From positions 1 to 42,319 of IMG/VR virus record IMGVR_UViG_3300048838_000198: a stretch of DNA of 42,319 nucleotides. The stretch is one strand, 5' to 3'. Position numbers and translations under genes: made by a program. The notes under the pieces are model-generated. The model was not told the DNA's origin and searched no databases. It saw only the letters and a list, made by a program, of their open reading frames with translations. Shown piece by piece: positions 1 to 42,319 of this stretch. This DNA is from a virus. How positions within the stretch are numbered: the first letter of the stretch is position 1; each line of letters begins with the position of its first letter.

Positions 1-127
1 ATTGCTTGCCCCTATATATTGACAATCCGGCTTTCCTGGTCTTATCTGTAGCTGTGTAGCTATCAAGTCCTAAGCTAAGCCAGGATATTACATATCTGGG
101 GTTTCCGTTTACATCATTATTGACTCT
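1..127. repeat. Terminal direct repeat, left copy (assembly overlap)
   Basis: These 127 bases are identical to the last 127 bases of the window. The length equals a commonly used largest de Bruijn k-mer, so this is best read as the overlap left when a circular or circularly permuted genome is assembled, not as a biological terminal repeat. A reading frame on the minus strand continues correctly through the join, which supports circular closure. Confidence 0.95.
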
Positions 128-169
128 GTACACCTCAACATTATGTTTTTTATTAAGTATTACAGTCAT
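1..169 (-). CDS. Small hypothetical protein, 5' part (gene crosses the join)
   Basis: The first 56 codons of an 82-codon gene lie here; the rest is at 42113-42192 on the circle. The protein starts MTVILNKKHNVEVYRVNNDV and is soluble, with no recognised domain. A segment around WLSLGLDSYTATDKTRKAG looks like a compact alpha/beta fold, but no family could be assigned. The start is set by an ATG placed directly after the stop of the neighbouring gene, in the sequence GAGAAATAGTATG, the same stop-start arrangement used by its neighbours. It belongs to the early-type minus-strand operon. Confidence 0.75.
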   Translation of the reverse strand, partial: MTVILNKKHNVEVYRVNNDVNGNPRYVISWLSLGLDSYTATDKTRKAGLSIYRGKQ

Positions 170-170
170 A

Positions 171-377
171 CTATTTCTCCATAGGGTAAAATTTAATAAT
201 ATTCTTCTCATATGTACCACAACCATCATTGAGAGGTTGAATACTTGCTAATTCAACAGCTGTATTATGTGTCTCCTCAGATACTAGTCTCATATAATGT
301 TTATATGCTTGCTTGTATGTTTTATAGTTAAAATCCACAACGCCGCATATATTGGTAAAATAGACTCTATAGATCAT
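171..377 (-). CDS. Small hypothetical protein (68 aa)
   Basis: The protein begins MIYRVYFTNICGVVDFNYKT and shows no recognised domain. The ATG at 377 is preferred over an in-frame upstream ATG because it sits in the repeated cassette GAGGGTAAATAGTATG, which supplies a GAGG ribosome-binding site, the stop TAG of the upstream gene and the next ATG. It is one gene of the tightly packed minus-strand block reading toward the join. Function unknown; the arrangement suggests an early accessory or host-takeover protein. Confidence 0.7.
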   Translation of the reverse strand: MIYRVYFTNICGVVDFNYKTYKQAYKHYMRLVSEETHNTAVELASIQPLNDGCGTYEKNIIKFYPMEK

Positions 378-378
378 A

Positions 379-576
379 CTATTTACCCTCATTTTTTAAT
401 TGATATTGATATATAAACTTTAAAACGTCCTGATATTGATTTAAGCTATTAACTATATCTCTATAATAAATAGTATCTTCAAGAGTAAACCCATCAGCGT
501 CTACAATTTTAGCGTGGGTTTGACTAGCAAATTTATATAAAATAGCTTTTTTATTGTTTCCTATGTTTATAGTCAT
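379..576 (-). CDS. Small hypothetical protein (65 aa)
   Basis: The protein (MTINIGNNKKAILYKFASQT...) has no recognised domain and ends in NEGK, whose codons form part of the recurrent stop-start cassette. Its own start follows the sequence GAGGGTAAATAATATG, giving a clear GAGG ribosome-binding site about eight bases upstream. It is co-transcribed with the neighbouring minus-strand genes. Confidence 0.7.
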   Translation of the reverse strand: MTINIGNNKKAILYKFASQTHAKIVDADGFTLEDTIYYRDIVNSLNQYQDVLKFIYQYQLKNEGK

Positions 577-577
577 A

Positions 578-829
578 TTATTTACCCTCTAATAAATTGA
601 TAAAATTGCTGACTTCACAATCCTCTTCTAGATAACGGGCAAGTTTGCCTATAAACCCATAGCCAGTATCAGCCTTGATTGCTTTGTCTATGTTTTTGTC
701 ATCCATTGGGACTACTAAATAGCCATGCCCTGCGGTGGTGATAAATTCATAGCCTGGTTCAATAACCGCTGAATATTGGCATTTATCGTACGGCTTCAAT
801 CTGTTGAACTCTTGCATGTATTTATTCAT
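578..829 (-). CDS. Small hypothetical protein (83 aa)
   Basis: The protein starts MNKYMQEFNRLKPYDKCQYS and ends LLEGK. An upstream in-frame ATG at 865 exists, but it would overlap the preceding gene by 35 bases; the ATG at 829 directly follows GGAGGGTAAATAGT, so it is the better start. No domain recognised. Part of the minus-strand small-gene operon. Confidence 0.7.
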   Translation of the reverse strand: MNKYMQEFNRLKPYDKCQYSAVIEPGYEFITTAGHGYLVVPMDDKNIDKAIKADTGYGFIGKLARYLEEDCEVSNFINLLEGK

Positions 830-830
830 A

Positions 831-953
831 CTATTTACCCTCCAATAACTCATTGATAATCTCATCAGCTATATCAGCTTCAATAGCTTCAATAGCTTGT
901 AACTCTTGAGTATATTCTTCTGGCTCAAGCATCCAGTAAGTGAAATCTTGCAT
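831..953 (-). CDS. Acidic 40-aa protein, first gene of the minus-strand operon
   Basis: This short frame (MQDFTYWMLEPEEYTQELQA..., ending LLEGK) is very acidic and probably helical. It is supported by a strong Shine-Dalgarno (GGGGGAACT before ATG), by its position as first gene behind a good promoter at 983-1012, and by its exact stop-start coupling with the next gene. Its small size and acidity would suit a small inhibitor or DNA-mimic type protein, but that is only inference. Confidence 0.65.
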   Translation of the reverse strand: MQDFTYWMLEPEEYTQELQAIEAIEADIADEIINELLEGK

Positions 954-982
954 AGTTCCCCCGAACTAATTAATATACGTGT

Positions 983-1012
983 ATAATATCATATATATAT
1001 TATGTATGTCAA
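983..1012 (-). promoter_or_regulatory. Sigma70-type promoter for the minus-strand operon
   Basis: Read on the minus strand, a perfect -35 box TTGACA (1012-1007) is followed after 18 bases by TATTAT (988-983) in a very AT-rich spacer. Transcription would start near 976 and give a roughly 23-base leader carrying GGGGGA ahead of the ATG at 953. Confidence 0.75.
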
Positions 1013-1032
1013 GCATAACATTACCTCAAGTG

Positions 1033-1061
1033 TTGAGAATGTGCAAGGGTTGCGATATAAT
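1033..1061 (+). promoter_or_regulatory. Promoter of terS, predicted leaderless
   Basis: TTGAGA (1033-1038), a 17-base spacer and a perfect TATAAT (1056-1061) are followed by only six bases before the ATG at 1068. The expected +1 is the A of the ATG. There is no usable Shine-Dalgarno spacing (AGGA lies two bases from the ATG). This points to a leaderless transcript. Confidence 0.75.
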
Positions 1062-1067
1062 AGGACC

Positions 1068-1517
1068 ATGGACAAGCCAACTTCTAAAGCTAAAATATAC
1101 AACAAGGCCAAAACCCGCTCTAATAGTGTTAAATCTCTTCAAATACCGCAATCCGATTTACTACCGCACCTAAAAGCAATTACAAACCCTAAAAAAAGGC
1201 ACTTTTTAGAGATTTACTATATATGTGATGGCAACATAACCAAAGCATGTAAGGCTAGTAAGATCAGCCGACCTACTTTCTATCACTGGCGGGCCAATGA
1301 CAAGCTCTTCAAAGAATACCTTAATGAGAAGCAAGAACAGTTAAATGATGAGATGAAGCAAACACTAATTGATCGGGCAAGAGATCAAACCGGTAAAACT
1401 GAGCTTATATTCTACCTGAAGAACAGACACCCTGAATTCCAAGCTCATAAGGAAACATTTGCCGTAGAAGGTAAACAGGGAGAGAATACAGTAAGATTCG
1501 TATTAAGCCGGGGTTAA
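1068..1517 (+). CDS. terS: Terminase small subunit
   Basis: TerS binds phage DNA at the packaging start and loads the large subunit. The 149-residue protein has a basic N-terminus followed by a helix-turn-helix (about residues 40-70, with NITKACKASKISRPTFYHW), as in the phBC6A51-type homeodomain small terminases, then a helical region ending in a segment (TGKTELIFYLKNRHPEF) typical of that family. The ATG at 1068 is chosen because the promoter -10 lies six bases upstream; the in-frame ATG at 1002 lies before the -35 box. It is divergent from the minus-strand operon and is followed by about 410 bases of non-coding DNA before the next promoter. Family assignment is firm; the exact DNA target is unknown. 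Confidence 0.88.
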   Translation: MDKPTSKAKIYNKAKTRSNSVKSLQIPQSDLLPHLKAITNPKKRHFLEIYYICDGNITKACKASKISRPTFYHWRANDKLFKEYLNEKQEQLNDEMKQTLIDRARDQTGKTELIFYLKNRHPEFQAHKETFAVEGKQGENTVRFVLSRG

Positions 1518-1928
1518 AACCCGCTAAACTTCAGTAACAAGATAAAACCCTCATATCATTATAAGAAAAGATCTATCAATAACATAGTGCAATACATTGC
1601 AGATTGTGCAAGCCCTGCCTACTTAATGGAATCAAGAAACAATAAGTAACTAAGTAATAAGGATGGGAAACAAAGAAGTGTAAGGATTGTAAACCCTAGG
1701 AGCATGGGCAATCTCATATCTTAAACACTTAATACATAAACAAACACCTCAAGACCGCAGACCATGCACCAGAGGAGCTACAAGCACCCTAGAACGTGTA
1801 CACAAGCAACCAAGCACTAGAGGTAGAGGGGTACCGGGTAGCCCCCCTATATAGGTTCGGATCCCCCTGGTGCTATATATAATAGGAAGGGGATGCCTCC
1901 AAGTATATGCAATAGGCCACATAAGTTA
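1518..1928 (+). other. Non-coding region with a GC-rich structured element (candidate packaging site or RNA)
   Basis: No convincing gene is present in these 411 bases between terS and the next promoter. The right part holds a dense GC-rich element in AT-rich surroundings. An outer stem pairs 1813-1823 with 1864-1874 (AGCACTAG with CTGGTGCT, one G-T pair, then GG/CC after a mismatch). Inside it are a hairpin at 1826-1846 (GGGGTAC and GTAGCCCC) and the perfect palindrome CCTATATAGG (1846-1855). Its position beside terS makes a cos/pac site a natural candidate; a structured RNA is the alternative. It resembles a tRNA superficially (seven-pair acceptor-like stem, GGTTCGGATCC) but is only 62 bases and lacks a proper T stem and anticodon arm. 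Confidence 0.5.
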
Positions 1929-1957
1929 TTGACATTATGGTTAAGTTTATTTATGCT
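1929..1957 (+). promoter_or_regulatory. Promoter of the ribbon-helix-helix gene, predicted leaderless
   Basis: A perfect TTGACA (1929-1934), 17-base spacer and TATGCT (1952-1957) are followed by six bases and then the ATG at 1964. The geometry matches the promoter of terS exactly, again with no Shine-Dalgarno. Confidence 0.75.
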
Positions 1958-1963
1958 ATGTGT

Positions 1964-2356
1964 ATGGATAACACACACAAGATGGTAAGACTAAGCACAA
2001 CCATACCAGAATATGTTAAAGAAAGGCTGGAAGAAATACGGAAATTAAGGGGATATCCCTCAACTAGCAGGGCTATAGAGTCTCTAGTAATGGAAGATAG
2101 TATAAGTAGGCGTATAGATGCCTTAATTAGTGTCATTGAGGGTAAACAAACGCATGGAGAACACATACAAGATAAGAAGCCACAAGTATTAGTGGGATTA
2201 TGTGCTAAGTATTGCAGTAAAGAGAAACAGAATGTGGTGGCTACCCGCTACACTGACAAAGATGATAATATTATGGAAGAGTTACTTTGTAAGAAACACT
2301 TAATGGAGCTTATACAGTATCAGAAAAACAATGGTGGAAAACTAGAATATGTCTAA
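1964..2356 (+). CDS. Ribbon-helix-helix DNA-binding protein with C-terminal zinc-binding segment
   Basis: Residues 6-45 (KMVRLSTTIPEYVKERLEEI, then helix-turn-helix-like STSRAIESLV) have the form of a MetJ/Arc-type ribbon-helix-helix domain, known as a dimeric DNA binder. The C-terminal half contains cysteines in CAKYC and CKKH patterns that could bind zinc. The longer frame from 1937 would begin inside the promoter spacer, so ATG 1964 is used (130 aa). It overlaps the terL start by eight bases, so it is coupled to packaging genes. A role as regulator of late genes or as a packaging-site binding protein is inference. Confidence 0.65.
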   Translation: MDNTHKMVRLSTTIPEYVKERLEEIRKLRGYPSTSRAIESLVMEDSISRRIDALISVIEGKQTHGEHIQDKKPQVLVGLCAKYCSKEKQNVVATRYTDKDDNIMEELLCKKHLMELIQYQKNNGGKLEYV

Positions 2357-3677
2357 AGTTGCCCTAAACGTATTCGCCCCCAGCAAGCCCCATGCTAAAC
2401 AAGTGGAGGTGCTTAAAGCTTTAGATGAAGGTCAGAGATGGGTGCTAATTAGAGCAGGTAGGAAGTTTAGAAAAACCAGTTTGATGGTGAGCTGGCTTAC
2501 CGAGATGGCACTTAAGACGAAGCTGACCTGTCCATATATTGCCCCCAGTAGAATACAGGCAAAGAACATTACCTGGAATGACCATATTGCTAGACTTCTC
2601 TATCATTTTAAAGAAATAGGCTTTCCGTATAAGAAGAATGAGTTGGAGTTAAGCGTGACTTTTCCACAGTTTTCCGATAATGGGAGAATTAGCTGGGATG
2701 GGGGTAGAATCCAACTGTTCGGAGTAGAGAATGAAGAAGGTTTAAGAGGAATTTCTAACTGGGGAGCTGTAGGGATGGATGAGTATGATGACTGGGGAGA
2801 AGATATTTGGCCTTTGATTATCAGACCTAATCTAAGTACCAACCTAGCCCCCGCCATGGTATCTGGGACTCCCAAAGGGTATAGGAATTTGTACAAAATG
2901 GAGCAGGGTGGATTGTTTAAGGCATTTCACTTTACCTCTCACGATAATCCCGATCTTGATAGGGAAGAGTTAGAAACGATGGAGGCTGAATACAAGAGCA
3001 TGGGGATGGACTATTATAGACAGGAGATTCTGGCAGAGTATGTCAGGCCTTATGGTGTTGTGTATGAAGAGTGGCCCGATGATAATTATAAAACCTTTGA
3101 CTACGATCCCTTCCTACCCCTACATGTGGCGATGGACTTTGGAGTTAATGACCCCACTGCTATTATTTGGATACAGCCCGCTAATGGAGAATTTAGGGTG
3201 GTGGATTATTATGAACAGTCTGAGGCCAACATTTCCCACTTTGTTCAGGTAATACGCAGTAAGCCATATAAGAAGCCTGATCTGTTTTGTGGAGATGCTG
3301 CCGGGAAAGCCAGAAGTATCACCACCAACACCTCACCCATAGAGGAATACTCTAAACATGGAATACATATTAGAACTAAGGATGGATTACAGATACCCGA
3401 TCAGATTAGAATAACCCACAAGTACATTACTAGCTTATTTTTAAATGATAAAAAGACAGAACGTTTAAAAGAATGCCTGCTCAATTACAAATATCCTCAG
3501 AAAAAAAGTACCCTGACTAATCAATCTAATGAGATACCCCTGCACGACGAGTGGAGTCATGGGTGTCGTGCTTTGGAATACTACTTTGCTAATATAGGGG
3601 GTGGTGGGATATTAAAGGATCACAGAGTTTCAGCCCTACAAAATACTCAAATGAAAACGAAATGGCAAATCGGGTAG
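2349..3677 (+). CDS. terL: Terminase large subunit (ATPase-nuclease)
   Basis: TerL drives DNA into the procapsid and cuts the concatemer. The 442-residue protein has a Walker A region at residues 36-43 (AGRKFRKT), Walker B acidic pair at 144-145 (VGMDEYD), the coupling motif SGTPKG at 172-177, and a C-terminal RNase H-like nuclease with acidic residues D263 (AMDFGVND), D316 (FCGDAAG) and D400 (HDEWSHG). Length fits the family. The Walker A has Arg where a Gly normally precedes the Lys-Thr, an oddity discussed in the findings. The start overlaps the preceding gene by eight bases. Confidence 0.93.
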   Translation: MSKVALNVFAPSKPHAKQVEVLKALDEGQRWVLIRAGRKFRKTSLMVSWLTEMALKTKLTCPYIAPSRIQAKNITWNDHIARLLYHFKEIGFPYKKNELELSVTFPQFSDNGRISWDGGRIQLFGVENEEGLRGISNWGAVGMDEYDDWGEDIWPLIIRPNLSTNLAPAMVSGTPKGYRNLYKMEQGGLFKAFHFTSHDNPDLDREELETMEAEYKSMGMDYYRQEILAEYVRPYGVVYEEWPDDNYKTFDYDPFLPLHVAMDFGVNDPTAIIWIQPANGEFRVVDYYEQSEANISHFVQVIRSKPYKKPDLFCGDAAGKARSITTNTSPIEEYSKHGIHIRTKDGLQIPDQIRITHKYITSLFLNDKKTERLKECLLNYKYPQKKSTLTNQSNEIPLHDEWSHGCRALEYYFANIGGGGILKDHRVSALQNTQMKTKWQIG

Positions 3678-3940
3678 AAATAAATAAAAGAATGTATGGT
3701 TGGTCTAAGTATGGTGGTGGAATGTATGGAATGGTTAAAGGGGAGAGCGATTGGTTTTGCCAGTCGTGTGGGTCTAAACAAGCCAAGGAGATGGCTCAGT
3801 ATATGATCCCTATAGATATTTTTAAAAGGGATTACATTAGAGTGTGTGGTATTTGCAAACATGTACAACTTAGACATAAACTAAATTATCGTCAATTATG
3901 TTTTAGATTTAGAGTAAGGGAGATTCATGAAAAAAAGTAA
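3662..3940 (+). CDS. Small zinc-ribbon protein between terL and portal
   Basis: The 92-residue basic protein carries two CxxC pairs (CQSC near residue 33 and CGIC near residue 62), spaced as in a zinc ribbon. It overlaps the terL end by 16 bases and the portal start by 14, so the three are translated together. No good Shine-Dalgarno precedes it, consistent with coupling to terL. Function unknown; nucleic-acid binding is plausible from the fold and charge. Confidence 0.65.
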   Translation: MANRVEINKRMYGWSKYGGGMYGMVKGESDWFCQSCGSKQAKEMAQYMIPIDIFKRDYIRVCGICKHVQLRHKLNYRQLCFRFRVREIHEKK

Positions 3941-5912
3941 AGCATTTAAGCAAGATGAAAGCATAATTACCGAATTGCAGGAGCATTACCAGGCTTGGAC
4001 AGACGATAATAAAAAAAGACAAACTAGAGTTAATGGCTGGAATGATATTACCGATGCCTACTATGGGAAACTTCCGGATAATTGGCCTTTCATGAGCCGG
4101 ACTGTTGACCCTAGATTAAGAACTTCTATTGTTGAGAAGAATGCCCGCCTATTAAATAAGACATTAAGGGGTAAATTAGGCCCAAGAGAGGGCGGAGATG
4201 TGGCTGGATCAATTATTAACAACGCAGTAATTGACTATCAGTGGGATAGAGCCAAGTTTGGTGGCACAATGCAGGAGAAATTAAGCGAATGTGATATAGA
4301 TTCACGCCTTTACCAGTCTAAATTTGTCTATGTGTACTGGAAAACAGATAAAAACAAGAAAAAACAGATCCTTTTTGATGGAAACGAGATGATGCCCCTG
4401 GATATTCGTGATTGTGGATTGGATTACAACGCCAAAAGTATAGATGATGCCAATTGGTTCCAGTGGAGAAGGTGGATTACCTACGAAGATTTAGAAAAGA
4501 TGAACCTTAAGAACTTCTCTGAGCTTAAAAAGAGAATAAAAGATCCTAAATTCATTAACCAAGACAGAAGAGATACTGAATGGCAGTCTAGATTGAAGAA
4601 TATTAAGGGTTTAGAAGATAGAATGGGTCGTGATAAAGCCTTCCCGGTCTTAGAGTTGGTAATTGAGTTTAGAAAAGACGAATTCTACTACTTCTTGCCG
4701 GATATGAACCTTATCTTGGATGATATGGATAACCCCTACGAACACAATATGATTCCTATTAGACAATTAAGATACTTCCCTGTTCAGGATGATAATTTAG
4801 GTGAGTCAGAGGTTGAGCCAGTCCTTCCCCTGTGGAGAGCTATTCAGGCCACCCTTTGTTCATTCATGGATGAGGTTATTATAAAGATGAGACCACCGCT
4901 TAAGGTGGTTGAGGGTCAAGCTAGAGCTGAAACAATAGTATGGAGTCCAGAAGCTCAGTGGTTGGTTGACAATCCGAATGCAATTACTGAAATGGCGGGA
5001 TCAGGAGAAGCGGTAAGATACTTCACTAATTCATATCCAGCCCTTATTTCAGCTTTCAATATCGCCATGGGTGATCTTTCTCAAAATACTTCTAATATAG
5101 ATCCACTGGCTGCCGATAAGACTGCTACTGAGGTTAAAGCAATTCAAAGGCAACAAAATGCTAGGGATGAGAAGAACCAACAAACTCTAGCAGAGTTTAT
5201 TAAGGGTATTGTGATGATGTGGCTTTCCAACAATCGCCAATATCTATTCAGAGATCCTGCAAAGAGCGAACACATCTTAAAGATACTAGGTGAAGAGAAA
5301 TATAGAGAATTCCAACAGCTTGGTATGGATGAGATGATTATGACCGATGAGGCTACTCAACAGATTGCTGACATTGTTACTCAGATGACTGAATCAGGGA
5401 TTGATGTTACTGATGACCAGATAGCCAACATGACCGATGCGGTTAAGATACCCAAGTATCCAGTATTGGAAAACCCCAATGAGAAGCACATTGATAAGGT
5501 TGTTATTAAGCCCAAGATGAAACTTGATGAAACAGGACAACTGGCAGAGTTATCAGTAGTACCACAGGATCTAACTGGAGAGTATGATTACATACCAGAC
5601 GTTAAATCAATGGAGGCCGGAGCTGGTGAGGCTATGTCCTTTGCTAGAAACCAACTAATCAATCAGGTACAATCTCCTACAATGATTAACGCCCTTCAAA
5701 CTCAAGGGTGGATGCCTAAGTTTAAAGAATTATTAGTTGCCTCATTTGAGGAGGAAGGACTTAAAGATGCCCAACGATTCTTTGAAAAAGTACAACCTGG
5801 AGCAGATGGAGCTGCAGAAGGCTCTGGCTTACCTGGCAGGCCTACCGGAGTACAGCCATTACCTAAAGCCCCTACTCAAGAAAAGATTACACAACAAATG
5901 GCTCAATCCTAG
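3927..5912 (+). CDS. Portal protein
   Basis: Portal proteins form the dodecameric ring at the head vertex through which DNA passes and on which TerL and the neck assemble. This 661-residue protein lies directly behind terL and before the scaffold and capsid genes, has the size of P22/podovirus-type portals, and contains the expected mixture: an N-terminal helical part, a beta-rich wing (around residues 120-270), a long helix region with many Gln (about 395-440: KTATEVKAIQRQQNARDEKN) and a Gln/Pro-rich tail. Start ATG 3927 has a good AAGGGAG ribosome-binding site. Identification rests on order, length and this architecture rather than on a catalytic motif. Confidence 0.85.
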   Translation: MKKSKAFKQDESIITELQEHYQAWTDDNKKRQTRVNGWNDITDAYYGKLPDNWPFMSRTVDPRLRTSIVEKNARLLNKTLRGKLGPREGGDVAGSIINNAVIDYQWDRAKFGGTMQEKLSECDIDSRLYQSKFVYVYWKTDKNKKKQILFDGNEMMPLDIRDCGLDYNAKSIDDANWFQWRRWITYEDLEKMNLKNFSELKKRIKDPKFINQDRRDTEWQSRLKNIKGLEDRMGRDKAFPVLELVIEFRKDEFYYFLPDMNLILDDMDNPYEHNMIPIRQLRYFPVQDDNLGESEVEPVLPLWRAIQATLCSFMDEVIIKMRPPLKVVEGQARAETIVWSPEAQWLVDNPNAITEMAGSGEAVRYFTNSYPALISAFNIAMGDLSQNTSNIDPLAADKTATEVKAIQRQQNARDEKNQQTLAEFIKGIVMMWLSNNRQYLFRDPAKSEHILKILGEEKYREFQQLGMDEMIMTDEATQQIADIVTQMTESGIDVTDDQIANMTDAVKIPKYPVLENPNEKHIDKVVIKPKMKLDETGQLAELSVVPQDLTGEYDYIPDVKSMEAGAGEAMSFARNQLINQVQSPTMINALQTQGWMPKFKELLVASFEEEGLKDAQRFFEKVQPGADGAAEGSGLPGRPTGVQPLPKAPTQEKITQQMAQS

Positions 5913-6066
5913 CGACTACAAAACTCAAGAAGAGTTTTTACTAGCCTACAATGAAGAGCTTGGTTATGCTAGGGCGGTGAAAGATATTCTTAAGATGATT
6001 GATGATGCCTCTACTAGGGTAGAAGGTATTGCTAAATCAATGGAGCCAATCAAAAATGTCATATAA
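5767..6066 (+). CDS. Small helical protein overlapping the portal 3' end (99 aa)
   Basis: The ATG at 5767 is selected because it has the ribosome-binding site GAGGAAGGA (5751-5759) at ideal spacing; it therefore overlaps the portal gene by 146 bases in another frame. A shorter start at 5806 is possible. The downstream part beyond the portal (FLLAYNEELGYARAVKDILKMIDD) is a helical, charged protein. Similar small genes occur after portals in many podoviruses, but no function is assigned. Confidence 0.65.
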   Translation: MPNDSLKKYNLEQMELQKALAYLAGLPEYSHYLKPLLKKRLHNKWLNPSDYKTQEEFLLAYNEELGYARAVKDILKMIDDASTRVEGIAKSMEPIKNVI

Positions 6067-6259
6067 GCTTGAACCACTAGACTTTACCGAAGAGATTGAA
6101 GAGTTTGATGCTTTTAATGAGTCTAAGAAAATAGAGTTTAAGAAATGCTCTCACCGATGGGCTAAAATTGAGAACGGAGTTTTACGCTGTGATTGTGGTT
6201 CTTCTTGGGAGGGTGCTGGAATTCAACAGCTAGAAAAAATACTTCACGAACAGTCATAA
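6056..6259 (+). CDS. Small zinc-binding protein (67 aa)
   Basis: The protein begins MSYKLEPLDFTEEIEEFDAF (acidic) and has a C-terminal CSHRW...CDCG cluster that could bind one metal ion. GGAG lies ten bases before the ATG, and the start overlaps the previous gene end by 11 bases. No function recognised. It is the last gene before the promoter at 6262. Confidence 0.6.
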   Translation: MSYKLEPLDFTEEIEEFDAFNESKKIEFKKCSHRWAKIENGVLRCDCGSSWEGAGIQQLEKILHEQS

Positions 6260-6261
6260 AC

Positions 6262-6289
6262 TTGACAACCTCAAAACGATTTATATAGA
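6262..6289 (+). promoter_or_regulatory. Promoter of the scaffold-capsid unit, with 5' stem-loop
   Basis: A perfect TTGACA (6262-6267), 16-base spacer and TATAGA (6284-6289) predict a start near 6296. The leader then carries a six-pair hairpin, TAAGTC (6302-6307) with GACTTA (6317-6322), almost at the RNA 5' end; such hairpins are known to protect mRNA from 5'-end-dependent decay. This would give the scaffold and capsid extra, stable transcripts. Confidence 0.65.
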
Positions 6290-6359
6290 GTGCTATTAAC
6301 CTAAGTCTGATGCTCCGACTTAAAACACGAGCAAATATATTTGAAGGTTGAGGAGTTGT

Positions 6360-7133
6360 ATGCCTGATACAACAAATGGTCAAGATATTGTGGAGGAGAA
6401 ACCACAGGAAGAAGTGACCGCTTCAGAACAAACCCAAGTTGATGAACTTCCAGAAGATGTGAGTGAGAGAACCCGAGAGCAATTTGAAAAACTCAAGGAA
6501 TCAAACAAGCAAATGAAGGAAAGGCTTAATGCCCTAGAAGCAGGGCAACAAGACCAACTTGCAGACATCTATGACAGCCTTAGACCCAAAGGGATGCCTC
6601 AGTTAGATGAGAATTCCGGTAATCTAGATACGCTAATCAAAGATGGCTATGTTGATGAGAATGTTCTTAAACAATCTCTTAATCAACTAACTAAGCAGGC
6701 TCAGGAAGCTCAGAAAAGAGCTGATCTGGCACAGAAGAAAATTCAGGAGATAGAGGAGAATGCTCAAGTCAAAGAAGCTTACAAAGAGTATCCCCAGCTA
6801 AATCCAAAGAATACTGATGTGTTTGATCCTAATTTCTATAAATTGGTCAAGAACGAACTTATTGGTCAAATGATAGAGGGTAAAAAAGACCTTCTAGAAG
6901 CTGCACAAGAAGTTAGTAGAGTTTACAAACCAAACGTAGAAGCTAAGGAGAAGGAGCAGGCAAAGAAAGAAGATTTTGATAAGAAGGAAGAACAGATTCA
7001 AAAACAAAACCCGACCTCAGGTGCAAGGGGGCAAGATCGCTACGCTGAATTAGATCAGAACGATCTAGTAAAAGCCACCATGCGAAACCAGAAGGGTGCT
7101 TTAGCCGAAAGGTTGAGGCGATCTGGATATTAA
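6360..7133 (+). CDS. Capsid scaffolding protein
   Basis: Scaffolds template procapsid assembly and are removed before DNA entry. The 257-residue protein is highly charged and rich in Glu, Lys and Gln, with a long predicted coiled coil (about residues 40-65 and 105-140) and a basic C-terminus (MRNQKGALAERLRRSG) of the sort that docks on the capsid protein. It lies immediately before the capsid gene. The ATG at 6360 has GAGGAG just upstream; the ATG at 6348 lacks one. Confidence 0.8.
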   Translation: MPDTTNGQDIVEEKPQEEVTASEQTQVDELPEDVSERTREQFEKLKESNKQMKERLNALEAGQQDQLADIYDSLRPKGMPQLDENSGNLDTLIKDGYVDENVLKQSLNQLTKQAQEAQKRADLAQKKIQEIEENAQVKEAYKEYPQLNPKNTDVFDPNFYKLVKNELIGQMIEGKKDLLEAAQEVSRVYKPNVEAKEKEQAKKEDFDKKEEQIQKQNPTSGARGQDRYAELDQNDLVKATMRNQKGALAERLRRSGY

Positions 7134-7149
7134 AAATTAGGAGGTCAAT

Positions 7150-8079
7150 ATGGCTTTTGGAAAAGATACCTACAGTGGTTCTTCAGAAATGAGAGAATCA
7201 TTACTTTCTATCTTAAAAGACGTATCGCCAAACGAGGACAACTACTTTGTATCCAATTTAGGATCAGGGCCAGTTGCTACCCAAAGTTTACATGAGTGGA
7301 ACTTGTATTATGATGCAAGACCTACTGCTGTAAGTCCTTCCGTTGAAGGTGCTGCGACTGTTTATGCCGATCTGACCGCTGAAACACGCTCAAACAACTA
7401 CACTGCTATCGTAGAAGAAGCAGTGAGAGTTTCCCGAACCAAAGCATCTATTGCTATGGTAACTGGCGAAGATGCCATGGGTAAAGAAAAAGAACGTGCC
7501 ATGAAGCGACTCAAGGCTAAGATGGAATGGCTAACAATTAACGGATCAGCAGTTGCTGGTTCAAGTGGTGTTGGTCGCAACGCAGCTGGTATTGATGGAA
7601 TGATTTCCACCAATGTCACCGCCAGAGCTTCTGGAACATCCTTTACTGAAATTGAATTGAATGACATTGTTCAAGATTCTTGGAATGCAGTCGGTTCAGA
7701 GTATGTGATGGATATGTTAGTTGCACCAGTAATTATCAAACGCAGAGTAGCCGGTTTCGGAACTAACCTTACTCGCAACATTAACGCTTCTGAGAAACGT
7801 TTAACTAGCGAAGTCAGAGTTTACGATTCTGAAGTTGGTCAAACTGTCATGGTAATTGCTCACAAAGATGTTCGCAAAGCAGCTGGTACATTAACCGTAC
7901 TTGGTGTTCGTGAAGAACTCTTTGAACACTCATTCTTAGTAGACTCTGGTGAGCCTCACTGGGAAGATAGGGCAAAAGATGGAGATAGAGAAAATGGTGT
8001 TTATATCACCGAATTCACTACTGTATCTTATGACCAACGTGCAAGTGCTAAGAGAACTGGATACGCCACAACTCTTTAA
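7150..8079 (+). CDS. Major capsid protein (SU10/DUF5309-like)
   Basis: This 309-residue protein has the best ribosome-binding site of the region (AGGAGG at seven-base spacing), fitting very high expression. Its N-terminal region (SNLGSGPVATQSLHEWNLYYDAR), central AVRVSRTKASIAMVTGED with the following long helix, and C-terminal beta-rich part resemble the SU10/DUF5309 family of HK97-fold capsid proteins. It is preceded by the scaffold and followed by a strong terminator, as expected for the most heavily transcribed gene. Confidence 0.87.
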   Translation: MAFGKDTYSGSSEMRESLLSILKDVSPNEDNYFVSNLGSGPVATQSLHEWNLYYDARPTAVSPSVEGAATVYADLTAETRSNNYTAIVEEAVRVSRTKASIAMVTGEDAMGKEKERAMKRLKAKMEWLTINGSAVAGSSGVGRNAAGIDGMISTNVTARASGTSFTEIELNDIVQDSWNAVGSEYVMDMLVAPVIIKRRVAGFGTNLTRNINASEKRLTSEVRVYDSEVGQTVMVIAHKDVRKAAGTLTVLGVREELFEHSFLVDSGEPHWEDRAKDGDRENGVYITEFTTVSYDQRASAKRTGYATTL

Positions 8080-8108
8080 AATGATATAGTTTGTTATATT
8101 CATAGATT

Positions 8109-8135
8109 AGCCCCCCTTTACTTGGGGGCTTTTCT
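8109..8135 (+). terminator. Rho-independent terminator after the capsid gene
   Basis: AGCCCCC (8109-8115) pairs with GGGGGCT (8124-8130) around an eight-base loop and is followed by TTTCTTT. It closes the scaffold-capsid transcript and insulates the glycosyltransferase cassette. Confidence 0.88.
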
Positions 8136-8145
8136 TTGGTATTCT
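8117..8145 (+). promoter_or_regulatory. Promoter of the glycosyltransferase cassette, nested in the terminator
   Basis: TTTACT (8117-8122) in the terminator loop, a 17-base spacer and TATTCT (8140-8145) are followed by six bases and the ATG at 8152. The box-to-ATG spacing is identical to the two other leaderless promoters; the -35 is weaker (four of six consensus bases). Confidence 0.5.
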
Positions 8146-8151
8146 TAATTT

Positions 8152-8553
8152 ATGAGATCCATTAAGTTGGATGGGGAAACATACGACATTCCAACACAAC
8201 AAGCACAAGTAATATCAAAGACCATAGCTGAAATGTGGGAGAGATTGGGTAGGCCAGAAACACCTCTATCGGAATCTGGTGAGAAACTAATGAAGATCAT
8301 TATTGCGACTTGGGAAGATACTTTTCCTATTGAATCAAATGATTGGTATGAAGCAAGAAAAGAGTACAAGTTAAATGAGTTTGATATTAAAACTCAGGTG
8401 CATAGGCAAACAGGTAGAAGCCTGGCATCTTACCCATCTTACATTTACAACGTAATGAAGAGGGTATTTCCCCAGTTTAAACTTTCAGACAGAGAAAACG
8501 TGATGAAGTTAGTTAAAAAGTATCCCATCTTCCAAATGGCAAATAAAGTATGA
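8152..8553 (+). CDS. Hypothetical protein opening the glycosyltransferase cassette (133 aa)
   Basis: The protein begins MRSIKLDGETYDIPTQQAQV and is mainly helical. It ends KLVKKYPIFQMANKV and has no recognised domain. No Shine-Dalgarno precedes the ATG, and the -10 box lies six bases upstream, so leaderless translation is predicted. Its stop overlaps the start of the next glycosyltransferase gene by four bases (ATGA), tying it to that cassette. It could be a capsid-associated protein or an accessory of the glycosylation system; nothing decides between these. Confidence 0.7.
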   Translation: MRSIKLDGETYDIPTQQAQVISKTIAEMWERLGRPETPLSESGEKLMKIIIATWEDTFPIESNDWYEARKEYKLNEFDIKTQVHRQTGRSLASYPSYIYNVMKRVFPQFKLSDRENVMKLVKKYPIFQMANKV

Positions 8554-10325
8554 AGATAGCCCTTTGTGCAATCGTTAAAGATGATAGTGAGCTTAATTCT
8601 TTGATGAAGATGACTGGATCAGCTATTGCCCATGTAGATGGGGTATTCATCACTGCAAATGGAAAAGAAACCGATGAGATAGAACTTGCTTGTAAACAAT
8701 ATAAGTGGAATTATTCATATCTCCCATGGCATAAAGACTTCTCAGAACAACGCAACTTTAACTTTTCGCAAGTACCTGCGGATTATGACTATATCTTGTG
8801 GATGGATGCAGATGATGTTCTAGTTGGTGGGGAGAAGTTGAGAGAAGTGGCAAAAAAGTCACTGGAGAATAAGATAGATGTAGTATTTTTCACTTACTGG
8901 TATGGATGTTTATTTGATGGAGAACCATCCGAAGAAAACCTTGTTGATGTTGAGATTGAACAGAATAGGGAGAGGTTAATCAAGCCCGGGTCAATTACCT
9001 GGAAGAAACGCCTACACGAAACACCTATTAAGAATGATGGCTACAACTTTAGAGGGAGTATGCATAAATACTCAGAAGAACAACCAATGGCTGTATTGCA
9101 CCTTGGAGCAGCCAGAAATGTAAGTGAAGATCAGATAAAAGAGAAAATGAAGAGAAATCGTGAGATACTAGAGTTAGAGCTGGCGGATGAGGTGAGGGAG
9201 GGCGAACCCGATCCCAGAACCCAGCTCTATTTAATGAAGATTTACGCAGAGATGGATGAACCCGAGCTTTGGGAAAAGACTATTGAGATGGGAATTCATT
9301 ATCTAGAGAAGTCTGGTTGGGATGAGGAAAGGGCAACCGCCTATATTCTTATGGCTAAGTGCTGGGGAATGTTGGGAGATAACCAGAAACCAATCCACCT
9401 ACTTCATAAGGCGATTGAAGAAGATCCATATAAGCCTAACCAGTATCTTAAATTGGCAGAAGCTTATTACAACGTAGGTCTTTATGACAAAATGTACCAC
9501 TGGCTTGAATATGCCATGCAAATGCCAGAGCCAAAAGTAAACTCTATTGTGGATAACGTATTAGAGAGAAAAATGTTAGCAGCTGAACTACTACTTAAAT
9601 ACTACTTTAACGCTAACAAAAATACCCAGAAAGCATATTTAGCAGCAAAAGAGCTTTACAAACTTAATCCAACTGAAAACAACCACAATAATGTGGAGTA
9701 TTTGCGGGGAATTGCTAATTTGGACACTGCTTGCCGACATACCGATAAACTTTGGGAGTATCTAGAGTCCATTGGTGAAGAAAAAGCCGTTTTAGACACA
9801 TTTCAATCGCTCCCCCAGGCTATAACATCTCAACCTTTTGCCATAAATAAGTACCAAAAGTATGCAAAACCCCGAATTTGGGGCGTGGATGAGATATGCT
9901 ACTTCGCAAACTTTGGAAAAGCTCACTTTGAAAAGTGGGATGCTTCTAATTTAGATACTGGAATTGGTGGAAGTGAAACAGCGGTAATTAGTTTAGCGGA
10001 AGAATGGGTGAAGCGTGGTTGGAAAGTAACTGTTTATGGAGATCCAGTATCTTCCAAAGAAATAAACGGAGTGATTTATCTACCATGGTATCGCTTTAAC
10101 AGAAAAGATAAGTTTAATATATTCATCCAGTGGAGAAGTGGATACTTGGCTGAACACATAAGTAGTAAGAAATTCTATGTAGACCTGCATGACCTCTATC
10201 ACCCCAATGACTTCAAAGACAACATAGAAAAGATAGATAAGATATTCGTTAAGTCTAAGTTTCACCGCAATATAGCCAAGGATATTCCAGATGATAAATT
10301 TATTATAGCGAGTAATGGCTTATGA
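8550..10325 (+). CDS. Glycosyltransferase: GT2 domain, TPR repeats and N-terminal half of a GT4 domain
   Basis: Residues 1-230 form a family-2 glycosyltransferase (GT-A) with FSEQRNF at 64-70 and the metal/nucleotide-sugar motif WMDADD at 84-89. The middle (about 210-430) is a helical tetratricopeptide-like array (for example PIHLLHKAIEEDPYKPNQYL). From about 445 the protein becomes a GT-B fold N-terminal Rossmann domain: GIGGSETAVISLAEEWVKRG near 471, then VDLHDLYHP and IFVKSKFHRN, ending IIASNGL. In intact GT4 enzymes this ending is followed by the second Rossmann domain, which here is encoded at the start of the next gene. The two genes overlap by ATGA. The enzyme should be cytoplasmic; its acceptor (virion protein, DNA or cell-wall glycan) is unknown. 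Confidence 0.85.
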   Translation: MKIALCAIVKDDSELNSLMKMTGSAIAHVDGVFITANGKETDEIELACKQYKWNYSYLPWHKDFSEQRNFNFSQVPADYDYILWMDADDVLVGGEKLREVAKKSLENKIDVVFFTYWYGCLFDGEPSEENLVDVEIEQNRERLIKPGSITWKKRLHETPIKNDGYNFRGSMHKYSEEQPMAVLHLGAARNVSEDQIKEKMKRNREILELELADEVREGEPDPRTQLYLMKIYAEMDEPELWEKTIEMGIHYLEKSGWDEERATAYILMAKCWGMLGDNQKPIHLLHKAIEEDPYKPNQYLKLAEAYYNVGLYDKMYHWLEYAMQMPEPKVNSIVDNVLERKMLAAELLLKYYFNANKNTQKAYLAAKELYKLNPTENNHNNVEYLRGIANLDTACRHTDKLWEYLESIGEEKAVLDTFQSLPQAITSQPFAINKYQKYAKPRIWGVDEICYFANFGKAHFEKWDASNLDTGIGGSETAVISLAEEWVKRGWKVTVYGDPVSSKEINGVIYLPWYRFNRKDKFNIFIQWRSGYLAEHISSKKFYVDLHDLYHPNDFKDNIEKIDKIFVKSKFHRNIAKDIPDDKFIIASNGL

Positions 10326-11710
10326 GAAGAACTAAAGTATTTTGGGGGTCTAGTTACGACAGGGGTCTGCCAGCCCTGTTGTATCTATGGCCTGATGTGT
10401 TGGAGAAGTTTCCCGATGCTGAACTGCATATCTGTTATGGATGGGATCTATTTGTAACAGTCTACAATAACAACTTTGAGAGAATGGGGTGGAAACAATC
10501 AGTGGATGAGTTAATGAACCAGGATGGGATCACTCATCATGGCAGAGTTGGCAAAAAAGAGTTGTCAACAATTAGAAAAGAGTGTGGCATCTGGGCATAT
10601 CCAACAGACTTTCAGGAGATCAACTGTATTACCGCCCTTGAGTGCCAAAGAGATGGATTAGTGCCAGTTACTATGGACTTAGCAGCTTTAAGTGAAACAG
10701 TTGGCTCTGGCTTTAAGATTGAGGGGGACATCAATAATCCTGAAGTAATAGAGGAATATCGCAGGGTATTGCTGAATGTCATGGGTGATGCAAAGTTATG
10801 GAACGAGGAAAGCAAGAAAGCAAGAAAATTCGCTCTAAAGTATGACTGGGATAAAATATCTCCAGTATGGACTACTGAGTTTGTTACTCCTACGTCTAAG
10901 CCAAAAGTAAGCATAATTACTCCAACTAACAGGAATGGATTTTGGAATATCATGGCATATAACCTCTCTGTACAATCCTATCCAATACATGAATGGATAG
11001 TGATAGATGACTCTCCAACTAGACAGTCTAAAAACCCATCAAGAATGAGAGAAGATTATGGACTTAACATAGTTTATACAAAGACTCCTAAAGAATATAA
11101 GGGAAAGTATTCTCTAGTAAGAGCTGACAATATTGGCTGGCAGAGAGCCACTGGAGATTTACTAGTCTGGATACAAGACTTCGTGGTTATACCAGAGAGG
11201 GGTATAGAAGCATTGGTAGATATATATAGGCACAATAAGGATTGCTTAATTGCCCCCACAGACAAGCATTACTCTATTAAGGGCAAATATGACTTTACTA
11301 AGCCGGATGCTTTTATGGGAAACCTAGATGTATTTGGTGACTTGGTATTTGATAACTCTAGAAACCAGTATAAGGGAATGAGAAGAACGGAAAACCCCTA
11401 TGACTTTGAGCTTAACTATGGAGCTATCCCTAGAAAGATTGTTGAGGAGTTAAATGGATTCTGGGAGTTTGGCGATAACTATGGACTTGGGTATGACAAC
11501 ACTGATATTGCCTGGAGAGCCTTGCAAAAAGGACACAAGATTATCATTGATGATACCAACGTTTGCAGTTGTATTAGACACCAGGATTATCTGGACGATG
11601 AGAGGGATAACGCCAATAAAGAAGTATTTGAAAAGATTGTTGCTAAAACACAAAGCGGTGAGCTACCATTAGTAAGAGAGGAAAAGTATGAACATAATAA
11701 CACTTGGTAG
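10322..11710 (+). CDS. Glycosyltransferase: C-terminal half of a GT4 domain fused to a GT2 domain
   Basis: The first 180 residues match the second Rossmann domain of GT4 enzymes: FWGSSYDRGLPALLYLWPDV, then AELHICYGW, THHGRV and the sugar-nucleotide loop region FQEINCITALECQRDGLVPV. From residue about 195 a separate family-2 domain starts (KVSIITPTNR, WIVIDDSP, VWIQDFVV, and the acceptor-site region FGDNYGLGYDNTD). The GT4 N-half is the end of the preceding gene, so both products probably associate, or derive from an ancestral single chain. Its frame is offset by -1 relative to the upstream gene, and no classical slippery heptamer is visible at the join; reinitiation at TTATGAG is the simplest mechanism. 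Confidence 0.85.
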   Translation: MRRTKVFWGSSYDRGLPALLYLWPDVLEKFPDAELHICYGWDLFVTVYNNNFERMGWKQSVDELMNQDGITHHGRVGKKELSTIRKECGIWAYPTDFQEINCITALECQRDGLVPVTMDLAALSETVGSGFKIEGDINNPEVIEEYRRVLLNVMGDAKLWNEESKKARKFALKYDWDKISPVWTTEFVTPTSKPKVSIITPTNRNGFWNIMAYNLSVQSYPIHEWIVIDDSPTRQSKNPSRMREDYGLNIVYTKTPKEYKGKYSLVRADNIGWQRATGDLLVWIQDFVVIPERGIEALVDIYRHNKDCLIAPTDKHYSIKGKYDFTKPDAFMGNLDVFGDLVFDNSRNQYKGMRRTENPYDFELNYGAIPRKIVEELNGFWEFGDNYGLGYDNTDIAWRALQKGHKIIIDDTNVCSCIRHQDYLDDERDNANKEVFEKIVAKTQSGELPLVREEKYEHNNTW

Positions 11711-12116
11711 TTTTGAGATATTTCATAGAGGACATCTAATCTTACTAAAAAAGTGTAGGGAGTTAGCTGATTATCATAAAGTTGTGGTTGGACTAAACAC
11801 TGACCAATTCATTGAAAAGTACAAGGGCAATAGTCCAGTCATAGGATATGAAGAGAGAAAGGCAATTATATTAGAAACTGGTCTGGTAGATGGGGTAATC
11901 CCCAACGATCAATCGGGAGGGAATGCTAGGGATGTTATAAAAGAATCACGTGCAGACCTGATAGTAATTGGAAGTGATTGGGCTAGAAAAGATTATGTTG
12001 GACAACTAGGGATAGATTGGAAATGGCTTGATATAAACAACATTGGAATTGTGTACCTTAATTACACCCACTCTATTTCTACAACAATAATTAAACAGAG
12101 GTTAAATGGACATTAG
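11688..12116 (+). CDS. tagD: TagD-like glycerol-3-phosphate cytidylyltransferase
   Basis: The 142-residue protein has the full signature of the small nucleotidyltransferase family: HRGH at residues 13-16 (HxGH), the arginine in YEERKAI (about 57), and ISTTIIK at 130-136. Length and sequence fit TagD, which makes CDP-glycerol from CTP and glycerol-3-phosphate for teichoic acids; related enzymes activate other sugar or alditol phosphates. Start 11688 has a good GAGAGGAAAAGT ribosome-binding site and overlaps the previous gene by 23 bases. Its place among glycosyltransferases suggests that it supplies an activated building block to the cassette. The precise substrate is not provable here. Confidence 0.85.
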   Translation: MNIITLGSFEIFHRGHLILLKKCRELADYHKVVVGLNTDQFIEKYKGNSPVIGYEERKAIILETGLVDGVIPNDQSGGNARDVIKESRADLIVIGSDWARKDYVGQLGIDWKWLDINNIGIVYLNYTHSISTTIIKQRLNGH

Positions 12117-12651
12117 TTTAATTATCCCCACCTTAAGAATTGGTGACTGGCTAAATAAAGCCATTAAAAGCATGGAGGGGGAGTATGACGAACTAATTAT
12201 CATTGATGACAAGATAGATAACCTTGCTAAAAAGATCAATAAGGGCTTAAGAATGGCTAGTGGCAAGCACTTAGTAGTGGCTAATGATGATGTACAACTA
12301 ACCAGGGGGCATTTATACAATCTCTGCTCTAATGGGGTTTTATCACCTTTTGTAAACGATTCCCCCAACAAACCATTTCATGCCCATTTATTCTGTTTAC
12401 CCAGGAAAATATATGGTGAGATTGGTGGATATTATGAGGGCTATAACGGTTTTTATTATGATGACTCAGACTATTGCATGAAGCTATTGAGAGCAGGATA
12501 TATCCCAAACCTTAATCCTGACGTTAATATCAATCATCCTGAGCCTGCAACTACATTAAAAACCTTCCCACAGAGAAATGATTGGGAGAGGGAAAATCAG
12601 CAATTATTTATTAAAAGGTGGGGAGTAGAGGCCTTAAATATAGTAAGATGA
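12106..12651 (+). CDS. Compact GT2 family glycosyltransferase (181 aa)
   Basis: It shows the GT-A core: MDISLIIPTLRIGDWLNKAI at the start, ELIIIDDK near residue 30, VVANDDVQL near 63 as the DxD-type motif, and YYDDSDYCMKLLRAGY near 123-138 as the acceptor/catalytic region. It is shorter than usual for the family and probably a minimal catalytic domain. The start overlaps the cytidylyltransferase end by 11 bases. Acceptor unknown. Confidence 0.8.
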   Translation: MDISLIIPTLRIGDWLNKAIKSMEGEYDELIIIDDKIDNLAKKINKGLRMASGKHLVVANDDVQLTRGHLYNLCSNGVLSPFVNDSPNKPFHAHLFCLPRKIYGEIGGYYEGYNGFYYDDSDYCMKLLRAGYIPNLNPDVNINHPEPATTLKTFPQRNDWERENQQLFIKRWGVEALNIVR

Positions 12652-13286
12652 AAATAATCTATAGAGTTTCACCATTTGAGCAAGATAATCCCTCACCAAT
12701 TTACTCTAATGAAAAAGAGAAGCTGGTTAAGCTATGCTATGAATCATTTAAGAAGGCTAACTCTGGCTTTCCTGTTTTATTCTTATTAGATAGATGTGAC
12801 TATGACTTCTTTGAGGGTGATGTGGTTCACTTCACTGGTGTTGATAAGAATACTTCGCTCAGAAGAGCCTATGAGCTGGCCAGGGAGTTAGATGATAAGG
12901 TTTTATTTGTTGAAGATGACTACCTATGGAGACCAAACACTATTAAGTTTCTAGAACCAGCTATAGATGAATTTACTCTAGTTTCTCCCTATGACCATCC
13001 AAGCCATTATCTTGAAGATAAGTTTCCCGATGAACACACATTGAAGATATTTCAGAATAACGTATGGAGAAAAGCCTTGTCTAATACTCATACCTTTGGA
13101 GTCCACTCAAATTACTTAAGCGAACACTGGGATATTTTTTATAACTTTGGAGTAAATGACCATGCTATGTTTCAGGCATTACCCAATGATATCTGGCAAC
13201 CTACATATAGCTTTGCAACTCACATGGTCTATGCCTATATGGCTCCGAATATCAATTGGAAAAGTATTTGGACTAAACTGTTGTAA
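12648..13286 (+). CDS. GT-A-like glycosyltransferase (212 aa)
   Basis: The start at 12648 forms an ATGA overlap with the preceding stop and is preferred to the in-frame ATG at 12618. KVLFVEDDYLW (near residue 85-95) is a DxD-type motif preceded by a helix of the right kind, and the C-terminal half (SPYDHPSHYLEDKFPDEH, then AMFQALPNDIWQ) fits a small transferase with an unusual acceptor region. Family assignment is weaker than for its neighbours. It is the last gene of the cassette. Confidence 0.6.
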   Translation: MKIIYRVSPFEQDNPSPIYSNEKEKLVKLCYESFKKANSGFPVLFLLDRCDYDFFEGDVVHFTGVDKNTSLRRAYELARELDDKVLFVEDDYLWRPNTIKFLEPAIDEFTLVSPYDHPSHYLEDKFPDEHTLKIFQNNVWRKALSNTHTFGVHSNYLSEHWDIFYNFGVNDHAMFQALPNDIWQPTYSFATHMVYAYMAPNINWKSIWTKLL

Positions 13287-13310
13287 ACGTGTAATCAATC
13301 CTACTATAGT
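13281..13310 (+). promoter_or_regulatory. Candidate promoter for the tail genes
   Basis: TTGTAA (13281-13286), an 18-base spacer and TATAGT (13305-13310) lie between the glycosyltransferase cassette and the tail adaptor gene. The start would fall just before AATAGGAGGAATT and the ATG at 13329. Confidence 0.45.
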
Positions 13311-13328
13311 TTACTAATAGGAGGAATT

Positions 13329-13967
13329 ATGCGAACATTAAACGATATTTTAATTGCTGTAAATGCGTATGTTGATCTTGAAGCCTCAGCTCCTACCGGA
13401 GATGAATTAGTATTTAGGGCTAATTTAGCCAATCAAGCGGTATGGGATGCTTCAGGAGTTTCACAATTTAGCGAATTTGATGAGGTTTATGAAGTTGATC
13501 CTGCCACCAACGCAACAATCCCGCTTCCATCAAACTTTAGAGAATTCAAAACCAATCCCCGCCAGAATGTAAATGGTACTTGGGTAGAATACCCAGAGAT
13601 ACTTCCAGAGCAAAGATATAATCATGGACCTTCAGAGAAGTATTGTTATGTGTTGGGTAATCCAGCACAAGGGTTTAGTGCCATCTTTAATGGGCTTGAA
13701 GCCAATATGACGCTATCCTTCACCAATCAGAGGTTTCCATCAGGACTACTTACTTTATCAGACGTGTGTGAGTTATCTGATCCTACTTATGTAGTTAGTC
13801 AAACCGAATCATATATTCTTCAATCTAGAGGAGATGACCGATTCCCTTATGTGGACTCTATTGCTAGTACCAAGCTTAAAAACCTGGTTGGAAGAGATAT
13901 GAAAACTCCCGGTGGTGGCTATAGAAAGACACCATCAAGCTTCAATAATCCATTAAATAGAGGTTAA
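13329..13967 (+). CDS. Head-to-tail adaptor (tail tubular protein A-like)
   Basis: The 212-residue protein follows a strong AGGAGG site. Its N-terminus (MRTLNDILIAVNAYVDLEAS, then FRANLANQAVWDASG) is a helical segment like that of T7 gp11/P22 gp4-type adaptors, which bind beneath the portal, followed by a beta-rich part. It is adjacent to the nozzle-like gene, the usual podovirus order. Assignment is by order, length and general pattern. Confidence 0.65.
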   Translation: MRTLNDILIAVNAYVDLEASAPTGDELVFRANLANQAVWDASGVSQFSEFDEVYEVDPATNATIPLPSNFREFKTNPRQNVNGTWVEYPEILPEQRYNHGPSEKYCYVLGNPAQGFSAIFNGLEANMTLSFTNQRFPSGLLTLSDVCELSDPTYVVSQTESYILQSRGDDRFPYVDSIASTKLKNLVGRDMKTPGGGYRKTPSSFNNPLNRG

Positions 13968-13969
13968 AT

Positions 13970-15904
13970 ATGCCCTCAATACCACAAAGAAAACCAGCGT
14001 ATAAGCGTAGAAAAGATGCAGTTGTTGAATGGAATAATCTTAAAAAGGGATTAAATCTTTTACTTAAGCCTACCGAGCTTAAATTAACAGAGATGGCTCA
14101 AGCAGATAACATCATGCTTGTTGGCGAGGGTGTGCCAACTGGGAGATGGGGAACAGTACCCTACTTTACAGCAGGTGCTACTGGAACAATTGCTGGAATG
14201 GGTACTTATATTCAGGATGGGGCAAATGAGTTTCTGGCTTTGACAGATCGGGGTTATTTATACAAAAAGAATGGTACTGGATCAGACTTAATCACTGGTC
14301 AGTCATGGCCTAGTGGATCTACTATGAGAACTGAGCAGTTAGGTGGAGAAACATATATTGTTTCTGAGAACCTCTCATTTGTTACCTATGATGGGACAGA
14401 CCTATCTATATTCACAACTGTTAGTAAGCCTACTGGATTAACAGCCACTAACTTCTCTGGTGCAACCGGAACTAATAGGATTTCATATAAGGTAGTAGCT
14501 AAGTCATTTAATGGAGGAACTACCGAACCATCAACTAATTATGTTGTGGCAAATGCCCCCAGTGATCTAACTAAAAGCTCTTACAAGCTATTCTGGTCTG
14601 CCCCATCAGCTATATCATTGTCTGGGTATGAAATATACCGAGGCAGAGAGGGTGATGAGCTTTTCTTGGCTGCGGTTGACCCAGCAACCACCAATTATCA
14701 TGACTTTGGATTAGATACATCAGTAACCTTAGGACCACCACTAACCAATACTACTGGAGGAATCAAATCCAAGTTTATTAAAAAGTATCAGAACAGGCTT
14801 GTTGTTGTGGACAAAGACAAACCAAGTAAGATTAAAATATCTGGACTTTACCCGAAACATACAAGCTTTGCTCTTATGGACGGTGGTGGCTCTAAGGAAA
14901 TTGATCCCGATTCGGGAGATGATATTACTGGAATTGAAGTGCAACCTATTGCTAATAAGCTGGTTGTCTATAAAAACAGATCATCTTATCTAGTGCAGTT
15001 AGAGTTTGTTACCCTGGGATCATTCTATTTATTAGATCCATCTTATTCGCCAATATCTACCTCTGTTGGGTGTTCTAACCAGGACACAATCGCCACTGTT
15101 GAGAATGATACTTTCTACTTTGGTAGAGATGGGATATATGTTACTGGATACGAACCAAACTATCTGAACATTATTAGAACCAATGAGGTGAGTGCCAGGA
15201 TTAGGCCATATTTTTCCAAACTTAACTCAGATGATTATGACCAGGCTTGTGCATTCTACATAAACAACAAATACATTCTTTCATTCCCTAGATTAAGAGA
15301 GATGGTTGTTTATGATCGTGAAAGAGGTTCTTTTGCTGGAATATGGAAGCTACCTTATGGCATTTCTCACGTGCAGAGATATATTGATGGCTCTGGAACT
15401 GAGAGATGGGTGTTGGGGTCAAGTGAGTCTAATCAACTATACACATTTGATATAAATACCAACAATGATGATGGAACTGCTATTGTTAAAACAATCAGAA
15501 CATCAAAGGATGATATTGGAGATTGGACACAATTGGCTATTCTTAAATTCTTCTACGTCTTATTCAGGGCAATAACAGGAACGGTAACAGTGAATATTTT
15601 AATTGAAGATCGTGCGGGTGAAACCAAAAACATCAAAACATTTACCATTACTGGATCAGAAGTTGCTGGATCATCTGGTTATGGAATTGATACCTATGGC
15701 TCACTTGTATATGGTGAATCAAGTGGTGACTTTAGTGCAGCGGCTACCGAGCTAACCAGATGGGGAAGTTTATTTAAACAGGTTAGGTTGGTGCAAATGG
15801 AGATTACCTCATCCACCTCATCATCTAACTTTGAACTGTTAGCAGCTAAATTAACAGCCACTCCACAAACTCAGGGAGTATTATCATCTAGCCAGAGGGT
15901 TTGA
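13970..15904 (+). CDS. Tail tube/nozzle protein (tail tubular protein B-like) with inserted FN3-like domain
   Basis: At 644 residues and almost entirely beta-strand, this has the size and blade-like repeats of podovirus nozzle proteins such as T7 gp12 or P22 gp10. Examples of the blade strands are AGMGTYIQDGANEFLALTDR and RYIDGSGTERWVLGS. Residues about 143-260 (KPTGLTATNFSG ... SLSGYEIYRGREGDE ... YHDFGLDTS) look like an inserted fibronectin-type III domain. It starts two bases after the adaptor stop. Role: extend the DNA channel and cap it. Confidence 0.7.
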   Translation: MPSIPQRKPAYKRRKDAVVEWNNLKKGLNLLLKPTELKLTEMAQADNIMLVGEGVPTGRWGTVPYFTAGATGTIAGMGTYIQDGANEFLALTDRGYLYKKNGTGSDLITGQSWPSGSTMRTEQLGGETYIVSENLSFVTYDGTDLSIFTTVSKPTGLTATNFSGATGTNRISYKVVAKSFNGGTTEPSTNYVVANAPSDLTKSSYKLFWSAPSAISLSGYEIYRGREGDELFLAAVDPATTNYHDFGLDTSVTLGPPLTNTTGGIKSKFIKKYQNRLVVVDKDKPSKIKISGLYPKHTSFALMDGGGSKEIDPDSGDDITGIEVQPIANKLVVYKNRSSYLVQLEFVTLGSFYLLDPSYSPISTSVGCSNQDTIATVENDTFYFGRDGIYVTGYEPNYLNIIRTNEVSARIRPYFSKLNSDDYDQACAFYINNKYILSFPRLREMVVYDRERGSFAGIWKLPYGISHVQRYIDGSGTERWVLGSSESNQLYTFDINTNNDDGTAIVKTIRTSKDDIGDWTQLAILKFFYVLFRAITGTVTVNILIEDRAGETKNIKTFTITGSEVAGSSGYGIDTYGSLVYGESSGDFSAAATELTRWGSLFKQVRLVQMEITSSTSSSNFELLAAKLTATPQTQGVLSSSQRV

Positions 15905-15937
15905 TAACGTATTTAAATTAGTAGTAAAAAGGAATAT

Positions 15938-17482
15938 ATGGCAATTAAATATCCACCCACCACAAATGGGTTGCAAAAACAACTAGATGCAGACCTCAAT
16001 TCAGGAGTTACTGTAAGCATGACATTAACCAATACGACTGGTGTACAGAATAAACCAGGGGTTGTTGTTATTAACAGAATTGATACAAGCGGAAATACTC
16101 TTGCATCTTCAGTAAGAGAATATATTGCGTTTACTGGTACATCTGGGGCAACGCTTACAGGCCTTACCAGGGGATTAGGAGGAAGCTCTGAACAAGATCA
16201 TGCAACCGGAGCAGTAGTTGAATTTATCTTTGATGTGGTAACAGCCCAAGGCTTAATTGATACAGTAATAGCAGAACATAATGATGATGGTACACACTCA
16301 GATATAACCGCTGACTCTATAACACTAGCATCTGGTGCAACCCCCACAGCTATTCTTGATGAAGATGACATGGCAACTGATAGTGCTACAGCCCTAGCCA
16401 CACAACAGAGTATTAAAGCGTATGCCGATTCAATCCAAGATCAACCTAACTCCTCCATGTCACGCCAAGCTATTATGAATGGTAACTTTGATGTGTGGCA
16501 GAGAGGGACAAGTTTAGCAATAAGTTCATCTGGGACTTATTTAGCTGATAGGTGGGCTACTGGATATACAACAGATGGAGGAACACTTCCAACTGACACA
16601 GTGTCAAGACAATCACTGACACCTGGAGATATAGCTAATGCTTTCTATTTTCATAGATTGACGGTTGATGGGGCTGGAACATCATTTGGGTCAAATGCTT
16701 TATATGCTACTTATCAAAGAATAGAATATGGCACTAGAAACCTATGTGGATTAAATAAAACAGTAACAGTTTCTTTCTGGGCGAAGTCTGATATCGCAGA
16801 CAAGAAAATAGGAGTCTATCTTATTCAGAATTATGGAACTGGTGGAACTCCAACAACAGCAGAAAGTATTAACGGAACAAACTGGACACTAACCTCAACC
16901 TGGACAAAATACACCCACACATTCACCACCAATACATTAGTAGGTAAAACTTTTGGAACGGCTAATGATGATTATATTCAACTACAATTGATGCATATGT
17001 GGGGTGATACAGTAGATGCTTTTGTAGGCGACACTGTAGCAGAAGACTTTGGTGGAGCAGGAGATATAGACATAGCTCAAGTCCAACTCTGTGCAGGTGA
17101 AGTAGCTTTACCATTTCAACCTAAAAGTTATGCTCAAGAACTGGCTGATTGTCAGAGGTATTATTATAGATTAGAAGGTACGGGACAAACCGCATACTTC
17201 GGATTCTGTAAAACAACAACAGTAGCCAGGGTGGCTCATACTTTCCCTGTTACCATGAGGACACAACCAACTCCATCTAATGCAACGGTTACTGGAAGTA
17301 TTTTTCAATTATTATTTGCTGCCACTGGGGCTGCTATTACTGGAATATCACACTCTGGATATACTTCACAAAGCACTTATTTAGAAGCAACTATTGGGGC
17401 TGCCTCGCTTACTGTAGGACAAGCAACAATACTATATTTGGGCGATGCAACAGCTTGGATAGCATTTAGTGCAGAACTATGA
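15938..17482 (+). CDS. Tail fibre/receptor-binding protein with carbohydrate-binding-like domain
   Basis: The N-terminal 170 residues are a repetitive stalk (VVINRIDTSGNTLASSVREY and similar), likely the tail attachment. At about residue 180 the segment MNGNFDVWQRGTS...ADRW begins a jelly-roll of the CBM4/9-like kind found in many tail fibres (VTVSFWAKSD, WTKYTHTFTT). The C-terminal part (QRYYYRLEGTGQTAYFG) resembles the tip domain often following this module. It probably binds a host surface glycan. AAAAGGA precedes the ATG. Confidence 0.72.
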   Translation: MAIKYPPTTNGLQKQLDADLNSGVTVSMTLTNTTGVQNKPGVVVINRIDTSGNTLASSVREYIAFTGTSGATLTGLTRGLGGSSEQDHATGAVVEFIFDVVTAQGLIDTVIAEHNDDGTHSDITADSITLASGATPTAILDEDDMATDSATALATQQSIKAYADSIQDQPNSSMSRQAIMNGNFDVWQRGTSLAISSSGTYLADRWATGYTTDGGTLPTDTVSRQSLTPGDIANAFYFHRLTVDGAGTSFGSNALYATYQRIEYGTRNLCGLNKTVTVSFWAKSDIADKKIGVYLIQNYGTGGTPTTAESINGTNWTLTSTWTKYTHTFTTNTLVGKTFGTANDDYIQLQLMHMWGDTVDAFVGDTVAEDFGGAGDIDIAQVQLCAGEVALPFQPKSYAQELADCQRYYYRLEGTGQTAYFGFCKTTTVARVAHTFPVTMRTQPTPSNATVTGSIFQLLFAATGAAITGISHSGYTSQSTYLEATIGAASLTVGQATILYLGDATAWIAFSAEL

Positions 17483-17685
17483 CAGATAACTCAAGGGTCA
17501 CGCTTCGTGATATTTACGATCAGATAGATAAACTAGAGTCTAAGATGGAGGCTAACTATGTTCAGAAGTCTGAGTTTGCCCCTGTACGCTCCCTAGTCTA
17601 TGGCATGGTGGGTTTAGTGATGATGGCTGTGGGTACTGCAATAGTGGCTACTGTTATTAAGGCTGCAGGTGAGGTAATCAAATGA
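17479..17685 (+). CDS. XhlA-like small membrane protein (68 aa)
   Basis: A short N-terminal coiled coil (residues 8-30) is followed by one transmembrane helix (about 38-62: VYGMVGLVMMAVGTAIVATVI). This layout is that of XhlA/haemolysin-type phage proteins, often found with lysis genes. It overlaps the fibre gene by ATGA and the next gene likewise. Role in lysis or in virion-membrane contact is inferred. Confidence 0.6.
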   Translation: MTDNSRVTLRDIYDQIDKLESKMEANYVQKSEFAPVRSLVYGMVGLVMMAVGTAIVATVIKAAGEVIK

Positions 17686-18107
17686 GCCGTGTCTTTTACA
17701 TTCTGGGTATGACTGCCATAGCTCTTGCCAGCTTGTTTATGGTGTATGGAATATATCTCTCGTTCTACCCGATTGATATTGTGAAAATAAATGCTCCACT
17801 CAAGGTGGTTAATAGTCCTGTTAAAAAGGGTGAGGATATTAGACTTCTGATGAACTTCACTAAATTCCACGACTATAGAGCCGAGAATAAATGGAGTTTG
17901 GTTGATGGACAGACCTACAACCTAACTACAGGGCAAGTGCCAAGACCAGTGGGAGATCATATTTTCATAAGAGAGTTAGAAGTACCAAATAATGTACACC
18001 CTGGCACTTACCATGTAGAAGTGAATATCCGCCACAGAATAACCCCTTTTAGAGAGATAAGTTATTTCTGGTTTAGTAATGAGTTTGAAATCGTAGAAGC
18101 ATTATGA
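17682..18107 (+). CDS. Membrane-anchored extracytoplasmic protein (141 aa)
   Basis: One N-terminal membrane segment (residues 5-30: FYILGMTAIALASLFMVYGI) precedes a beta-rich domain (LKVVNSPVKKGEDIRLLMNF, PGTYHVEVNIRHRITPF) with the look of an immunoglobulin-like fold. No family assigned. Coupled by ATGA to the XhlA-like gene, it may act with it at the host envelope. Confidence 0.6.
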   Translation: MSRVFYILGMTAIALASLFMVYGIYLSFYPIDIVKINAPLKVVNSPVKKGEDIRLLMNFTKFHDYRAENKWSLVDGQTYNLTTGQVPRPVGDHIFIRELEVPNNVHPGTYHVEVNIRHRITPFREISYFWFSNEFEIVEAL

Positions 18108-18134
18108 GTAATATATATATAAGGAGAAAATAAT

Positions 18135-19328
18135 ATGGCATTAGATTACAGTCAAATGTACTACGATCCAGCCAATAGTCAGGCAAATAATCCTATTCCA
18201 ATGGGTCAAAGTGGTGTTGCTAATTATTCTGGGCCGATTGGCCCTTCAAAACCCGGCTTTATTCAGGGTACAGCAAATACTGTTGCCGATCCTGTCTATC
18301 AGGCTCCAACTAATAACACTGCCCCGACTAATACCAATACTGATGGTGGAAGCGGTGGCCCAGACCTATCTAATCCCGTAAAGCAAAGAGAATATGCTCA
18401 GAGTCAGGGTTATGATAGCTGGGAACAAATGATGGCTGACCAAGCAAGGCAGTCTAATGCTGACATTATGAAAGAAGTTGATGATGCTTATAATGGTTTT
18501 ATGAGTGCAGCCGATCAACAACAGAACACAGCCACCAACTCCTACAACTCATTAAATAGTGATATTAGCAACATTTTTAATCAACAGAGAGATGAAGCTA
18601 GAACCGGAGTAGCACAGGGCAACCGATCCATAGATGAAACCTCACAAGAATCTCTCCAGGGTAAAAATAGTATTATTGACCAAGCTAGAAGGTCTTTACA
18701 GGAAGCTGGAATAGGTGCGGGGCAAAGGTTTGGACAGGGGTCTGATATGGCAAGAGCTTTAGGTGAATATGCCACTACTGGCTTTCAAAGAGCTAGTGCA
18801 TCCGCTCATGACACTTATCAGAATGCTCAGGTTAAACTAAATAATCAAAGGATGAAGCTTCAGGAGGATTACACAAGCTTTATTAACAAAATTGGAGTAC
18901 AAGAAACCACTCAAAAGAATGATGCTTATAGAAACTTTCAAGATGTTCTAGCACAGATTAACACCGCTAAGGCAACAGCTGGAGTTAATCGCTCTCAAAT
19001 GAGAGTGCAGGCCATTCAAGACCTGAGAGATAATTTAATGAACATTAGCTTGAATGCTTTAGCCCTGAAACAACAGGCAGAAGCACAAGCATCAACTCTT
19101 AATCAAAACCTACAAAGCACACTATCTAGTAATCTCGCCAACACCAATGAAGCTGGAGTCACATTCAATGACAATATTTCTAATATAAATACTGGTCAGG
19201 ATGTTCCAGGAAGCTTTAGCCAGATGAGTCCAGGTTATGACATCACTAACGATGCAACTTTGCAATCAGTTGGATCAATCAATAAGAAGGATGAAGGCAA
19301 TTTCTTCTCTAACTTATTCGGCTTCTAA
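18135..19328 (+). CDS. Internal virion (ejection-type) protein, Gln/Asn-rich coiled coil
   Basis: After a Pro/Asn/Gly-rich first 80 residues, residues 90-340 are a long helical, Gln-, Asn- and Ala-rich region, for example SAADQQQNTATNSYNSLNSD and later QAEAQASTLNQNLQSTLSSN. It ends in EGNFFSNLFGF. Such soluble helical proteins directly before a very large virion protein are typical of podovirus ejection cores. AAGGAG precedes the ATG. Assignment is by position and composition. Confidence 0.55.
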   Translation: MALDYSQMYYDPANSQANNPIPMGQSGVANYSGPIGPSKPGFIQGTANTVADPVYQAPTNNTAPTNTNTDGGSGGPDLSNPVKQREYAQSQGYDSWEQMMADQARQSNADIMKEVDDAYNGFMSAADQQQNTATNSYNSLNSDISNIFNQQRDEARTGVAQGNRSIDETSQESLQGKNSIIDQARRSLQEAGIGAGQRFGQGSDMARALGEYATTGFQRASASAHDTYQNAQVKLNNQRMKLQEDYTSFINKIGVQETTQKNDAYRNFQDVLAQINTAKATAGVNRSQMRVQAIQDLRDNLMNISLNALALKQQAEAQASTLNQNLQSTLSSNLANTNEAGVTFNDNISNINTGQDVPGSFSQMSPGYDITNDATLQSVGSINKKDEGNFFSNLFGF

Positions 19329-19330
19329 TT

Positions 19331-19364
19331 GCAAACATCTCTCTATAATTACTAGGATGTTTGT
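19331..19364 (+). promoter_or_regulatory. Inverted repeat sequestering the start region of the 1412-aa gene
   Basis: CAAACATC (19332-19339) pairs with GATGTTTG (19356-19363), with an extra G-T pair outside and a 16-base loop that contains TATAAT. The right arm overlaps the AGGA ribosome-binding site and ends one base before the ATG. It is not followed by a T-run, so it is not a terminator. Confidence 0.5.
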
Positions 19365-22300
19365 ATGAGCATATTTGATGACATAAGATCCATAGGACAA
19401 GTAGCAATAAAAGATCCTAAACGATTTGGTACTGCTTTAGGCAATACTATAAAGATACCCCTAGAGAATAAAAGACTGGCTCAAGAGCAAAAAACAGCTC
19501 AACTACTTGCTGATACTGGTAGATTAAGGCAGTCAAGAGGGGCTGATGGATCAAATTACTTTAATTCTGCACAGAGAATAACTCAGAATGCTGCTAATCA
19601 ACAAATGACCCTGGCTGACTTAGCAAAGCAAACTCGCAGGGATGCTGTTGGTGGTGGAGTTGGAACAGCTCTAACGATCTTAGGGGCGGGGAATATGCCT
19701 ACCTCAACCGCAATTAGGGGAGTTAATAACTTTAGGAATGTCGGATTAGGATTAAACACGCTTGGAAGAATGGGATCTGTTGGGGCTATTGGAACAGGTA
19801 TAAACACTGGTATTAGCATGGCTATGAATCCTAAGGCAAATGTAAAAGACGTAGTAAGACAATCAGCAATTCAATCTTTTGGAAATGCTCCTAAATATGC
19901 AGGAGTTAATTCCCTCACCAATCCCCTTATCTCAAAATACATGAATGGAGTTAATCCAACTTCATTAAAAGCCAGAATGCTCGCTGGTGGCGGCAGTAAT
20001 GCCTTAGCAAACGTAGCAGAAGATGAACTCTTAAAATATACCGATGAGGGAAGGTTTATGAACCCCTCGGAAACCTTGGGGAGTGCTGGCACTGGATTTG
20101 TGTTTGGTGCTGCTACTCAGGTGAAGCCAACCTTACAGGCAAAGAAGGCGGCTGATGAGTCAATGAACAACATTTTATCCACTCTTAGAAAATCTACTCC
20201 TGGTGAAATCCAAAAAGCTAATGAAATGGCAAAGATACATTATGAAACCCATAAGACTGCACTTTTCCCAAACACTAAGAAGTATTCAGCTGATAATGCT
20301 AATGCCATCGGAAGAATCATTGGTGAATATGAAACAAATGGAAGAATAAGTAAAGACACCAGAAGAGAGCTAGAAGAGATAATATCAGGACATATTAAGA
20401 AAGCTAATCTAACCAAGATGAGTGATGATTTTCTTGTAAGAGAAGCATTTTATCAAGTTAATAGTCAAATTAAGCAGGGCGGGTTTATTAAACCCGATGA
20501 ATTCTTTGGCTCTAAAACGAATCAACCTCAGCTAAAAACAGAAGAGCCAAAAATAAAAGCCGAAGAACAACCAAACATAATTAAAACTAGAAACCAAGCA
20601 ATTAAGGAAAGACTTGTTGAACTTGGGGCAGATCCAAAGAAGTTAAAGGTATTAGACCAAAATATAAAGGAAAACAAGGCTATTCTTGAAAAGACCATAT
20701 ATGGATCGGAAACTCCAGAAAAAACCGCTTTTGGTGGTACTAAAGAGGGTGCAGGACTTGTTACTGATAAGCTGAGAGCTGTTCAAGAAGATATCAGCAC
20801 AAGTGTTGGAAAACTTAATGAAAGCCCTAGTCCGGTGGTAAGGAATGTCGGCAGATTACTACAAGGATTTGCTGGCGGACTTGGCAAGACCCAGGAAGAA
20901 GTTGGTGCTAGGAATGCCTATCTTGGTGGATTAGAAGAATCAAAACAGGTTGGCGGAGACTTTGAAAAATATGTTCAAGAAACACTGGGTAAGGATGAAA
21001 AATCACTGAATAGGGTATGGGCTGTCTTAGATCCAGAAAGGGGCAAGGGTAAATACTCAGAATTATCTGATGCCGAAAAGGGAGTAGCAGACTTTGCAAG
21101 AACAGTAAATGACTTTATAAACGATCTTAACTATAAAAATGGTTTCATATCTAAAGAAAACTGGGAAGCTAATAAGGGTGGCAAGTATATTGCTAGAGCC
21201 TATGAAGAGTTTGACTACCCACCAGAGGTAACAGACTTCTTAAGAATATCCAAGGGTAAGTATGACTTGAACGCTTTTTACAAGAGAACTCTGGGTGTAG
21301 ACGTGCCAGAAGATTTAACTCAGATTAAAGATCCAGGGTATTTGATTGGTAAAAGACTCCAACAAACAATGTTTAATGACTCTCTTAAAAAGATGACAAC
21401 CTGGATGAACAGCACAGACATGGTTTCAACCAAGCCTAAAGATGGGTATGTCAAGATTGCTGAACATAAGATGTATGGTGATTTATCTGGTAAGTGGGTT
21501 AGAAAAGATACTTTAGAAGATATTAAGGGCTTCTTTTACACCAGTGACACAGCTCAGAAAATGTACGATATTGTTAGCTTATACGATGGAAACATCATCA
21601 GAAGAAGCTATAAGAAGTTATTCACAGTAATGAATCCCGCAGTGAGAGTAGCAAACAAAACAAGTAATTATGTATTTGCATGGCTAACTGGGATTGACCC
21701 AGTAACCTACAAGAAGAATCTATCTTTTGCTAATGATGAGGTTAAAGGTCAAGGTCAACTATATCGCAGGATGTTGCGGGATGGTCTATTAAGATCAGAT
21801 ATAACCAAAGCTGACATAACTAGGATGGCTACTGAATTGAAGGCGGGGATAGATGATCCTGGTATCCTTAAGAAATTTGATGACATGATGGTTAGTGGCT
21901 ATGGCAAGACTGATGATATGGCTAAGATATCAGCCATGAAAACATTTTTAGATCGTGGCTATTCATACGATGAAGCCGCCAGAAGAGTTACCAATGGCTT
22001 CCAGAACTATCACATGGTTGGTTGGTTATATGATGTTGGAGCAAAGATACCAGTCTTAGGAAACCCATTTGTTAGATTTAAGGGTGATCTTAATAGAATC
22101 CTAAAGAATGGAATGATTGAACATCCAATAAGAACAATGTCTACAGTTATGGCAGTTAAATTACTAACAGACCTAACTAGTAGGGCTAGTGGTGAAACAC
22201 CAGAAGATAAACAGACTAGAGAGGGAAGGTTTGGAAGTCCACATATCCCCTTCACCAATGTGTCTTTAGCGGTTCAAACCCCATGGGGAGAAGTAAACGC

Positions 22301-23603
22301 AGCTAGATTATTAGGCCCTTATGGAACTAACTATGCGGGCGACAACAACATGTCTGATCTTGCTGACATGATGCCTATTAAGAACCCATTTGATAAGAAA
22401 AGTTACGCCTCTGCTCCAGATGTTGGGCCACTAGTTTCTTTGGCTACCGATTCTGACTTTAGGGGAAAGAGTATTAAAGATCCAAACGTGGGATGGAATG
22501 GTGTATCTAATTTAACTCCAGAAGAACAGAGAATGAACCGGGCTAAGTATCTGCAAAGGTCTTATTCGCCACCAGTATTAAATAGTGTTGAAGATGTTGC
22601 TTCCGCCATGAAGGGTGAACCAAACTTCTATGGACAGGTTAAAACACCAACCCAAGCGGCATTAAGACTGTATCCCGGTATTAAGGTAGAGCAATTTAAT
22701 GCACCAGAGGCTCAAGCTCAAAGAGCTAGGGATGATAAGTATGCTCAGAATAAAAACGATCAACTTCAAAGACAAATAACCTCTATCAAGAAGGATGTTG
22801 TTGCTGGTGAATTAGATCCCAATGTTGGTCAGAAAAGAATTGCTTATCTACAGAGTCAATTAAAAACAGTTGGTAGTCAAAATGTAGATCAAGTTAATGC
22901 TGGTGGATCTTTGGTAATACCATCTGATAAAGAGGGTCAGAAAATACTTAAAGATGTTATTAAAGATAAGATAGATACTGGAAAAGCTTCGGATCAAGAA
23001 CTCCAGTATTACTACTTCTATAAGGGTTTAACTTTACCCAACTCTAATCGCTATGAAAAAGCAATAAAAGACGGTGAGATATGGGCTGGCATAAATAACA
23101 TCAAGAAGAATGAAAACCTAACCCCAGAACAACAAGCTAGAATGGTTGGAATGGCTGCTAGAGAACTAGGAATAACCCCGGCTGACGTTGAGTATAAGGA
23201 TATAGCAAAGAAGTCTAATGATATTAAAACACTCCATATCCTAGATGAGTTTGACAAGGTTAAAACTCCCGAACAGAGAATGGATATATTGATTAAGGGA
23301 AGAAAGAATGTGGATGGATCTATTCTAGTATCTAATGGAGTAATTGATAACTTGGTTGATGATGGATACATCACTTATGCTGAAGGACAACTGTTAAAGA
23401 AGCTAGAAGTTGGAATTGACGGAAAAGTAAAGAAAACTGGTAGAATTGGTGGAACAGCAAGTAAGGCTAAATCTCTGAAAACTATTAAATCTAATATGGG
23501 AATAAAAGAGTTTAAGTCTAAAAAGATAACCGGAGGAAACATGGGAATGCCAACTCTATCTAGTATTAGAACTAACAAAATTAGTGCGGGGAAACTATTA
23601 TGA
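19365..23603 (+). CDS. Large internal virion/DNA-ejection protein (1412 aa)
   Basis: This is the longest gene. Residues 1-220 are Gly/Ala-rich with possible membrane-active helices (GGGVGTALTILGAGNMPTST). Residues about 340-500 are charged and helical. Residues about 560-1000 contain a region (KLFTVMNPAVRVANKTSNYV, then FVRFKGDLNRILKNGMIEHP) similar in form to the large polyvalent protein-associated domains of phage ejection proteins. The C-terminal third is a long soluble helical region. No lysozyme or transglycosylase motif was found in it. The predicted role is to leave the head with the DNA and form the trans-envelope channel. Confidence 0.6.
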   Translation: MSIFDDIRSIGQVAIKDPKRFGTALGNTIKIPLENKRLAQEQKTAQLLADTGRLRQSRGADGSNYFNSAQRITQNAANQQMTLADLAKQTRRDAVGGGVGTALTILGAGNMPTSTAIRGVNNFRNVGLGLNTLGRMGSVGAIGTGINTGISMAMNPKANVKDVVRQSAIQSFGNAPKYAGVNSLTNPLISKYMNGVNPTSLKARMLAGGGSNALANVAEDELLKYTDEGRFMNPSETLGSAGTGFVFGAATQVKPTLQAKKAADESMNNILSTLRKSTPGEIQKANEMAKIHYETHKTALFPNTKKYSADNANAIGRIIGEYETNGRISKDTRRELEEIISGHIKKANLTKMSDDFLVREAFYQVNSQIKQGGFIKPDEFFGSKTNQPQLKTEEPKIKAEEQPNIIKTRNQAIKERLVELGADPKKLKVLDQNIKENKAILEKTIYGSETPEKTAFGGTKEGAGLVTDKLRAVQEDISTSVGKLNESPSPVVRNVGRLLQGFAGGLGKTQEEVGARNAYLGGLEESKQVGGDFEKYVQETLGKDEKSLNRVWAVLDPERGKGKYSELSDAEKGVADFARTVNDFINDLNYKNGFISKENWEANKGGKYIARAYEEFDYPPEVTDFLRISKGKYDLNAFYKRTLGVDVPEDLTQIKDPGYLIGKRLQQTMFNDSLKKMTTWMNSTDMVSTKPKDGYVKIAEHKMYGDLSGKWVRKDTLEDIKGFFYTSDTAQKMYDIVSLYDGNIIRRSYKKLFTVMNPAVRVANKTSNYVFAWLTGIDPVTYKKNLSFANDEVKGQGQLYRRMLRDGLLRSDITKADITRMATELKAGIDDPGILKKFDDMMVSGYGKTDDMAKISAMKTFLDRGYSYDEAARRVTNGFQNYHMVGWLYDVGAKIPVLGNPFVRFKGDLNRILKNGMIEHPIRTMSTVMAVKLLTDLTSRASGETPEDKQTREGRFGSPHIPFTNVSLAVQTPWGEVNAARLLGPYGTNYAGDNNMSDLADMMPIKNPFDKKSYASAPDVGPLVSLATDSDFRGKSIKDPNVGWNGVSNLTPEEQRMNRAKYLQRSYSPPVLNSVEDVASAMKGEPNFYGQVKTPTQAALRLYPGIKVEQFNAPEAQAQRARDDKYAQNKNDQLQRQITSIKKDVVAGELDPNVGQKRIAYLQSQLKTVGSQNVDQVNAGGSLVIPSDKEGQKILKDVIKDKIDTGKASDQELQYYYFYKGLTLPNSNRYEKAIKDGEIWAGINNIKKNENLTPEQQARMVGMAARELGITPADVEYKDIAKKSNDIKTLHILDEFDKVKTPEQRMDILIKGRKNVDGSILVSNGVIDNLVDDGYITYAEGQLLKKLEVGIDGKVKKTGRIGGTASKAKSLKTIKSNMGIKEFKSKKITGGNMGMPTLSSIRTNKISAGKLL

Positions 23604-23974
23604 ATCAGATAAGACAGATTATTGACGGAGAAGTAGTTGAACCAGATGCTCCCAGTGAGATCGGGGTAAGAGATCCTGGTATGGTTATGTCACCACTAGA
23701 TGCTGATATAACAGCGGTGGCTCAGGTGATGGGGCTAGAAACCGATGGAGAAAAGAGAAAATATGGCAAAGAGATTAAGACCTTAATTGAATGGTCTAGA
23801 ACTCAATCAGATAAGAAAGACCCTATTCAGCTTAAGTGGACTTTAAGAAACCTCCAGATGAAGTTAGGAACTCCACCCTTAAGTGAAAAAATGATTACCA
23901 GAGCTGCTAGATATGCTTTTCTAGATATGGAGTCTAAGAAGAACGAAGCAGAGAAATTATCTTTAATGGAGTAA
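23600..23974 (+). CDS. Hypothetical protein coupled to the ejection protein (124 aa)
   Basis: Start ATG overlaps the preceding stop (ATGA). The protein has a flexible N-terminus (residues 1-30, Pro/Asp-rich) and a helical C-terminus (YGKEIKTLIEWSRTQSDKKD, LKWTLRNLQMKLGTPPLSEK). No known domain. Location implies a virion component or assembly factor. Confidence 0.65.
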   Translation: MNQIRQIIDGEVVEPDAPSEIGVRDPGMVMSPLDADITAVAQVMGLETDGEKRKYGKEIKTLIEWSRTQSDKKDPIQLKWTLRNLQMKLGTPPLSEKMITRAARYAFLDMESKKNEAEKLSLME

Positions 23975-23975
23975 T

Positions 23976-24296
23976 ATGGGTGTACAGGGTGAATCAGGTA
24001 AACGCTATACAGGCAGATCAGATATTGAACACTATGAACATGGTGCGGTGGCTGATAGATCAGATGGTAGAGAGTTTAAGAAAACCCAATCTGTACCCAA
24101 TAAGCTTGCCGTAGATGTCGTAGATACATCTGTTACTTATCTTGGAGAAACTAAACCAGGACTTGGCACAGACGAAGCCTTCTGGAGAATTAGAAAGATA
24201 TTTACTAGTGGAACAGTAACTACTATTAGTTTTGCTGGTGGTCAAGATTCATTTACTCAAGTATGGGATGACCGAGCATCCTTGGATTATTCTTAA
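23976..24296 (+). CDS. Hypothetical virion protein (106 aa)
   Basis: The protein starts MGVQGESGKRYTGRSDIEHY and ends in a beta-rich tail (FTSGTVTTISFAGGQDSFTQ). It begins two bases after the preceding stop and is in a block of fibre-related genes. Such small beta-rich proteins often cap or join fibres, but no domain is recognised. Confidence 0.6.
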   Translation: MGVQGESGKRYTGRSDIEHYEHGAVADRSDGREFKKTQSVPNKLAVDVVDTSVTYLGETKPGLGTDEAFWRIRKIFTSGTVTTISFAGGQDSFTQVWDDRASLDYS

Positions 24297-24297
24297 C

Positions 24298-24498
24298 ATG
24301 AATGTTTTAGATAGATACATAGGATCAAATGGTGAGGTGCTTTTACCCCTCTCACAAGAAACAGATAATATTACCAATCTTATCTCAAGTGATGGAGCTG
24401 TTTACCTCATTCAATACCACTCTGATGAAGTACCTACAATTGTAGCTGGAAATCCTATTGGTTTATTGCTTATACTTACTTATAGCACAACACCATAA
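24298..24498 (+). CDS. Small hypothetical protein (66 aa)
   Basis: The ATG at 24298 overlaps the upstream stop region (TTAACATG, one base apart). The protein begins MNVLDRYIGSNGEVLLPLSQ and ends with a hydrophobic stretch (NPIGLLLILTYST). No family assigned. The frame could start earlier at 24232, but that would overlap the previous gene by 65 bases. Confidence 0.5.
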   Translation: MNVLDRYIGSNGEVLLPLSQETDNITNLISSDGAVYLIQYHSDEVPTIVAGNPIGLLLILTYSTTP

Positions 24499-24508
24499 AG
24501 GAGAATAT

Positions 24509-27097
24509 ATGTCTGACACAGCAGTAGCAATTACAGCGGGGACGGGTACAAACATTGATACCCGTACTGAGGGGACTAATGGTAATCATCGTCAAGTTAT
24601 AGTAGTAGGTGATCCAGCAACTAACGCTGGTGTAGCACCAGTAGATGCTACCGCAGGACTTAAAGTAGACCTGGGAGCAGATAATGATGTTACCTTAGCA
24701 ACCTTACCAGACACATCTGGCGGTGATTTAGCAGCTATCACTACAGCCACGGAGGCAGTTCAAGCAGCGGTAGAGGGAACTTTGACGGTAGGCTCTCACG
24801 CAGTCACCAACGCAGGCACTTTTGCAACTCAAGCCACCTTACAAGCAGGAACCGCATCTATAGGTAAACTGGCTGCAAACTCAGGTGTGGATATTGGGGA
24901 TGTAGACGTACTCTCACTACCAGCTTCAACCAATACCCTGGAAGTAGTAGGAGATGCAGCAGAGAACGCAGCAGCAGCAGGGAATCCAGTATTAACAGGT
25001 GGTAGGTATGATTTAACACCAAGAACGTTAGGTGATGGTGATGTAGGAGCTATCGCATTAGACGCTGATGGAGCAGTGCAGGTATCTGATGGTGGTAACT
25101 CTCTAACAGTGGATGGATCACTCACCGTTGATTTAGGTGCCAATAATGATGTCACAGTAACTTCTGGAACTGTAACTGCCAACTTAGGTTCCACAGATAA
25201 CGCAGTTTTAGATCAGATAGAACTAAACACTGATCCCCTACTTGTAGTGGGTGGTGGTACTGAAGCTACAGCACAAAGAGTGACTATTGCCAATAACTCT
25301 ACGGGAGTATTAAGCGTTGATGATAATGGTAGCTCATTAACAGTGGATGGGACGGTCACAGCAGATTTAGGAGCTGTAGATAACGCAGTCTTAGACTCCA
25401 TAGCCGCTGCAACAGCAGCCACCCAAGCGGCAGTTGAGGGAACTCTAACCGTAACTGGCGGAGGAGGAGGAACTGAATACACAGAAGATGCAGCAGCAGC
25501 AGCCAATCCAGTAGGAACAACCCTACAACTCATTAGAGAAGATGCACGAGCTGGATCACTCACCACCGCAGATGGAGATAACGTAGCACTAAGAGGAAAC
25601 AATAAAGGTGAGGCTTACGTTAAAACAACTGACTCAGACGCACTTTTAACAACCATAGATTCTGATACTGGAGCAATTAAGACCGCTACAGAAGCTACTC
25701 AGAACGCCCTGGAAACAGTAGGAGGTCTTGTAGTCAACCTCGGAGCTAATAATGACGTAACAATGGCAACTCTACCTGATACAAGTTCAGGTGATCTTGC
25801 AGCCATCAATTCAGCACTAGCTGGAACTTTGACTGTGACAGGTGGTGGTGGTACTGAATATACCGAAGATGTAGCCACAGCCAATCCACAAGTAGGTACT
25901 GCTACTCTGATAGAGCGGGATGATGCTTTATCCACAGTTACTCCAATAGAAGGTGATTGGATTGGACTGAGAGGCACAGCCGAAGGTGCCTTGTGGACGC
26001 AAGACTTTAACTCCGATGGCATACTTGCTGATACTACAGCCATTAAAACCTCACTTGAAACCGCAGGTGGCCAACTAGTCAATCTGGGAGCTAATAACGA
26101 CGTAACAGTGACGGGTACGGTTGATCTGGGTACTGTAGATAACGCAGTTTTGGATACCATTGCTGCTAAAGATTTTGCTACCGAAACAACTCTAGCTGCC
26201 ATGAACGCCAAAATGGTCACTGGTACAGATATAGGTGATGTCACCATCAATAATTCAACAGGAGCCGCTGCAGTAAATATTCAGGATGGTGGTAATGCTA
26301 TTACTGTTGATAATGGTGGTACGTTTGCAGTTCAAGCAGCAGCCACGCTTGCAGCAGAAACTAGTAAGGTAATTGGAACTGTTAGAGTAGCCTCTGGAGG
26401 TATTGCAAGTGGTGCTATCGCTTCAGGAGCTATCGCAGCAGGTGCTATTGCAGCAGGGGCAACATCAATTGCGGCTAATGAAGATGACGCAAGTGCTAAT
26501 GGAGATAGGGGGGTAAAGATGTTAGCTGTCAGAAAAGACACTCCCGCTAATACCTCTGGTACAGATGGTGATTACGAGAACCCTCAAATGTCAGCAGGTA
26601 GGTTGTGGACTTCAGCAACCATAGATACAGCATTACCCACAGGCACTAATGCAATCGGCAAACTAGCCGCTAATAGTGGCGTGGATATTGGAGATGTAGA
26701 TGTGACCTCACTCCCCGCTCTAGCAGCTGGCACTAATGCGATTGGTAAAGTTATCCCTCCAGACTATGATGTCACCTCCCATACTGCCAAAGCGGTCAAA
26801 TACTACACTAATGCGGGTGCGGCTACAGATGGGATTATTTGGAGTCCAGCTGCGGGTAAGAGATGGCATGTGACTACTTTATTTATCAATGTCTCTGCTG
26901 CCGCTACTGTAACTATAGAAGATGATCTTGCAGCTGGTGACAATGCGGTAATGAAAATGGAACTAGCCGCTAATTCAGGTGTTGCCATTCCTTTTGGTGA
27001 TTTATACCCTCTTACCTCTGGGGAAGATGCAGCCGATCTACTAATTACTACTTCAGCGGGCAATGTCTATGTGACTGCCGTTGGATACGAGGTTTAA
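24509..27097 (+). CDS. Repeat-rich tail fibre or spike shaft protein (862 aa)
   Basis: The ATG at 24509 has AAAGGAG upstream. The protein is an extended, low-complexity, Ala/Thr/Gly/Asp/Val-rich chain built of recurrent units: LGANNDVT, TVDNAVLD, GTLTVTGGGG followed by TEYTEDA, and IGKLAANSGVDIGDVDV (occurring twice). The C-terminal 110 residues (IPPDYDVTSHTAKAVKYYTN ...) form a different, compact beta domain ending NVYVTAVGYEV. The shaft is compatible with a trimeric beta-structured fibre. The DNA is visibly richer in G and C than its neighbours. Confidence 0.75.
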   Translation: MSDTAVAITAGTGTNIDTRTEGTNGNHRQVIVVGDPATNAGVAPVDATAGLKVDLGADNDVTLATLPDTSGGDLAAITTATEAVQAAVEGTLTVGSHAVTNAGTFATQATLQAGTASIGKLAANSGVDIGDVDVLSLPASTNTLEVVGDAAENAAAAGNPVLTGGRYDLTPRTLGDGDVGAIALDADGAVQVSDGGNSLTVDGSLTVDLGANNDVTVTSGTVTANLGSTDNAVLDQIELNTDPLLVVGGGTEATAQRVTIANNSTGVLSVDDNGSSLTVDGTVTADLGAVDNAVLDSIAAATAATQAAVEGTLTVTGGGGGTEYTEDAAAAANPVGTTLQLIREDARAGSLTTADGDNVALRGNNKGEAYVKTTDSDALLTTIDSDTGAIKTATEATQNALETVGGLVVNLGANNDVTMATLPDTSSGDLAAINSALAGTLTVTGGGGTEYTEDVATANPQVGTATLIERDDALSTVTPIEGDWIGLRGTAEGALWTQDFNSDGILADTTAIKTSLETAGGQLVNLGANNDVTVTGTVDLGTVDNAVLDTIAAKDFATETTLAAMNAKMVTGTDIGDVTINNSTGAAAVNIQDGGNAITVDNGGTFAVQAAATLAAETSKVIGTVRVASGGIASGAIASGAIAAGAIAAGATSIAANEDDASANGDRGVKMLAVRKDTPANTSGTDGDYENPQMSAGRLWTSATIDTALPTGTNAIGKLAANSGVDIGDVDVTSLPALAAGTNAIGKVIPPDYDVTSHTAKAVKYYTNAGAATDGIIWSPAAGKRWHVTTLFINVSAAATVTIEDDLAAGDNAVMKMELAANSGVAIPFGDLYPLTSGEDAADLLITTSAGNVYVTAVGYEV

Positions 27098-27099
27098 AT

Positions 27100-27600
27100 A
27101 TGGCAAGTGGAGATAGTCTTTGTTATTTCACCCCGTTATCAAACGAGCCTCCAGCTAGTAGTTACGCTACACTGGATACTAGAAATGGCTACGTAGTCTT
27201 AGATTTTGATGATGCTTCCGATGAAGCTGCTATTTTTCGTGGAATCATGCCTTTACATTACGCAGGAGGCGGTGTAACCGTCACTGTAGGTTGGATGGCT
27301 ACCTCAGCTACCACTGGCACTATTTCACTAGATGTAGCGTTCATGAGTATTACTGACGATGCTGATGATCTGGATTCTAAGTCTTTTGCTTCCTATAATA
27401 ACGCCAATCCCACTACCGCTAGTGCCACTGGAGAAGTAGATTATGTGGATATAACTTTCACTGATGGAGCAGATATGGACTCGGTAGCAGCAGGTGAAGC
27501 CTTTTTTATAAAAGTACAACGTGACGGAGACGGCACTACTTCCACTGATAATTTGAGTGGGGATATGGAGTTAGTTTTCGTGTCTATAAAGGAAACATAA
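27100..27600 (+). CDS. Beta-rich virion protein (166 aa)
   Basis: The protein (MASGDSLCYFTPLSNEPPAS...) is made of short beta strands with many Asp and Thr residues, including GGGVTVTVGWMATSATTGTI and ending DMELVFVSIKET. Similar acidic beta-sandwich proteins accompany tail fibres. It lies two bases after the fibre gene. Function unknown; likely fibre-associated. Confidence 0.6.
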   Translation: MASGDSLCYFTPLSNEPPASSYATLDTRNGYVVLDFDDASDEAAIFRGIMPLHYAGGGVTVTVGWMATSATTGTISLDVAFMSITDDADDLDSKSFASYNNANPTTASATGEVDYVDITFTDGADMDSVAAGEAFFIKVQRDGDGTTSTDNLSGDMELVFVSIKET

Positions 27601-27956
27601 TGGCAAATGTAATAATCTTTGAAGATGGCGTAGCTCAATACCTAGAGAGTGTGAATACTCCCGACTATGAAGGCAATCCCAATGCGATAGTAGAACCAGA
27701 CCTGTCTTTGGTTGAAGGTGTGCCGATGAAATTCTGGAAACAGGATGGAGATGAAGTCCTAGAAATGACCCAGGCAGAAAAAGATGCTGTCTTAGCAGCC
27801 GAACTCCAAACCAGAAAAGCACGTGCCGATGAGTATAATATTGATCTTAAAACAGCCATAACTGCCCTAATTAAGGTGGTAAATATCCGCCTACCAGCTA
27901 ACCAGAAAATCACGAAACAAGAAATGATAGATGCCCTAAAAGCGGAAATATTATGA
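27600..27956 (+). CDS. Tail-fibre-associated protein (118 aa)
   Basis: The N-terminal part (FEDGVAQYLESVNTPDYEGN) and the segment FWKQDGDEVLEMTQAEKDAV resemble small accessory proteins encoded next to phage fibres, with a helical C-terminus (NIDLKTAITALIKVVNIRLP). It overlaps the preceding stop by one base. A chaperone or fibre-tip role is inferred only from position. Confidence 0.55.
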   Translation: MANVIIFEDGVAQYLESVNTPDYEGNPNAIVEPDLSLVEGVPMKFWKQDGDEVLEMTQAEKDAVLAAELQTRKARADEYNIDLKTAITALIKVVNIRLPANQKITKQEMIDALKAEIL

Positions 27957-27957
27957 T

Positions 27958-29340
27958 ATGGCACAGAATTTTGATGGCTCAGGCGAATACTACTACCGAT
28001 CGGTAGCTCTTACTACCAGGGATAACTGGACACTCTCAGCTTGGATAAACATAGACACACTTCCACAGAACAACGCTATGATTGTCTACAACGGGGAGGA
28101 TGGTGGTGGCGGTCCATATAACGGATATGGCTTCTTGGTTGCTGCGGATAGTGGTGGTAGTGGCTCAAAGTTAGTCGGTCTGTATGGCGGTATAGCTTGG
28201 AAAAATAGCGGATATACATTTTCTAGTACGGGTGTTTGGTATCACGTAGTAATGACCAGGAACTCTGGCACACTTCGTTTTTATGTAAACGGAACTGACG
28301 TAGGTTACTCAAATACGGATGCAGATAATGGAACTCCATCAGGCTCATTTTCTATTGCTTGCCAGGATAGGAACTCAGAGGGTTTTGTAAGTTATTTTGA
28401 TGGGAAGGTAGCTGAGGTAGCAGCTTGGGATAGAGCTTTAGGAACTGGAGAGATTGCTTCATTAGCTGATGGGTTTTCCCCTGCATTTTTCCCCATAGAC
28501 CTTGAAGCCTATATGCCACTGATTGTTAATGGTCAAGATCGTGCCAATTCTGGCACGGTGACTGCTGGTGGCACACCAGATACCACAAATCACCCAAGGA
28601 TCATTTATCCATCTACTGGACTTATTACTCCTCTCACAGCCAACGTGACCCCCCCCACCACCTCTATCACCTATGTAACCACAGTTGCTGATACCTCAGA
28701 TACAACCACCTATACATTCTCCTCAGCTAGTCTAGGAGCAGCACATGATGACAGAATGATTATTGTTGGTATTCACTCAAGAAAAGCGGGGGCTGTTAGC
28801 TCTATTAGCAGTGTTTCTGTAGGTGGGGTAAGTGCGACTATTGTATTACAGAACTGGAATACAATCACTAATTCCAATGTAGCAGCTATAGCAATTGCAG
28901 CCGTACCTACAGGAACTACGGGGGATATTGTAGTTACATTTGCTGACACCATGTTGAGATGTGCTGTTGGGATATGGAGAGCTTTCGGTATTGAATTAAC
29001 TGCTTATGATTCAGATTCTAGTGATGCTAGCGATCCTACTGTAAATTTAGACGTACCAGCTGGGTTCGTAATTGCAGTTGCTACTACCAACGCATCTACC
29101 TCTACCACTTGGACTGGAGTTACGGAAAACTATGATACTGTCTTAGAGACATTTGTATCAACTTCTGGAGGATTTGTTGAACTTGAAAGTTTAGAGAGTG
29201 GTAGAACAATTACTGCTGATTTTGCTGCACCAGGCACGGAAAGTGCGGGGGTTTTTGCATCTTGGGAATGGTCTAGTGAAACACCAGCAACTTCAGTCAA
29301 AGACATTATCGGCATGGGGATGATTCCATTTGCAAGATGA
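27958..29340 (+). CDS. LamG/concanavalin A-like lectin-domain virion protein (460 aa)
   Basis: Residues 1-180 form a LamG-like (concanavalin A-type) domain: VALTTRDNWTLSAWINIDTL at the start, GVWYHVVMTRNSGTLRFYVN in the middle and SYFDGKVAEVAAWDRALGTG at the end, the latter being diagnostic for this fold. The rest is a Thr/Ser/Val-rich beta sandwich (about 215-450). Likely binds a host surface glycan as part of a fibre or spike. Confidence 0.78.
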   Translation: MAQNFDGSGEYYYRSVALTTRDNWTLSAWINIDTLPQNNAMIVYNGEDGGGGPYNGYGFLVAADSGGSGSKLVGLYGGIAWKNSGYTFSSTGVWYHVVMTRNSGTLRFYVNGTDVGYSNTDADNGTPSGSFSIACQDRNSEGFVSYFDGKVAEVAAWDRALGTGEIASLADGFSPAFFPIDLEAYMPLIVNGQDRANSGTVTAGGTPDTTNHPRIIYPSTGLITPLTANVTPPTTSITYVTTVADTSDTTTYTFSSASLGAAHDDRMIIVGIHSRKAGAVSSISSVSVGGVSATIVLQNWNTITNSNVAAIAIAAVPTGTTGDIVVTFADTMLRCAVGIWRAFGIELTAYDSDSSDASDPTVNLDVPAGFVIAVATTNASTSTTWTGVTENYDTVLETFVSTSGGFVELESLESGRTITADFAAPGTESAGVFASWEWSSETPATSVKDIIGMGMIPFAR

Positions 29341-29384
29341 TGATAAAAAGGTAATAATTAAACTTAAGAATATAAAGGACATAA

Positions 29385-30266
29385 ATGATACTTAATGAAT
29401 TTAAGAATAAATACTTAGGGAAACAGGTTGAATATCATAGCAATGGTGGGAGTGATACATGGTATCAGTGTGTAGATTTAGTAAATCAATATATAAAAGA
29501 ACTTGGTTTAACTCCGATCATCGGAACTAACGCCAAAGACTTCAAAGACAGATTCAACAAAGAAGAATTTGACTGGATACCCAATAACCCAAATGATGAC
29601 AAGTTTCCACAACCAGGCGATATTGTGGTCTGGAATGGAAATGTTGGTGGTGGAGCTGGACACATTGCGATTGCTCTCAATTCTAGCCCTACTGGTTTTA
29701 CTAGTCTTGATCAGAATTGGAGCAAGAAACAAGTAGTCACTACCGAGAATCATAATTATAATAATGTATCAGGGTGGTTGCACCCGAAGGAGAACATGGC
29801 AGGTTTACCAGAGAATTATCCAGACATCATCCATAACTCAGTACAGTGGGAAGAATTACACAAATACCTAGAACTCCCAGGAGAGCCTAAGTCAACCCAG
29901 GCAGAAGCCGTTATTAACTCTATCGGAGGGCTTAAATCCAGAGCTACAGACCTACAGAACCAACTCGCTAAAACCCAAGCTGAGGTGAAGAACCGTGAAG
30001 AACAGGTTAGCAGACTCAAGGAACAGATTGCTAATGAACAGACTCTCAATAAAGCCCTTACCACCAAGCTAAATGATGCCATGTCAGCCCTTAAAACTTT
30101 GGCAGGGGACTATGAGGGTAGGATTGGGGTACTCCAGGAGCAGGTTAATGATCTGGCAAAGGATAAGGGGGAGTTGAATAAACAGATCGCTTTACTCCAA
30201 GCTGGACAACAAGATTGCTTTGACATCTTCTTATCAAATATCAAAAAACTATTCAAGAAAGGATAG
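29385..30266 (+). CDS. CHAP-domain endolysin with C-terminal coiled coil
   Basis: The CHAP domain occupies residues 1-145: catalytic Cys29 (YQCVDLVNQYI), His93 (AGHIAIAL) and the third-residue region DQNW at 109-112. CHAP enzymes cut peptide bonds of peptidoglycan (amidase or endopeptidase). Residues about 182-280 are a long coiled coil (KSRATDLQNQLAKTQAEVKN ...), in place of a usual SH3 or LysM wall-binding domain, perhaps for oligomerisation. AAAGGA precedes the ATG. It is followed by a holin-like gene, so lysis is its probable role. Confidence 0.87.
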   Translation: MILNEFKNKYLGKQVEYHSNGGSDTWYQCVDLVNQYIKELGLTPIIGTNAKDFKDRFNKEEFDWIPNNPNDDKFPQPGDIVVWNGNVGGGAGHIAIALNSSPTGFTSLDQNWSKKQVVTTENHNYNNVSGWLHPKENMAGLPENYPDIIHNSVQWEELHKYLELPGEPKSTQAEAVINSIGGLKSRATDLQNQLAKTQAEVKNREEQVSRLKEQIANEQTLNKALTTKLNDAMSALKTLAGDYEGRIGVLQEQVNDLAKDKGELNKQIALLQAGQQDCFDIFLSNIKKLFKKG

Positions 30267-30267
30267 T

Positions 30268-30465
30268 ATGGCTAAGAAAATAACTCCCGAGCAGAAGTCC
30301 GCCATTAAGGAAGGACTTAGAGTGTTTGTGTGGGCAGGATTGTCCGCAGTATTACCAATTCTTATTGGCTGGATGAGTCAAGACCCCCGATGGGTGGTAA
30401 TGATCCCAGTGGTCAATGCAGTAGCCTACTCACTCAAGATTGGGGTAGACAACAGAAAGTCATAA
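30268..30465 (+). CDS. Holin-like small membrane protein (65 aa)
   Basis: Two hydrophobic segments (about 17-35, FVWAGLSAVLPILIGWM, and 41-60, VVMIPVVNAVAYSLKIGV) are flanked by charged tails (MAKKITPEQK and DNRKS). This is the class II holin layout, directly behind the CHAP endolysin with AAAGGA before its ATG. Release of the endolysin is the expected function. Confidence 0.75.
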   Translation: MAKKITPEQKSAIKEGLRVFVWAGLSAVLPILIGWMSQDPRWVVMIPVVNAVAYSLKIGVDNRKS

Positions 30466-30750
30466 ATGACCAAACATGAGATTTGGCATCGTGGCAGTAA
30501 ATCATTCTGTGACGTACATCGCCAGACTGATGGCAGGTTTCACGACCAACATTGGCAAGAAGCACCAAGGGGTGAACAGCTACCAGAAGCTATCTTTGCT
30601 GAGATGTATCGGATGTTTCTAAGGCTTGAAGCCAATGAGCCTAAGTATGACTGGTACTACATCCGCTATGACCATGAAGATGTTGTACCTGAGAATGAAA
30701 ACAATACCACCTTCAAACTAATCAACGGTGAATGGGTTAAAGCGTTATGA
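30466..30750 (+). CDS. Hypothetical protein (94 aa)
   Basis: The protein starts one base after the holin stop (ATAAATG) and reads MTKHEIWHRGSKSFCDVHRQ. It is charged, with many His and Trp residues, and no domain recognised. Begins the block of small plus-strand genes between lysis and replication. Confidence 0.65.
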   Translation: MTKHEIWHRGSKSFCDVHRQTDGRFHDQHWQEAPRGEQLPEAIFAEMYRMFLRLEANEPKYDWYYIRYDHEDVVPENENNTTFKLINGEWVKAL

Positions 30751-31028
30751 ACGAGCAAGAACCCAGACGGCTTCCCAATGGTTTAGTAGATGTTGACTCC
30801 TACCTGACAGAAAACGGTAGGGAACCTGTACCGATGGGAGTTAATGCTGACGGCTCACAAACTTACCTAGAGGGATATTTGACCCTGGAGGGGATACAGA
30901 TACCCCTTGACCGCCTTGACTACTACCTAGAACAACTAGTTTCGGAAAAAAAACCTAACGATAATGGAGTTTTGGATGCTCTGCGACGTTATCTTGGGGG
31001 TGAACTTCTGGAACAGACAACAGAATAA
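30747..31028 (+). CDS. Hypothetical protein (93 aa)
   Basis: ATGA overlap with the preceding gene. The protein (MNEQEPRRLPNGLVDVDSYL ...) is acidic, has a short strand-rich middle (YLEGYLTLEGIQIPL) and a helical end. No family assigned. Confidence 0.6.
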   Translation: MNEQEPRRLPNGLVDVDSYLTENGREPVPMGVNADGSQTYLEGYLTLEGIQIPLDRLDYYLEQLVSEKKPNDNGVLDALRRYLGGELLEQTTE

Positions 31029-31051
31029 ATTAGAACAGTTAGGCATTAAAT

Positions 31052-31534
31052 ATGCGTGAACGACCAGACCTGTATGACGTTGCTAAACGGATAGACATAC
31101 AAAATGAGAACAGAACCTTGTGGGAACTTAATGATACCCCCGAAGAACTGGAACGGATATTTGATATTGAGGTAGAGGAGATGAGAGAGTGTGAGGCTAA
31201 CTTCTTTCTAAAGGACTATGCAGACTTTCACATGATTAGTGAGGTGGGGGATGTAGGATACCTATTCTTACGCTACCAGAGCTTATATGACCATGTACCC
31301 GAAAGAATGGTAAAGAAACTGTCTGAGGCTATCAACATCTCTAGTAGGTGTGGGTTTACCATGACTGATGCGGTGGAAATGAAGCTCTGGAGAAATTCGC
31401 ATAAGTACGGGGATGTACATTTTGATGCCTTTGGTGACTTTAAAGAGGGTGTAGGGGCATCTAAGAGGCTGTGGGAGGCTATGGGTGGTGATGAAGCCTT
31501 CTTCCACTGGTATATGGAGGAATATGGAGAATAA
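31052..31534 (+). CDS. Hypothetical acidic protein (160 aa)
   Basis: The protein is helical and acidic (NDTPEELERIFDIEVEEMRE, then DYADFHMISEVGDVGYLFLR). The pattern of Glu and Asp on helices and the GDVGYLFLR segment is vaguely like MazG-type all-alpha NTP hydrolases, but the metal-binding motif is not clear enough to name it. It overlaps the HNH gene by 11 bases. Confidence 0.6.
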   Translation: MRERPDLYDVAKRIDIQNENRTLWELNDTPEELERIFDIEVEEMRECEANFFLKDYADFHMISEVGDVGYLFLRYQSLYDHVPERMVKKLSEAINISSRCGFTMTDAVEMKLWRNSHKYGDVHFDAFGDFKEGVGASKRLWEAMGGDEAFFHWYMEEYGE

Positions 31535-31940
31535 CCCACCCTGGGAACTAACCGAAGAAATAAGAAAGATGCTTGAGAATGAGAATCCTGATTGGGATAC
31601 TCAAGAACAACCCACCTGGGAAACTGAATATCCCCAACCAGAATACATATCCCTAGCTCCAGTTATCTTAGATGCACTTACTAAGAAACAACGACAAGCC
31701 ATCCTAGAGCGTGATGACTATACTTCCCAGATGAGGCACTACAGTGAGGATGAGGGATGGCATCATGGTGGTTATTGTGAGGATGGTGGTAAAGAGTGTA
31801 CCGATCTTCATGTCCACCACATAATCCCACAGAGAGAGGGTGGATTAGATGAACCTGAGAATCTTATTACCCTGTTTGCTTGTGAGCATATTGGGGTATG
31901 TAAACAACAAAAAATTAAAAGGGAGGTAGCAAAGAAATGA
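31524..31940 (+). CDS. HNH endonuclease (138 aa)
   Basis: The ATG at 31524 follows GGAGG closely. The C-terminal half has the HNH core: LHVHHIIPQREGGLDEPENL with the HH pair and following Asn, and CEHIGVCKQQK. An upstream CEDGGKEC pair may help bind zinc. HNH nucleases near phage genes act in packaging, recombination or homing; this one sits far from terL, between lysis and replication, so homing or recombination is more likely. Confidence 0.8.
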   Translation: MENNPPWELTEEIRKMLENENPDWDTQEQPTWETEYPQPEYISLAPVILDALTKKQRQAILERDDYTSQMRHYSEDEGWHHGGYCEDGGKECTDLHVHHIIPQREGGLDEPENLITLFACEHIGVCKQQKIKREVAKK

Positions 31941-32176
31941 AAGAGCGTAAATACGTAGACCAAGACAAAGCCTTTGTGGTACATCCTGATATAACAGAAG
32001 CATTTACCAGCTATGATGGTAGTCCTGACCACTTTAAGAAAACATTTGACCACAGAGATCAACTAATATCTGATGGTGAGTATTACTGGAACACCGACCA
32101 TGACGTTGAGATGACTGAAACTGCCGAGATTAGATCAAAGCAACCAGGATGGGAGTACCCAGGAAAGAAGAAATGA
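31937..32176 (+). CDS. Hypothetical protein (79 aa)
   Basis: ATGA overlap with the HNH gene. The protein starts MKERKYVDQDKAFVVHPDIT and is charged with several His and Tyr residues. No domain recognised. Confidence 0.55.
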   Translation: MKERKYVDQDKAFVVHPDITEAFTSYDGSPDHFKKTFDHRDQLISDGEYYWNTDHDVEMTETAEIRSKQPGWEYPGKKK

Positions 32177-32397
32177 AAGAACAAGAACCCCAGTGGTCTG
32201 AGATCACCGAACAGGACTTTAGGCTGAGGCTGAAAACTGCCATTGAAAGTCACATGGAGCAGATCAATCAACTAGAGAATCTATGGCAACAGTACCTATG
32301 GGGAAAGCAAAACGGATATATTACTAGGGCAATGGAAGCTCCTGATGGAAACATAGCGGTTAGTTTAGAGGAGAAGTCACCGATAGGGTTTAAGTGA
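32173..32397 (+). CDS. Hypothetical helical protein (74 aa)
   Basis: The ATG at 32173 overlaps the upstream stop and has AGGAAAGAAG before it; the ATG at 32149 would give a longer overlap. The protein (MKEQEPQWSEITEQDFRLRL ...) has one amphipathic helix (SHMEQINQLENLWQQYLWGK). It is the last gene of its transcription unit; a terminator lies 20 bases further on. Confidence 0.55.
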   Translation: MKEQEPQWSEITEQDFRLRLKTAIESHMEQINQLENLWQQYLWGKQNGYITRAMEAPDGNIAVSLEEKSPIGFK

Positions 32398-32403
32398 TAT
32401 AAT
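32395..32403 (+). promoter_or_regulatory. Extended -10 promoter directly before a terminator
   Basis: TGATATAAT (32395-32403) is a perfect extended -10 element; no good -35 is seen. Transcription from it would start near 32410 and meet the terminator at 32418-32450 at once, suggesting attenuation of a replication transcript or a very short RNA. Confidence 0.4.
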
Positions 32404-32417
32404 ATCTAAGCATGTTT

Positions 32418-32450
32418 GCAAACAACCCTCTTAATCGGGGGGTTTTTTGC
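32418..32450 (+). terminator. Rho-independent terminator ahead of the replication genes
   Basis: GCAAA and AACCCTC (32418-32430) pair with GGGGGTT and TTTGC (32438-32450), one C-T mismatch in between and a seven-base loop, with a run of six T on the right arm. It ends the lysis/small-gene unit and could also act as an attenuator for the promoter just upstream. Confidence 0.82.
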
Positions 32451-32478
32451 CTATTTACAACAATCTAAAAAAGTATTA

Positions 32479-32599
32479 GATTGGTTGTGTGGTGAACAGT
32501 TATTCAAATACCAAAGATTGAAATTTAAGGCAGCCCCCTGTTGGTTTTTTGCTGTTCACCAACTTCAATCGCCACGGGGGGCTACTTTAGAAGAAAGTA
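32479..32599 (+). promoter_or_regulatory. Structured leader with interleaved inverted repeats before the initiator gene
   Basis: Three pairs of complementary segments occur in the order A-B-C-A'-B'-C': A TGGTGAACAG (32490-32499) with A' CTGTTCACCA (32552-32561); B GATTGAA (32516-32522) with B' TTCAATC (32564-32570); C AGCCCCC (32532-32538) with C' GGGGGCT (32577-32583). A-A' and C-C' together would form a pseudoknot. B' may instead pair with a second GATTG (32479-32483), extending A-A'. A last small hairpin (TACTTT 32583-32588 with AAAGTA 32594-32599) holds AGAAG, the only ribosome-binding-like sequence, in its loop before the ATG at 32602. Confidence 0.6.
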
Positions 32600-32601
32600 A
32601 T

Positions 32602-33300
32602 ATGTCCTGGAAACAACCAATACCAGTCACTATTTTTGAAGCATTCGGTAAAGACCACCTGGCACGTGATTTATTTATTCATTTGTTGTTAAGAGCAAGA
32701 GCTGAAGATATGGATGATTATGGTTACTATGAGGGAAAGCCATATAAATTGAAGCGAGGACAGGTGATAATGGGGCAGAATGAATATGCTGTAAAACTGA
32801 GGAGTTCGGGTTCAAATGTTTGGAGAGCTTGTGTAAGATTAGTGAACAGGGTAGACCACTACAAAGTGAATAAGCAAGCAAGTTATAATTACTCCATTAT
32901 ATCAATCCTTTTTTATGACGATCTAACAAAGATGAATAAGCAGTTGAATAAGCAGTTGAATAAGCAACGAATAAGCAGTGAACAAGCAGTGAATACTAAC
33001 AAGAACGTAAGAACGATAGAAAAGAATATACATAACAAATCATTGTTTGATGATATGGATGAAAAGAAGATGTTTGATTGTGCAAGAAAGTATCAAATAG
33101 ATATTGCTGTTGTAAAACAATATAAAGACAACTACATCGGCTGGGTTGAAGAAAAGCCTAACGATAAAAATAGACAGGGCAGGGTTATGTCCAAGACTGT
33201 TCAAAACTGGCTCAGGCGGGATATCCAAAATGGCAAGATAACCCCCAAGACAACCTTTGAACAAAAAATAAACAAATACATGGAGGAATTAAATGCTTAA
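32602..33300 (+). CDS. Replication initiator-like protein with N-terminal winged helix
   Basis: Residues 1-115 have the form of the winged-helix N-terminal domain of phage replisome organisers: FIHLLLRARAEDMDDYGYYE, the wing-like PYKLKRGQVIMGQNEYAVKL, recognition-helix region SGSNVWRACVRLVNR and YNYSIISILFYDD. A basic linker (about 112-140) follows, encoded by the DNA repeats described separately, then a C-terminal domain (CARKYQIDIAVVKQYKDNYI, KTVQNWLRRDIQNGK) like the DnaD/O-type part that binds DNA or loads helicase. It is coupled to the primase-helicase gene. The longer frame from 32416 would start inside the terminator and is rejected. Confidence 0.7.
   Translation: MSWKQPIPVTIFEAFGKDHLARDLFIHLLLRARAEDMDDYGYYEGKPYKLKRGQVIMGQNEYAVKLRSSGSNVWRACVRLVNRVDHYKVNKQASYNYSIISILFYDDLTKMNKQLNKQLNKQRISSEQAVNTNKNVRTIEKNIHNKSLFDDMDEKKMFDCARKYQIDIAVVKQYKDNYIGWVEEKPNDKNRQGRVMSKTVQNWLRRDIQNGKITPKTTFEQKINKYMEELNA
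32935..32991 (+). repeat. Iteron-like direct repeats inside the initiator gene (candidate origin)
   Basis: Five tandem copies: AATAAGCAGTTG twice (12 bases each), then AATAAGCAACG, AATAAGCAGTG and AACAAGCAGTG (11 bases each); a sixth partial copy lies at 32869-32878. Because the spacing changes from 12 to 11, later copies are read in other frames (NKQL, NKQL, NKQR, then ISSEQAV), so the DNA and not the peptide is repeated. AT-rich DNA follows. This resembles lambda, where the origin lies within gene O. Confidence 0.65.
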
Positions 33301-34831
33301 CACAGCCCTGCAATACTACAAGTCTGGACTTTGCATCTTGCCCCTAACAGGTAACAAGAAAAACCCTAGCTTAACATCCTGGGATGAATACAAAACAAAT
33401 AGGCCATCACTAGATCAAACAAGAGAGTGGTTTTCTACCCCCGACATTACTGGTATTGTTATGGTTTGCGGTAAGGTGTCTGGGGTAACTGTTGTAGATG
33501 ATGACAGTTATAAAACAGGTAACCCACTAACACTACACTCTCCCCTGGAGTCAAAAACTGCCTCTGGTGGCAGGCATATATTCTTTAAGTATTCACCAAA
33601 TGTGAAAAACCAGAATGTGAGAACTAGCGACCAGGAGTTTGAAATACAAAACGATGGAAAACTAATTGTCTTACCGCCAAGTAAAGCCATGAACAAGTCT
33701 GGGGTGATTGGTCAATATGAGTGGTTGGTAAAAGATCAGGGCATCATTCACCTGCTCCCAGAGCTGGGAGATGATTTTACTGCTCAATACAAGATCACTG
33801 ACCATCATGGTGTTGATATGTCTGAGTTATTCAGTGTTTCACTAGGACAACAACACAACTACCTCAGAACTCTTATCAACAAACTACTTTTTCAAACCCC
33901 CGAGGAAGCCTGGGAGAACCAGGTGAAACCAATAGTCTTGTCGGCAGCAGAAAAATATAACCCACCCCATCCACCCGAAAGAGTAGAAAAACTATGGAAT
34001 GATTGTGTTTATTTTGTGAGTGGCAAAAAACAACAACAGCACCAACCACTAGGCTTATCAAAAATATCCATAGAAAGACAGGCTGAAAGAGAGCTGGAAA
34101 GAAACTCACCCTCAACAGGTTTTGAGGGATTAGATAAGTTGATTAAGGGTTTTGTACCAGGAAGGTTGTACATCCTAACAGGTGACACAAATGTTGGTAA
34201 AACTTCAATAGCTGCCAACTTCACAATCGCCCTGGCAGAGAAAAATCATAAGGTTTTATACTTTGCATTAGAACCAGCCAACACCGTTATTGACTACCTA
34301 GATACTGTTGCTTACAACATTACTTTTGACCAGATAGAACACGACTATCAGAATGAAAATATAAAAATATACACCAGGGATCAGGTGGAAACCCTAGAGC
34401 AAATGGTTGGTGTGGTAAAAAAACTACCAAGACAGGACTTGATTGTGGTAGATCACATTGGTTATTTTGTTTCTCCCAAGAATGGAAATGTATATCAAGC
34501 ACAAAGTGACACTATGAAAATTCTAGTCCAGCTGGCAAAGAAGAAGAACTCCGCCATTATCCTAATAGCTCACACCAGAAAAGGATTAAAAGACGGTATT
34601 CCTAAAATAGACGATATATCTGGTTCTGGTTCATTCAAACAAGACGCTACCGATGTTTTAATCGTGGTTAAAGATCAGGATGAGGACTCAAAGTATGGTA
34701 ATGAGTATCTAAACAAGGGAGCGATTATTGTGGCTAAAACTAAGTCTGGTTCCAATGGATATATACCAATTACTTTCAAGGAAAGGAGTGCCAAAATACA
34801 TGAACAAAACACCTTCAAGCCAGCTTTCTGA
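33293..34831 (+). CDS. Primase-polymerase fused to a DnaB-type helicase (512 aa)
   Basis: Residues 1-160 are a bifunctional primase-polymerase (archaeo-eukaryotic primase) domain: VTVVDDD at 65-71 as metal ligands and SGGRHIFFKY at 91-100 with the catalytic His. Residues about 270-505 are a RecA-like hexameric helicase: Walker A GDTNVGKTS at 297-305, Walker B LIVVDH at 383-388, IILIAHTRK, and the DISGSGSFKQDATDVLIV region. Together they unwind the fork and make primers. The start overlaps the initiator stop with GGAGG upstream. No phage DNA polymerase is found, so this enzyme presumably recruits the host replicase. Confidence 0.9.
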   Translation: MLNTALQYYKSGLCILPLTGNKKNPSLTSWDEYKTNRPSLDQTREWFSTPDITGIVMVCGKVSGVTVVDDDSYKTGNPLTLHSPLESKTASGGRHIFFKYSPNVKNQNVRTSDQEFEIQNDGKLIVLPPSKAMNKSGVIGQYEWLVKDQGIIHLLPELGDDFTAQYKITDHHGVDMSELFSVSLGQQHNYLRTLINKLLFQTPEEAWENQVKPIVLSAAEKYNPPHPPERVEKLWNDCVYFVSGKKQQQHQPLGLSKISIERQAERELERNSPSTGFEGLDKLIKGFVPGRLYILTGDTNVGKTSIAANFTIALAEKNHKVLYFALEPANTVIDYLDTVAYNITFDQIEHDYQNENIKIYTRDQVETLEQMVGVVKKLPRQDLIVVDHIGYFVSPKNGNVYQAQSDTMKILVQLAKKKNSAIILIAHTRKGLKDGIPKIDDISGSGSFKQDATDVLIVVKDQDEDSKYGNEYLNKGAIIVAKTKSGSNGYIPITFKERSAKIHEQNTFKPAF

Positions 34832-35042
34832 GTTGAAAGTCAGAGTTAGAAAAGGGAGAGCTTGGTTGCAATTAAATGAAAAAGATCCAAACTACACAGA
34901 CAATCTGAAATTGTATCAATCGCTGGTAGATCAGGTTATAGAGTATGGTTCTACCGAAAAAGAGTGTTGGAGCTATTACCCAGAAGGGAAAACCGTGGAT
35001 GAACTTAGTGAACAAGAAATTATAATAGAGATTGATAAATAA
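34800..35042 (+). CDS. Small hypothetical protein (80 aa)
   Basis: The ATG at 34800 overlaps the helicase end by 32 bases and has AAAGGAG about 11 bases upstream. The protein (MNKTPSSQLSELKVRVRKGR ...) has a basic N-terminal helix and an acidic end (TVDELSEQEIIIEIDK). It may be a replication accessory protein. No family assigned. Confidence 0.6.
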   Translation: MNKTPSSQLSELKVRVRKGRAWLQLNEKDPNYTDNLKLYQSLVDQVIEYGSTEKECWSYYPEGKTVDELSEQEIIIEIDK

Positions 35043-35044
35043 AT

Positions 35045-35299
35045 ATGAAAAAATATCTACCACCCCTTGAGGTTTGTTGTGAAGAATGTCATAAAATTAC
35101 CATTGCCCCACACTCAAACATCACGCTTCACTTTATGACTACTTGCCCCATTCATGGATCTAAATATATTCCAAGCCCATTTAAAAAAAGCCTGATGGAT
35201 TATGAAATAAAAGTATCAGATGAGCTAAGAACATTTGATAAAAGCGAAAGGAGACAATATGCAAAAGACAATCCAGGATTATTTAGAAAAGAAGATTAA
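35045..35299 (+). CDS. Small zinc-binding protein (84 aa)
   Basis: Cysteines in CCEECHK (near residue 11) and CPIHG (near residue 35) could bind zinc. The C-terminal half is charged and helical (SDELRTFDKSERRQYAKDNP). It begins two bases after the previous stop with no clear ribosome-binding site, so it is probably coupled. Confidence 0.6.
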   Translation: MKKYLPPLEVCCEECHKITIAPHSNITLHFMTTCPIHGSKYIPSPFKKSLMDYEIKVSDELRTFDKSERRQYAKDNPGLFRKED

Positions 35300-35387
35300 A
35301 CAATTTATTGAAGATGACTTACCTGATGAATACTTAGATCAATGGGTATCGCTTTATTTCTCCCAGGCTGATCTAAAAAAAGAATAG
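35259..35387 (+). CDS. Small acidic protein (42 aa)
   Basis: The frame reads MQKTIQDYLEKKIKQFIEDD and ends SQADLKKE. It has an excellent ribosome-binding site (AAAGGAG, six bases before the ATG) and overlaps the previous gene by 41 bases in another frame. The product should be a single amphipathic helix pair. Small size leaves some doubt. Confidence 0.6.
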   Translation: MQKTIQDYLEKKIKQFIEDDLPDEYLDQWVSLYFSQADLKKE

Positions 35388-35421
35388 GCACGTAATCAAT
35401 TAAGAAAACCTGCCTACCTTT

Positions 35422-35430
35422 TGCTATAAT
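35422..35430 (+). promoter_or_regulatory. Extended -10 promoter for the 35507 gene
   Basis: TGCTATAAT (35422-35430) is a perfect extended -10 lying in the near palindrome GCTATAATAGC (35423-35433), which could be an operator. No -35 is needed for such promoters and none is clear. The start near 35437 gives a leader of about 70 bases that carries the hairpin at 35456-35502. Confidence 0.5.
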
Positions 35431-35455
35431 AGCATAAAGCATTCTGTTTGCATAC

Positions 35456-35502
35456 CCTGACTGGCATCTGTATGTTCCCCCGAACTTCAAAGTCCAGTCA
35501 GG
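35456..35502 (+). promoter_or_regulatory. Long leader hairpin sequestering a ribosome-binding site
   Basis: CCTGACTGG (35456-35464) pairs perfectly with CCAGTCAGG (35494-35502). The 29-base loop contains a second small hairpin GTTC-CCCC-GAAC. The right arm includes AGG of the only Shine-Dalgarno-like sequence (AGGA, 35500-35503) and ends four bases before the ATG at 35507. Closing it would block translation; no T-run follows, so it is not a terminator. Confidence 0.6.
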
Positions 35503-35506
35503 ATAT

Positions 35507-35944
35507 ATGGACAGAAGCCTATTAGCACAAGATTGGTTTGAAGCATTGGTTACCGACTGTAAGGCTATTGTGGTTGAGGGGGAGTTTGTGAGTAGGTGGG
35601 CTTTAATAGAAACCTATCACGAAGTAGGGGGAAGAATTCTTAAGGATAATGATAATTTTAAGAGAAGCAGCATCTATGGTCAGCAAATAGCCAGAACAAT
35701 CGGTGAAGTGTTAGGAAAATCTGAACGCACAATACAATACGCAATAGCTTTCGCAAAGAAATATCCAGTGTTGGATGAAGCACCATTAGAAAAAAACGCT
35801 AGTTGGACCAAGGTGGTCAATGAGCTTTTACCAGAAAATCCTAGAGAAGAAATTGTTAGAAGATGCAAGTGTTGTGGTTTTGACCAGGCAAAAACCCCTA
35901 CTGAACACGATAAACAATACCACCGTCACCCCGACATTGTTTAG
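35507..35944 (+). CDS. Hypothetical protein with DNA-binding-like helix and zinc-type C-terminus (145 aa)
   Basis: The protein starts MDRSLLAQDWFEALVTDCKA and has a helical region in which IARTIGEVLGKSERTIQYAI (about residues 64-83) looks like a helix-turn-helix. The C-terminus has RRCKCCGFDQ with later HDKQYHRH, possibly a metal site. It is the last plus-strand gene before the minus-strand block and has its own promoter and leader hairpin, suggesting a regulator. No family name can be given with confidence. Confidence 0.65.
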   Translation: MDRSLLAQDWFEALVTDCKAIVVEGEFVSRWALIETYHEVGGRILKDNDNFKRSSIYGQQIARTIGEVLGKSERTIQYAIAFAKKYPVLDEAPLEKNASWTKVVNELLPENPREEIVRRCKCCGFDQAKTPTEHDKQYHRHPDIV

Positions 35945-36095
35945 CTTCCATAATAAATTCAACATTGGATACTCCAAACTGGCACAGAATTAGGGGTTGG
36001 TTAGGCAAAAGCATACTACCATCCACCATTGACATAAAAAAGAGAATTAGAGCCAATACACTGCCCCAGAACACTATATTAAACTTCTTCTGCAT
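35898..36095 (-). CDS. Small exported or membrane protein (65 aa)
   Basis: An N-terminal hydrophobic stretch (residues 8-24: VFWGSVLALILFFMSMV) follows MQKKFNI, fitting a signal peptide or membrane anchor. Its start overlaps the HNH gene end by 17 bases in another frame. Its 3' end overlaps that of the convergent gene at 35507-35944 by 47 bases. Role unknown. Confidence 0.5.
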   Translation of the reverse strand: MQKKFNIVFWGSVLALILFFMSMVDGSMLLPNQPLILCQFGVSNVEFIMEAKQCRGDGGIVYRVQ

Positions 36096-36447
36096 GTTTG
36101 TATTTCTTTATTTCTTCTATCTTTTCTTCTAAGTTAATTTTCTTAATGGAAGTTTTGGCAACAATCCTTAATTCGTTATATACATCTTCTCCCAAATAAC
36201 CTTTAACCCATTCAACCGCTTCTACTGGTTGCTGATGCCATTTAAAATGACACGATGCACATAAACAATTCGCATTTATAGGCTCCCATCTTGTTACCAA
36301 AAACCTTCTTGAGAATATATGTGAACACTGGAGAGTTCCATCGTCTACCTTCCCGCACCATTCACAATATCCTTTACGCCTAATAAACTCACTAAATAAA
36401 CGATCAGCCTTATTTTTAAGTGTTTTTTTACTTGCTTTTCTGGGCAT
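36079..36447 (-). CDS. HNH nuclease, NinG-like (122 aa)
   Basis: The core is CEWCGKVDDGTLQCSHIFSR at residues 28-47 (zinc CxxC and the HNH-type SH), then NANCLCASCHFKWHQQP with the Asn and second His, and finally EWVKGYLGEDVYNEL. This order resembles lambda NinG/Rap, which acts on recombination intermediates. The basic N-terminus (MPRKASKKTLKNKADRLFSE) fits DNA binding. It is part of the minus-strand operon. Confidence 0.78.
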   Translation of the reverse strand: MPRKASKKTLKNKADRLFSEFIRRKGYCEWCGKVDDGTLQCSHIFSRRFLVTRWEPINANCLCASCHFKWHQQPVEAVEWVKGYLGEDVYNELRIVAKTSIKKINLEEKIEEIKKYKHAEEV

Positions 36448-36448
36448 A

Positions 36449-36607
36449 TTAAAAGTTAAACTTTCTAAATACTTTATTACTCTTACTCCACACTGCCTTA
36501 CTTACACACTCAGGGCAATACTTACTCCATCCTCCAGCATGTTTAATACTGGTGAATATCTCTTTACAGTGTACACACTCTATTTCTCTCTTGGGTTTAA
36601 CTTTCAT
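36449..36607 (-). CDS. Small zinc-ribbon protein (52 aa)
   Basis: The frame reads MKVKPKREIECVHCKEIFTS and later KYCPECVSKAVWSKS, giving two CxxC pairs in a basic zinc-ribbon of the kind used in small nucleic-acid binding proteins. The start overlaps the preceding gene by 11 bases (GATAATGAAAGTTAA) with GAGG upstream, and the stop lies one base before the HNH gene ATG. Confidence 0.7.
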   Translation of the reverse strand: MKVKPKREIECVHCKEIFTSIKHAGGWSKYCPECVSKAVWSKSNKVFRKFNF

Positions 36608-36905
36608 TATCCTCCAAATATGCTTTAAGTATTACTAGGTAGTTGGCCATATCCAAAATTGTGTCCATAACTGTCTCATCCTTAACTGCTACATCCTCAC
36701 TGTCTACTAAGTTGCATAACCTGGCAAACTTGTCTGATATGCGTACCAGGATAGCTCGCTCTACACTTACCCCACAGTAGTCTGCATACCTGAAATTACG
36801 CCAAGGGTCTATCTCGGTTGCGTAGTCATGGTTCTTCTTCTTCACTATCTCCAGGGCATCAGTGTAGGATTTCTCAATACTGTCTAAGAATTGTTTGGTG
36901 GTCAT
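36597..36905 (-). CDS. MazG-like/Nmad1 (DUF1599) nucleotide-modification-associated protein
   Basis: The 102-residue all-alpha protein has the characteristic NHDYATEIDPWRNFRYADYC, then SVERAILVRISDKFARLCNL and the metal-site-like DTILDMANYLVILKAYLE. This matches the family called DUF1599 or Nmad1, related to MazG-type NTP pyrophosphohydrolases and found in phages that modify DNA bases. Here it could remove an unwanted nucleotide or help nucleotide supply. No other recognised modification enzyme is present. Confidence 0.72.
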   Translation of the reverse strand: MTTKQFLDSIEKSYTDALEIVKKKNHDYATEIDPWRNFRYADYCGVSVERAILVRISDKFARLCNLVDSEDVAVKDETVMDTILDMANYLVILKAYLEDNES

Positions 36906-37105
36906 TCCTTACTCCTTAGCTCATCTATTTTAAATTCAATAAATCTCCAATAAAGCAAATCCCAATTAAAATGACCCTGATACCAACCAAATCTAAACAA
37001 ACATCCTTCAAGATCATCTACCTCAATGAGTAATAAAGAAAATAGGAAAGTGGGATAGTTAGCCCATCTCTCAACCATCAACTCTAGTGGTTTTAATATT
37101 ATCAT
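36902..37105 (-). CDS. Small hypothetical protein (67 aa)
   Basis: ATGA-type overlap with both neighbours. The protein is aromatic-rich (MIILKPLELMVERWANYPTF, then FRFGWYQGHFNWDLLYWRFI). No domain recognised. Confidence 0.6.
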   Translation of the reverse strand: MIILKPLELMVERWANYPTFLFSLLLIEVDDLEGCLFRFGWYQGHFNWDLLYWRFIEFKIDELRSKE

Positions 37106-37419
37106 TCCCTACTCCTAATTAACTTAATAACGTCTTGGATGGTTGAATTTCTCATTCTCCGCCTTGCTTTTTCTATCCTACATTCCACATCATCCAATTC
37201 ACACTCAAGTCTATCATCAACCATCCATTCCCCCACCTCTTTCTTTAGGTCTGCTCTCTGCTGGTCTAGTAGGGATTGACAGATGTTGTTCCAGAACCTA
37301 CAGCCAGCTTCCCATCCATATTTATACGACTGGTCTGCTGTTGAATTCATCGGATAGTTAACAACATTTGCTTCCCACATTTTTTTAATGACTTCTTCTA
37401 AATCCTGCCAGTTTTTCAT
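37102..37419 (-). CDS. Hypothetical protein (105 aa)
   Basis: The protein begins MKNWQDLEEVIKKMWEANVV and is mostly helical, with a charged C-terminal helix (ECRIEKARRRMRNSTIQDVI). Its ATG lies in the third copy of the GATAAATAACATTATGA cassette, which also carries the end of the preceding gene. No family assigned. Confidence 0.65.
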   Translation of the reverse strand: MKNWQDLEEVIKKMWEANVVNYPMNSTADQSYKYGWEAGCRFWNNICQSLLDQQRADLKKEVGEWMVDDRLECELDDVECRIEKARRRMRNSTIQDVIKLIRSRE

Positions 37420-37423
37420 AATG

Positions 37424-37612
37424 TTATTTATCCCTTTCTGGTCTTGTTTTTTGTTCCCAATAGTCTCTGATGCTAAAAAATAAGTCTGTCATATCAGCAT
37501 GTCCACCAATGCTTCCGTCTGGGTTTTGCCATCCAATAATAAGTCTATTTTTGTTCTCCGATTGAGTAACATCAATGAATAACTCTATACCTCTGTTTTT
37601 ATATATAGCCAT
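37424..37612 (-). CDS. Small hypothetical protein (62 aa)
   Basis: The protein begins MAIYKNRGIELFIDVTQSEN and is an alpha/beta mixture with IIGWQNPDGSIGGHADMTDL. AAAGGA seven bases before its ATG comes from the repeated cassette. No domain recognised. Confidence 0.65.
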   Translation of the reverse strand: MAIYKNRGIELFIDVTQSENKNRLIIGWQNPDGSIGGHADMTDLFFSIRDYWEQKTRPERDK

Positions 37613-37630
37613 ATATTTCCTTTCATAATG

Positions 37631-37804
37631 TTATTTATCTTTTAATTTTAATCTTTGCATAAATTCTTTTCCTCTAAGTTTTGCCTCTAAATCAATTACT
37701 CTTTGCTCAAGTGTTTGGATGTATTGCACAATCTCTAACGTATCTCTAATATCTGTAGACATATCTGCTCTACTTGTGTATTTAAAATCTTTAATACTCC
37801 TCAT
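37631..37804 (-). CDS. Small coiled-coil protein (57 aa)
   Basis: The frame reads MRSIKDFKYTSRADMSTDIR and then a heptad-like helix (LEIVQYIQTLEQRVIDLEAK). It has AAAGGA eight bases before the ATG and ends exactly in a copy of the repeated cassette. Supported by spacing between neighbours; function unknown. Confidence 0.65.
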   Translation of the reverse strand: MRSIKDFKYTSRADMSTDIRDTLEIVQYIQTLEQRVIDLEAKLRGKEFMQRLKLKDK

Positions 37805-37825
37805 AGTCTTAATCCTTTCATAATG

Positions 37826-37867
37826 TTATTTATCCTTTCTAAGGTTAGCTTTGTACTCCTCACACAT
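37826..37867 (-). CDS. Possible 13-codon ORF or gene remnant
   Basis: MCEEYKANLRKDK starts one base after the stop of the upstream gene (TAGTATG) and ends in the cassette sequence GATAAATAA. Its last residues match the DK end of the next small gene, so it may be the leftover ends of a deleted gene. Too short to be sure that it is functional. Confidence 0.25.
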   Translation of the reverse strand: MCEEYKANLRKDK

Positions 37868-37868
37868 A

Positions 37869-38195
37869 CTAAACCCCTAATTCTTGTTTAAGCATCTTAA
37901 TAAAAGCCTCACGCCAGTCTAATTTGTTGTCATACTTATTATCGTTTTCGTACAGCCATTCAATGATGTGGGAGTATTGACCGAAGGGGGTTGGTTTGTC
38001 TACCCAAGGACAATATGGATGATATGCTCCACACTTTTTACACTTCTCATCCTCCACCTCAACTGCACCAAGGGCTATGAGGTCTTGTGGGTTATGCCAT
38101 ACATCGTTATCCTTGCTGTACCATTCATTAGCTGATTTAACCCACTCAAACACCACCTCACCTACTCGGTACTTTTTGGTTTTATTTAGTTTCAT
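37869..38195 (-). CDS. Hypothetical protein with zinc-type cysteines (108 aa)
   Basis: The protein starts MKLNKTKKYRVGEVVFEWVK (beta-rich, basic) and has CKKCGAYHPYCPW in the middle (about residues 52-64), followed by an aromatic helical end. GAAGGAGAAAGT precedes the ATG. No family assigned. Confidence 0.65.
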   Translation of the reverse strand: MKLNKTKKYRVGEVVFEWVKSANEWYSKDNDVWHNPQDLIALGAVEVEDEKCKKCGAYHPYCPWVDKPTPFGQYSHIIEWLYENDNKYDNKLDWREAFIKMLKQELGV

Positions 38196-38205
38196 ACTTT
38201 CTCCT

Positions 38206-38373
38206 TCATTGGCTCTTTTTTATCCCATCCCTCATCCCCTCCTGATATGCGGTTTGGAGGGTTTGAGTGACGGAGTAGGTTAGTTGTTCTTCGCTCCACT
38301 CTCCCGAAAAGAATAAGTTAAAATTCTTTTTATACTCAGCTACCAGCTTGTCTATGGTTTTGTCTAGTTTCAT
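38206..38373 (-). CDS. Small hypothetical protein (55 aa)
   Basis: The frame reads MKLDKTIDKLVAEYKKNFNL and later QTLQTAYQEGMRDGIKKSQ, two helices. Its start overlaps the preceding stop by ATGA, and the stop is followed by the ribosome-binding site of the next gene, so it fills the gap exactly. Confidence 0.62.
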   Translation of the reverse strand: MKLDKTIDKLVAEYKKNFNLFFSGEWSEEQLTYSVTQTLQTAYQEGMRDGIKKSQ

Positions 38374-38504
38374 ACTTTCCTTATACTAATTGATACTTGA
38401 TCTGGTAGGTGGTCAAATAGCCAGACTATTCCCATGAGTATGTAGAGGATAAATAGGATTGGTATTCCTAAGATAATAATGATTATTTGGCTAATTTTAC
38501 TCAT
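38370..38504 (-). CDS. Small single-pass membrane peptide (44 aa)
   Basis: MSKIS is followed by a long hydrophobic helix (QIIIIILGIPILFILYILMG) and a short tail. Coupled by overlaps (8 and 4 bases) to both neighbours. Small hydrophobic phage peptides can act on host membranes or exclude other phages; here function is unknown. Confidence 0.6.
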   Translation of the reverse strand: MSKISQIIIIILGIPILFILYILMGIVWLFDHLPDQVSISIRKV

Positions 38505-38670
38505 TTTCTTTTAACTTCCCAAACTTCTCAGCATAATAGACTGCACCAATGCTTAATAATAAATCCCATCCAGCATAAAGATCCCACTCTCCATCATTGA
38601 TAAGAACAACTGTTCCTACCGCCATAATTACTAATGTGACCCAAAAAAATATCCTCAATGCTTCTTTCAT
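38497..38670 (-). CDS. Small membrane protein, two helices (57 aa)
   Basis: The frame reads MKEALRIFFWVTLVIMAVGT with a first membrane helix, then a possible second one (GWDLLLSIGAVYYAEKFGKL). The ATG follows AGAATAGGGTAAAT, a variant of the recurrent stop-start cassette. It overlaps the next gene by eight bases. Holin-like size but placed in the early-type arm. Confidence 0.62.
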   Translation of the reverse strand: MKEALRIFFWVTLVIMAVGTVVLINDGEWDLYAGWDLLLSIGAVYYAEKFGKLKENE

Positions 38671-38677
38671 ATTTACC

Positions 38678-38914
38678 CTATTCTCTCTCTGCTAATTTAT
38701 ATAAAACATATCTAAGCTTGTAAGTTCCGGCGCTGAATTTGTCATCAAACTCTTTTTCTAACACTACATCACTATCTGAGTATGTTTTTATTTCCCCCTC
38801 AATCTTTACCATGCAGTTATGTTTGAAGTATTTATCAGGGATACCAATATACAAATTGGCGTTGCCCAGTCCTATTTTATAACCAGGGAAAGTAGTTTTT
38901 GGTTTATAGATCAT
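38678..38914 (-). CDS. Small beta-rich protein (78 aa)
   Basis: The protein starts MIYKPKTTFPGYKIGLGNAN and continues with strands (KYFKHNCMVKIEGEIKTYSD) and a basic end. It overlaps the HNH gene end by 11 bases. No domain recognised. Confidence 0.6.
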   Translation of the reverse strand: MIYKPKTTFPGYKIGLGNANLYIGIPDKYFKHNCMVKIEGEIKTYSDSDVVLEKEFDDKFSAGTYKLRYVLYKLAERE

Positions 38915-39437
38915 AATATCTCCTTGATGCTTCTATTGCTGCCCTGTTTCCTTTTTTCCACCTGATTCTTTCTATTTCATTCCTGCAAACTTTACATACA
39001 GGATGAAACATTGACTTTGTTAATTTGTATTTAGATATGTAGTGTGTTTTGTGCCAAAAACTCGTATTTAACTGTTTTGTTTTTCCACACCTACCACAAG
39101 TTTTCTCTTTATCATCTTTTAATCCATCCTCAACACTTTCACTAGCTATCTTTTTACAACAGTTGCACTCATAACAAAGTATTTGGATATTGCCCTGTTC
39201 ATATTCCCCTCCCATTGAGGCGGGAACAATTCTATCAATTGTGAGTTTTTCTTTTGACCCACACTCAACACATTCCTGAATCTGATTGACAAACCATGTG
39301 GTTAGCATGATGTGATCTCTTCCAGTTTTTCTAAACCTATGGTTTATCTTCCTACAGCCTTCGCAGGTTAATGTTCTTTTATTTGCGTGTGGTTTTAATT
39401 GGACATGTTTTGAACAAAATCTACAAACAGTTTTCAT
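38904..39437 (-). CDS. HNH-type nuclease with several zinc knuckles (177 aa)
   Basis: The ATG at 39437 forms an ATGA overlap with the upstream transglycosylase gene. CxxC pairs occur in CRFCSKH, CEGC, CVECG, CYEC, CGRCGK and CKVC. The HNH-like core is LTIDRIVPASMGGEYEQGNI followed by LCYECN; the usual DH is DR here, so one catalytic His is replaced. A C-terminal second zinc module (CGRCGKTKQLNTSFWHKTHY) resembles those of homing nucleases. Confidence 0.72.
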   Translation of the reverse strand: MKTVCRFCSKHVQLKPHANKRTLTCEGCRKINHRFRKTGRDHIMLTTWFVNQIQECVECGSKEKLTIDRIVPASMGGEYEQGNIQILCYECNCCKKIASESVEDGLKDDKEKTCGRCGKTKQLNTSFWHKTHYISKYKLTKSMFHPVCKVCRNEIERIRWKKGNRAAIEASRRYYDL

Positions 39438-39937
39438 AAGCCAACCTTTCCAGCACACACCCATGCTGACCAATTTCCCCTACCATCATATATTTCTTTA
39501 GCAACCATCGTGTTAGTTATTGGGTCTGTTAAAAACCTTTCAGAAACTCCATGAACAGAGTTTATTTGGAATAATCCCACATCTACTGTTCCGTTGTTAT
39601 TCACGTTTCTAGCATCAGCTCTCAGCCCGGACTCACATTTTGCTATAGATATCGCAAGGGCTGCATCATCTTTGAATATCGCCCGAATGATCTCTTCATT
39701 AGTGGCCGGGAAAGCATATTCTGGCGGTTTACTCTTATAAAGATCATCATAAGCACTCGCTATTTGAGCATAGGTTCTCGCTCGCTCCGTTTCTAATAAC
39801 TCACTAGCTTGGATATATTTAGACATATTAACTTTATCCATCACTAGTAAGATTATGGCTATGAGCATAACCGAACAGATAAAAACTAGTATCAGTGACA
39901 TCTTTTTTTGAGATTGCCACATCTTTTTATATTGCAT
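39434..39937 (-). CDS. Membrane-anchored lytic transglycosylase
   Basis: Residues 14-33 form one membrane helix (SLILVFICSVMLIAIILLVM). The C-terminal domain has the lysozyme-like transglycosylase signature: catalytic Glu102 in IAKCESGL, GLFQIN at 121-126 and NWSAW at 155-159. Such enzymes cut the glycan strand between sugars. GGGGGGAAC precedes the ATG at 39937. It lies in the early-type minus-strand operon, away from the endolysin, which is unusual and discussed in the findings. Confidence 0.85.
   Translation of the reverse strand: MQYKKMWQSQKKMSLILVFICSVMLIAIILLVMDKVNMSKYIQASELLETERARTYAQIASAYDDLYKSKPPEYAFPATNEEIIRAIFKDDAALAISIAKCESGLRADARNVNNNGTVDVGLFQINSVHGVSERFLTDPITNTMVAKEIYDGRGNWSAWVCAGKVGL
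39777..39793. repeat. 17-bp dispersed repeat, copy 1
   Basis: CTCGCTCGCTCCGTTTC occurs here inside the transglycosylase gene (coding ETERAR on the minus strand) and again exactly at 41764-41780. Related sequences are at 41297-41312 and 41067-41075. Confidence 0.7.
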
Positions 39938-39955
39938 GTTCCCCCCTTTTAATTA

Positions 39956-40291
39956 TTATTTAAGTGATTGAGCTATATCATCTGCAGACATATTAGAGGT
40001 AGTGGGCCTTTTTTCAAAAGCTTCAAATTCCTTCCAGTAATATCCACCATCTTTATATTGTCCTAGTCCAGACTTACCCCCACAATGATTACATTTAACA
40101 TTGATGAAGGTGAACCCTTTTGACTTATTAGTCACTAGCCCAAACTTATCCTCATGTGACTGGCACACATTACATACTTTTCTTATTTGAGATACTGCAA
40201 TCGCCTTGTGCATTGCTTGAATGTCATCCTTATCTTCAAATTCAAATTGATAACTTACTCCTCCCAGTTTAAGGTTAACTTTACTTATCAT
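39956..40291 (-). CDS. Zinc-ribbon protein (111 aa)
   Basis: A beta-rich N-terminus (MISKVNLKLGGVSYQFEFED) is followed by a four-cysteine ribbon (CNVCQSHEDKFGLVTNKSKG, then CNHCGGKSGLGQYKDGGYYW). This pattern recurs in Gram-positive phage early regions. Nucleic-acid binding is plausible. It overlaps the membrane peptide upstream by 11 bases. Confidence 0.65.
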   Translation of the reverse strand: MISKVNLKLGGVSYQFEFEDKDDIQAMHKAIAVSQIRKVCNVCQSHEDKFGLVTNKSKGFTFINVKCNHCGGKSGLGQYKDGGYYWKEFEAFEKRPTTSNMSADDIAQSLK

Positions 40292-40400
40292 TTCTCACCT
40301 TTCTAGTTAAGAGATATAACCAAACAATAATTATTAAAATACTTATATCCTGTATCAAGTTGATCCTACCAGGACTACAAAAACTAAGATCAAAAGTCAT
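40281..40400 (-). CDS. Small membrane peptide (39 aa)
   Basis: The frame reads MTFDLSFCSPGRINLIQDIS with a hydrophobic helix (ILIIIVWLYLL) and a basic tail. It exactly fills the gap, overlapping both neighbouring genes by 11 bases. No ribosome-binding site is clear, so translation is probably coupled to the nuclease gene. Confidence 0.5.
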   Translation of the reverse strand: MTFDLSFCSPGRINLIQDISILIIIVWLYLLTRKVRNDK

Positions 40401-41052
40401 AGCCAACACTCCTTAACTTATCTTCATTAATAAATTTGTACAGTTCTAAGGCGTGTTTAAATGCCTCAAATCCATCTCTTGCTTTAGCTTGGGTATAAGT
40501 ACCATCTTCCGCTAAAGCCACGATTAAACCATCCCTCACCTCCTCACAATTGATATAAGCACTAACTTGTATATGAGCTTCATTGTAAATAATACCCTTC
40601 TTGCTTGTTTTAAAGTCAATCACGTGGGGCACTCCGTTTATCTCTGCCAACATATCCAAAGTTCCGGCATAACCATATTCTTGATTGATAATTGTTTTCT
40701 CATTATCCAACACTTTCGGTTGAATATCATCAAACCATGAATAAAAAGCATTGGTATATCCCTTTAGATCAGGGGGTGGGGTTATTCTGTCCGCCCCATG
40801 TTTATGAGCTTCAATTATTGAATGAATAACTGTACCTCTATCTTTAGCACTCCCCGAAGTTGCATAGGGTGCATTCAGGGCGGTTCTTTCATCAATTGAG
40901 GGATCTTTAATCGTTGCAAAATATACCTGTTGTCCGAACCAGTATTGAATAGCTGGCTTGTCAATAATTCTCAATATATTAGTTACACTTAAATAGGGCT
41001 TGTCATTAACCCAGTAAAACCCCCCCCTGCGTTTATTTATTTGATTTGCCAT
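40390..41052 (-). CDS. PD-(D/E)XK nuclease, RecB/Cas4-like (220 aa)
   Basis: Motifs in order: RGTVIHSIIEAH with His77, GTLDMLAEINGVPHVIDFKT giving Asp133, Asp146 and Lys148, and the helix EAHIQVSAYI with Gln162. These are the RecB-type exonuclease/Cas4 core without the iron-sulphur cysteines of Cas4. Phages use such enzymes for host DNA degradation or recombination. It lies next to a helix-turn-helix gene in the same operon. Confidence 0.85.
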   Translation of the reverse strand: MANQINKRRGGFYWVNDKPYLSVTNILRIIDKPAIQYWFGQQVYFATIKDPSIDERTALNAPYATSGSAKDRGTVIHSIIEAHKHGADRITPPPDLKGYTNAFYSWFDDIQPKVLDNEKTIINQEYGYAGTLDMLAEINGVPHVIDFKTSKKGIIYNEAHIQVSAYINCEEVRDGLIVALAEDGTYTQAKARDGFEAFKHALELYKFINEDKLRSVGYDF

Positions 41053-41200
41053 ATACTCCTCTCAATCGCTCCATTTCAGTTTCATTTATAAACCAATCCC
41101 GACCACGCTTTTCAGCCTGTATCTGCCCCAGGTTTACTTTTAGCCTGGTATGTTGCTCTGATAATCCCAAAATCTGGGCTGTTTCTTTAATCGTGTACAT
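41033..41200 (-). CDS. Excisionase/MerR-like helix-turn-helix protein (55 aa)
   Basis: The frame reads MYTIKETAQILGLSEQHTRL, then KVNLGQIQAEKRGRDWFINE: a winged helix-turn-helix with the wing Arg-Asp-Trp, as in small excisionase-type DNA binders. It overlaps the nuclease start by 20 bases. No integrase is present, so a regulatory rather than excision role is likely. Confidence 0.68.
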   Translation of the reverse strand: MYTIKETAQILGLSEQHTRLKVNLGQIQAEKRGRDWFINETEMERLRGVYGKSNK

Positions 41201-41345
41201 TTTTTAACTCCAATCTTTTATTTAGCTTTTTAATCATCCAATAATTGATAAAATTAACCAGCTCCACATCACCATATTCATTCGCAAATAGATCAATCGC
41301 TCGCTCCATTTCAGTTTTCAAATATTCTTTTCTTACTTCTCCCAT
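41187..41345 (-). CDS. Small helical protein (52 aa)
   Basis: The frame reads MGEVRKEYLKTEMERAIDLF and later VNFINYWMIKKLNKRLELKN. The TEMER part is encoded by a copy of the dispersed GGAGCGAGCGA repeat. Overlaps of 13 and 14 bases with its neighbours support it as a coding gene. Function unknown. Confidence 0.6.
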   Translation of the reverse strand: MGEVRKEYLKTEMERAIDLFANEYGDVELVNFINYWMIKKLNKRLELKNVHD

Positions 41346-41509
41346 GTTACCCCCATGTTTTTCTTGATATCCTCAAGGTCTTTCATAATAGCGTCAAGCT
41401 TGCTATTTAATGACATTGTTTCTCTATTGATTAGATCAATCTGACCTTGCTCACCATGTTTCTTGCCCAGCTCATACATATCTCGCAATGATTGTTCTAC
41501 AGCATCCAT
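41333..41509 (-). CDS. Small coiled-coil protein (58 aa)
   Basis: The ATG at 41509 lies in GGGGGAAATTAGTATG, a variant of the stop-start cassette, and is preferred to two upstream in-frame ATGs that overlap the previous gene. The protein (MDAVEQSLRDMYELGKKHGE, then LNSKLDAIMKDLEDIKKNMG) is helical throughout. Confidence 0.65.
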   Translation of the reverse strand: MDAVEQSLRDMYELGKKHGEQGQIDLINRETMSLNSKLDAIMKDLEDIKKNMGVTWEK

Positions 41510-41510
41510 A

Positions 41511-41702
41511 CTAATTTCCCCCATCTTGATTATAATAATTCTCAGCATGGCTAATTAAACAATCTAAACATACCGGTTCATTGTCGCCATCCCATGTACT
41601 GCTACAATCCTCACCGCAGCCAATACATTCTACTTTCTCCGGATTACAGTCATCACAAACCGCCCATTCTGTATAATCATCATGCCCATGTATTGAATTC
41701 AT
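41511..41702 (-). CDS. Acidic zinc-finger protein (63 aa)
   Basis: Cysteines CDDC, CIGCGEDC and CLDC are arranged as two or more zinc knuckles in a very acidic chain (MNSIHGHDDYTEWAVCDDCN). It has a strong GGGGGGA ribosome-binding site and the promoter at 41733-41761 just upstream. An acidic zinc protein could act as a DNA mimic or host-protein binder; this is inference. Confidence 0.7.
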   Translation of the reverse strand: MNSIHGHDDYTEWAVCDDCNPEKVECIGCGEDCSSTWDGDNEPVCLDCLISHAENYYNQDGGN

Positions 41703-41732
41703 ATATTGTCCCCCCTTAATAATTGTTATGTT

Positions 41733-41761
41733 ACTATAACACTTTTCATATTGTATTGCAA
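41733..41761 (-). promoter_or_regulatory. Sigma70-type promoter inside the minus-strand arm
   Basis: On the minus strand, TTGCAA (41761-41756), a 17-base spacer and TATAGT (41738-41733) predict a start near 41726, followed by the GGGGGGA site and ATG at 41702. The -35 directly adjoins one copy of the 17-bp dispersed repeat. Confidence 0.65.
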
Positions 41762-41763
41762 GC

Positions 41764-41780
41764 CTCGCTCGCTCCGTTTC
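41764..41780. repeat. 17-bp dispersed repeat, copy 2
   Basis: Exact second copy of CTCGCTCGCTCCGTTTC (see 39777-39793). It spans the stop of the 41779-42111 gene and ends next to the -35 box of the following promoter. Confidence 0.7.
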
Positions 41781-42111
41781 AATTTACCCCGCATTCATGA
41801 TCTACTTGTAGATAATCACCACACAGTGGGCATATCTCAAGCTCTGGCGTGCTATCTGCCCCCTCTAAGTAATCATCTGGCGTATAAAATCCTTCACTGG
41901 CCTTGATATATTCCTCTTTTGTTATCTTGATTGAGTTATACCTGAGATAATCAGGACAAACCCCGCTGTGTTGTCCTATAGGTGCATAGCTGGTATATGT
42001 TGGGTTTCTGTCTCCTCTAGTTGGTTGTTCTAGTGAGTCCATATCAACTAGGAAATAAGAGGATAACCCACATTTTTTATAATCTCTTGACTTGTAAAAT
42101 TGTATTGTCAT
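41779..42111 (-). CDS. Hypothetical protein with C-terminal metal-binding cysteines (110 aa)
   Basis: The protein begins MTIQFYKSRDYKKCGLSSYF. It ends CPLCGDYLQVDHECGVN, a CxxC plus HxC cluster likely to bind zinc. Its ATG is in the GCAAATAGTATG stop-start arrangement. It is followed by the promoter at 41733-41761. Function unknown. Confidence 0.65.
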   Translation of the reverse strand: MTIQFYKSRDYKKCGLSSYFLVDMDSLEQPTRGDRNPTYTSYAPIGQHSGVCPDYLRYNSIKITKEEYIKASEGFYTPDDYLEGADSTPELEICPLCGDYLQVDHECGVN

Positions 42112-42112
42112 A

Positions 42113-42319
42113 CTATTTGCTCCTCAATGTTTCAAATATATAATCTAGGCTAGAGTCCAGACTGTAGGATGTAAACACAAACCCGCCGCCAAATTGCTTG
42201 CCCCTATATATTGACAATCCGGCTTTCCTGGTCTTATCTGTAGCTGTGTAGCTATCAAGTCCTAAGCTAAGCCAGGATATTACATATCTGGGGTTTCCGT
42301 TTACATCATTATTGACTCT
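42113..42319 (-). CDS. Small hypothetical protein, 3' part (gene crosses the join)
   Basis: This holds the C-terminal part of the 82-residue protein whose start is at 169 in the window; 42193-42319 duplicate 1-127. The protein ends SSLDYIFETLRSK. See the entry at 1-169. Its stop lies next to the next gene ATG (TAGTATG). Confidence 0.75.
   Translation of the reverse strand, partial: RVNNDVNGNPRYVISWLSLGLDSYTATDKTRKAGLSIYRGKQFGGGFVFTSYSLDSSLDYIFETLRSK
42193..42319. repeat. Terminal direct repeat, right copy (assembly overlap)
   Basis: Identical to 1-127; removing one copy leaves a 42,192-bp circle. Confidence 0.95.

Follow-up and report, generated by a model that had tools for sequence, protein, structure and literature searches.

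Promoter boxes adjoining start codons at the heads of late transcription units in a phage family point to leaderless mRNAs

Three genes in IMG/VR virus record IMGVR_UViG_3300048838_000198, namely terS, a ribbon-helix-helix (RHH) gene at 1964 and the gene at 8152, are preceded by promoter-like sequences that end so close to the ATG that transcription would be expected to start there. Are these members of a leaderless class, or chance AT-rich boxes? The whole stretch of 42,319 nucleotides that was analysed is called the window. Because it carries a 127-base direct terminal repeat, it is probably a complete genome (about 42.2 kb, 40% GC), and genes for packaging, capsid, tail fibre, replication and lysis are all encoded in it. 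Reading of the sequence confirmed the three promoter–ATG units proposed by the sequence-only reading, each in its place, with a spacer of 17 and a gap of 6 nucleotides. Out of 64 hand-listed window starts, exactly these three combine this geometry with at least 4/6 matches in both hexamers; at 49 other gaps (range 0–49) the full geometry occurs 0.12 times on average and once at most. The -10 box alone is not enriched at gap 6 (4 starts versus a mean of 2.8 elsewhere). Promoter-like sites numbered 55 versus 60.6 in shuffles at positions 1–20000 and 40 versus 52.8 at 20001–40000, the final 2.3 kb lying outside the scan. It had also been claimed that the three units lack a Shine-Dalgarno (SD) sequence and that most other genes have one. 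Most window genes do look SD led or coupled, but the absence is not distinctive, since 27 of the 64 starts lack even a 4-base SD core. Given the unenriched -10 box and these 27 starts, the single-genome case is suggestive only.

The same loci were then compared among relatives. Single-sequence scans of viral contigs with TerS and with the gene 8152 protein returned no relatives; the scan with MCP did find them. The MCP search gathered 29 IMG/VR loci (10 in the first scan) and one from a genome collection, making 31 records with the window. Two redundant ones were dropped (L021, inside the L020 record, and L023, 93% in the L024 record), leaving 29 non-redundant records of 638,687 bases for the analysis of gene starts and motifs; the clustering set held 456 ORFs, in clusters of at least 5 ORFs. 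Many of the contigs are fragmentary and related, so that the counts given below are not independent. The window MCP is 23–28% identical to the MCPs of the nine phages found (Pelagibacter, Rhizobium, Sinorhizobium and unassigned), and the order portal, scaffold, MCP, post-MCP gene is that of Sinorhizobium phage phiM5. Gene order and distant MCP homology suggest that the family belongs to the LUZ24-like podovirus relatives. Glycosyltransferase and cytidylyltransferase-like genes occupy 8550–13286, flanked by the post-MCP gene and the tail genes, and are retained in most relatives; in a Manatee Spring podovirus (L072) a glucosyltransferase-annotated gene likewise comes after the post-MCP gene. 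Table 1 lists the window features.

Table 1. Predicted features of the window discussed in the text.
Feature	Position	Strand	Remarks
Divergent leftward early-gene promoter, TTGACA-18-TATTAT	983..1012	-	First gene starts at 953 (minus strand); leader with GGGGGA
Class I promoter of terS, TTGAGA-17-TATAAT-6-ATG	1033..1070	+	Predicted +1 at or adjoining the A of ATG
Small terminase subunit gene (terS)	1068..1517	+	phrog_4044, E 9.1e-12
Promoter-ATG unit of the RHH gene, TTGACA-17-TATGCT-6-ATG	1929..1966	+	-35 at 1929, ATG at 1964; PF01402 E 0.0091, below cut-off
Class II-like promoter TTGACAACCT of the pre-MCP/MCP operon	6262..6290	+	Leadered
Leader pseudoknot upstream of gene 6360, then GAGGAG Shine-Dalgarno	6298..6349	+	
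Intrinsic terminator of the MCP operon	8109..8130	+	Loop holds the weak -35 TTTACT (8117-8122)
Extended -10 TGG-TATTCT (8137-8145), then 6 nt, ATG of gene 8152	8137..8154	+	Full unit TTTACT 8117-17-TATTCT-6-ATG 8152
Post-MCP gene, 133 aa	8152..8553	+	Model pLDDT 91
TTGTAAACG-15-TATAGT, then 18-nt stretch with AGGAGG, ATG 13329	13281..13331	+	Class II spacing kept, gene SD led
Class II leaderless-type promoter TTGCAAACA-15-TAGGAT-6-ATG of the 1412-aa gene 19365	19329..19367	+	One mismatch to TTG[AC]AAACC

The gene at 8152, which follows the MCP gene, gave the clearest result. It could be read in 26 records (the contigs L025, L028 and L031 end ahead of it), and a -10 box matching at least 4/6, with A2 and T6 fixed, lies 5–8 nt before the start in 21 of them, 13 at gap 7 and 6 at gap 6. 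In 2000 trials with Markov-resampled upstream regions the mean was 3.6 records and the maximum 10. With at least 5/6 matches the count was 18 of 26 (resampled mean 1.05, maximum 6). Other 4-wide gaps in the real sequences gave 0–3 records, except for 8 at gap 65–68. The box is directly preceded by TGn at 18 of the 21 sites, and a TTGACA-like hexamer 16–18 nt upstream reaches 4/6 at nine. A 5-base SD core was found at none of the 26 starts and a 4-base core at one (L019). The window's own hexamers are weak, 4/6 each. Five records failed the -10 test: the near relatives L002 (TTGCAA-17-TAATTT-6-ATG) and L013 (TTGAAA-17-TACACC-6-ATG), where the geometry of gene 8152 is exact and the hexamers have drifted; L019 and L020, with a longer gap; and L032, where a hairpin stands immediately 5′ of the ATG and the gene looks leadered. 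The proposal of a consistent leaderless or near-leaderless class was thus borne out by the alignment of the same loci in relatives, in which the spacing is kept while the bases drift.

With a strict detector, a terminator-type hairpin was found 5′ of the post-MCP gene in 19 of the 26 records, L032 included, and the distance from the MCP gene is 72–126 nt in most records and 165, 229 and 716 nt in three. Placement of the -35 inside the terminator loop was considered as a general trait and rejected: it is squarely so in the window and L013 only, it lies at the stem/loop border in L002 and L018–L020 as judged by eye, and it is at neither place in the other records. A later start of the gene was excluded because several of the aligned proteins have few residues ahead of the conserved region. 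Gene 8152 is thus very probably expressed from a leaderless or ultrashort-leader mRNA. Its assignment to glycosylation did not hold, as it encodes a conserved protein of 117–150 aa right after the capsid gene and not a glycosyltransferase. The structural model had no PDB match at E<=0.001, and its best BFVD match was one uncharacterised phage protein (E 0.015).

The class is not confined to this junction. Across the 29 records, there are 53 places where TATAAT lies 5–10 nt before the ATG of an ORF encoding 80 aa or more (8.8 per offset), compared with 56 places at gaps 11–59 (1.14 per offset), and the extended form TGnTATAAT accounts for 19 of 42 sites at gaps 5–10 versus 6 over gaps 11–59. 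When a box of at least 5/6 at gap 5–10 was counted by cluster, this extended -10 type, class I, was found in 17/25 post-MCP, 5/8 TerS, 7/27 pre-MCP, 14/29 portal and 8/20 members of the 13329 family; control gaps in the same clusters gave 0–4, and up to 6 for pre-MCP. The excess is absent from the glycosyltransferase-type clusters (4/25 versus 3–7 in controls). The cluster counts contrast in their SD sequences as well. A 5-base SD precedes 27 of 34 members of the MCP cluster, a few of which are split or joined, and class I only one; the post-MCP family has SD in 0/25 and class I in 17/25, and the portal family has SD in 2/29 and class I or II in 23/29. Because of this contrast, the heads of transcription units tend to be of leaderless type and the capsid gene inside its unit SD led. 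The earlier grouping into packaging entry, regulator and glycosylation cassette has to be replaced, since the class in relatives falls mainly on structural-unit heads (portal, pre-MCP, post-MCP, 13329, 18135 and 19365) and the RHH protein has no relative among the 29 records.

The two other members of the original set fared differently. The terS promoter of the window lacks TGn. In the TerS family a TATAAT-like box stands 5–10 nt ahead of the start in five of eight members, some with gaps of 9–10, and is absent in three. No in-frame ATG, GTG or TTG occurs between 1068 and the conserved domain, and terS probably has a leaderless or ultrashort-leader mRNA. It shares positions 983–1061 with a divergent promoter; both are strong, with 11/12 matches each, the leftward one leadered (GGGGGA) and the rightward one of predicted leaderless type. 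The 440 bases between terS and the RHH gene (1520–1960) contain no convincing gene. The start of the RHH gene is ambiguous, with in-frame ATGs at 1937, 1958, 1964 and 1982, of which only 1964 or 1982 could be on the mRNA if the promoter works as placed. A leaderless mRNA starting at 1964 is doubtful, at somewhat under an even chance.

The number of three leaderless promoters was an undercount, as gene 19365 has a further site that belongs to a second class. Inspection by eye of the portal and tail families revealed the motif TTG[AC]AAACC in a constant position. The 29 records contain it at 102 sites; in 57 cases an ORF encoding 80 aa or more, mostly a portal or tail gene, has its ATG 36–39 nt from the motif start, versus 0.19 per offset elsewhere. 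A start lies at 33–42 for 59 sites and 43 have none there. At most sites of this extended -35 type, class II, the first base of the -10 box is 24 or 25 nt from the motif start. With a slightly wider pattern, class II was found in 22/29 portal, 14/20 13329, 7/16 18135 and 7/10 19365 family members, the window included in the latter, and in 0–2 at control positions. Gene 19365 itself is more likely than not leaderless. An inverted repeat, CAAACATC/GATGTTTG, surrounds its -10 box and reaches the start of the gene (19329–19367).

SD sequences in related genomes, which would have spoken against the class, were found in part, at other genes. Gene 13329 is of predicted leaderless type in most relatives and SD led in the window clade, and the initiation mode appears to differ at the same gene because AGGAGG is present in the window, SD sequences precede the homologue in its relatives G001, G009 and L013 (6/20 across the family) and most relatives have class II. 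When all viral contigs were searched with one strict form of class II, 33 stretches matched. Those from outside the family, which are parts of contigs, contain one or two copies of the motif and at most one before a start, and repeated use of class II therefore looks specific to this family.

The element also occurs in a different setting. In 10 of 10 aligned records TTG(A/C)(A/C)AACC lies about 100 nt ahead of the pre-MCP gene, in the window at 6262, and a leader follows it. In the alignment (window, L014, L015, L016, L018, L019, L020, L032, L002 and L046) this leader can fold into an outer and an inner stem plus a pseudoknot that pairs TGCTC with GAGCA; a purine-rich SD-like stretch comes next in most rows. 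Both partners have changed in eight of 14 pairs, and pairing holds in 84.4% of cells, values that none of 500 shuffles reached, and sliding the pairing partner by 1–3 columns lowered pairing to 29–45%. One of the aligned sequences served as the template for the structure, the rows are related and the outer stem pairs in just 69% of cells. Comparison with Rfam gave no match at the gathering score for the leader in five relatives, and only weak chance matches for window positions 6200–6420. The pseudoknot leader before the scaffold/MCP operon is a candidate new RNA element.

Taken across the family, the motifs, their spacing and their conservation point to late-unit promoters with the -10 box by the start codon, which quite probably yield leaderless or near-leaderless mRNAs. 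Several late transcription units would be headed by promoters of sigma-70 type with the -10 box 5–10 nt, mostly 6–8, upstream of the start codon; RNA polymerase would start the mRNA at the AUG or within about 0–4 nt, and the ribosome would begin on the 5′-terminal AUG without an SD sequence, longer transcripts presumably mattering little. This start point and mode of translation are proposed because of the known spacing of -10 boxes and of studies of bacterial TA-led genes (PMC3160421, PMC12340547). Gaps of 9–10 imply leaders of 2–4 nt, not strictly zero. Class I (TGnTATAAT) would feed the post-MCP gene past the MCP terminator, terS and, in one clade, the pre-MCP gene. Class II (TTG[AC]AAACC, 24–25 nt before a weaker -10) would feed the portal, 13329, 18135 and 19365 families. 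Internal genes and MCP would use SD sequences or coupling, and a promoter right after the MCP terminator would let a new transcript start within the short intergenic gap.

Class II could go further and act as a late switch, in which a phage-encoded factor reads TTG[AC]AAACC instead of a -35 and fires the portal, tail and related genes as leaderless, with the capsid operon using the same element with a pseudoknot leader and SD. We consider this unlikely. Among 30 chosen window proteins, the regulator-like Pfam matches were limited to a 55-aa HTH_17 protein (41033–41200) and the weak RHH match, and no sigma factor exceeded the cut-off. If such a switch exists, late structural output would depend on how initiation in the infected cell is divided between the leaderless (70S) and the SD-led (30S) mode.

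A host that uses leaderless mRNA widely, with the phage simply following and no phage-specific regulatory group, has close to an even chance, and this reading is compatible with late-unit leaderless promoters rather than exclusive of them. Class I boxes resemble plain host sigma-70 sites. Moreover, a phage contig with 32% MCP identity (L068) has the same post-MCP arrangement, with a hairpin-like stretch, TGATATAAT, 8 nt and an ATG after MCP, while the TATAAT box is missing at this junction in the alphaproteobacterial-host relatives HTVC106P and phiM5 and in two Manatee Spring phages, a siphovirus and a podovirus (by motif scan for phiM5, by reading for the others). The contrast fits, without proving, a host-linked habit. 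Against the absence of phage-specific regulation, repeated class II copies were seen only in this phage family, and an SD or coupling seems to serve most window genes.

Ordinary promoters that start slightly upstream, through an alternative +1 or processing, would produce leaders of 5–15 nt and non-SD initiation. The choice of start site by RNA polymerase shifts by a few nucleotides, and the gaps of 9–10 in TerS relatives would suit such leaders; the modal gaps of 6–7, however, place the usual +1 on the A of the ATG or one base ahead, and a leader so short has no room for an SD. We regard this as quite unlikely. Less probable again is that the boxes are chance AT-rich sequences and that longer read-through transcripts carry the genes, with initiation independent of an SD. 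The window would allow it, given its shuffle counts, its starts without an SD core and the weak hexamers of gene 8152, but not the relatives, where the peak is confined to gaps 5–10 and missing at control gaps across 29 records, TGn accompanies most post-MCP boxes and the arrangement after the terminator is conserved. This speaks strongly against chance at the 8152 and portal families, but not at the RHH gene (1964).

That this is an archaeal virus, leaderless through its host, is extremely improbable: the L032 contig, the sole genome match, was binned into a Micrarchaeota MAG with a genuinely archaeal 16S, but the sampled contigs of the MAG are mostly 32–33% GC versus 41% for the phage contig, and the phage proteins include CHAP endolysin- and SLT lysozyme-like domains, which act on peptidoglycan. 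A bacterial host is likely because of these domains, and the phage contigs in the MAG are probably misbinned, given its archaeal 16S and the difference in GC. Two phage contigs were binned there, G027 contigs C50 and C128 (L032, L066–L068), L068 being the second. A bacterial reading of the MAG from a sigma-70 region 4 match was dropped, since archaea matched in the control as well and the MAG has an archaeal 16S. With the phage contig taken as misbinned, the TATAAT-to-ATG profiles of the MAG are uninformative on the phage host. CPR/Patescibacteria were considered as host from the literature alone and are not claimed.

Discussions of leaderless translation usually centre on single phage repressors or on actinobacterial and Deinococcus hosts. 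In this family of uncultured phages, relatives that swap leaderless and SD starts at the same gene would provide a natural series on the interchange of initiation modes. Leaderless promoters could also serve as a clue to the host of a phage, and they call for caution from gene callers on the starts in such phages.

Several known systems resemble parts of this arrangement. T4 middle promoters have a normal -10 and a MotA box, a phage-specific element in the -35 region, and their mRNAs are leadered. Class II likewise has a conserved element at a fixed distance in place of the -35, but no MotA-like activator was found by Pfam among the 30 chosen window proteins. The LUZ24-like phiM5 shares with the window the order portal, small genes, scaffold, MCP, small post-MCP gene, with MCPs 28% identical; it differs in its host and in the missing TATAAT box. 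Bacterial TA-led leaderless genes of Actinobacteria and Deinococcus-Thermus (PMC3160421, PMC12340547) resemble the phage family in placing TANNNT/TATAAT some 12 nt ahead of the start codon, in lacking an SD and in having a promoter that adjoins the ORF. The phage genes differ in being late structural genes at about 34–46% GC, with TGn or a family-specific extended -35 and with SD sequences at other genes of the same genome. In Cluster O mycobacteriophages, leaderless SigA promoters with +1 on the first codon base were predicted (PMC4351075), but these are five closely related phages of actinobacterial hosts known for leaderless mRNA, and the accessible part of that report does not mention the TTG[AC]AAACC element. 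The lambda cI mRNA is leaderless (PMC9031893, PMC3160421); it too carries a phage gene on an mRNA that starts at the AUG, but a single repressor gene and not the heads of late operons. Phage transcripts are described as often leaderless in PMC5312081. Searches of the open-access literature on leaderless mRNA, phages and metagenomes yielded no phage family with conserved leaderless late-unit heads and no TTG[AC]AAACC. Leaderless phage promoters were thus already known from lambda cI and Cluster O, and what appears new is a family with conserved late-unit heads of predicted leaderless type, together with the TTG[AC]AAACC element.

Follow-up and report, generated by a model that had tools for sequence, protein, structure and literature searches.

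A phage GT4 glycosyltransferase probably kept as two chains, with homing endonuclease genes at the hinge between its lobes

The window analyzed here is the viral record IMGVR_UViG_3300048838_000198 at its full length of 42,319 bases, which encodes an SU10-like major capsid protein (7150..8079, + strand). Four genes follow the capsid gene on the same strand: a small gene (8152..8553, +), ORF A (8550..10325, +, 591 aa), ORF B (10322..11710, +, 462 aa) and a cytidylyltransferase-like gene (11688..12116, +), which overlaps the end of B by 23 nt and belongs to the same sugar cassette. The small gene is joined to A by an ATGA overlap. A second ATGA (10322..10325, +) contains both the start codon of B and the stop codon of A, and its four bases are common to the two genes.

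ORF A is composed of a GT2 domain (about aa 1-230), TPR-like repeats (about aa 230-430) and the N-lobe of a GT4 glycosyltransferase (about aa 431-591). This N-terminal Rossmann half takes up the last 161 residues of A (9840..10322, +), as located by alignment with 18 relatives. It contains the GGSE motif and terminates with ASNGL, and its equivalent is part of the unbroken enzyme in L003, L018 and others. ORF B starts with the GT4 C-lobe, the donor-binding half (about aa 1-185; 10322..10876, +, from the C-lobe alignment), which is fused to a second GT2 domain (about aa 190-445). The C-lobe of the window carries the motifs SSYDRGL and EINCITALE, the latter being a full EX7E motif. This architecture of A and B and the ATGA overlap had been described in a first-pass annotation from the sequence alone, and both were confirmed by the ORF coordinates, Pfam and the relatives.

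Pfam identified the GT2 domains in A (PF00535, 4e-6) and B (PF00535, 5e-5), and the TPR match was weak and below the cut-off. The GT4 lobes were also scored weakly. Glyco_transf_4 (PF13439) matched A over its first 68 positions with 6e-4, below the curated cut-off, and the match of B to Glycos_transf_1 (PF00534), which began at profile position 29 and ran almost to the end of the profile, had 1.2e-3, again below the cut-off. These weak scores were settled by profile HMMs of the relatives, which find both lobes in one unbroken ORF at 66 loci. When the PDB was searched directly by sequence, almost all matches of A were designed TPR proteins, and no match was found for B.

Searches with the C-lobe alignments yielded 134 loci with both lobes after identical copies were taken out. 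According to the profile HMMs, the GT4 is cut at the same inter-lobe hinge in 68 of these loci and is unbroken in the other 66. A search with A alone gave 14 relatives, in all of which A ends with NG[IVL] and a few more residues, and a C-lobe ORF follows wherever the contig continues. The genome collection contained six relatives only, some of them on contigs that are possibly phage; nearly all relatives are uncultured. The first-pass annotation had proposed that conserved splitting among relatives would speak for function, and the split is indeed conserved.

The position of the cut was similar among the split loci. A ends 1-4 residues past NG in 64 of the 68 loci, and B typically starts 9-11 residues ahead of SSYDRG. 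Unbroken relatives mostly have 19-21 residues from NGx to the SS of SSxDRG, and comparison of this spacing with the stop of A places the cut in the inter-lobe linker. The earlier claim that the cut falls between the GT4 lobes is therefore right, with the refinement that about ten residues of the linker are also gone. The 66 unbroken loci carry GT2-TPR-GT4 in one ORF. Two of them, L089 (1087 aa) and L146 (1056 aa), have GT2-TPR-GT4-GT2 in one ORF, which links the domains of A and B in one chain.

Both halves are under purifying selection. The dN/dS was about 0.02-0.2 for both halves of split pairs with unsaturated dS (the recombinant pair L012/L040 excepted), which is similar to that of unbroken pairs. 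Two ORFs could also result from an indel made in assembly or sequencing, or from recent pseudogenization, and the single loci L016 and L028 resemble errors. However, the same cut is found in 68 loci from many samples, with varying frames and with intact genes between the halves, and the selection on both halves also argues against this explanation. All 47 members of the window's clade, on different contigs, are split. The assembly indel considered by the first-pass annotation was thus not borne out, and we regard its probability as practically negligible.

The geometry of the junction varies. The nearest ATG of B was at -4 (ATGA) in 25 of the 68 split loci, at -11 in 9 and more than 30 nt off in 28, and halves more than 30 nt apart often flank a whole gene. 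Programmed ribosomal frameshifting or a similar recoding, which the first-pass annotation had offered as an alternative, would join A and B and make the split only apparent. This would suit two ORFs that overlap in different frames, as A and B do. However, the frame of B relative to A was not constant in the 38 short or overlapping junctions (+2 in 27, +1 in 10 and 0 in 1), and no common slippery site was seen by eye. Moreover, a frameshift cannot skip the whole genes lying between the halves in many relatives. Recoding is therefore very improbable.

No Shine-Dalgarno-like match of >3 nt was found upstream of B in the window, whereas such a motif is present at several non-overlapping genes of the window (7150, 13329 and 18135; AGGAGGT at the capsid gene). 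This result suggested that B is likely made by termination-reinitiation at the ATGA. Two other kinds of element were considered at the cut and rejected. Compared with Rfam, the window and 12 loci gave no intron match at the gathering threshold, and the ATGA junctions are too tight for a group I intron. A split intein does not fit either, for A ends with ASNGL and B begins with MRRTKVFWGSSYDRGL with no extra sequence, and no Pfam intein domain was found in A or B.

The fold was examined with AlphaFold2. The model of the unbroken relative L059 is a complete GT-B fold of the GT4 type (pLDDT 96.2, pTM 0.92), and its best structural neighbours were MshA (Z 28.6) and PimA (Z 28.5), with BshA at Z 26-27. 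Both halves of the enzyme encoded in the window align to L059. In this model the inter-lobe linker lies between the strand 155-157 and the strand 174-180. When B of the window was predicted alone, the pLDDT was 88.9, with good confidence over the C-lobe and GT2.

Motifs of GT4 enzymes are kept in the split halves. The GGSE loop exists in 66 of the 68 split N-lobes, and the first Glu of EX7E is invariant in the C-lobe alignment. The Glu motif was counted in at least 61 of 68, since members with an intein or a variant motif escape the regular expression used for counting. Several unbroken relatives have Lys instead of the second Glu of EX7E, which makes the catalytic details uncertain; the window has the full motif. 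In L011 and L084, an intein with HNH is located exactly inside the split C-lobe motif (EIN|CITAL; PF14890, ~1e-23 and ~1e-22). Such elements usually insert at the best-conserved positions of proteins that are needed.

Taken with the conserved split, these data suggest that A and B are two halves of one retaining GT-B enzyme of the GT4 family, kept as separate chains across a large phage lineage, a reading to which we give a probability of roughly 0.8. The two chains would most likely come together to form a single GT-B active site. The first-pass annotation had stated that two coupled polypeptides would have to bring their GT4 lobes together, and the conservation of the split supports it. Another explanation is that the halves act separately, both as GT2 enzymes, with a lobe that is vestigial in A and a donor-binding lobe that is vestigial or regulatory in B, so that no GT4 site exists. 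The GT2 domain of each chain could work alone, and B is predicted to fold confidently by itself. In contrast, both halves still carry conserved GT4 motifs once separated, 30 loci (class SPLIT_C) retain a C-lobe that stands alone with no GT2, the inteins sit in a C-lobe motif where inaccurate excision would matter, and dN/dS is as low as in the unbroken relatives. Separate action is thus quite unlikely.

In the two-chain enzyme that we propose, A would give a GT2 domain, the TPR-like arm and the acceptor-side lobe, and B would give the donor-side lobe and the second GT2 domain. Termination-reinitiation at the ATGA would let both chains appear together, and the inter-lobe cleft would arise from their docking. 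The missing linker may be dispensable since the lobes would pack against each other, and its loss could weaken the assembly. The resulting complex may have up to three sugar-transfer sites, and would most likely build a glycan on a virion or host surface acceptor during particle production. A homologue of the capsid gene was found in 118 of 135 loci, split and unbroken alike, and it lies nearly always directly upstream of A. This position, usual for the enzyme, suggests that glycans are built while virions form. Building of virion glycan would be the simplest role, and a host-surface target is possible.

The history of the split was followed with a FastTree tree of 130 loci and a quick IQ-TREE tree of 50 loci, neither of which orients the state changes. 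In the tree of 130 loci, the 47 split loci of the window's clade group with a support of 1.0, and seven state changes were counted versus a mean of 44 in shuffles. The tree of 50 loci gave six state changes, at least four of them forced by well-supported branches alone. The split state is old and maintained by selection, and it has been gained or lost on several occasions (about six changes).

Repeated breakage is the favoured history, because the unbroken L082 and L066 retain an ordinary linker and L150, whose cut holds an HNH gene, falls inside an unbroken clade. A single ancient split followed by several re-fusions would leave the two-chain enzyme unchanged. The trees give the changes no direction, split lineages surround some unbroken ones, and for ALG13/14-EpsE/F the published account is a single split that was re-fused several times (PMC8993221). 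However, the nested unbroken L082 and L066 keep the full outgroup linker (NGIDLDSF...IKRN), which is hardly expected after re-fusion, and the position of L150 with its HNH gene also speaks against it. We therefore consider a single old split unlikely.

An ORF for an HNH homing endonuclease lies between the halves in 12 of the 68 split loci (L004, L011, L012, L033, L040, L062, L085, L090, L108, L125, L150 and L239). By Pfam these endonucleases are mostly HNH, HNH_2 or HNH_3, some with NUMOD3; that of L011 was assigned by likeness to the others, and that of L108 looks like a remnant. HMMs located 12 of 21 such HNH ORFs in split loci at the GT4 junction, an enrichment that is only rough because the profiles were built from junction copies and the count elsewhere may be low (24 copies were found elsewhere). 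The junction of the window is the ATGA overlap, with no endonuclease gene.

Comparison of close loci showed how the cut is filled. In the empty/filled pairs L023/L024, L230/L086 and L071/L054, the insert fits precisely in between the A stop and the B start. L012, L033 and L011 have a broken copy of the B start before the endonuclease gene and a complete copy after it. No convincing direct repeats were found flanking the junction inserts. Between L012 and L040 the N-lobe is 77% identical and the C-lobe 99% identical, a pattern that recombination with breakpoints at the junction would produce. The cut is a favourite landing site for homing endonuclease genes. HNH genes entering the hinge probably caused some of the breaks, for example in L150 and L062. 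L150, with its HNH gene in the cut, adjoins the unbroken L092 in the tree, and the window's clade is split throughout.

The freed C-lobe has different partners. Most members of the window's clade have it fused to the GT2 domain that L018 encodes as a gene of its own, and L077-L079 and L063 have it fused to methyltransferases; in L063 the partner is of the FkbM type and is fused in frame ahead of the C-lobe. In the reading preferred here, the hinge repeatedly breaks and takes up genes: HNH genes enter it, others follow, and the freed C-lobe has acquired GT2 or methyltransferase partners. A broader idea, which we hold tentatively and at somewhat less than even odds, is that the hinge is a standing break point: endonucleases would repeatedly cut and enter it, the two-chain enzyme would survive, and the donor lobe would be shuffled onto GT2, FkbM-type and other methyltransferases. 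Selfish genes would thus drive new modular sugar-modifying complexes of phages.

Split enzymes are known in T4-like phages, where HNH genes split nrdA (Aeh1, mobE) and gene 60 (mobA), and gene 43 is split in phages 25 and 44RR, with a seg-like gene inside it in phage 25 (PMC2988022). The split enzymes of Aeh1 and phage 25 are reported to be active, and overlapping stop and start codons have also been described (PMC2988022). As with nrdA of Aeh1, one phage enzyme is here encoded as two chains, with an endonuclease gene in the cut of some members. Unlike in that case, the gene broken here encodes a GT4 glycosyltransferase and the cut falls at the hinge of its lobes. Moreover, an entire clade has the split form, for the most part with no endonuclease, several changes of state occur within the family, and the second half has become fused to new partners. 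Genes fractured with split inteins and free-standing homing endonucleases were reportedly described by Dassa and colleagues in 2009. Those share with the present locus a cut gene with an endonuclease gene between its halves, but the ends of A and B have no intein halves and no protein trans-splicing is involved.

ALG13/ALG14 and the bacterial and archaeal EpsE/EpsF are bipartite GT-B enzymes (PMC8993221). The likeness lies in GT-B lobes on separate chains with the active site between them (predicted here) and in the occurrence of both splits and fusions in a single family. The differences are that ALG13/14 are tied to the membrane and resemble GT1/GT28, whereas the phage enzyme is of GT4, belongs to a phage capsid operon and has each half fused to GT2. 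The structural neighbours listed for the model were GT4 and similar retaining enzymes; the likeness to ALG13/14 is here treated as one of working rather than of membership. The GT4 enzymes MshA, PimA and BshA share the fold of the unbroken relative (Z ~26-29), the glycine-rich N-lobe loop and the first Glu of EX7E, but they are single chains with an identity of only 12-17%.

The phage split GT4 joins two known ideas, the phage enzyme split by an endonuclease and the bipartite GT-B enzyme. The first-pass annotation had supposed that a bipartite GT4 enzyme in a phage is a new arrangement. This holds only in part: its general elements are already known (PMC8993221, PMC2988022), and no paper on a split GT4 in phages or on homing endonucleases at its hinge was found in the open-access literature searched. 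Few phage enzymes are known to be maintained as two pieces, and a glycosyltransferase now joins them. One family offers a rich natural series of unbroken genes, overlap splits, endonuclease splits, other cargo and new fusion partners, by which gene breakage by homing endonucleases with retained function becomes directly testable. The two-part GT4 enzymes are also ready-made for protein engineering.

Cargo other than endonucleases was also observed in the junction. L054 has a weak match to a Dam-like methyltransferase and L091 a SAM methyltransferase. Small ORFs of unknown function are present in L006, L024, L039, L055/L057 and L086, and a chaperonin gene (groEL) occupies the junction of L019 (phage record MW202497).

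Identity between two related loci, L012 and L040, was 77% in the GT4 N-lobes versus 99% in the C-lobes, and the junction between the lobes was occupied by different HNH genes in the two. These results suggest recombination at the cut. The same junction can hold other cargo. In a circular phage record (L019, MW202497), a complete GroEL-type chaperonin gene (L019:4419-5984) separates the two glycosyltransferase halves. The end of the N-lobe is present twice in locus L062, where the second copy (KLPEEKVFITSNGL) forms the 3' end of an endonuclease ORF (L062:5354-6007).

Inteins were detected in two of the split GT4 C-lobes (L011:8333-9721 and L084:6001-7395). Both carry an HNH_3 domain and are inserted exactly within the EX7E active-site motif (EIN|CITAL).

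GT2, TPR, complete GT4 and second GT2 were found together in single ORFs of 1087 aa (L089:4222-7482) and 1056 aa (L146). In L063, an 869-aa ORF (L063:5383-7989) contains an in-frame FkbM methyltransferase, the GT4 C-lobe and two more methyltransferase domains, in this order. Apparent small indels at the start of the C-lobe in L016 and within the N-lobe in L028 are probably sequencing errors.

In the window itself, a 1412-aa ORF (19365-23603) had no PHROG match. The gene encoding the C-lobe is followed by further sugar genes, which overlap (11688-13286); one product is cytidylyltransferase-like, another is GT2-like and the third is an unknown protein.

Follow-up and report, generated by a model that had tools for sequence, protein, structure and literature searches.

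Does the DNA before the replication genes of this phage encode a regulatory RNA, and how could complementary segments that cross one another act on a gene? The window analysed here is the whole of record IMGVR_UViG_3300048838_000198 (42,319 bases), an uncultivated phage record with a 127-base direct repeat at both ends, whose terminase and head proteins resemble those of distant phages only. A sequence-only reading had described three interleaved complementary pairs in front of the initiator gene and had proposed for them either a cis-acting RNA controlling replication or a DNA structure at the origin.

Three interleaved pairs precede the replication genes

The leader site is bounded on its 5′ side by an ORF ending at 32397 and on its 3′ side by the ATG of the initiator-position gene (Table 1). 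The product of this gene, P0001, found no match in Pfam, PHROG, NCBIfam or PDB and was not identified as an SSB in the same comparisons, and its AlphaFold model was unusable (mean pLDDT 44); in a ten-sequence set it matched the same-place gene of the relative L088 (24% over 195 aa, E 3.5e-5). The array of period 11 inside the gene likely represents the origin iterons, and similar arrays lie likewise within the initiator-position genes of L084 and L089. The initiator reading frame stays open across the entire leader, back to a TTG at 32416, and is likewise open across the element in L086 and L092. A 10-base exact repeat, GGTTTTTTGC, occurs at 32441-32450, after the upstream terminator-like hairpin, and again at 32543-32552 in the loop of C. 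As a leader promoter, TTTACA..TAGATT at 32454-32482 was dropped; it overlaps P0, and promoter-like sites there are no commoner than chance.

Table 1. Features of the leader element and its surroundings in the window.
Feature	Position	Strand	Remark
Extended -10-like promoter element TGATATAAT	32396..32404	+	upstream of leader; read by eye, not tool-scored
Terminator-like hairpin and T-run of upstream genes	32424..32450	+	8 pairs, then TTTTGCC
Hairpin P0, 8 bp	32461-32468/32476-32483	+	positional counterpart of relatives' P0
Arm A	32490..32500	+	11 pairs with A′
Arm B	32516..32522	+	7 pairs with B′
Arm C	32524..32541	+	outer 32524-32530, mismatch 32531, inner 32532-32541
Arm A′	32551..32561	+	in 32-nt loop of C
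Arm B′	32564..32570	+	in loop of C, 2 nt past A′
Arm C′	32574..32591	+	inner 32574-32583, mismatch 32584, outer 32585-32591
Weak alternative hairpin ACTTT/AAAGT	32584..32598	+	AGAAG (32589-32593) in loop; -2.8 kcal/mol
Initiator-position gene, P0001, 232 aa	32602..33300	+	ATG 10 nt after C′
Iteron-like array, period 11, 5.5 copies (TGAATAAGCAG)	32933..32995	+	inside initiator-position gene
Prim-Pol and DnaB_C helicase gene	33293..34831	+	source of the query that led to relatives

All three pairs were present in the order A-B-C-A′-B′-C′, as the sequence-only reading had it. Of the lengths that it gave (10, 7 and 7), that of B stood, whereas A proved longer, with 10 Watson-Crick pairs and one G.U, and so did C, in which an inner helix of 10 pairs including one G.U is followed by a C.A mismatch (32531.32584) and 7 outer pairs. 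The outer part of C′ extends into ribosome-binding-like purines. A GATTG at 32479-32483, which had been taken for a competing segment, is real but belongs to the hairpin P0, and the final hairpin said to hold AGAAG in its loop is present, although weak, and cannot form together with the extended C helix. The window element has neither a T-run nor the 5′ CCC..GGG hairpin around A that is described below for relatives.

The triple reached a score of 68, which none of 5000 dinucleotide shuffles of 32479-32601 equalled (best 59); A and C together scored 52, likewise reached in 0 of 5000 (best 49), and B alone, given A and C, had P = 0.013. Across the entire window 68 was the highest triple score, and the next triple not sharing arms scored 56. 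Ordinary folding programs cannot represent crossing helices; the nested fold that they return (-32.8 kcal/mol) closes all of C as a single hairpin whose 32-base loop contains A′ and B′, and its stability is only moderate relative to shuffles (z -2.25; -3.6 for 32459-32601). When the window RNA is truncated at A′ or B′, ordinary folding yields the A-A′ pairing.

The arrangement recurs before helicase genes of other phages

Searches with the leader DNA of the window found no relatives in 50,697 phage records, and those with the leaders of L091 and L086 gave only matches at E 2-7. Initiator and whole-helicase queries had no match in viral or genome contigs, and among the capsid relatives initiator and helicase queries found nothing but two distant DnaB matches to the helicase. 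An exact search for the A..A′ pattern returned three unrelated GC-rich matches, and a PrimPol sub-query a single spurious match of 16 residues. The query that worked comprised 50 residues round the helicase nucleotide-binding motif and led to 12 loci in the viral search. Ten of them (L084-L093) match the window helicase at 32-46% identity and, as L086 and L087 are identical, represent nine distinct close helicase relatives; identity is only 25% in L094 and L095. The capsid relatives comprise 29 records with common structural genes and different replication modules. Comparison of window positions 30000-42000 with these 29 records, which have the structural genes in common with the window but neither its initiator nor its helicase, suggests that the replication module has been exchanged as one unit. 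Glycosyltransferase-like genes at 8550-11710, within the structural module, are retained in most capsid relatives at 45-53% identity.

Directly before the gene in helicase or initiator position, the A-B-C-A′-B′-C′ order was found in six of the nine distinct loci (L085, L086, L090, L091, L092 and L093). An architecture descriptor was also run on both strands of 597,340 bases of capsid-relative DNA, where its top match, with a score of 67, lay upstream of the replication helicase of L062; the background, 1.58 million shuffled strand-bases, held two matches of at least 64 and none of at least 66. Other high scores in real DNA were 71 on the minus strand of L094, in a coding region, 64 in L099, and 68 and 66 in L089, in a repeat array and a tRNA cluster. 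L093, in which C is split, was overlooked by the descriptor and recovered by the covariance model R1 described below. In the window and seven other distinct elements, the arms follow this order and the loop of C contains A′ and B′; each element lies directly upstream of the initiator/helicase operon, in a single copy per record.

By sequence, all seven relatives have a CCC..GGG hairpin around A (L085, L086, L090, L091, L092, L093 and L062). A is also the arm most alike in letters among relatives (GGCAAGC-like), and this likeness may mark a recognition site. No element precedes the initiator gene in the other three of the nine distinct loci, L084, L088 and L089, and cultured phages with distant helicases (L096-L100) gave no convincing element. 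Large tRNA clusters with a tmRNA lie just 3′ of the helicase in L084 (5321-8265) and L089 (5449-8538), both without the RNA element.

Pairs covary and crossing arms exceed shuffled sequence

A covariance model built from L085 and L091 only, with the nested hairpins P0, P1 and C (R1), was searched against 64 sources (799,587 bases). It matched exactly at the element in L092 (E 3e-5), L086 (7e-4), L090 (0.003) and L093 (0.027), and beyond these and minus-strand images of L085 and L091 nothing in the 64 sources fell below E 8; L062 scored 20.5 bits against R1 within its own 401 bases. In A5, an alignment of the four new sequences over P0, P1 and C that was fitted to the structure and is thus biased towards it, both partners had changed in 26 of 33 pairs, and 92% of cells were paired; the corresponding share in shuffles was 59%, and none of 500 was as high. 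An ordinary alignment of L085 with L091 gave five double-sided pair changes, three of them in B, a count as high in 22 of 500 shuffles, with A invariant; these compensatory counts, like those from A5, rest on alignments in a common register. The covariance check in relatives that the sequence-only reading had suggested was thereby run, and arms drifting without compensation did not occur there.

Over whole records, model R2 found one forward-strand element in each of seven of the 12 helicase records and no element in L084, L088, L089 or L094. A match on the minus strand of L058 (7427-7580, R2, E 0.0043) corresponds to a hairpin of 26 bp accompanied by weak A and B pairings and was not counted; a 9-bp hairpin stands before it, and it is located after an unrelated band-7-like gene.

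The crossing pairs were examined with C held fixed while its loop and 60 upstream bases were shuffled 1000 times. The A+B score of the real sequence was reached in no shuffle for L085, L091, L086 and L093, in 1 for the window, 3 for L092, 9 for L062 and 21 for L090. When arms were swapped between sequences, pairing fell to 40-47%, from an own-arm value that is 100% by construction, the arms having been chosen per sequence. Order and complementarity, like the covariation of P0 and C, position and single copy per record, are computed properties of these elements.

The window copy is likely a divergent relative

R2 did not find the window element across the whole window with filters off, and R1, applied to 401 window bases, gave 8.1 bits in a different register. 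Since there is no covariance-model match, the case for membership of the window is made by the order of the arms, their spacing and the gene context. Measured from A to where C′ ends, the element spans 102 nt in the window and 103 in both L085 and L091; the C.A mismatch inside C stands at the same place in the window, L085 and L090; and the 2-nt gap between A′ and B′, a P0 hairpin 5′ of the element and the same operon are further likenesses to the relatives. We regard the window copy as likely a divergent relative, rather than as a proven member.

Alternatively, a strong hairpin and a strong inverted repeat could have met in the window by chance, unrelated to the family of the other phages. 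Such convergence would agree with the missing covariance-model match, P1 and T-run, and real DNA does hold a few other high descriptor scores (those of L094, L089 and L099). We nevertheless consider it unlikely, given that the top score of the window falls within the 200 bases before the operon, that the spacing, the A′-B′ gap and the mismatch agree with those of the relatives, and that the crossing pairs were so rarely matched in shuffles.

A probable attenuator with mutually exclusive folds

Seven of the eight elements have a start codon 10 to 38 nt past C′. Six of the eight have a T-run (at least six T in eight bases) after C′, and in these the start codon follows C′ by 16 to 38 nt (17 or 38 in L086, by the start chosen). 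The start codon of L090 lies within C′, which there holds both a ribosome-binding GGGGAG and the ATG. With no room for a further promoter between C′ and the start in the six T-run elements, the gene there would have to be read through a terminator in its own leader. Promoter-like sites lie just upstream in L090, L062 and L086; across the elements, upstream sites are present in some only.

Following the order of folding, A-A′ or B-B′ pairing was at least 0.88 in all eight elements before C′ is made, and C pairing was at least 0.94 in all eight full RNAs. The linkers between C and A′ measure 1 to 9 bases and seem hardly long enough for A and B to pair while C is closed over its full length. The sequence-only reading had offered an H-type pseudoknot or mutually exclusive folds; because several relatives appear to have too few linker bases for all three helices, exclusive folds fit better and the simple H-type fits worse.

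The recurrence of the crossing architecture, spelled in different letters, upstream of a homologous operon, in six distinct records and in L062, supports the earlier proposal of a cis-acting RNA before replication genes. We conclude that the element is probably a cis-acting leader RNA, an attenuator, that sets the expression level of the phage replication operon. The nascent RNA would yield A, B and the 5′ arm of C, next A′ and B′, and C′ last. While C′ is missing, A-A′ or B-B′ could pair, and both at once would form a pseudoknot through their crossing. On arrival of C′ the long C hairpin could close, with A′ and B′ enclosed in its loop. Closure of C would turn expression off, through a terminator before the start codon in six relatives and through burial of the ribosome-binding site and start codon in L090, and in the window the outer part of the closed helix would reach the ribosome-binding purines. 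Where A/B pairing persists, C would be delayed or blocked and the gene read. We infer that the RNA is made and exchanges between two states, and the choice between them could be biased by the initiator or helicase protein, by a small molecule or simply by polymerase speed. More tentatively, and short of an even chance in our judgement, these elements could define a phage regulatory RNA of a new class. Such a switch would consist of three interlocked helices, with two crossing pairings from upstream segments holding the loop of a hairpin that terminates transcription or blocks ribosomes; it might act as a kinetic timer or sensor licensing the replication helicase, and would exist in transcriptional and translational forms.

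A static translational operator, in which the pseudoknot would serve as the nucleation point for a replication protein that occludes its own ribosome-binding site, in the manner of T4 gp32, would account for the location ahead of a replication gene and its start codon, and has a phage precedent (PMC3014915). It is improbable here, because the T-run that ends six of the eight elements before the start codon points to transcription termination, and because the first-encoded proteins differ among relatives while the element stays. The same T-runs, with the promoter-like sites just upstream of three elements, could also delimit a free-standing small RNA gene, from promoter to terminator, that stands before the replication operon by chance. 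This is less probable still, since the close start codons of the six T-run elements require read-through, the window and L090 have no T-run, and one element per record is found, always at the replication operon. Least probable is the origin reading, a DNA structure where replication starts, which the results do not support. The nearby initiator and helicase genes might speak for it, as might inverted-repeat arms that would fold on the other strand too. Against it, the element contains no iterons or initiator-binding repeats; in the window, L084 and L089 (two of these three without the RNA element) iteron-like arrays are located within the initiator gene; and the start codons, together with T-runs that follow C′ on a single strand, assign a strand to the element.

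Comparison with known systems

Neither the window nor nine relative loci matched Rfam at gathering score, and sub-threshold matches were hairpin look-alikes only. Open-access literature on pseudoknots, leaders and attenuators before phage replication genes, weak evidence of absence by its scope, yielded no such element. To our knowledge, signal-sensing leader RNAs have rarely been described in phages. The attenuator that we favour is probably an RNA switch for viral DNA replication of a kind not yet named. If so, a conserved, covarying element found only before the replication operons of uncultivated phages would offer a handle on how they time DNA replication, as well as a compact system in which to study how three crossing helices fold during transcription.

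L-type (ABCABC) pseudoknot topology has three mutually crossing helices in parallel order; the element shares this order, whereas its gaps argue against all three helices being closed together. There are riboswitches in which one sensor-like part is coupled either to a terminator or, in other members, to a ribosome-binding site. The present elements would resemble them in having transcriptional and translational forms and, unlike them, are known here from sequence alone and have no Rfam match.

Among phage leader RNAs, the gene 32 operator of T4, T2 and RB69 also carries a pseudoknot before a replication gene. It is a small pseudoknot of the H type that lies 67 nt upstream and serves to nucleate protein binding, and a 2010 review suggested that it could be the sole viral example in autoregulated translation (PMC3014915). 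The present elements have three crossing helices and a long hairpin instead, and in most of them a T-run precedes the start codon. In the repZ leader of the IncI-alpha plasmid ColIb-P9, a pseudoknot activates translation under the control of an antisense RNA (PMC8383071), so that here too a pseudoknot is tied to expression of a replication initiator; unlike that leader, a minus-strand promoter-like site inside the element was found by consensus scan in L092 only, among the window and its seven relatives. Attenuators of the pT181 type (PMC3753616) likewise place a terminator and competing folds in the leader of an initiator gene, with an antisense RNA setting the choice, whereas in the present elements A′ and B′ in the terminator loop pair with upstream parts of the same RNA.
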